DNA of 30,930 bases from contig JAKSYS010000714.1 in the NCBI GenBank assembly GCA_022925895.1, positions 1-30,930 of the forward strand, given 5' to 3'. The DNA comes from Fragilaria crotonensis (Eukaryota > Bacillariophyta > Fragilariophyceae > Fragilariales > Fragilariaceae). This document shows positions 1 through 30,930 of the stretch, piece by piece. Made by a program: the position numbers and the translations under genes. The first letter of the stretch is position 1; each line of letters starts with the position of its first letter. Below the pieces are notes generated by a model. The model ran no database searches. It had not been told where the DNA came from and worked only from the letters and a program-made list of their open reading frames with translations.

Positions 1-2403
1 TTCTCAAGACAGTCGAGCAAAATAAGTGACCCTCGCTACACGTTACAACGGCACAGCGTCGTTTGACGAATGCTGTTTCAGTGCAGTTGTCACAAAAGCC
101 AAGACCCTCCTTAAACAAGATCGCGTGGAGCTTGTCCATGGCATCCCTTGGTACATCGCCACTTATCCCAGCTTGTAGATTGCTGGCATGTTTGAGCAGG
201 ACAAGGAGCACGTCCGTGCTCAACCTTCCGTGAGAGATACGAATGAGACACCCAATCACTGTCTTGCAAACTAGTTCAAGAGCGGCTGTATTCCAGGTGA
301 CCTTTTTATCCGCATCTTTTTCGAGCTGTTTCCATCCACCAACGGTAGCCGTTTCCCGCTTCAGGACGTACTTCTCTAGGACATTTGTTGGCTTGCCGTC
401 ATTCAAGTGCCATAAAATTAGCTCTGCCATGACAACGCCAAAAGAATACACATCAAAGGCTGGAATATAGTCACACTTGAATGTGGTTCGCCTTGTACCA
501 GGTATATTCTGGGCACATGTACCCATGGGTTCCAAGTGCGGGGCCTAGTGCTGAGCCAGTTTGTATTTTCGACTCCGACGAAACAGTTTCGTGCTCGTCC
601 ACAACAAACTTGGCCAGCCCACAATCAATGAGCTTTGGTTTAAAATCGTTCATCAGACAAATGTTTGCACTCTTGATATCGCGGTGAAGCACTTTGACGC
701 CGTTTACACCAGTGTGCAAGCAGTGCACTGCTTTCGCCACTTGATACATGATTGACAGTCGGTCAGCTGCAGGAAGGTCGGCTCGCTTGCTCTCGTCCTC
801 GAGAAAGTGGTCGAGGGAGCCGTTGGACGCATACTCATACACCAGAAATTGTTGTTCATGCTTGACATTTAAATTGTAGCCGTACAAGACAATGATATTG
901 TCATGCTGAAATCTTCTGAGTGTCTGGCGGCATTGTGCAACATTGTTAGAACTCGATGGAGATGGGGGCAGGAATAATTGTTCATTGTTCAACACGGGGC
1001 AACACTCAATGAAGGCACAACGTACCAAAAGTTCCCTCTGGAAGGACTCCAAAATGCCGTGTTTGGGGCCATCAGAACTTTGAGAAAGTTTGATCATTTT
1101 GAGTGCGAACTTTTTGGGTTCAGGGAGATCAGGATCTTCGACCAAAAAACATCGCCATAGGTACCCGATCCAAGTTTGCGGATTTCGATGCAACGCTTAA
1201 TATACTGATAAGAGAGTTCAACAGGTTCAGTCTTGCGGGTTGTCATCACCTTAGCAAGCGATTTCCGGTTCTCTTTACTTCCTCCAAAGTCTTAGTATGA
1301 TCACGGAAGGCCTTGATCGCAGCAAACTGTCTATGTTTATGAGCCACTTCAAGAGCTGTTAATTCGTCATTATCTTTGAGATTCGCATTCACCTTGCTGT
1401 TTTGGAGCAACTCGCGGACGACTTCCCCACGGTCATAATGACTCGCAATGTGAAGGGGTGTTGCACCATTCGTACATGGGAGATTCACATCCACAATGTT
1501 GTGCTGAGCAACTCTTGACGACTTCCTGATAGCCTTCTCGGCTTGCCTTGAAAGGGCTGTTTCACCATTCTTATTTTGGGCATTCACGTCCACATTGTCG
1601 TTCTGGAGCAACTCACGGACGACATGCAGATTGTTGTGTTGACTCGCCATGCTTAAGACTGTATCACCATCCTTGTTTTTGGCATTCACATTCACCTTGC
1701 TGTGCTGGAGCAACTCGCGGAAGACTTCCAAACCACCAAGTACACTCGCAGCGTGAAGGGCTGTGTCACAATCATCAGTACCAAGGATATTCACATCCGC
1801 CTTGCTGTTTTGGAGCAGCTCGCGGACGACATCCACATGACCCTTTTGACTCGCAATGTACAGGGCTGTTACACCACTAGTAGATTGGAGATTCACATCC
1901 ACATTGCCGTTCTTAAGCAACTCGCGGACGACTTCCAAATGACCATTTTGACTCGCCACGTACAGGGCTGTTGCACCACTCGTACATTGGAGATTCATTT
2001 CCACATTGTCGTGCTGAAGCAACGCGCGGACGACTTCCAAATGACCATGTTGACTCGCAATGTGAAGGGCTGTTGCACCACGAGTAGATTGGAGATTCAC
2101 ATCCACATTGTCGTGCTGAAGCAACTCGCGGACGACTTCCAAATGACCATTTTGACTCGCCATGTGAAGGGCAGTTTTTCCATCATCAGGACATTGGAGA
2201 TTCACATCCACATTGTCGATTTGAAGCAACGCACGGACGACTTCCAAATGACCATTTTGACTCGCAGTATAAAGGGCTGTTGCACCATAACTATCACCTT
2301 GGGCATTCACATTGGCTCCATCAAGCAATAGGGCACGAACTTCTTTGAGATTGCCATATAAGGCGTTGAAGATCAAAGCAACGTCGTTGTCACTCCACGG
2401 CAT
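1..2403 (-). pseudogene. Ankyrin-repeat protein kinase, copy 1 (frameshifted, truncated by window edge)
   Basis: This is a paralogue of the intact gene at 8110-11316, running from an ATG at 2403 (MPWSDNDVAL) to the window edge in the RING-like region. The ankyrin part (2403-1246, 385 codons) has 11 repeats of about 33 residues. The kinase part reads in another frame at 1193-471 and keeps HRDIKSANICL and LIDCGLA. Breaks seen by comparison with the other copies are a lost T near 1273, a lost A in the A-run near 1142, an extra G near 480 and a lost G near 14. Three single-base losses between about 1503 and 1555 cancel out, leaving about 17 scrambled residues in repeat 9 before the frame returns. 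It is over 90 percent like copy 3 at the DNA level. I call it a pseudogene; assembly indels are the alternative. Confidence 0.85.
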
Positions 2404-4279
2404 GCTTCTGAAGTACTCCGAGTTCTGCAGTATTAAACCATAGACTCGGCTGTTGGCTGTGCGATAGATGTATGGGCTGAGTACGAGTCAGAAGTGCACA
2501 CCATACCGAGATAGAATTGGAATTAATCGCTCGGGGCGGGAGGCGGGAATCAAGCTGATCCACCTCCTGATTCTTGAACGGAAGAAAATGTAATATTCTC
2601 TGTGATACTGTACTAACGCATACTGTAGTACATCTGTGCTTATGTGGCTCATTAACTTCATACAGGCATATGGATCGTACAGTATTTGTAGACGTCCAGC
2701 TCTCAGTATAGTGTGTTTTGTGGGGCAAATTTTAATAGGCTGTATCACTGCTGTACTTTATCCTGAAAGGCTGGAAAAGATGGTAGATCAAATTCGCTCT
2801 GTTTCTCTAAGAGTTGTCGTATTCGTGAATTTTTCATTCTTTATTCCGACTCGTTGGACATTTTTGTCGTCGAGTTTTGTCCGAGTGTGATTTCAAGAGA
2901 TTGGATTTCGAGCACTTCAGAGATTCAAAAGCTAATCTCGTCGAATCCTACTGTACTACCGTAGCAATGATATTAGACCGTTCGTTAACCTGGCATGCCA
3001 CACTAAAGTCAGACGCATTCTCCACTGCGGCCCTGCATTTGATAGACACAGGTCTTCCGTTTTCACGGAGTGTTCACGCTTGTCTACATCGTTGGGTTTC
3101 ACTTGCCCATGGACAATCGATATCGACATTATGTGAAGGAAAATCAGCGGCGCATTACTCTCTTCGTCATATGACAGGCCCTTGGAACGTCAGGCTCTGA
3201 ATTGCTGCTCGCTAATGTCCGTGTCTGCAATCGACAGACGCTCATGTTGGAATCATTTTCCAGCTCTCGACGATATCAATTTCGCAACCACGTCGTCGTT
3301 TGATGCAACGATCACGACGTTCAACAACATTAGATGACACAAAAAGCGGACGCAGAAAAGCTGGGTTTGACAAGATTGGCCCGGTCAAGGAGCTACAGCT
3401 TTGGTGGCCATTCGTATCTCTGCGCAGATTTTGCGACTCAAGTTTTCCAGCATCATTAATTCTGTCGAGCACCAGAATTTCCCCTGACTACAAATCAATT
3501 ACAGAATTTCCCAAACATCCTATCACGAACTCCAAAGACCCTCTACTCTCTGCCAGTAGATACTAGAGACTTGAGACTATCGGGTTGAAATGCGAATGAC
3601 GCGACAATCAGAGGGATATGCATTCATGCATGCAGAAGTCTATCATATTATTCACGAGGAAGCCATCGCTGCTCTCTCAACTCTTGAGTAGCACTCGGAA
3701 CATATATAACACAGTCGCGGGAATCAGGTTGCTGTGTTTGGCGTTGCAACAAGTGCCGGGACAAAGCCTCATCCATCTGGTTCAAGGACGAAATGGGGTT
3801 AGCACGAGGGAAGTCTTTCAAACGCTATTTGGTGCCGTGGATGAATTTGGTTGGCTGTGCCGCCACTCAAAGCCAAGGGACAGCGGGCTGCCGGCACCGT
3901 GCACGCCTCAACTAAGAGCACAGAATGGGCTGAGGTCCACGAGCGAGGACTTCTTCGAGACCTTGTAAGGACCTTTGTGATGCAGGGATGAAGCATTCAC
4001 GAGACGAGTGACCCGTTGATTTGGTCTAGATGGCATTGAGACCACATCACTTAAATAGGCTAGTGGTTACAACTCGACATGACTTCCTACCTCGTGAGAC
4101 AAGATCTCCTAGCAAACGACACGTCCAAGTTTGAGTTGAGTGTATTTCCGTTCCAAAAGATGGTGGCCATGAACCAACAATGAGCGAAACGTATGCAAGG
4201 TTTGTTATGGAATATAGCAAAGAAGGTAGAAAAGGTCTTGGCAGTACATCCGGGATCATGGATAATCAGATTGACACTG
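2404..4279. other. Gene-poor stretch; conserved 5' leader of copy 1, otherwise unassigned
   Basis: The first ~190 bases (to about 2590) match the DNA upstream of copy 3 (24912 to about 25095). They include the motif gctcggggcggga and the phrase caagctgatccacctcctga, so they are part of the same duplicated unit, probably 5' UTR and promoter. Beyond about 2600 the two copies diverge. Short open frames at 2877-3200 (+), 3242-3472 (-) and 3618-3968 (+) have no recognisable domains, and I do not call them genes. Nothing else is supported. Confidence 0.5.
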
Positions 4280-5066
4280 CCACGCCGGCAAACACCATGG
4301 CCAGTTGGTGATCACACGTTTGAATTAACACATTGCCGTTGTGTTTTGCCGGTAGATTAATGATACAATAATCATCAAACTCCTCCACAGTAGGTGCATT
4401 CGGCAATCATGCACCATACGTCAGGACTTGACATTGCGACTTGTCGTGGAACCTCCTGCAACGAGCGCCATCACCTCCAGAGTCATGGCCGCAACTGGGA
4501 TTTCACCACAATCCACGTCGACTCCCTCGACTTGGGGCGCGACGGCCGTATCTCAGGTGATGGTGATACTGTTGGGAGCCCATGACGCAGCGGTATACCC
4601 AGCTGTACCATCAAGTTGGCGAATGGTGCATCACCGGTAATGGCAGCGTCTGCCAAAGTAACTTTGATTCTCTCCTTCAACGTCAAACGAACGCCGCACT
4701 TATTCATGAGACCAATTGTCAACGCAACATGGGGGTCTGAATTGAGTTCATCCATGATGGCAAATGGTAACATACATCGCCATCACCGCAAGGGTCTGGC
4801 CATTATCCCGCTAATCGGGGTCTACTAGTGTGGTGTGTGCGTGTGTGATGATGCTGCGAGAGCAAAGCATCAAATGCGTCAAATGCGTCAAACAAGGATC
4901 ACTAGGACAAAACAAGCGATATCGTGGTGGTCGTACCGTCCCTCCAGGCAGTGGTGCGCCATTGGATGTGACAATTACGACGAATATCGAAGTTGAACGT
5001 TGTCCATACGATTCCACGAGATCACGTCGCGATTATGATTATCCTTTGTCCATTGTCCGATATTGA
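4280..5066 (-). pseudogene. Degenerate copy A of an unrecognised gene family
   Basis: Three regions in this window (here, 5690-6350 and 20155-20850) align with each other but match no family I recognise. On the minus strand this copy shows a 96-codon frame (4773-4483) with MDELNSDPHVALTIGLMNKC, then LKERIKVTLADAAITGDAPFANLMVQLG. The frame then shifts, and a continuation reading DTAVAPQVEGVDVDCGEIP and PTVEEFDDYCI lies in other frames down to about 4330. The upstream part (4811-5017, minus) shares a block around NGAPLPGGTV with copy C. Frames break several times, so it is probably dead. The role is unknown; the signal-peptide-like start seen in copy C suggests a secreted or membrane ancestor. 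Confidence 0.45.
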
Positions 5067-5126
5067 CTTGAAAATTGTCAAAAGTTTCAAAGTCAACAAT
5101 TCTGTGTTGTGATTGTTCAGGGGGTG

Positions 5127-5203
5127 CCTCACACCTCACACCTCACACCTCACACCTCACACCTCACACCTCACACCTCACACCTCACACCTCACACCTC
5201 ACA
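5127..5203. repeat. 11-copy perfect 7-bp tandem repeat (CCTCACA)n
   Basis: Eleven uninterrupted copies of CCTCACA fill 77 bases. Because the unit is not a multiple of three, it leaves several frames open (Thr-Ser-His-Leu-Thr-Pro-His patterns). The short open frames across it are repeat artefacts rather than genes. Confidence 0.95.
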
Positions 5204-5689
5204 TGCCTCATTGTCAAAAACCGATCCACGGCGACGTGTGACGCATCATTTATCGAGTTGGGAGTTGGGAGCCACCAACGCTTTGAGACTGACTGTGTGC
5301 AGAAAAGTCTTCTCTCTGGGTTACTGCGAGTACTTGTACTCTACTGGAGTACTCGTAGCTAACACCATTCTATCTACAGTCTACAGTACCTGGTACTCCG
5401 AGTATGACATACTCCGAGTTTGTACTACTCGTAGCACAGGTACGGTAACAGTAGCTCGGCAACAGGAATCTGAGTTTGTTTGGCATTGCATCAAGCGAGG
5501 AAGGAACAAGAAGAAAAGGAAAATTCAGGAGGGGGAGCGCGTCAGTCAAACACAACTTCATCTACGCAAGGACGCAAGTCACGGATACGCCAAACCAAAA
5601 GTCTCCACTCTATAAATCCAATTAGACCACCAGGGCTCTATACTAGTATAAGAGGGGATGCCATCGGGTACTATGGACGAGACCAGTGA
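5204..5689. other. Intergenic stretch with GTAC-rich self-complementary tract
   Basis: From about 5325 to 5455 the sequence is dominated by GTAC, AGTACTC and CTCCGAGT words in both orientations, for example gtactccgagt followed by catactccgagt. The same composition recurs at 17225-17400, 21535-21625 and 30430-30600. No gene is supported here. Confidence 0.5.
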
Positions 5690-6350
5690 CAAGACCAGTT
5701 TCGTCTCTACGGCAGGACACAGCGTCGGCGTCATCCCACAGGCAGCCAGGACAAACGCCGTCATGGTCATTTGGTGATCAACGCTCGTTGTCAATCGAAA
5801 CGTTGTTGTTGCGTTTTGACGGTGGACGAGTGATGCAATAATCATCAAACTCTTACACGGTAGCACCCAACTTGTTGCACTCGGCAATCATGCGCTAAGG
5901 CTCTTTCTTATGCCAGGACTACTACGACGTAGGCATGTGCAAATCATTGTGAGACCTTTGGCAAAGAGCGCCACCACCGCCAAAAGTCATGGCGGCATCT
6001 GGGATTCTACCAAAATCCACACCAACTCCCTTGAGTTTGGGTGCGACGACTGTATCTCTCAGGTGCAGGTGATACTGTTGGGACGACGACGACAAGGTGT
6101 CACCCATTTGCTCCATCACGTTGGCGAATGTTACATCACCGTGGACGTCTTCTCATCCACATCCGTGAACAATGTAATGGTTCCGCCGGAACTAACATTG
6201 CCTGCCAAAAAGTCACGCGTGATTTGTAACTTTGATCCTTCTTCACTATTGTCAAGAAAGGCCGAAAGCCGTTCCGTGCTGGGTCGCCTTCCATGTCATC
6301 TTCGACACCTTCGACACTGCACTTGTTCATGAGACCAATTGCGGGTCCAG
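5690..6350 (-). pseudogene. Degenerate copy B of the unrecognised gene family
   Basis: This region aligns with copies A (4280-5066) and C (20155-20850). On the minus strand it shows GPAIGLMNKC near 6340, then VTFANVMEQMGDTL and the best-preserved stretch, DTVVAPKLKGVGVDFGRIP followed by AAMTFGGGGALCQRSHN (6119-5922). EFDDYCITRPPSKRNNN follows near 5830 in another frame. No single frame runs through, so at least three breaks are implied. Copies A and B lie in the same orientation about 1.4 kb apart, which suggests an old tandem duplication. The function is unknown. Confidence 0.45.
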
Positions 6351-8109
6351 TGTTGACAAAGATGTTGAAAATATTCAAACTTTTGAATAGAAAAGAGTGC
6401 TTCGATGATTCTAAAGCAAACAAGGTGTGTTGGATGGTATTCCACAAATGACACTCTGGCCGCGAGAAAACTGACCGCAGCGTCTCTCTTGTTCTTTGGG
6501 ATTACTAATGTTGGTGGAGTTCCAAGGAGCAGTCCTAATCTGGTGCTCGCGGTGTCCTATGCAATGAGACTGGAGTCCCCCCGATGGGTCTCTCAAGTGC
6601 TAGATTGATTTGCTATCGTTGTTACAGAATCAATGCCGACATCTAATCAGTGTGGGTCCGAACGACACCGAATAATGAAGGACAGGACTCGTTTTTACAT
6701 TTTCGAAACGCGGGTGCCAATGTCTGGGAAGAAGTCAACGAACGTGATGCTGACTCTACTGGCCCAAGCTTTGGATTGGAGACGCGAGCAAACGCGAGAG
6801 TGCCTCATCAAGCTGCAAGGTTCAGTCTACATTCTAGTATCCGATCTATGAGGATGCACATCGACGGTATGCATCAGCTGCCGCCATAACCGTTGGTGCC
6901 TTTGCTGCAAATATACTTTGACCGTCGAACAATGACAATTCATACTTGATTGCTGACGTTTGTGGAGATTTACATTTGGAAAGACGGTGGAGCGGACTGC
7001 AGAACTTGCCGCCCGCCACCTTGGAAGTGTACGAATGAGATTTTTTACGGAGCTAGCCTCGTGGTGGTTGTGTTGTTGGTTCCCACCCAAGATATGCTAG
7101 GCCACTACTATGCGCCTGTCGCTGTTTGTTAATCTTGTCCGTCAAATCAGTTACGCAGGAATCAGCAATCGTTGTCCAACTGCCAGAAGATCATTACTGT
7201 GGGTCTGCTGAAGGTAGGATACCGGGACGTTCCAGAAACGATTTGAGACCGAAGTATGACCATTAGCGACTAAGACCAAGACCCACCTCGAGCATGCACT
7301 TGGCTTCACTGACACCATTGGCGGCAGCGCTTGCTGTAACATGTTCCTGTTGCCTGGCCAACCCTGCAGACAGCAGAGTACAAATCCACCACCACAGATT
7401 AACTTGTTCTACTCAACAGTAGCGACTGCTCTTGTTTCACAGTACCTTGAAGAGAAGCCGCCATTGAACTGATCAAGGTAAATACCGTGCCACGGGAGCG
7501 ATCCTCCAACTGCCACGCAACCAACGATGAGGAATTCAACGTGCCCGTAGTCCATGGTAACTGGATAGCAACCCAGAAATCTTCGTAATCGCCCGACGAC
7601 GGCACCTCCATCAAATGAATAATGCTGGTGGCATTCATAATCGCATGGTTCCGCGAGAACCCAAAGACGAAGAGATTAATGATGAAATCAGACCGGCAGC
7701 AGCAGCTGACCTGGCAAGGGGCGTGGAGAACCTCCTGATCAGTTGGGTCCTTCGTGATGCGATTTGGCATCAGCATGGTTAACTGCGACATTTTGTGCAG
7801 TCGTATAAAGGCAGCTACTATAGCTGGATCACTTTTGAAGTTGCAACACCATCACGTCCCAGGATCCAGACTCGGTATGTGTCATAATAAACGTGTGATC
7901 CATCCTCCATAATGGGAGTGCGAACGTACGTCATACGTCTCTCTCACATGTTTCTTTCGTTTACATTAAATGTTAAACATTCATATATATATGCGAACAT
8001 CAAGTTGATGTCCAGTCGTCCAATCAGATATCGGTCAGGCAGTCGCCGATCAACCACTGCACACTGTATACTGCATCGACCGTATTTAATGTGTCATTGG
8101 GACGCGAAA
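6351..8109. other. Gene-poor stretch, no recognisable gene
   Basis: Open frames here are short and unmatched. The longest is a 130-codon minus-strand frame from an ATG at 7791 to 7399, rich in Ser and Leu with a CQVSCCC cluster. It has no domain I recognise, and no homologous segment elsewhere in the window supports it. A frame at 6650-6889 (+) is likewise unassigned. They could be remnants of decayed genes. I see no RNA gene. Confidence 0.35.
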
Positions 8110-11100
8110 TCAAGCCCATATGGTCTCCTCGTCGTCGTCGTGTGACACGTCGTCAACCTTCTTCACCCAAATCGTCCTTCCGTTCTCAAGCAGGACAGGT
8201 TCCATCTTTGTCCTCCACTCCGATTCGTGCTCTTTGGCCATGTCTGCCATCGCCTTTAACGCCTTTCCTTCCAAGGTCTGCTGTTTATCATGGTTCTTTT
8301 CGTCCGCCAACTCTTTGATTAATTTCTTCATCTCTTTGGTATGCTCTTTTATTCGATACGTCTTACATACGGCCAGCAACACTTTCGAGGGATCCCAGGC
8401 AGCTGCTACATCGATGGCAATTTGAAGCAACGGTAAAACCGTTACCATCCATTGTTTGTCCACCGAAATCTCAAAGGGATCATGACCTGCATCGCCCGAG
8501 CGCTCACAATAGAAGGTCACCTCGTATTTTTGCTTCGCTGGATTTGTGAACCACGTTTTGAGAGTTTTCGAACGATCAGCGTCGATGCGAGTGATCACCA
8601 CGAGAGTTGGGCACACACTACGATGTTGCAAATGCGCATTGTTCCACGCCAGCCCTTTCAAGCAGTGATGCATTGCGGACGACAACTTATCAAAACGTTT
8701 TTGGTTGTCTTTCAGCGAAAGCGTGATTTGGTCTAATTTTTTGTCGGCTCTCTTCTGCCAGTGGAAGGACCACGTGCTAGCAGGTACGTGCTCACAAATA
8801 TCATCAATTGTGAAAGGTTGGCTCGGACACCCACTGACCAAGCACCGAAGTTGAAAAGTGGCAGGGGTGCTGGCAGGGGCTTCCCAAACCGCTTTTTCAA
8901 GACATTTGGCGCACAATGGGTGAGACTCTTTTTTACACTTTACAACAAAAAGCCGTTCATCAAAGTAACATGGGAGGCCTTGGCCAGCGCAGTCCGGGTC
9001 AGAGTTCGGTTTATCAGTGTTGTGCAGGATATTGTCCAGATCAGCTATGGCATCCTTCGGCTCAACACAGGTTATCCCGTTGTGTACATCTTTGGCATAT
9101 TTCAACAGGTCACGAAGCTTGCCCGTGCTCAATCTTCTTTCAGAGGGAAGGGTGATGCACCCAATCACGGTCTTGCAAACAAGTTCAAGAGCTTCTGCAT
9201 TCCAGTCGGCCCGGCCATCTGCATGGTTTTTGAGCTGTTTCCATCCATCAACGATAGGCGTTTCCTCATTCAAGACGTACGTCTGCAAGACATTCGTTGC
9301 CTTTCCATCATTCAAATGCCCTATAATTAGCTCAGCCATGACAACGCCAAAAGAATACACATCATAGGCAGGAATGTAGTCACAGTTGATGCCTTTTCCT
9401 TTCTTCGAGATATACTCTGGGCACCTGTACAAATGAGTTCCTATTGCGGTGCCTTGCGTTGAGCCACTTTGTAGGATCGACTCCGACGGAACAGCTTCGT
9501 GCCTGTCCAAAACAAACGTCGCCAGCCCACAATCAATGAGCTTCGGTGTAAAATCGTTCATCAGACAAATGTTTGCACTCTTTATATCGCGGTGATACAC
9601 TTTGACACCTGCTGCACCAGTGTGCAAGCAGTGCACTGCTTTCGCCACTTGGTACATGATCGACAGCCGGTTATCTGCAGGAAGGAGGGCTCTCTTGTCA
9701 TCATCCTTGAGAAAGCAGTCGAGGGAGCCGTTGGCTGCGTATTCATACACCAAAAACTGCTCTCCAGCTCTGCCTTTGAAGTTGTAGCCGTACAAGACAA
9801 TGATATTGGGATGACGAAATCTTTTGAGTGTCTGGCAGAATCGTGCATGAGTGTTAGAACTCGAAGGAGATGGGGGCAGGGTACATATACATTGTTCCAC
9901 ACGAGGCAATGGCTCAATGCAGAACACACAACGTACCGAAAGTTCCTTCTGGAAGGATATCAAAATTTCGTCGTTGGGGCCATCGGTTCTTTGAGAAAGA
10001 TTCATCATCTTCACAACGAACTTTTTGGGTTCAGGGAGATAACCATCTTCGACCAAAAAAACATTGCCATAGGCACCCGATCCAAGTTTGCGGATTTTGA
10101 TGCAATGCTTGATGTAGTGATAAGAGAGTTCAACAGGTTCAGCCTTGCAGGTTGTCATCACCTTTGCAAGCGATTCCCGGTTCTTATTTACTTCCTCCAA
10201 AGTCTTAGTATGATCACGGAAGGCTTTGATCGTAGCAAACTTTCTATGTTTGTAAGCCACATCAAAAGCTGTTAATCCTTCATTATCTTTGATATTCGCA
10301 TCCACCTTGCTGTTTTGGAGCAACTCGCGGAAGACTTCCACACGGCCATATTGACTCGCAATGTGAAGGGCCGTTGCACCGGTATTACACTTGAGATTAA
10401 CATCCACATTGTTGTGCTCGAGCAACTTCTTGACGACTTCCTGATTGCCTTCTCGGCTTGCCTGGAATAGGGCTGTTTCACCATTTTTATTTTGGGCATT
10501 CACGTCCACATTGTCGTTCCGGAGCAACTCACGGACGACATCCAGATTGCTGGAGTGACTCGCAATGATAAGGGCTGTATCACCATTCTCATCATAGGCA
10601 TTCACCTCCACATTTTCGTGCTGAAGCAACTCGCGGAAGAGTTCCACATGGCCATTTCGACTCGCAGTGTGCAGGGCTGTTCTACCATCTTTACGTTGGA
10701 GATTCACCTCCACCTTGCCGTGATGAAGCAACTCGCGGACGACTTCCAAACGACCCCTTTGACTCGCCATGTAAAGGGCAGTTGTACCATCATTAGTGCA
10801 TTGGAGATTCACATCCACATTGTCGTGCTGAAGCAACTCGCGGACGACTTCCAAATGACCATCTTGACTCGCAATGTAGAGGGCTGTTGTACCATCAGTA
10901 GATTGGATATTCACATCCACATTGTCGATTTGAAGCAACTTGCGGACGACTTCCACATGACCATTTTGGATCGCGGTGTAAAGGGCAGTTGCACCACTCG
11001 TACATTGGAGATTCACATCCACATTGTCGTGCTGAAGCAACTCGCGGACGACTTCCAAATGACCTTGTTGACTCGCCATGTAGAGGGCTGTTGCACCATC

Positions 11101-11316
11101 ATCAGTACATTGGAGATTCACATCCACATTGTCGTGCTGGAGCAGCTCGCGGACGACTTCCAAATGACCATTTTGACTCGCAATGTAAAGGGCTGTTGCA
11201 CCATAACTATCTTGGGCATTCACATTGGCTCCATCAAGCAATAGGGCACGAACCTTATTGAGATTGCCATCATAGGCGTTGAAGAACAAAGCAACGTCGT
11301 TGTCACTCAACGGCAT
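8110..11316 (-). CDS. Ankyrin-repeat protein kinase with RING-like and conserved C-terminal modules (intact copy 2)
   Basis: An unbroken 1,068-residue protein. Residues 8-375 form 11 ankyrin repeats of about 33 residues, most close to HLEVVRELLQHDNVDVNLQ. Residues ~405-745 are a TKL/RLK-like Ser/Thr kinase with glycine loop GSGAYG (412-417), lysine K436, HRDIKSAN (575-582), DCG in place of DFG (595-597), CPE in place of APE (632-634) and DVYSFGV. A Cys/His cluster at 776-830 resembles a RING finger, suggesting ubiquitin-ligase activity. The region from CPTLVVITR (902) to about 980 is conserved in all copies reaching it. There is no signal peptide or membrane segment, so it is probably cytoplasmic. 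I start at ATG 11316 because all three full copies share it; the open frame continues upstream only from a TTG. The substrate is unknown; a role in sensing or immunity-like signalling is inference. Confidence 0.9.
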   Translation of the reverse strand: MPLSDNDVALFFNAYDGNLNKVRALLLDGANVNAQDSYGATALYIASQNGHLEVVRELLQHDNVDVNLQCTDDGATALYMASQQGHLEVVRELLQHDNVDVNLQCTSGATALYTAIQNGHVEVVRKLLQIDNVDVNIQSTDGTTALYIASQDGHLEVVRELLQHDNVDVNLQCTNDGTTALYMASQRGRLEVVRELLHHGKVEVNLQRKDGRTALHTASRNGHVELFRELLQHENVEVNAYDENGDTALIIASHSSNLDVVRELLRNDNVDVNAQNKNGETALFQASREGNQEVVKKLLEHNNVDVNLKCNTGATALHIASQYGRVEVFRELLQNSKVDANIKDNEGLTAFDVAYKHRKFATIKAFRDHTKTLEEVNKNRESLAKVMTTCKAEPVELSYHYIKHCIKIRKLGSGAYGNVFLVEDGYLPEPKKFVVKMMNLSQRTDGPNDEILISFQKELSVRCVFCIEPLPRVEQCICTLPPSPSSSNTHARFCQTLKRFRHPNIIVLYGYNFKGRAGEQFLVYEYAANGSLDCFLKDDDKRALLPADNRLSIMYQVAKAVHCLHTGAAGVKVYHRDIKSANICLMNDFTPKLIDCGLATFVLDRHEAVPSESILQSGSTQGTAIGTHLYRCPEYISKKGKGINCDYIPAYDVYSFGVVMAELIIGHLNDGKATNVLQTYVLNEETPIVDGWKQLKNHADGRADWNAEALELVCKTVIGCITLPSERRLSTGKLRDLLKYAKDVHNGITCVEPKDAIADLDNILHNTDKPNSDPDCAGQGLPCYFDERLFVVKCKKESHPLCAKCLEKAVWEAPASTPATFQLRCLVSGCPSQPFTIDDICEHVPASTWSFHWQKRADKKLDQITLSLKDNQKRFDKLSSAMHHCLKGLAWNNAHLQHRSVCPTLVVITRIDADRSKTLKTWFTNPAKQKYEVTFYCERSGDAGHDPFEISVDKQWMVTVLPLLQIAIDVAAAWDPSKVLLAVCKTYRIKEHTKEMKKLIKELADEKNHDKQQTLEGKALKAMADMAKEHESEWRTKMEPVLLENGRTIWVKKVDDVSHDDDEETIWA

Positions 11317-11380
11317 GCTTCTGAAGTACTCCGAGTTCTGCAGTATTAAACCATAGAGTCGGTTGTTGGCTGTGCAATAG
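11317..11380 (-). promoter_or_regulatory. Conserved leader immediately upstream of the ankyrin-kinase start
   Basis: About 65 bases directly before the ATG are nearly identical in the three full copies (2404-2470, 11317-11380, 24912-24976), including gaagtactccgagttctgca. Copy 2 then diverges sharply, whereas copies 1 and 3 stay alike for about 120 more bases. It is likely the 5' UTR or part of the core promoter; the precise function is inferred from conservation only. Confidence 0.45.
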
Positions 11381-11512
11381 CGTGTAAATTGGATCTGAGT
11401 GACAAATCTTACCTGAAATGGATAGATCAAGGTAATAAGGAAGATGATAAGATCTGTTGATGCTAAAAGCGAATTTGTGTAATGATATATCTAATCGCTG
11501 TCTTCGCATTTG

Positions 11513-11517
11513 ATTAG
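11513..11517. repeat. Target-site duplication (left), ATTAG
   Basis: The five bases before the left LTR are ATTAG and are repeated exactly at 17194-17198 after the right LTR. This is the expected signature of integrase-mediated insertion. Confidence 0.92.
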
Positions 11518-11915
11518 TGTTGAAACTACTAGTGTAGTAGAGTACGACTGTACAGTATAGTAACAGATCCCGTAATCTAGCTTGCTAGAGTGGTTCGATT
11601 TCAGTAAACCAGATTTTAAATTAATATGAGTTCATCATTCGATGTGCTCAGTCCCATAATTCAATCGCTGATTCTCCCTTCGCCATTCGTGATCGTGCAC
11701 ACTCCTGTGTTCTCCATCGCTGTTAATGTTGCAATGATTCGTCTTCATTGCATTGACGTTTCCGATCCCAGCAGCATCAATGGTCTCATCGTATCCGTTG
11801 TTCCCGATGGATCGCTTTATAGTCGCCACTTCCTCATGTCGCGGATCCTTCATTTTGTGCGCGACCTTCGTCCATCCACCGTCTGTCCACAGTTCGGCTT
11901 CAACGATATTCAACA
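11518..11915 (-). repeat. 3' LTR of the copia element
   Basis: A 398-bp direct repeat, matching 16796-17193 throughout by eye. Its inner part (11635-11915) codes the last 93-94 residues of the polyprotein, and the stop codon lies at 11635-11637. The remaining 117 bases include paired words such as ctagcttgctag and ctgtacag, which could support polyadenylation structure, although no canonical AATAAA is obvious. Confidence 0.95.
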
Positions 11916-14900
11916 CACTCCTGTAATCCTGGTTAGGATCCTCATCAGGATTAATATTCATAATTTGATCGCGGAAGGTCTTGAACTGTGCACCTTGCAA
12001 GGGCTTAGTAAAATAATCCGCCACCATCTGTTTCGTCGGACAATATTCAATCCTGACCTCTCCGTTCGCCACGCGGTCAGTGATGAAAAAATATCGAATG
12101 TTGATGTGGCGCGTTCGCTTGCTGCTCGATGCTCGCCCATTCTTCTCCAGCAGAATGGCGCTTTGGTTGTCCTGGTATACAACGGATTCACTGATGTTGT
12201 ACCCTTGCGCATCCAAGAAGTATCGAGTCCAAATGACTTGAGCGAGGATATCACTCACGCCAACAAGCTCCGCTTCTGTTGAACTCTTCGTGCCGAGCTT
12301 CTGGCGGCAAGACGTCGCGTACACCGCACCCTTCCCAAGAGACAAAACACCGCCGGTGTGGCTTCGCATGTCTGGATGCACCGCATATGATGCATCGGCC
12401 CACCATTTAACAACGTTGCTTCCGTCGGCTTCCAGTGTCAGTGGCATGTTTGCGGTCGCCCGCAGGTATTTCATCACGCGGGCCAGTTTCTTATAGTCGT
12501 CGGAGTCAGGTCCTTTCACGCGAGTACAGAGGAAAGCGACAGTTGGCTGCACGTCGGGTCTCGCACGTTTGCATAAGAACAATAGTTTGGCCGTGTTGTG
12601 ATGAAAGAAGTCGGCCGTTTCTGAGTCTAGCTTTTCACAAGCATCGTCAACCTCGAATAGGTAGTTCGACGCTGGTGTTGCACACTCTCCATTCATGTCA
12701 TCTGGCAACTCGTCAAGCATTCCCTGCACATAGTCGATCATTGAGAATCGAACTTTACCATCGGTCGAGAAGTCGATCGTCATTCCGAGATATTCGTGAA
12801 CGCTTCCGCGGGTCTTAGTCAGAGGCGCCTCCTTCCCGAACTCTGCCTCGATCATGTCAATTATGTTTGTCACCACTTCGGGGTCGGTGTGGGAGATTTT
12901 TAGGTCATCGACGTGCCACAAGATTGTGCATTGCGTTCCATTAATCACTTGGTTGACAACGCAAGAGTCGTATGGATTCGCAATGAACCCCCAATCCTTC
13001 AGTTGTGTTGACAGCCTTCTCCAGAAGAGCAGAGCCGCCCTGAGTGTTCCGTATAGAGCCTTCTTCAGCTTCACGTACAGAACTGGCTTACCGTTCTCGT
13101 ACACGATATATTTCTCGTATAGGTCAGGGTTGACGCACACGAGTAGTTCTGCCATCTTCCCGTCAAGTCTCATGTACACAAGCTCGTCCATATCCGCCTG
13201 CATAAATGCGCCGGGGATGTCCACAGTCGCCACGTCACGACGCTCGTTTGCATCCATGACACACGAGAGCATGACCGCCTCAATTGCCACAGTGGGTGAG
13301 CTGGCATCTTCTTTAGTTGTATGTAGCCTCTGTTTCCTGCCGTCTGCGCAGCCGCGTCCCTTAATCCTGCCATTGCGCTTCTTCTTCAAGAACATCAGAT
13401 AGTGTAGCGCCGCTCGCTTCTCTTCCCTGGTTAGCTCGGTGGCATCCATCGGCTCCAGCACGTCACGATCATGGAGCTGCTGTAGCTCGCTTAACACCGC
13501 ATCAACTCCGGCGTCACCAAATTCCTTGATGCCCTTCTTCATATTGAGTTGGGTCATCACAGTGTGTTCCAGCGTCGTGTGCATATGTCCATAGTCCCTG
13601 GGTTTGCGTGGGCGTAGGTTGTAGGCTGCGGTCCGTTCGCCGTATTGTTGGTCCATTTCTGCCTCGACGTCCTCGTTGTCTGGAACCTCTTCAATCATCG
13701 TTGCATCGATTGATTCGTTCTCCACGGCAGCGTTTTGGTCGATAATGGCATCGTCGTCATCGTCGTCATCGTCGTCATCCGGTTCAGGTTCGACGGCGTT
13801 TGGTTCGAGTTCCGCGAAATTGGGAAGGTCGTCGTCGTTGTTGGGGGCGTCGATTGCGGCAACGTCGTCGTCGGCCATTGCAGGTTGGTCGGAGTTAATT
13901 GCAGGTTGATTCACGTTTGGTGGGTAGTAGACCTCCACTCCTGCGATGTGGCCAGGGTCATCTGGCGGATCATCGTCGTCCTCATCAAACGGGTAATCAA
14001 TCTCCTCATCGTCGTCGTTAGGAGTGTAGTCGGCGTCGTTGTCATCGTCGTCGTCATCGTCCGGGATGATGTCGCCATGCCGGTCAGTGAAGGTGAGTGC
14101 GACGTTTGCAGCGGCGCGACGAGCGAGAGTGTGAACGCGATCGACAACGTCTTGTGGCATCGGCAACTCCGTCCAGTTGTTACGATTGAGCACCCGACCG
14201 GTGCTGAGGCTGTACAGGTAGTAGCCTCCTTGAGCGTTGCCCGTAGGGCGGAGTGCAATAGCACCGGTGGTACGAGTGGCCATGGTGTTGTCGTGTTCTT
14301 CGTGTGCCTGGACATAGGCACCGAATTCAAGTTTGCAGTGTTTGTTAAAATCGATGTGGGAGCCCGTCACGATGGCACGTGGGCTCAGAGTATCTGATAT
14401 ACCATCCCGTGCCGGAAATGTGTTCAACCAGAACACGCAATAGTAGATCAATTCTGCGACCATTCTTCCAGGGATTTTGCGAAACGGCATCGTGTTATAT
14501 ACGCAGCGGGCTCGTTCTTTGATAGTGCGGATGTAACGCTCGGCTTCTGGGACGTGTTCGCCTCTGGCGACAGTGTTGAGGGTGACACCGAACTCGGCAA
14601 GATCGCCAGTAATTCCTTCGAACTGTCCGTCCATGAGCATCGTTCCGGTTGTGAATCCTCGTTTCTTGTACACATTGCGAACGTCCTCGGCCGCCTTGAC
14701 CAATGTCTCGTGTTTCTGGTCAGACATGAGCACCGCCGTTCCAAACTTGATGTTGCGCGAGATGGTCACAAAGAAGGGTAGTTTGTTAACGAACATGATG
14801 TCTGCACCGATAATGACATCACGATACTGGGACATTAATTCTGATGGCACCGGCACGGCGGCGACCTCCACATGTTCGGTGACACGACGAACTGTCTTTC

Positions 14901-16758
14901 CTTTCAATGATCCCACGTCGGCTCCAAAGATCTTTTCGGCAATCAGGATATCTTCACGGGTCACAGGGCAGTTTGGCAGGAGATTCATGTCAACAATCTT
15001 GACGAATTCCTTCGTTGTTGGACGTCCAATCATCTTTTGGATATTCCTGGCCATTACGGCACGGGCATACGCCCGATTCGTGAAGCCAGCCTTATTGTTC
15101 GCAACAGTATTGATCATAACGGTTGCGACGTCACTGACCGGGTCACTGGCATCCAGGAAGTATAGCCCCCGTCCGGACTCGTTGAATACTCGGCTGGTTC
15201 CGTTGGGCTTGATTACGGTGAACTTGTTCCCACCTTCGCTGTCGTAGGTCACGTGGTACCCGTGTTCCTTAACCCTTGACAACGACAAAATGTTGGCGAT
15301 CCCGTTTGGGTGGTACCACACCGTACCGTACCCAGCAAGGTCACCAATAAGATTCGTACTCGCAATTCCGGCGTTGCAGTGTATCTCCATGGATTCCGTA
15401 TCTTCCCGGATGTTGCTGAGAAGGTCACCGTTACAAAAAACGTCCACCGTTGACTGGTTGTCCAGGAGAATCCAGGTCTTGGGGAGCTTTCCATCCTCTC
15501 CAATCTGACATGCGATTCCGTCCGATGCGTTCAAGAACTGGAAATGCATGGTCGGTTCATTGAATTCCCCGCTGGCAATTCCTGCGTTGAGCAACATTGC
15601 TCCGGTCTTAGCCCCGTTCCCTCCGGAGGTGCCTTCCTTCACCTCGTTTCTCTCTGGACATTCCGATGCGTAGTGGCCCTTCTTCTCGCATCTGTGACAT
15701 GTGATGTGAGCCTTCCCGGCTCGTGGAGTCTTGGACTTGTCATCGATGTTGGCGAAAGCCACTCCGTCGGCAGTCGGCGTACGCCATCCGGTTCGCTCTT
15801 GTTTCCAATTTGTGAGCAGGTTATACGCCTCTGCGACGGTGCCTGGGTAGTGGTTGCGGCCTTGGAGGAAGTCGTTCTCGAGGTCGTCGATGAGTCTCCC
15901 GTAACGGCTTCGGTCGCATCCCAGTAAGAAAGCCATGGCCGTGGATCGAGCCGTTGTCTTGTTCGTCACTTCGCGCAGCTGTTCCTCTGTCATGTCTGCA
16001 CGTGGGATCGTCCCTTCGGCTATGACCACGTTGTCTACTCCTGGGTGCGCGGCGATTGATCCACCGCTTTCGGTCACGACAGCGATCACGTTCTGGAAGT
16101 GCTCGAGATAGACTTGAGTGGTTGCGTACTTTCCTTGTGCGCAGTTGTAGTAGCGTTTCAAGGCTTCGTGGAGCGCGTGGGGCAGGTACTTTTGACTCTG
16201 GAACTGGAAGGCAACTCCCTTGACCAGTTTGAGGAGTCCAAGGCCGTCACCAGTGGATGACACTCCTGCAAACAATTCGTGGGCTTCAAGTCTCTGACGC
16301 ATGATCTCGGTGCACTGTCCCCAGACAAGAGAGTAGAGCGTCTTCATGTTTTCGGCGAGGTACGAGAGCTGTTTGACGTGCTCGTCGACGGTTTTCTCCC
16401 AGATGCGTGTTTCAGTTCTGCTGGCATCTTCAGGTGGGTCAGTTGGCATGGCAAACATTGGCAATGTGAGAGTTTCAACAGCCAACCTGGCATCTCCACC
16501 GTAGGTGTAGGTCCTTCCAACAAACTCGGCAATCTCCTTTGTCGTCTTGGTGTACTGATCGGACTGGCGAACGTCCGAGCAGTCGTACACGTGTCCCTTG
16601 AGGTCGGCGCATTTACCTTCAAACTTGGGTGTCCTTGGCGCGAACCCCTTGGCTTGCTGTCCTGAATTCCCGGTCTTCTTCCCAGCGGTTCCGGCCTCCT
16701 TCTGCGAAGTCCCCGCTCCTCCACCATCGGTATCTTTCGACGACGATTCCTCTGGCAT
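11635..16758 (-). CDS. Ty1/copia Gag-Pol polyprotein
   Basis: One uninterrupted 1,707-residue frame from ATG 16758. Gag covers 1 to about 350. A CCHC zinc knuckle lies at 354-367 (CHRCEKKGHYASEC). The aspartic protease core LLDNQS has D433. The integrase acid triad is best placed at D653, D710 and E740, giving a D-x29-E spacing shorter than the usual D35E. An acidic linker (about 899-1040) is packed with Asp runs. Reverse transcriptase has D1180 (VDIPGAFMQ) and the WHVDDLK box with D1284 and D1285. RNase H has D1455 (ADASY), E1495 (SSTEAE) and D1530 (DNQSA), then KRTRHINIRYFFI. The last ~93 residues are read from within the 3' LTR and match no domain I know. No frameshift separates Gag from Pol, so the Gag to Pol ratio must be set otherwise, for example by processing. 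Confidence 0.95.
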   Translation of the reverse strand: MPEESSSKDTDGGGAGTSQKEAGTAGKKTGNSGQQAKGFAPRTPKFEGKCADLKGHVYDCSDVRQSDQYTKTTKEIAEFVGRTYTYGGDARLAVETLTLPMFAMPTDPPEDASRTETRIWEKTVDEHVKQLSYLAENMKTLYSLVWGQCTEIMRQRLEAHELFAGVSSTGDGLGLLKLVKGVAFQFQSQKYLPHALHEALKRYYNCAQGKYATTQVYLEHFQNVIAVVTESGGSIAAHPGVDNVVIAEGTIPRADMTEEQLREVTNKTTARSTAMAFLLGCDRSRYGRLIDDLENDFLQGRNHYPGTVAEAYNLLTNWKQERTGWRTPTADGVAFANIDDKSKTPRAGKAHITCHRCEKKGHYASECPERNEVKEGTSGGNGAKTGAMLLNAGIASGEFNEPTMHFQFLNASDGIACQIGEDGKLPKTWILLDNQSTVDVFCNGDLLSNIREDTESMEIHCNAGIASTNLIGDLAGYGTVWYHPNGIANILSLSRVKEHGYHVTYDSEGGNKFTVIKPNGTSRVFNESGRGLYFLDASDPVSDVATVMINTVANNKAGFTNRAYARAVMARNIQKMIGRPTTKEFVKIVDMNLLPNCPVTREDILIAEKIFGADVGSLKGKTVRRVTEHVEVAAVPVPSELMSQYRDVIIGADIMFVNKLPFFVTISRNIKFGTAVLMSDQKHETLVKAAEDVRNVYKKRGFTTGTMLMDGQFEGITGDLAEFGVTLNTVARGEHVPEAERYIRTIKERARCVYNTMPFRKIPGRMVAELIYYCVFWLNTFPARDGISDTLSPRAIVTGSHIDFNKHCKLEFGAYVQAHEEHDNTMATRTTGAIALRPTGNAQGGYYLYSLSTGRVLNRNNWTELPMPQDVVDRVHTLARRAAANVALTFTDRHGDIIPDDDDDDDNDADYTPNDDDEEIDYPFDEDDDDPPDDPGHIAGVEVYYPPNVNQPAINSDQPAMADDDVAAIDAPNNDDDLPNFAELEPNAVEPEPDDDDDDDDDDAIIDQNAAVENESIDATMIEEVPDNEDVEAEMDQQYGERTAAYNLRPRKPRDYGHMHTTLEHTVMTQLNMKKGIKEFGDAGVDAVLSELQQLHDRDVLEPMDATELTREEKRAALHYLMFLKKKRNGRIKGRGCADGRKQRLHTTKEDASSPTVAIEAVMLSCVMDANERRDVATVDIPGAFMQADMDELVYMRLDGKMAELLVCVNPDLYEKYIVYENGKPVLYVKLKKALYGTLRAALLFWRRLSTQLKDWGFIANPYDSCVVNQVINGTQCTILWHVDDLKISHTDPEVVTNIIDMIEAEFGKEAPLTKTRGSVHEYLGMTIDFSTDGKVRFSMIDYVQGMLDELPDDMNGECATPASNYLFEVDDACEKLDSETADFFHHNTAKLLFLCKRARPDVQPTVAFLCTRVKGPDSDDYKKLARVMKYLRATANMPLTLEADGSNVVKWWADASYAVHPDMRSHTGGVLSLGKGAVYATSCRQKLGTKSSTEAELVGVSDILAQVIWTRYFLDAQGYNISESVVYQDNQSAILLEKNGRASSSKRTRHINIRYFFITDRVANGEVRIEYCPTKQMVADYFTKPLQGAQFKTFRDQIMNINPDEDPNQDYRSVLNIVEAELWTDGGWTKVAHKMKDPRHEEVATIKRSIGNNGYDETIDAAGIGNVNAMKTNHCNINSDGEHRSVHDHEWRRENQRLNYGTEHIE

Positions 16759-16782
16759 GATGTTCGTAGGTATCGGCTTGCG

Positions 16783-16904
16783 TATTAATTTAAAATGTTG
16801 AAACTACTAGTGTAGTAGAGTACGACTGTACAGTATAGTAACAGATCCCGTAATCTAGCTTGCTAGAGTGGTTCGATTTCAGTAAACCAGATTTTAAATT
16901 AATA
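16783..16904. repeat. 14-bp perfect inverted repeat spanning the 5' LTR / leader junction
   Basis: tattaatttaaaat at 16783-16796 is the exact reverse complement of attttaaattaata at 16891-16904, with 94 bases between. One arm straddles the LTR edge and leader, and the other is inside the LTR. In the element's RNA the arms could pair and enclose the end of the LTR next to where a primer-binding site should be. AT-rich arms pair weakly, so chance is not excluded. Confidence 0.7.
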
Positions 16905-17193
16905 TGAGTTCATCATTCGATGTGCTCAGTCCCATAATTCAATCGCTGATTCTCCCTTCGCCATTCGTGATCGTGCACACTCCTGTGTTCTCCATCGCTG
17001 TTAATGTTGCAATGATTCGTCTTCATTGCATTGACGTTTCCGATCCCAGCAGCATCAATGGTCTCATCGTATCCGTTGTTCCCGATGGATCGCTTTATAG
17101 TCGCCACTTCCTCATGTCGCGGATCCTTCATTTTGTGCGCGACCTTCGTCCATCCACCGTCTGTCCACAGTTCGGCTTCAACGATATTCAACA
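16796..17193 (-). repeat. 5' LTR of the copia element
   Basis: A 398-bp repeat identical by eye to 11518-11915. As the upstream LTR for minus-strand transcription it should carry the promoter. It also contains the same 93-codon frame (16913-17194, starting from a TTG) that encodes the C-terminus of the polyprotein in the 3' copy. Confidence 0.95.
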
Positions 17194-17198
17194 ATTAG
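17194..17198. repeat. Target-site duplication (right), ATTAG
   Basis: This is an exact copy of 11513-11517, directly abutting the TTCAACA end of the 5' LTR. Confidence 0.92.
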
Positions 17199-17224
17199 GG
17201 CTTCGCGTTTTGCATTCTTTCCTT

Positions 17225-17400
17225 CGATCTCGAATCCTTGTACTACGGTACTATACGGGCACCCGTGCCAGTACCGTGACCAGAGCGTTCGGATTCTCGC
17301 GGTCCCCGTAAATCGTGAACGATCCATCAAGACCAGGTACTAGTAGTACCTGGTACCAGGTACACGTACCTAATACCTGGTCTATGTACCCACGGCTCGG
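17225..17400. repeat. GTAC-rich palindromic tract
   Basis: A run of GGTACC, AGTACT and CCAGGTAC words. The clearest hairpin is ccaggtact (17333-17341), loop agt, agtacctgg (17345-17353), a perfect 9-bp stem. It is immediately followed by another tggtaccagg palindrome. It is non-coding. Similar tracts lie at 5325-5455, 21535-21625 and 30430-30600. Confidence 0.7.
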
Positions 17401-17481
17401 TGGCCGCCCAGGAGGTATGCACACAAGAGGGAGTGCCCAGTGCCCATGCTACACCCACCAATAACCTTGGGTTCATGCGAT

Positions 17482-17683
17482 TCAGTAAATGATATGGCGA
17501 CAAAGAGCACGTCGTCTATCAGCGGTCAAGATCTTCGTAAAGAGGTCTGCTAGGTTTGTCATTCCATCCTCTTTGCCAACTCGAAGTATCTTAGCAGCCA
17601 CTGCTTCATGGATGGCATGATAATTGATTGCGTTGTGCTTTTTTCATGAGGGTCGATTGTGGCATACTCGTATTTTTCACCAC
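17482..17683 (-). pseudogene. RNase H C-terminal fragment of a second copia element
   Basis: The minus strand reads VVKNTSMPQSTLM and then, after a one-base shift in a six-A run near 17641, KKHNAINYHAIHEAVAAKIL, RVGKEDGMTNLADLFTKIL and a stop at 17482-17484. This is the end of a copia RNase H domain of a lineage different from the intact element. Pairs such as STLKKKHNA and TNLADLLTK are typical of diatom copia elements (recalled, not searched). The fragment is cut off upstream where the opposed gag fragment begins, and only about 67 codons remain. Confidence 0.75.
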
Positions 17684-18585
17684 TCCTGTCTGGCCTGATT
17701 GCTGCTACTATTCACTCCGCTGCACAGCTGGATTATGCAGCACGACATGCTGCAGGAAAGCGACGATACGTCAGTGCCATTGACTCCCAGCAGAGCGGTG
17801 GCAGAGGTCGATTCGGAGCCGACTATAGAGGTTGCGGTGGCCGCGGCCGCGATGCTGCTCACGCTGGGCGAGGTCGTGATGGTCGCCGCGTGCGAATCAA
17901 CAACGTTGACGCTACTGACGTCAACCGAAGTTTTACATCAGAGGAATGGGAACGACTCGGACAAGCCCGGTCGTATGTCATCCAACAACGTAACAACGCC
18001 GGACGCGGCCGTGACGGCAGAAACCCAGGTCGTGGAAGTCAATCTGCCGCCGGTCAGCAGGGCGATGCGCGAAACACTAGCGCCGCACAAGTGACAGATC
18101 GTACATCCACCAACGGTGCTGACGACGCTAATTCACAGGTAGGCGACCAGTCTACCATTATCACGACAGTTTCAGAACGTGGGTCTCAAAACGGCCGTAA
18201 TTTTGGCCGTGGCGCGTATAGTACCTGACACGCGGAGGGCGGTGCTGGTAAACGTGCGGCGATGCCAGTCATCTCCAGCATGAGAAAGACAGCCAGCACT
18301 ACCCTGACTCAACACCCCACTGTCCATGAAGGGCAAGTTGGCCGAAACGAGATTGATAATCATGCGGACACCATTTGTGCGGGACCCAAATTGGCGGGTT
18401 TTGGAGTTTACTGGACAGTTTTGCAGCGTCGCCCCCTTCTCGATGGAATACAGTCCCAAAGTGAATGTCCCGGTGGCCAAGTGTGCTTCGACGTACTTGT
18501 GCCCTACAACAGGACAATCGGTCTTATTGATCGTAGACCAAGCATTGTGGTTTACATCATGTGCTAACAACATGAGAACCATCAT
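17659..18585 (+). pseudogene. Gag-protease fragment of a second copia element (dead)
   Basis: The plus strand carries an RG-rich gag tail (GRGRDGRR, INNVDATDVNRSFTSEEWERL, SYVIQQRNNAGRGRDGR, NGRNFGRGAYST), then an in-frame TGA at 18226-18228. The same frame then continues into VGRNEIDNHADTICAGP, an aspartic-protease core. One extra A near 18388 shifts the frame to NWRVLEFTGQFCSVAPF and NVPVAKCASTY. It ends near VDQALWF and a stop, with no integrase or RT. It is oriented opposite to the RNase H fragment it touches. The stop, the frameshift and the missing three quarters make it a pseudogene. It may or may not be from the same parent as that fragment. Confidence 0.78.
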
Positions 18586-18827
18586 CATCGTCATCAACAA
18601 CATCCGCAATCAACCATTCTACCATTATTCATGGTGGAGCGGAACAGCGGCGGCGGACATTAGGGTACGAGTGCCGCCGGCATTGTTGGGTTTCTTCGTC
18701 ATGGAGGTTCGGTTGTGGTTTGAGGACTAATTTTAGACTTGCTTTTCAATGCAAGTTGGCGAGCAGGTTTGATTCCTCACCAGTGCTGATGGCAGAACCT
18801 TGATCCATCGCGACAGGAGTTTGATCA

Positions 18828-18929
18828 CTACCAGGTACTTCCGCCACGAAGAAGGCGGTGCTGGTGATCATCAGCAGAAGCCTGCAAGGCAAAAAGGAGA
18901 AGAACAACGGCGAGGAAGGCTGATTTCAT
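18828..18929 (-). CDS. 33-residue ORF with signal peptide and RLLR motif (truncated gene or exon)
   Basis: From ATG 18929 a hydrophobic leader (MKSAFLAVVLLLFALQASA) ends in an Ala-x-Ala signal-peptidase-like site. DDHQHRLLRGGSTW and a TAG follow. The peptide is too short for a normal secreted protein. It may be the first exon, since the sequence around the stop (ACCTGGTAGTG) could hold a GT splice donor, or a remnant cut by neighbouring transposons. Arg-x-Leu right after a signal peptide recalls propeptide sites of diatom cell-wall proteins; RLLR also fits the oomycete RxLR pattern, but no EER-like motif follows. No downstream exon is recognised. Confidence 0.3.
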   Translation of the reverse strand: MKSAFLAVVLLLFALQASADDHQHRLLRGGSTW

Positions 18930-19354
18930 CAACAAATGGCAGCTCATTTTATTATTGTTTTGGAGAGGAAAGTCAAAGTTAAAAAGGTATCGCTGTCGAA
19001 GTTCGCTTTTGGTCATGCTGTGGCTCCGCATGTCATGAGAAGTCGGATGTAAAGAACATGCTCTAGTCGAAATGACAAGGCACTGGTAGTTCCTTCCACG
19101 TTCGCTTAGGGCTGACACAATTCACATATGTTATCATTTGAAACACTATTCAGATTAATTCTCATTTGCAACACCGTTTGCTTTGCATTTCCCTTTCCGC
19201 GATCATTGGAGCGATCGCCCAGAGACTTGTGGCATGCCAGGACGTCAGCTGAAAGAGGTCCACAAGTCTCGCCGGTCAACCGACTACACCGCCGTATTTC
19301 GCTCGTGCATTGCCGGGGTAGTCTACGGTAGTACAAGTACTGTAGCATACCACC
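18930..19354. other. Unassigned intergenic stretch
   Basis: Short frames occur on both strands, but none has a recognisable motif and none is repeated elsewhere in the window. I see no RNA gene or transposon end. Confidence 0.3.
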
Positions 19355-20152
19355 TTAACACCAATGACCTCTATCCTCTAATCGTTTTTTCACCCACATC
19401 GTCCGTCCGTTCTCACCGACAACTGGTTCCATCTCATCGCGCCACTTCTTCGAATTCTCCTCCTCGTTGGCCATGTCTGCCATCGCCTTTAACGCATTTT
19501 CTTCGAAGGTCTGCTGCTCACCATGTTTTTCTTTGACACCCAACGCATCGATTAAAGCCTTCATCTCTTTGGTTTTCTTAGGAAATAATGGAAACTCCTT
19601 GAGTACGGCCAACGCCACTTTGAGGGTCCATTCGGCTCCGATGTTGACGACAATTCGAAGCCAAGGTGCAACCGTTACCATCCACTTTCTGTCCACCGAA
19701 ATCTCAAAGGGCAGACCACCTGGTATTTTTGCTCCACAGCATTTGTGAACCACGTGTTGAGATCTTTCGAACGATCCGCTGCGATGCGAGTATAATCACG
19801 ACTGTTGGGCACAGCTTCAATTGTTCCGCATTCGCATTGTTCAACGCCCACCCTGGCAAGTGACGGTCAATTACAGACAACTTTTCACCTCATCATTGAT
19901 GTCGTCGACAACTTGTTGGACGACGTCAACTTTCGATGCGACTGTTTCGATGAGAGGTTGCAGAAAGAAGTATTGGATTATCGAATGGTCTATGCGTCCA
20001 ACAATCTCTCCCTCCTGGAAAGGTAGACCCGAGCACCCGCCGATCCGGCACGGAAGGTGGCGGTCGCCATGTACGGCGCCAGGTTTCACCATCGCGTCCT
20101 CAGAAGGCATTTGGAGCAAAGTGCGTGGCAGTCGCTACATGTTCCACCGGTA
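19355..20152 (-). pseudogene. Ankyrin-kinase family C-terminal fragment (fourth copy)
   Basis: Only the region after the kinase survives. Near 20119-20000 the minus strand reads EDAMVKPGAVHGDRHLPCRI, matching the RING-like region of copy 3. Around 19860-19700 it reads LNNANAEQLKLCPTVV and RIAADRSKDLNTWFTN, matching residues ~890-925 of copy 2. After a small deletion and frameshift near 19730 it reads PFEISVDRKWMVTVAPWLRI through ENALKAMADMAN to GRTMWVKK and a stop at 19355. There are several breaks and no ankyrin or kinase part. At about 20152-20160 it passes directly into copy C of the unrecognised family. Confidence 0.8.
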
Positions 20153-20154
20153 GC

Positions 20155-20850
20155 GAGCGCCACCTCCGCCAGAGAAATTGGGCATGACGGCCGTATCTGG
20201 GATCATTGTGATACTCCCGATTGTTCCATCACATTGGCGAATGCTGAACTCTTTGATTAGATTCGGATCCGCATTCGCGAGCTGCAATCGTTCCGCCAGT
20301 AACGGCAGCGTCGTCGACCAAAAAGTAACTGACGGAACCGGCATCTCCCTCAACCACAATGGTCCCGGCTGTTTTGTCATATTGATCAGTGGATATATGG
20401 ATAACCAAGATTTGCCGCCGTCCATGTTTCCCTAAATGTCAACTGCGACGCCCGAATTGCTCATAAGACCAATCGTCAAGGCAGCAAAGGGGGCCAAAAA
20501 GTGGGTTCATCCCTGATGGCAATGAAAGCATCGCCAACAGCGAGAGGGGCGGCCACGAGCCGAGACAATAGGAACCGAGACATCATTTTCCCGCTGACCG
20601 AGACATGGTGTGTGCTTGTGTTGTATAGTATGACGAGTATCAAGAACGTATGCTTCGAGAAGGCATCGATGGTGAAGTACAGACGTGCCCATCTCGATAT
20701 AACCAACGTGACAATCAATAATAAAAAGAATGCATCGCAAGGATCAGAAGTACAAAACTTGCGACATCATGATGGTGGTGGTACAGTGTCTCCGGGAATC
20801 GGTGCGCCGGTTGTCGCATCGATGACGACTGGAGGACAGTCTCAGTTCTA
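20155..20850 (-). pseudogene. Degenerate copy C of the unrecognised gene family
   Basis: This aligns with copies A and B. From an ATG at 20586 the minus strand reads MMSRFLLSRLVAAPLAV, a signal-peptide-like hydrophobic start, then GDAFIAIRDEP. A shift then leads to AALTIGLMSNSGV (compare ALTIGLMNKCGV in copy A), a TAG, and a 96-codon frame (20425-20135) ending SITMIPDTAVMPNF and SGGGGARYRW. Upstream DNA near 20770-20830 also matches copy A (4923-4985), so homology extends beyond the coding part. It is broken by at least two shifts or stops. The function is not recognised. Confidence 0.45.
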
Positions 20851-21534
20851 ACGGCAGTCTCTTGGCAGTTCCAGCATTTTTTCAAGATACAGGATCAGCT
20901 TGGACTTTCTCGATGCGATTGATAGAAGGGTTGCTTTGCAATGTCAAGAACGGCAGTCCTCAAGGCAGCTGGATTACTGGTGCCCTCGTTCAGGGAAGGA
21001 ATTCTTGTTCTTCTGACTCTGTTCAAGTCCTCCAACCAGTGTGTAAGTGAAGAATCCGAAGCGAGTAACGTGTTCGACAACCGCCGAAGATGAACATCCA
21101 TCGCCGATTAGGCGTCGTCCATAGGATTCCGTGTGATCGCGACTACCATATGGCTTCCATGATATCTATATGTGAATAGTTTATTGTTGATTCAAGACCT
21201 TCGAGTGTGTGACGAATAACTAACGCTCTTCCTTCGAATGAATGTATCATCCAGCTCGCTCGTTTCTTTGTCATTCTGCTTGCTGGTGAATCGACGACAG
21301 ACAGCAAATGCTTTCCCCCCATCATCTGCGTGTCAGAAATCGATACGCCATTTTGACTTTTTGACTACAACATTCTTTCTCTCTTTTTATCAACAATCAA
21401 ACTACGAATAACAACAACAACACGTCCCCGGATCCTGACCCTGACAAAAAGAATAATGATGCTCTGGGCTCTGGGGTTGCGGGAAAGGTCTTGAATGCGG
21501 TTGGTGTTTCCCGCATCCTCAGTAAGAGTCCAGG
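20851..21534. other. Unassigned stretch between copy C and the repeat tract
   Basis: A 68-codon minus-strand frame (21101-20895) and a 60-codon one (21325-21143) are open, without recognisable motifs. I do not call genes here. Confidence 0.3.
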
Positions 21535-21616
21535 TATTGTACATAGTACATAGTACTGGTGCTGGTATACTTGTACTCTGGACTCTGGAGTACAGGAGTG
21601 GCTGGTACTAGAAGTA
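21535..21616. repeat. GTAC-rich tract after copy 3
   Basis: The tract has repeated gtacatagtac, gtactgg, gtactctgg and ggagtac words. It lies directly downstream of the stop of copy 3, so it could form structure in its 3' UTR. It is related in composition to the three other GTAC-rich tracts in the window. Confidence 0.55.
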
Positions 21617-24600
21617 CTAAAGTAGATTGCAGACCACGAGACCCCGAGACTGCGAGGATTGCTCTTGACTCTGCTCGAGACCCTGCTCTTGGCCCTGCTC
21701 TTGGCCCTGCTCTTGACTCTGCTCTTGACTCTGCACTTGACTCTGCTCCTGACTCTGCTCCTGACTCTGCTCCTGACTCTGCTCCTGACTCTGCTCCTGA
21801 CTCTGCTCCTGACTCTGCTCCTGACTCGTGACATCCACATCTATAGGGATACTACTTTGTTCGCGTGCTTGCGTCACCCAAATCCTCGTTCCGTTCGAAC
21901 TGACTTCCACCATCCACTTCGTCATGTTCTGCTCATTCGCCCCCCGCTTCCACTTCACCAAATTCTCCGGCTCTTTTGCCATTTCAGCCATCACTGTTAA
22001 CGCTTCTCCCGATAAGGTCAACGTTTCAGCATGGTTTCCATTGTTCCACAACGCCCTGGCTAAAGCCCTCATTCCTGCACTGGGACCAGGTATCTGTGAG
22101 GTGGCCGTCGATAGTTTGGTATGGTCAAAAGGTGATCCTATCCTGAGCACGGGGCGGATCTCATCAAGAAAATCTGAAGCCTCTACCAACCATACAGGGC
22201 GCACCGAAACCTCAAAGAAATCGTTGTGACCTTGCTCCCCCGTGCGATCACAGCAGAAAAACACCTTGTATTTTTGCCAAAGGAAATCTCCCGGACATTC
22301 CATCGCGATGGGAGTCACCTTCACTTTAGTTGGACAAGGATTCGATTGCCCGGCAAATGGTTGCACAAAGAAGTAGTGATATACCCCAGCTTCTATGTAT
22401 CGACAAAGATCTCTGTCCTGGAAAGGTAGGCTCGTGCACCCGTCGATCAGGCACGGTAGTCGGCAGTCCCCATTTTTGGCGTCGGGTTTCACCATCGCAC
22501 CCTGAAGACAGTCGGAGCAAAATAAGTGACCCTCGCTACACGTTACAACGGCACGGCGTCGTTTGTCGAATGCTGTTTCAGTGCAGTTGTCACACTCGCC
22601 AAGACCCTCCTTATGCAAGATCGCGTGGAGCGTGTCCATGGCAACCTTCGGTACATCGCCACTTATCCCAGCCTGTAGATTGCTGGCATGTTTCAACAGG
22701 TTGAGGAGCGCGTCCGTGCTCAACCTTCCGTGAGAGATACGAATGAGACACCCAATCACAGTCTTGCAAAGAAGTTCAAGAGCGTCTGCATTCCAGCCGT
22801 CCTGGATATCTGCATCTTTTTCGAGCTGTTTCCATCCACCAACGGTAGCCGTTTCCCGCTTCAGGACGTACTTCTCTAGGACATTTGTTGGCTTGCCATC
22901 ATTCAAGTGCCATAAAATTAGCTCTGCCATGACAACGCCAAAAGAATACACATCAAAGGCTGAAATATAGTCACACTTAATGTGGTTCGCCTTGTACCAG
23001 GTATATTCTGGGCACATGTACCCTTCGGTTCCAAGTGCGCGGCCTAGTGCTGAGCCAGTTTGTATGATCGACTCCGACGGACCAGCTTCGTGCTCATCCA
23101 CAACAAACTTGGCCAGCCCACAATCAATGAGCTTTGGTGTAAAATCGTTCATCAGACAAATGTTCGCACTCTTGATATCGCGGTGAAGCACTTTGACGCC
23201 GTTTACACCAGTGTGCAAGCAGTGCACTGCTTTCGCCACTTGGTACATGATTGACAGTCGGCCAGCTGCAGGAAGGTCGGCTCGCATGCTCTCGTCCTCG
23301 AGAAAGTGGTCGAGGGAGCCGTTGGACGCATACTCATACACCAGAAATTGTTGTTCATGCTTGACATTTAAATTGTAGCCGTACAAGACAATGATATTGT
23401 CATGCTGAAATCTTCTGAGTGTCTGGCGGCATTGTGCAACATTGTTAGACCTCGATGGAGATGGGGGCAGGAATAATTGTTCATTGTTCAACACGCGGAA
23501 CACTCAATGAAGACACAACGTACCAAAAGTTCCCTCTGGAAGGACTCCAAAATGCCGTGTTTGGGGCCATCAGAACTTGGAGAAAGTTTGATCATTTTCA
23601 GCGCGAATAGTTTGGGTTCAGGGAGATCAGGATCTTTGACCAAAAAAACATTGCCATAGGTACCCGATCCAAGTTTGCGGATTTCGATGCAACGCTTGAT
23701 ATACTGATAAGAGAGTTCAACAGGTTCAGTCTTGCGGGTTGTCATCACCTTAGCAAGCGATTTCCGGCTCTCTTTTACTTCCTCCAAAGCCTTGCTTTGA
23801 TCTAGGAAGACCCTCATAACAGCAACCTTTTCATCACGCCTAGCCACATCAAAAGCTGTTAATCCGTCATTATCTTTGAGATTCGTATCCACCTTGCTGT
23901 TTTGGAGCAATGCACGGACGACTCCCACACGGCCATATTGACTCGCAATGTGAAGGGCCGTTGCACTGGTATTACACTTGAGATTCACGTCCACATTGTT
24001 GTGCTCGAGCAACTTCTTGACGATTTTCTGATCTCCTTCTTGACTTGCCTTGAATAGGGCTGTTTCACCATTCTTATTTTGGGCATTCACGTCAACCTTT
24101 TCGTTCTGGAGCAATATGCCGACGATGTCCAGATCCCTGTAGTAACTCGCTATGATTAGGGGCGGTATCACCCTCCTTATTTTGAGCATTTACGTTCACC
24201 TTGTCGCGCCGGAGCAACTCGCGAACGACGTCCGAACCAGCATATCTACACGCGGTGTGAAGGGCTGTTGTACAATCATAAGTACATTGGATATTCACCT
24301 CCACCTTGTCATGATTAAGCAACTCGCGGACTATTCCGACATAGTCATCTCCATTCGCAAAAACAACGGCTTTTGTATCAACATCAATACCTTCGAGATT
24401 CACAGCCAGATGGCCGTACTCGAACAATCGGACGACATCTGAATTGCCCCGTGCACTCGCAACATAAAGGGCTGTTACACCATTATCAGTCAATTGGGAG
24501 ATTCACATCCACATCGTCGATTTGAAGCAACTCGCGGACGACTTCCACATGACCATTTTGACTCGCAATAATCAGGGCTGTTGCACCATCATCAGTACAT

Positions 24601-24911
24601 TGGAGATTCACATCCACATTGTCGTGCTGAAGCAACTCGCGGACGACTTCCACATGACCATTTTGACTCGCAAAGTAAAGGGCTGTTGCACCACCAGTAG
24701 ATTGGAGATTCACATCCACATTGTCGCGTTGAAGCAACTCGCAGACGACGTCCACATGACCATTTAGACTTGCCAATATGAGGGCTGCTACACCACCAAT
24801 ATCATGTTGGGCATTCACATTGGCTCCATCAAGCAATAGGGCACGAACCTCATTGAGATTGCCATCATAGGCGTTGATGATCAAAGCAACGTCGTTGTCA
24901 CTCAACGGCAT
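21617..24911 (-). pseudogene. Ankyrin-repeat protein kinase, copy 3 (three frameshifts)
   Basis: It has the same architecture as copy 2, from ATG 24911 (MPLSDNDVAL) to a stop at 21617. I count 11 ankyrin repeats, then the kinase (HRDIKSANICL, LIDCGLAKF, DVYSFGVVMAEL). A clear RING-like cluster follows (CDNC, then CSEGHLFCSDC, then CRLPCLIDGC), then the C-terminal module (PCPTKVKVTPIAM, FFEVSVRPVWLVE). Breaks against the other copies are an extra base near 24495, an extra G near 24163 and a lost base near 23496, dividing it into frames 24911-24486, 24493-24092, 24189-23488 and 23503-21617. The last 628 codons (kinase to tail) are open but lack an ATG near their start. Unlike copy 2 it ends in a Gln-Glu-Gln-Ser repeat tail. 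Very close to copy 1 in DNA. Confidence 0.87.
21655..21830 (-). repeat. 12-bp tandem repeat coding a QEQS tail in copy 3
   Basis: The plus strand shows repeats of ctcctgactctg. On the coding strand these give a SQEQ tetrapeptide repeated about a dozen times, with drifting Gly and Val variants toward the end. It replaces the acidic end (DDDEETIWA) of copy 2 and is a typical slippage-expanded low-complexity tail. Confidence 0.9.
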
Positions 24912-25100
24912 GCTTCTGAAGTACTCCGAGTTCTGCAGTATTAAACCATAGAGTCGGTTGTTGGCTGTGCAATAGATGTATGGGCTCAGTAGGAGTCATA
25001 GGTGCTCACAATACCGAGATTGAAATTGGTGTATGATAATCGCTCGGGGCGGGAATCAAGCTGATCCACCTCCTGATCTTGAACAGGAGAAAACTTAATG
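24912..25100 (-). promoter_or_regulatory. Conserved upstream block of copy 3
   Basis: It is homologous to about 2404-2590 upstream of copy 1 across roughly 190 bases, with a shared gctcggggcggga word. Homology stops at about 25100, where Helitron-associated sequence begins. It is likely 5' UTR and promoter; no TATA or initiator element is certain. Confidence 0.4.
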
Positions 25101-25113
25101 TCTACTAGTGGGT

Positions 25114-25210
25114 GCCTCCCAATTGGTCGGACTTTTGGAATACGTGTACGGTAAAAACGAAAAAACCCACGCCTCCCAATCGGTCGGACTTTTGGAATAC
25201 ATGTACGGTA
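25114..25210. repeat. Two 40-bp direct repeats
   Basis: gcctcccaa...tgtacggta occurs at 25114-25153 and 25171-25210 with two mismatches, at a spacing of 57 bp. They lie just inside the candidate Helitron 3' end and may be subterminal repeats of the element. Confidence 0.85.
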
Positions 25211-25348
25211 TGGGTTGTGCACGGTTGTGTGTAGTGGCAAGCGTGCTGCAAATGATGTGTTTTACAACACAATTAGATGAGGAAAAAAGTGACAAATTCA
25301 TAGAAATTTGCTAATTTAGATTGCCAAAATACACAGTATTGAAGTTGT

Positions 25349-27182
25349 TTACAAATCCTGTTGATGATACTGAGGGCACAGTTTTGATATCAGGACCTCC
25401 TTATAAACAATGTTGTGCAGAAGATGACCATCAGTAAATATGAAAAGATCATGTGGGTTACGAACTCTTGAGAGAGCAACGTAAAGCTGGCCATGTGCAA
25501 ATACACCTTGTGGCAAGAAAATGCCAACTCTTCGCAATGTTTGACCTTGACTCTTGTTGATCGTCATTGCATATGCTGGTTGAACTGGAAACTGACGTCG
25601 TTTGAAGACAAATGGCAGCTCATCTTGAGGTGATAGGAGAGCAATCCGTGGTATGTCCACAATTTCTGCAGTGGTAGGAATCAAACACTGGAGGACAGAC
25701 TGTGAGATACGGCGAACAATGAGACGGGTGCCATTGCTGAGTGTGCTTGATAGGTTTCGAGCAGCATGACCAACATGCCTTTTTTCAGAGTGAGGCAATG
25801 TGGTGGAAGGCCAGATAGCTCCAAAGAGTTCAGGAATTCAGGAGGATAGAGGGTATGTGCAGGATCATTAGGTTCCTCAGATATGATGTTGTCAATACTG
25901 AGAAACACATGTTCATCATGAGGTAGCCTTGAGGTTACCATATCATTGATTCTTTGAACATCTTTGTTTTTAGGACATAGAATAGCACGCTCAGACCAAT
26001 AGGCTGGTTCATTGGAAGAAAAATCATCAAACACATGCTCAACCAGTTCGCTTGTATCCTGAGGCTGGAATATATAAGATGGTAGATTTATTGGGGAAGG
26101 CTCCATATCCTCGATCCTCAACAGGAAAGATGCAAAATGGGAAAGTACTTCTTGGAACTCTGGGTTAGCATTTGTGTTCTGTAAGTCCATTCGCAATCGC
26201 ATATTTTCAGAGAGTTGCATTACATTCACAGATGATGTTTGCCAGACTTTGGATTGTAGGACAGTTGAATGCACAGTGGTAGCTCTTCCAGCATGGCGTA
26301 GTATGGGAAGCACTTGACGAAAGTCACCACCCATGACGACAACCAAGCCACCAAATGGAGCATCATTACGCTCAAGTAAATCACAAAGAGACTGTGAAAG
26401 AACATCAAGACCAACACCCTTAAGCATTGTGATCTCATCAATGATCAAAATCTTTGCAACCTTCATAACTTCTGCCTTCTCTTTTGATAGGTTGCACATG
26501 GATGTTTCATATAATTGAATTGGAAGCCCGGATATATAGTGCAGAGTACGGCCCAAAGGGGCAAAGTTTGAGGCAGCAATGCCTGATATGGCCGTTGCAA
26601 GGGCAACCTTCCCTTCACTGCGCACCTTGGCAAGGATCATCCTGAACAACTCCGTCTTACCTGAGCCTGCAGGTCCATCAACAAAATAAACATTTTTCTG
26701 ATTTTCAGTACCAGCATTGTTGTTCACAGAAGCAAGTACAGCATCAAAAATAGCACGCTGTTCAAGATTCAGGAGAGGGAGGCGATCCAGCTGCTGTTGA
26801 ATATCAGTGTTGGATGATGACAGCTGCAATTCTAACAAATGGTTGACTGAATTGTTGTCCATGGCACTCCCATGCTCCTCAACCAGAAGTGTGCGGAGGG
26901 ATGGTATCCATTCGAATACAGAACGGCTGTGCATTATCCCCAGAAGGGCATCAAGTTTACGCACAAGGAGGTCCTGCAGGTGTTGTTCACTAAGGCTGGG
27001 TTGACGGTGTGCATAGTCTTCTGACAGGGCAGCCCAGTGAGAGTCATAGAGTGACCTTGGGTCAGAGACATCACAGTTGAAGAGGATGATTGCAAAAGTC
27101 TTCTGAGCCTTGCTGGGGAGAGTGTCTGTGTGGCTTCCTGCATGGCTCGATGCCACTCAGTATCATCATCTAGAAGACCCAA
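25349..27182 (-). pseudogene. Helitron Pif1-like helicase domain (frameshifted)
   Basis: An SF1B helicase of the Pif1 family, the unwinding half of a RepHel transposase. The long frame (27156-25681) has Walker A in VDGPAGSGKTELF, Walker B in ILIIDEITM, then VMGGDFRQVLPI and QLSENMRLRMDL. After a one-base shift near 25758 the frame 25798-25349 gives NGTRLIVRRIS, AYAMTINKSQGQTL and HGQLYVALSRVRNP, with a stop at 25349. A further shift near 27095 separates it from GLLDDDTEWHRAMQEA (27182-27100). All core helicase motifs are present, so it was functional before the shifts. There is no ATG near the start of the long frame, as expected for an internal part of a larger protein. Confidence 0.9.
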
Positions 27183-28890
27183 TGTACGACAGGCATCTTG
27201 AAATGTTGGACAAAGTACATCATCAACGGTTCAGAGCTTCAAAGCTTGTTGCACCTTTCACTACAGTCAACATCCTTCGCAGGAAGTATCTCTCACCAGA
27301 AGAAGGGGAAGCACTGTAGAGGCGAGACACAGTGGGGAATGTCTGCCGGTGATTGGAGCGTCGTACCCAGCACTTCTCGACACCAGCACTTTTCCATGTG
27401 TAGTGTTGTGGGATGTCATGATAAAGGAACTGGCGAGCATACTGATCATGCCGATTGAGGTCCAACCAGGCAGTCAATTGTGTACAGGGTGGTCCTCTTG
27501 CAAGCACTTGAGCAACATTTTCATTTTCCTCAAAAACCACTGATTGCTGATTGGGAAGATGGAACATTAGGCGCATCACATTGGGCTTCTCTGAATGTAG
27601 ACGAAGGCTGAAGAGGCGCCAGCATGCCTCTGATGCAGAGACATAACGTCCATCAAGATAGAGCTTGATCTCATCAACATCTTCCCCCATCTGGACTGCA
27701 GCACGGTCGTGTCCCTTGTATACATACTTGTAGAGGTACTTGACGGCCTGCACTGAATTGCACACCTCAACATTGATATGACAATCATACTTCTTGGTAA
27801 GATGGCAATTATATGGCACAACCCAGCGGTTGTCCAACTCAGCTCCTCGAACAGTTACAGTCCTTCCATCATCACGCCGATGATATTGAGGGAATCCATC
27901 ATCATTGAGTGTTGTCTCATCTTGAAAGGGCCGGGGATACTTGTCCTTGCATTCACCTGCTGGCTTTGTAGAACTATTACAACACTTCAAATTTTTCCAT
28001 CGATTGGGGGAAACTTTGGTGCCACAGGGCCCATGCAACATACACCTCTTCACAGTTGCAAAAAGTTCAGGATCTATCAATGCATCTGGGATCTCAGCTG
28101 AAACAATATGGTCAATGTCAGATTCTGTGCGCGGTTTGTCATTCTCTGCCAAAATGACCAGTACATGTGCATGTGGCAATCCTCGCTTCTGAAATTCGAT
28201 GGTGTAGATAGCAGCCACAACCCTTCCAAGCACTTGCCGCTTCTGGAGGTCAAACATCATCTCTGTAAATTTGAGATGGAACACTCGTGCCACCAAATCT
28301 GGTCTGTCATTTACAGTTTGGCCAGGAAGAAGGTTTTCAACAACTTCTGGCCACTGCGGATTGGTTGTCATTGTAATAAAGAGGTCTGGCTTGCCCATTC
28401 GGCGCACAATTGCCAATGCATCCTGGCAAAGCTGGTGCATGTTTCTTGCACTTCCAATGTGAGATGAAGGCAGAATGATTCGTCGCCCCAGCTGTCGAGT
28501 GTTTGTCACATCCTCACCAGCAACAGCATCTGCAATGCCTTGATAAAGTTCAGCACGCAATCTTGGTTGATTAAGACGGATGAAATTAAGACGGCCTTGT
28601 TCCACTTGGGCATAGCAGTCCACAATGTATTGGTGAAACAGCTTCCTGCAAAGTGAAGGTGATTGGAGAACTGAGCAGCAGGTCGCAAAAAGCCGAAATG
28701 CAGCATGCATGAGGCAAGTTAATCTTGTCAAATGTGGAGTCGTAGCATTTGGACCAGTTTGCATCATGCCAGGATGCCAGCCTCTTGGGGAGCCTGTTGG
28801 AAAAAGGAGTACATATGCCAGTGGAGAATAGTCGGGATGGAGCTCTGAGATTGACTGAATTGCTCCAGCACGGCAATACTCGAATATCAC
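27183..28890 (-). pseudogene. Helitron HUH Rep nuclease domain
   Basis: A 555-codon open frame (28890-27223) is the middle of the Helitron protein. It begins after a shift near 28888 with SISELHPDYSPLAYVLLFP and contains the Rep motifs: FITMTTNPQW (171-180 of this frame), the metal-binding HAH (240-242) within QKRGLPHAHVLV, and the double-tyrosine motif KYLYKYVYKG with Y385 and Y389 four apart. These residues cut and join single strands in rolling-circle transposition. A shift near 27230 follows TVVKGATSFEAL, and the normal continuation TVDDVLCPTFQDACRTLGLL lies in the next frame. The catalytic residues are intact, and decay is by indels only. Confidence 0.9.
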
Positions 28891-30375
28891 GGTTACCTGA
28901 ACCTTCGTCAGGAAGAATCACAGCTACCTCACTGGAACTTGGTGCATTGTACCGTCTGTTGTCCAATTCAGGTTGATCCAGGATATGCATTGCAACATTG
29001 TGGCCAGGCAATTCAACATCATGATTACCATCAGTATTACTGGCCAAGGTTTCTCATCAAGAGCTTGCTTGAATAATCCATACAGCCGGTTTTGATTCTG
29101 AATCATTTGCTGCAATAAAACCAAAGTATTCCTGTCCAAGGTATTCAAATGATGTAAACGATTGTCCACCTCATGGTTAGTGTCATAGAAATAGAGTTGT
29201 GCAAAAGCAGGATGCTGTCCAGGTTCTGGGAGCAATGATCCTAACCGGTGGTACATTGAGCCATGAATGCGAAAAGTATAAATTCCACAACTCCTATCAA
29301 TCAAAGCATCATCCACATTAGCGCCTATTGAGGCAAAACTCAAGGCAGAGTTGTAGGCACGGATGTGTGGCATGAACAATTCATGTGCATGAAAAATCCA
29401 TCATCAACACATTTGGTGTGGGATCGAGAGGGAGGAGAGATACCTTGCCCTTGGCACAGCAAGATGAAAAGTAGCCCCTTTCAGACCTTGATTCATTTGG
29501 AAAATGCAGTGCAGAGCAGCCCTGACATTCAACTGTGCATGGGCCAAGGACATGACGTGCTGGAGCAGGAGCAGATGAATAGGCTGCGCCATTGGTGCGT
29601 TGGCAACTTTGGCGTGTTTGTCTCATGTGCTCTTGGTGCTGAGTGGTGATGGCAGCCATCTGTGTGGCAGCAACAGGGTCACCTTCTTGAGATCTCTGGA
29701 GGCGCTCCAGACGTGTTTGTCTCATCTGCTCTTGGTTCCTAGTGGTGATGGCAGCCATCTGTGTGGCAGCTACAGGGTCACCTTCTTGAGATCTCTGGAG
29801 GCGCTCCAGACGTGTTTGTCTCATGTGCTCTTGGTGCTGAGTGGTGATGGCAGCCATCTGTGTGGCAGCAACAGGGTCACCTTCTTGAGATCTCTGGAGG
29901 CGCTCCAGACGTGTTTGTCTCATCTGCTCTTGGTGCTGAGTGGTGATGGCAGCCATCTGTGTGGCAGCAACAGGGTCACCTTCTTGAGATCTCTGGAGGC
30001 GCTCCAGACGTGTTTGTCTCATGTTCTCTTGGTGCTGAGTGGTGATGGCAGCCATCTGTGTGACAGCAACAGGGTCACCTTCTTGAGATCTCTGAGGCGC
30101 TCCAGACGTGTTTGTCTCTTCTGCTCACGGTTCCTGGTGGTGATGGTGGCCATCTGTGTGACAGCAACAGGGTCACCTTCTTGAGATCTCTGGAGGTGCT
30201 CCAGACGTGTTTGTCTCTTCTGCTCACGGTTCCTGGTGGTGATGGCGGCCATCTGTGTGGCAGCTACAGGGTCACCACCTTCTTCTTGGGACAGGTTGCG
30301 AAGTTTGGCACGCCTTTTCCTTGCTGCAATGGCAGCTGGCTTTGTTGATAGTGAATGTTTACTTGGGTGTGACAT
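28891..30375 (-). pseudogene. Helitron N-terminal region: basic repeats and zinc-finger-like segment
   Basis: The protein appears to start at ATG 30375 (MSHPSKHSLSTKPAAIAARK), followed by seven 33-residue basic repeats. A lost G near 30093 shifts the frame. After the repeats comes a Cys/His segment, GPCTVECQGCSALHFPNE with a downstream CC pair, typical of the region before Rep in Helitron proteins. A break near 29390 leads to PHIRAYNSALSFASIGANVD and YTFRIHGSMYHRLGSLLPEP (29379-29050). Another near 29048 leads to NVAMHILDQPELDNRRYNAP (to about 28890). At least four breaks lie in this section. Confidence 0.82.
29640..30290 (-). repeat. 99-bp (33-residue) tandem repeats in the Helitron N-terminus
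   Basis: About six and a half to seven units with core RLERLQRSQEGDPVAATQMA. The units come in two alternating flavours, one with QHQE(H/Q/N)MRQ and one with RN(Q/R)EQ(M/K)RQ at the joint. DNA identity between units is very high, so they expanded recently or are homogenised. Confidence 0.92.
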
Positions 30376-30930
30376 AATGGTTATATGCTGATTGGAAAGA
30401 ATTGGAAGCAAGGAATTATGTGAGCGGTACAATTACTGTAGGTGTATGAGGTACTGGAGTCTACAGTACAGCGTACAGTACCATACTGTACAGTACTCGG
30501 AGTACATCTTATAGTGAGTGAGTGTATGAGGTACTGGAGTACAATGTAGAGTCGTAACAGGGACTACAGTACAGCCAGCGTACAGTACTGTGCAATGACC
30601 ACCAATAATACAACTTCACGACGCAACCCGCCGTTAATTAAGCGTTATTTTTCAAAAAACCAAAACACCCACCGTTAATAAAACGTTATTTGAGTAAGGG
30701 ATGGCTTTTGTAATCAAAAAATTTGCGTTCATGGGGGGGCCAAGCACCAATACTGGCGAAGCTTCTTGGTTACTGTTACTTTCAGTACTCAACCCTGGCG
30801 AAGCTCCGTAGTGAAAAAATTCAGACAGTATTCATTTGATCCAGTACCCCAGAGTGGTCATACTCCGTAACAGACGGACGCACGCACGCACACACGCACA
30901 CAATTAATTTATAATATAGTAGGATATATT
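30376..30930. repeat. Upstream Helitron flank: GTAC tract, 20-bp direct repeats and simple repeats
   Basis: 30430-30600 is rich in gtacagtac and ggtactggagtac words, with tgtatgaggtactggagt occurring twice. ccgttaattaagcgttattt (30631-30650) recurs with two mismatches at 30672-30691. ctggcgaagct occurs twice (near 30753 and 30798). An acgcacgcac/acacacgc simple repeat lies near 30880-30901. No gene is seen. The Helitron 5' end may be within this stretch but has no decisive mark. Confidence 0.6.

Follow-up and report, generated by a model that had tools for sequence, protein, structure and literature searches.

Diatoms, which account for much primary production, suffer attack by viruses, bacteria, chytrids, and oomycetes; to our knowledge, their recognition receptors are poorly known. 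NLR receptors link a repeat array with a signalling part, and their genes occur in clusters with decayed copies. In brown algae, candidate immune receptors of the LRR-ROCO type possess a part built of repeats for which variable ligand binding has been proposed, and the same account gives at most four ROCO copies per species for several other SAR lineages' members, among which diatoms are named (PMC11378527). Another combination is found in KEEP ON GOING (KEG), a RING ligase of Arabidopsis which is reported to unite RING, kinase, and ankyrin repeats in one protein and a mutation of which suppresses edr1 (PMC4022593, PMC11020294). Here we describe a family of ankyrin-kinase-RING-like proteins of Fragilaria crotonensis; no description of such a diatom family was found in the open-access literature.

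The window, i.e., the whole stretch of DNA analysed, comprises positions 1-30,930 (30,930 nt, forward strand) of contig JAKSYS010000714.1 of the F. crotonensis assembly GCA_022925895.1. The gene studied, designated copy 2, is located on the minus strand at 8110-11316 (ATG at 11316, stop codon at 8110-8112) and forms a single open frame of 1068 codons. It is a genuine gene whose protein combines an ankyrin array with a predicted TKL/IRAK-like kinase, followed by a Cys/His cluster and a conserved C-terminal module. The paralogues have the order of domains given in the initial annotation, i.e., ankyrin, TKL-like kinase, RING-like cluster, and conserved module. The ankyrin repeats reported there were recovered at 10162-11295 (minus strand, residues ~8-385), where Ank_2, the Pfam family of tandem 33-residue ankyrin repeats, scores 246.1 bits against a cut-off of 27.3 (E 3e-74) and Ank matches nine stretches; at least nine repeats are present.

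The kinase domain (9082-10104, minus strand, residues ~405-745 of the unspliced frame including an intron) contains the residues of eukaryotic kinases, namely GSGAYG at 412, VVK at 434-436 with K436, HRDIKSAN at 575 with D577, and LIDCGL at 593 with D595 of the DCG motif, and it matches Pfam Pkinase (E 1.7e-27); neither this match nor that of Ank_2 is attributable to chance. HRDIKSAN is found in 31 and LIDCGL in 30 of 36 family stretches, fragments included. In a sequence search of the PDB, IRAK1 was the best match (E 9e-19), followed by IRAK4 and SYMRK; two further best relatives, the entries 2qkw and 3hgk, are titled just 'Protein kinase' and are presumably tomato Pto. By its best sequence matches, the kinase is thus TKL/IRAK-like, in agreement with the TKL assignment made before. 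The initial annotation had also called the gene intron-free, which is incorrect: residues 461-495 correspond to a GT-AG intron of 105 nt at 9832-9936 (minus strand, phase 0, GTACGT...TGCCAG, open in frame), which splits the kinase, so that the protein of copy 2 has 1033 instead of 1068 amino acids. Exon 1 (9937-11316, minus strand) encodes the ankyrin repeats and the kinase N-lobe, and exon 2 (8110-9831, minus strand) encodes the remaining kinase, the RING-like cluster, and the C-terminal module. Pkinase scores 115.2 bits (cut-off 31.7; profile positions 3-198, 326-aa kinase part) without the intron and 96.9 bits (profile positions 47-198, whole protein) with it. An intron of 89-105 nt was seen 31 times at the equivalent position, among 26 of the 36 loci retrieved and at three sites within the window, and 20 of these 31 introns are not readable through, owing to their length or to a stop codon. 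Only one of the seven differences between the introns of copy 2 and its paralogue L009 falls on a third position; therefore, no coding constraint is seen. A retained coding insert was considered and rejected; the 11 introns that are open come from few related groups.

The family has many members, which the initial annotation had named as a sign of support: ~83 places on 37 contigs of the genome (75 and 127 matches merged), 51 of which span at least 650 nt and many of which are clustered or broken. All seven relative frames that were scanned, each of them found via its C-terminal module, contain Ank and kinase. The module itself (8149-8634, minus strand, residues ~895-1056, no fold assigned) has the invariant residues C902, C937, G944, H945, W956, and W1050. 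Its conservation, claimed before, is confirmed. With the 299 C-terminal residues as query, 75 matching stretches were found in this genome, copy 2 included. The module has no relative in Pfam and none by sequence in the PDB (best E 0.79), and we regard it as a candidate new domain. Single scans of viral and prokaryotic collections with one C-terminal module, which find close relatives only, revealed no relatives. Within the window, three further copies are present, all on the minus strand and all broken or partial. Copy 1 (1-2487) is a broken relative, truncated where the contig ends, with an Ank frame at 1246-2487, a kinase frame at 471-1196, and an intron at 924-1025; copy 3 (19358-20134) consists of fragments of the RING and the C-terminal module; and copy 4 (21617-24995) has the same layout as copy 2. 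The apparent frame change of copy 4 near 23488-23503 is due to its intron at 23423-23523, and its ankyrin part has genuine frame changes.

These broken copies, a Copia element with identical LTRs located 201 bp upstream of the ATG of copy 2, and Helitron frames within the window would suit a family that was amplified near mobile elements and is now mostly decaying, its diversity reflecting relaxed constraint and not selection for recognition. The dN/dS of the whole ankyrin array, 0.74-0.76, points in the same direction. Two classes of repeat positions were compared: contact positions 2, 3, 5, 13, 14, and 33, numbered as the variable positions of DARPins, and framework positions. Randomized positions on the concave face are reported to bind targets. 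In eight paralogue pairs with 56 repeats, dN/dS was 1.53 at the contact positions (bootstrap 1.07-2.23) and 0.48 at the framework positions (0.38-0.61), and the observed contact-position rate was reached by 14 of 20000 random sets of six positions. The eight pairs are all that were ever tried, and this lower value is given first because three pairs omitted at one stage (copy 2-L003, L010-copy 1, and copy 2-copy 1) showed a smaller excess. Six pairs had been examined first, and from these, three pairs sharing no gene were drawn afterwards, for which the contact value is 1.94 (1.30-3.15) vs. 0.38 for the framework. The signal is unevenly distributed: when tested singly, two of seven pairs had a significant contact-site excess (p ~2.5e-4 and 2.7e-4), and in two of seven the contact-site rate was below the synonymous rate of the array. 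Repeat arrays may also be misaligned or exchanged between copies. Relaxed constraint contributes, given that some genes occur in more than one pair and that a number of partners are broken copies; however, a framework value of 0.48 combined with contact positions above 1 means that relaxation alone is insufficient.

The other domains differ between subgroups. The L018 group shows constraint on the kinase, the RING, and the C-terminal module: L018 vs. L020 gave dN/dS values of 0.85 for the ankyrin array, 0.31 for the kinase N-lobe, 0.11 for the C-lobe, 0.26 for the RING, and 0.18 for the C-terminal module, and L018 vs. L017 gave 0.09 for the kinase C-lobe and 0.14 for the RING. The C-lobe values argue against general decay, which we consider quite improbable as an explanation of the family. 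In the subgroup of copy 2, comparisons with L009, L001, and L003 gave 0.66, 0.46, and 0.89 for the RING and 0.78, 1.02, and 1.03 for the C-terminal module; the output part thus shows no clear constraint in this subgroup. The diversified contact positions next to constrained domains in the L018 group look as expected of a recognition device.

The 'RING-like' cluster of the initial annotation holds at the family level and less so for copy 2. There, the cluster (8797-8991, minus strand, residues 776-840) retains C794, H799, C802, C805, C825, and C830; its first pair, C-x2-C in relatives, reads C783-Y-F-D786, so that the second Cys of the eight RING ligands is replaced, by an Asp codon at 8959-8961 (minus strand), and no Pfam RING was found up to E 0.1. 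Asp can substitute as zinc ligand in some RINGs. When family stretches were selected by the presence of the remaining six ligands, 38 of the 40 obtained also had the first C-x2-C; the exceptions are copy 2 and its close copy L005, which also has Asp and is 92% identical to it in residues 1-151 of the 299-aa query. The family thus possesses eight Cys/His ligands in cross-brace order, all of them present in the RING of copy 4 (~22370-22609), with a last pair spaced C-x4-C vs. C-x2-C in the classical RING.

RBR ligases with a RING1 are exemplified by parkin, HOIL-1, and the RNF216 type; RING2 is their catalytic part, and RING1 works with RING2. A likeness of the cluster to the RING1 of parkin was presumed at the outset. 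In local hhalign comparisons, the probability was 79 for the RBR RING1 of the same genome, 57 for RING-HC, 21 for all RINGs, 3 for PHD, 2 for RING-H2, and 0.2 for MYND, and among the profiles compared the cluster thus best resembles RING1 of RBR ligases. IBR was absent from copy 2 at E 0.1 and from seven relatives at E 0.001, the tails of 29 members contained neither IBR nor RING family matches at E 1, and one of 29 RING stretches had a weak IBR match (E 0.026). As neither IBR nor RING2 was found, the family is not one of RBR ligases. AlphaFold2 models of residues 770-1068 of copy 2 with two window copies (pLDDT 39.5) and of the copy 4 RING with four window rows (pLDDT 46.1) are far too uncertain for a fold, and the Foldseek rows for the latter model (HOIL-1 and parkin in five of seven, all E > 2) carry no evidential weight.

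The cluster might alternatively be a structural or docking zinc finger devoid of ligase activity, the protein being only an ankyrin-guided kinase, which would be compatible with a receptor function. Pfam matches of the RING type do not go beyond E 0.00077 in 29 members and are thus weak (copy 4 below the cut-off), the profile it comes closest to belongs to ligases whose IBR and RING2 were not found here, the last pair is atypical, and loss of a ligand is tolerated in one copy. However, six ligands are kept in 29 of 29 aligned C-modules, the first pair is nearly as constant, and the RING is constrained in both L018 pairs, so that we give this alternative a real but minor share of the probability.

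Our preferred reading is that the family evolves by birth and death and encodes receptor-like signalling proteins whose recognition surface is diversifying. That it represents a large diatom set of intracellular receptor-like signalling proteins whose ankyrin recognition surface is under selection we hold to be an evenly balanced proposition. The array would be the recognition part, its contact positions varying more than synonymous sites and far more than the framework, though to a degree that differs from pair to pair. The ligand would probably be another protein, and its binding would be signalled to the TKL/IRAK-like kinase, whose catalytic residues are present and which may be active and become activated in this way. 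The RING1-like cluster would act together with the orphan C-terminal module as the output part. Docking of an E2 by the cluster is probable for most paralogues, and would lead to ubiquitination of either the partner bound or the complex to which the kinase belongs; since copy 2 has lost one zinc ligand, its activity as a ligase may be reduced or absent. Growth and decay would proceed by local duplication, as in clusters of recognition genes, which the observed clusters and broken copies suggest. Of the recognition and signalling device proposed initially, the shared domain order, the solved relatives of the kinase, and the diversified contact sites next to the constrained domains of the L018 group speak in favour, whereas the intron, the lost ligand, the missing Roc/COR, a C-module not clearly constrained in the subgroup of copy 2, and the combination of the same domain kinds in plant KEG speak against it. 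An immune role is plausible. More tentative is a variable innate-recognition system of diatoms, equivalent to the NLRs of plants and animals or serving self/non-self recognition, with dozens of intracellular receptors in which the ankyrin concave surface instead of LRRs is the selected face, combined with an IRAK-like kinase, a free-standing RBR-RING1-like ubiquitin module, and a new C-terminal domain.

Diversified contact sites would suit varied substrates equally well as varied ligands, and the retained first Cys pair (in all but two of the 40 stretches) would also fit diversified KEG-like ubiquitin ligases, in which the array would recruit substrates as an adaptor and the kinase would control the ligase, the substrates differing between paralogues and belonging to ordinary signalling or turnover and not to defence. 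Against this stand the different domain order, the lack of a HERC2 match in copy 2 and seven relatives, the missing ligand of copy 2, and the 83 places with their many fragments and broken copies, which would be unusual for housekeeping regulators; we consider it unlikely.

In comparison with known systems, NLR receptors share with the family the linkage of a repeat array with a signalling part and the clusters containing decayed copies, but the diatom proteins are without a nucleotide-binding domain: neither NB-ARC nor NACHT was matched in copy 2 or seven relatives, and a single NB-ARC match was obtained for the whole genome by a search able to miss weak ones. The LRR-ROCO proteins of brown algae are likewise stramenopile proteins with a repeat-based part whose binding is proposed to be variable (PMC11378527), but have LRR and Roc/COR in place of ankyrin; the Roc/COR profiles suggested in the initial annotation matched neither copy 2 (at E 0.1) nor the seven relatives (at E 0.001). 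IRAK, Pelle, and RLK kinases (TKL) are the closest solved matches of the family kinase and carry a death domain or ectodomain and DFG, whereas the family has an ankyrin array and DCG. For RBR ligases, the likeness lies in the RING1 of five genes of the same genome, which tops the profile comparisons; they have RING1-IBR-RING2 with a catalytic Cys, in contrast to the family. The closest known layout is that of plant KEG, with the same kinds of domains in another order: KEG is reported as one gene with the order RING-kinase-ankyrin-HERC2 (PMC4022593, PMC11020294), whereas the diatom proteins form a large family with ankyrin-kinase-RING-like and an orphan module in place of a HERC2-type match. 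New here is the contrast in dN/dS at the contact positions of the ankyrin arrays, and the family, being large and clustered and combining a conserved kinase with a binding face that diversifies and an output of the ubiquitin type, would be a concrete candidate for diatom recognition receptors.

The 1068-codon frame open on the minus strand at 8110-11316, the very high Pfam scores of its ankyrin array (nine single-repeat stretches in the gene) and a Pfam kinase domain match all agree with the initial annotation, whose main observation therefore holds; no Pfam match to Roc/COR was found in the gene. The description as intron-free was not borne out, as the kinase appears to be interrupted by a 105-nt intron (9832-9936) with counterparts at the same exon ends in relatives. 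A frame change occurs at this kinase site in many relatives, and a pattern scan yielded 31 introns between identical exon ends. Of the 36 family loci fetched, 26 contained such introns and ten had none that matched the scan pattern; three of the introns lie in the window. The family introns are 89-105 nt long, and each begins with the donor GTACGT or GTAAGT and finishes with AG. Twenty of the 31 block read-through, and that of the gene under study contains no stop, which is why the gene appeared intron-free; since the intron is open in frame in 11 of the 31 copies, automatic gene models may label it as coding. Removal of the intron gives the text FQKELS-TLKRFRHPNI near helix C and shifts the start of the match in the Pkinase profile from 47 to 3, and the score rises from 96.9 bits (whole protein as query) to 115.2 bits (kinase part alone as query). 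The predicted spliced protein has 1033 residues. One of the seven intron differences from the family locus L009 falls at a third position, so that third positions are not favoured.

The catalytic motifs of the kinase are retained in most of the 36 family stretches considered, fragments included (HRDIKSAN in 31, LIDCGL in 30). Among solved kinases, those nearest in sequence are IRAK1, two entries titled "Protein kinase", which we take to be Pto, SYMRK, a lectin receptor kinase and IRAK4.

The RING-like cluster and the C-terminal part were aligned for 29 members, from family frames of the 36 fetched loci and the window that span profile positions ≤14 to ≥250, shorter matches being excluded. C794, H799, C802, C805, C825 and C830 (numbering of the unspliced frame) are present in all 29. 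In a second count, the first C-x2-C was present in 38 of 40 stretches chosen for the six ligands, some of which are identical copies and thus not independent; the two without it are the gene under study, which reads TGT-TAC-TTT-GAT where L009 and L001 have TGT-TGC-AAT-TGC, and its close copy L005. When the family profile was compared in local mode with small sets of sequences taken from this genome, the best partner was RBR RING1 (probability 79, E 1.6e-5), followed by RING-HC (n=4; 57), all RINGs (n=20; 21), PHD (n=10; 3), RING-H2 (n=16; 2) and MYND (n=10; 0.2); in global mode RBR reached 44 and every other set remained below 5. The RBR set comprised five sequences from eight IBR loci (those omitted are two loci that gave no hit and a near-duplicate in which the frame changes), and their selection by a RING pattern allowing C-x(2-4)-C or by eye slightly biases it towards the spacing of the family. 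Among PDB sequences the family profile matched RNF4 (E 0.012) best, with TRIM69 (E 0.015) next; RING ligases make up most of the 33 matches up to E 1, which also include GAL4 and GATA-3. Sina_RING matched weakly in 15 of 29 scanned members (best E 0.00077) and B-box models in two and five of 29; IBR and RING2 were not found. The term "RING-like" thus stands for the family, in which sequence comparison supports a putative RING-type zinc finger resembling RBR RING1, and is to be restricted for the gene under study, which is short of one ligand and has no Pfam RING match up to E 0.1. The conserved C-terminal module was likewise recovered; it spans about 160 residues, and nine columns are invariant across the 29 members, C902, C937, G944, H945, W956 and W1050 among them. 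In Pfam, matches came from single members only, at best at E 0.029, and the best PDB match stood at E 0.79.

Searches of the genome (62.1 Mb, 881 contigs), in which the window corresponds to bases 1-30930 of contig C685, returned 75 and 127 family matches. Merged at 700 nt, these form 83 places distributed over 37 contigs, and 51 of the places reach at least 650 nt; the gene number is below 83 because fragments and possible allelic contigs are counted in. Ankyrin repeats and a kinase were found in all seven long frames scanned, a set separate from other long frames of the fetched loci such as one of 1023 aa in L007. The only genome match to NB-ARC listed at E 0.001 lies at G000:C394:36286-37077. 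Silicic acid transporter matches reach 646 bits, which indicates a diatom genome, and two frames appear as fused transporters, one of 1456 aa with three matches (G000:C97:29749-33762) and one of 1008 aa with two (G000:C771:21664-24330).

The window holds four family copies: the gene under study, a broken copy truncated at the contig end (copy 1), fragments (copy 3) and a copy whose ankyrin part has frame changes (copy 4). Between gene copies lies a repeat pair of about 380 nt and 70% identity (4296-4636 and 5762-6141). A retrotransposon (11518-17193, minus strand), labelled Copia-type from the protein of its frame, is located 201 bp upstream of the ATG of the gene under study; its 398-bp LTRs (11518-11915 and 16796-17193) are 100% identical and it is bordered on both sides by the 5-bp repeat ATTAG. 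This insertion is recent and could have altered the promoter of the gene. A Helitron (25349-29400, minus strand) with Helitron_like_N and PIF1 helicase is spread over several broken frames, and a tandem array of units of about 99 bp, about 90-94% alike, is open on both strands at 29613-30276.

Selection was compared domain by domain. For the family loci L018 and L020, dN/dS was 0.85 in the ankyrin part, 0.31 in the kinase N-lobe, 0.11 in the C-lobe, 0.26 in the RING and 0.18 in the C-terminal module, and for L018 and L017, whose ankyrin alignment was unusable, 0.44, 0.09, 0.14 and 0.18 in the last four. The gene under study and L009 gave 0.72, 0.67, 0.30, 0.66 and 0.78 in the same order from the ankyrin part onwards, and its C-terminal module about 1 against L001 and L003. 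The L018 group thus shows a clear contrast between recognition and output parts, which in the subgroup of the gene under study is confined to the kinase C-lobe. Within the repeats, six contact positions (2, 3, 5, 13, 14 and 33), which we take to be those of designed ankyrin proteins, were fixed ahead of counting. Six pairs were inspected first, and three pairs without a shared gene (25 repeats) were chosen afterwards; these three gave a dN/dS of 1.94 (1.30-3.15) at contact, 0.38 (0.29-0.49) at framework and 0.55 at non-contact positions, and 13 of 20,000 random six-position sets reached the rate of the contact set. Pooling of all eight pairs tried (56 repeats, genes being shared among pairs) gave the same direction at a lower value, with 1.53 (1.07-2.23) at contact and 0.48 (0.38-0.61) at framework positions and 14 of 20,000 random sets reaching the rate of the contact set. 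In single pairs (n=7), the contact nonsynonymous rate exceeded that of other positions in all seven and the synonymous rate of the array in five, significantly in two (L018-L020 and the gene under study with L009). The contact-site signal is real in the pool and uneven from pair to pair.

A varying contact face, a constrained kinase, clusters with decayed copies and, in the L018 group, a constrained output fit a recognition family, with putative ligand binding, activity and immune role. A family of ligases like Arabidopsis KEEP ON GOING (KEG), in which varied substrates would account for the contact face, fits nearly as well. No description of the present diatom family was found in the open-access literature searched. 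KEG has the domain order RING-kinase-ankyrin-HERC2 (PMC11020294, PMC4022593), and as it unites the same kinds of domains, the layout of the diatom family is a variation rather than a new category.
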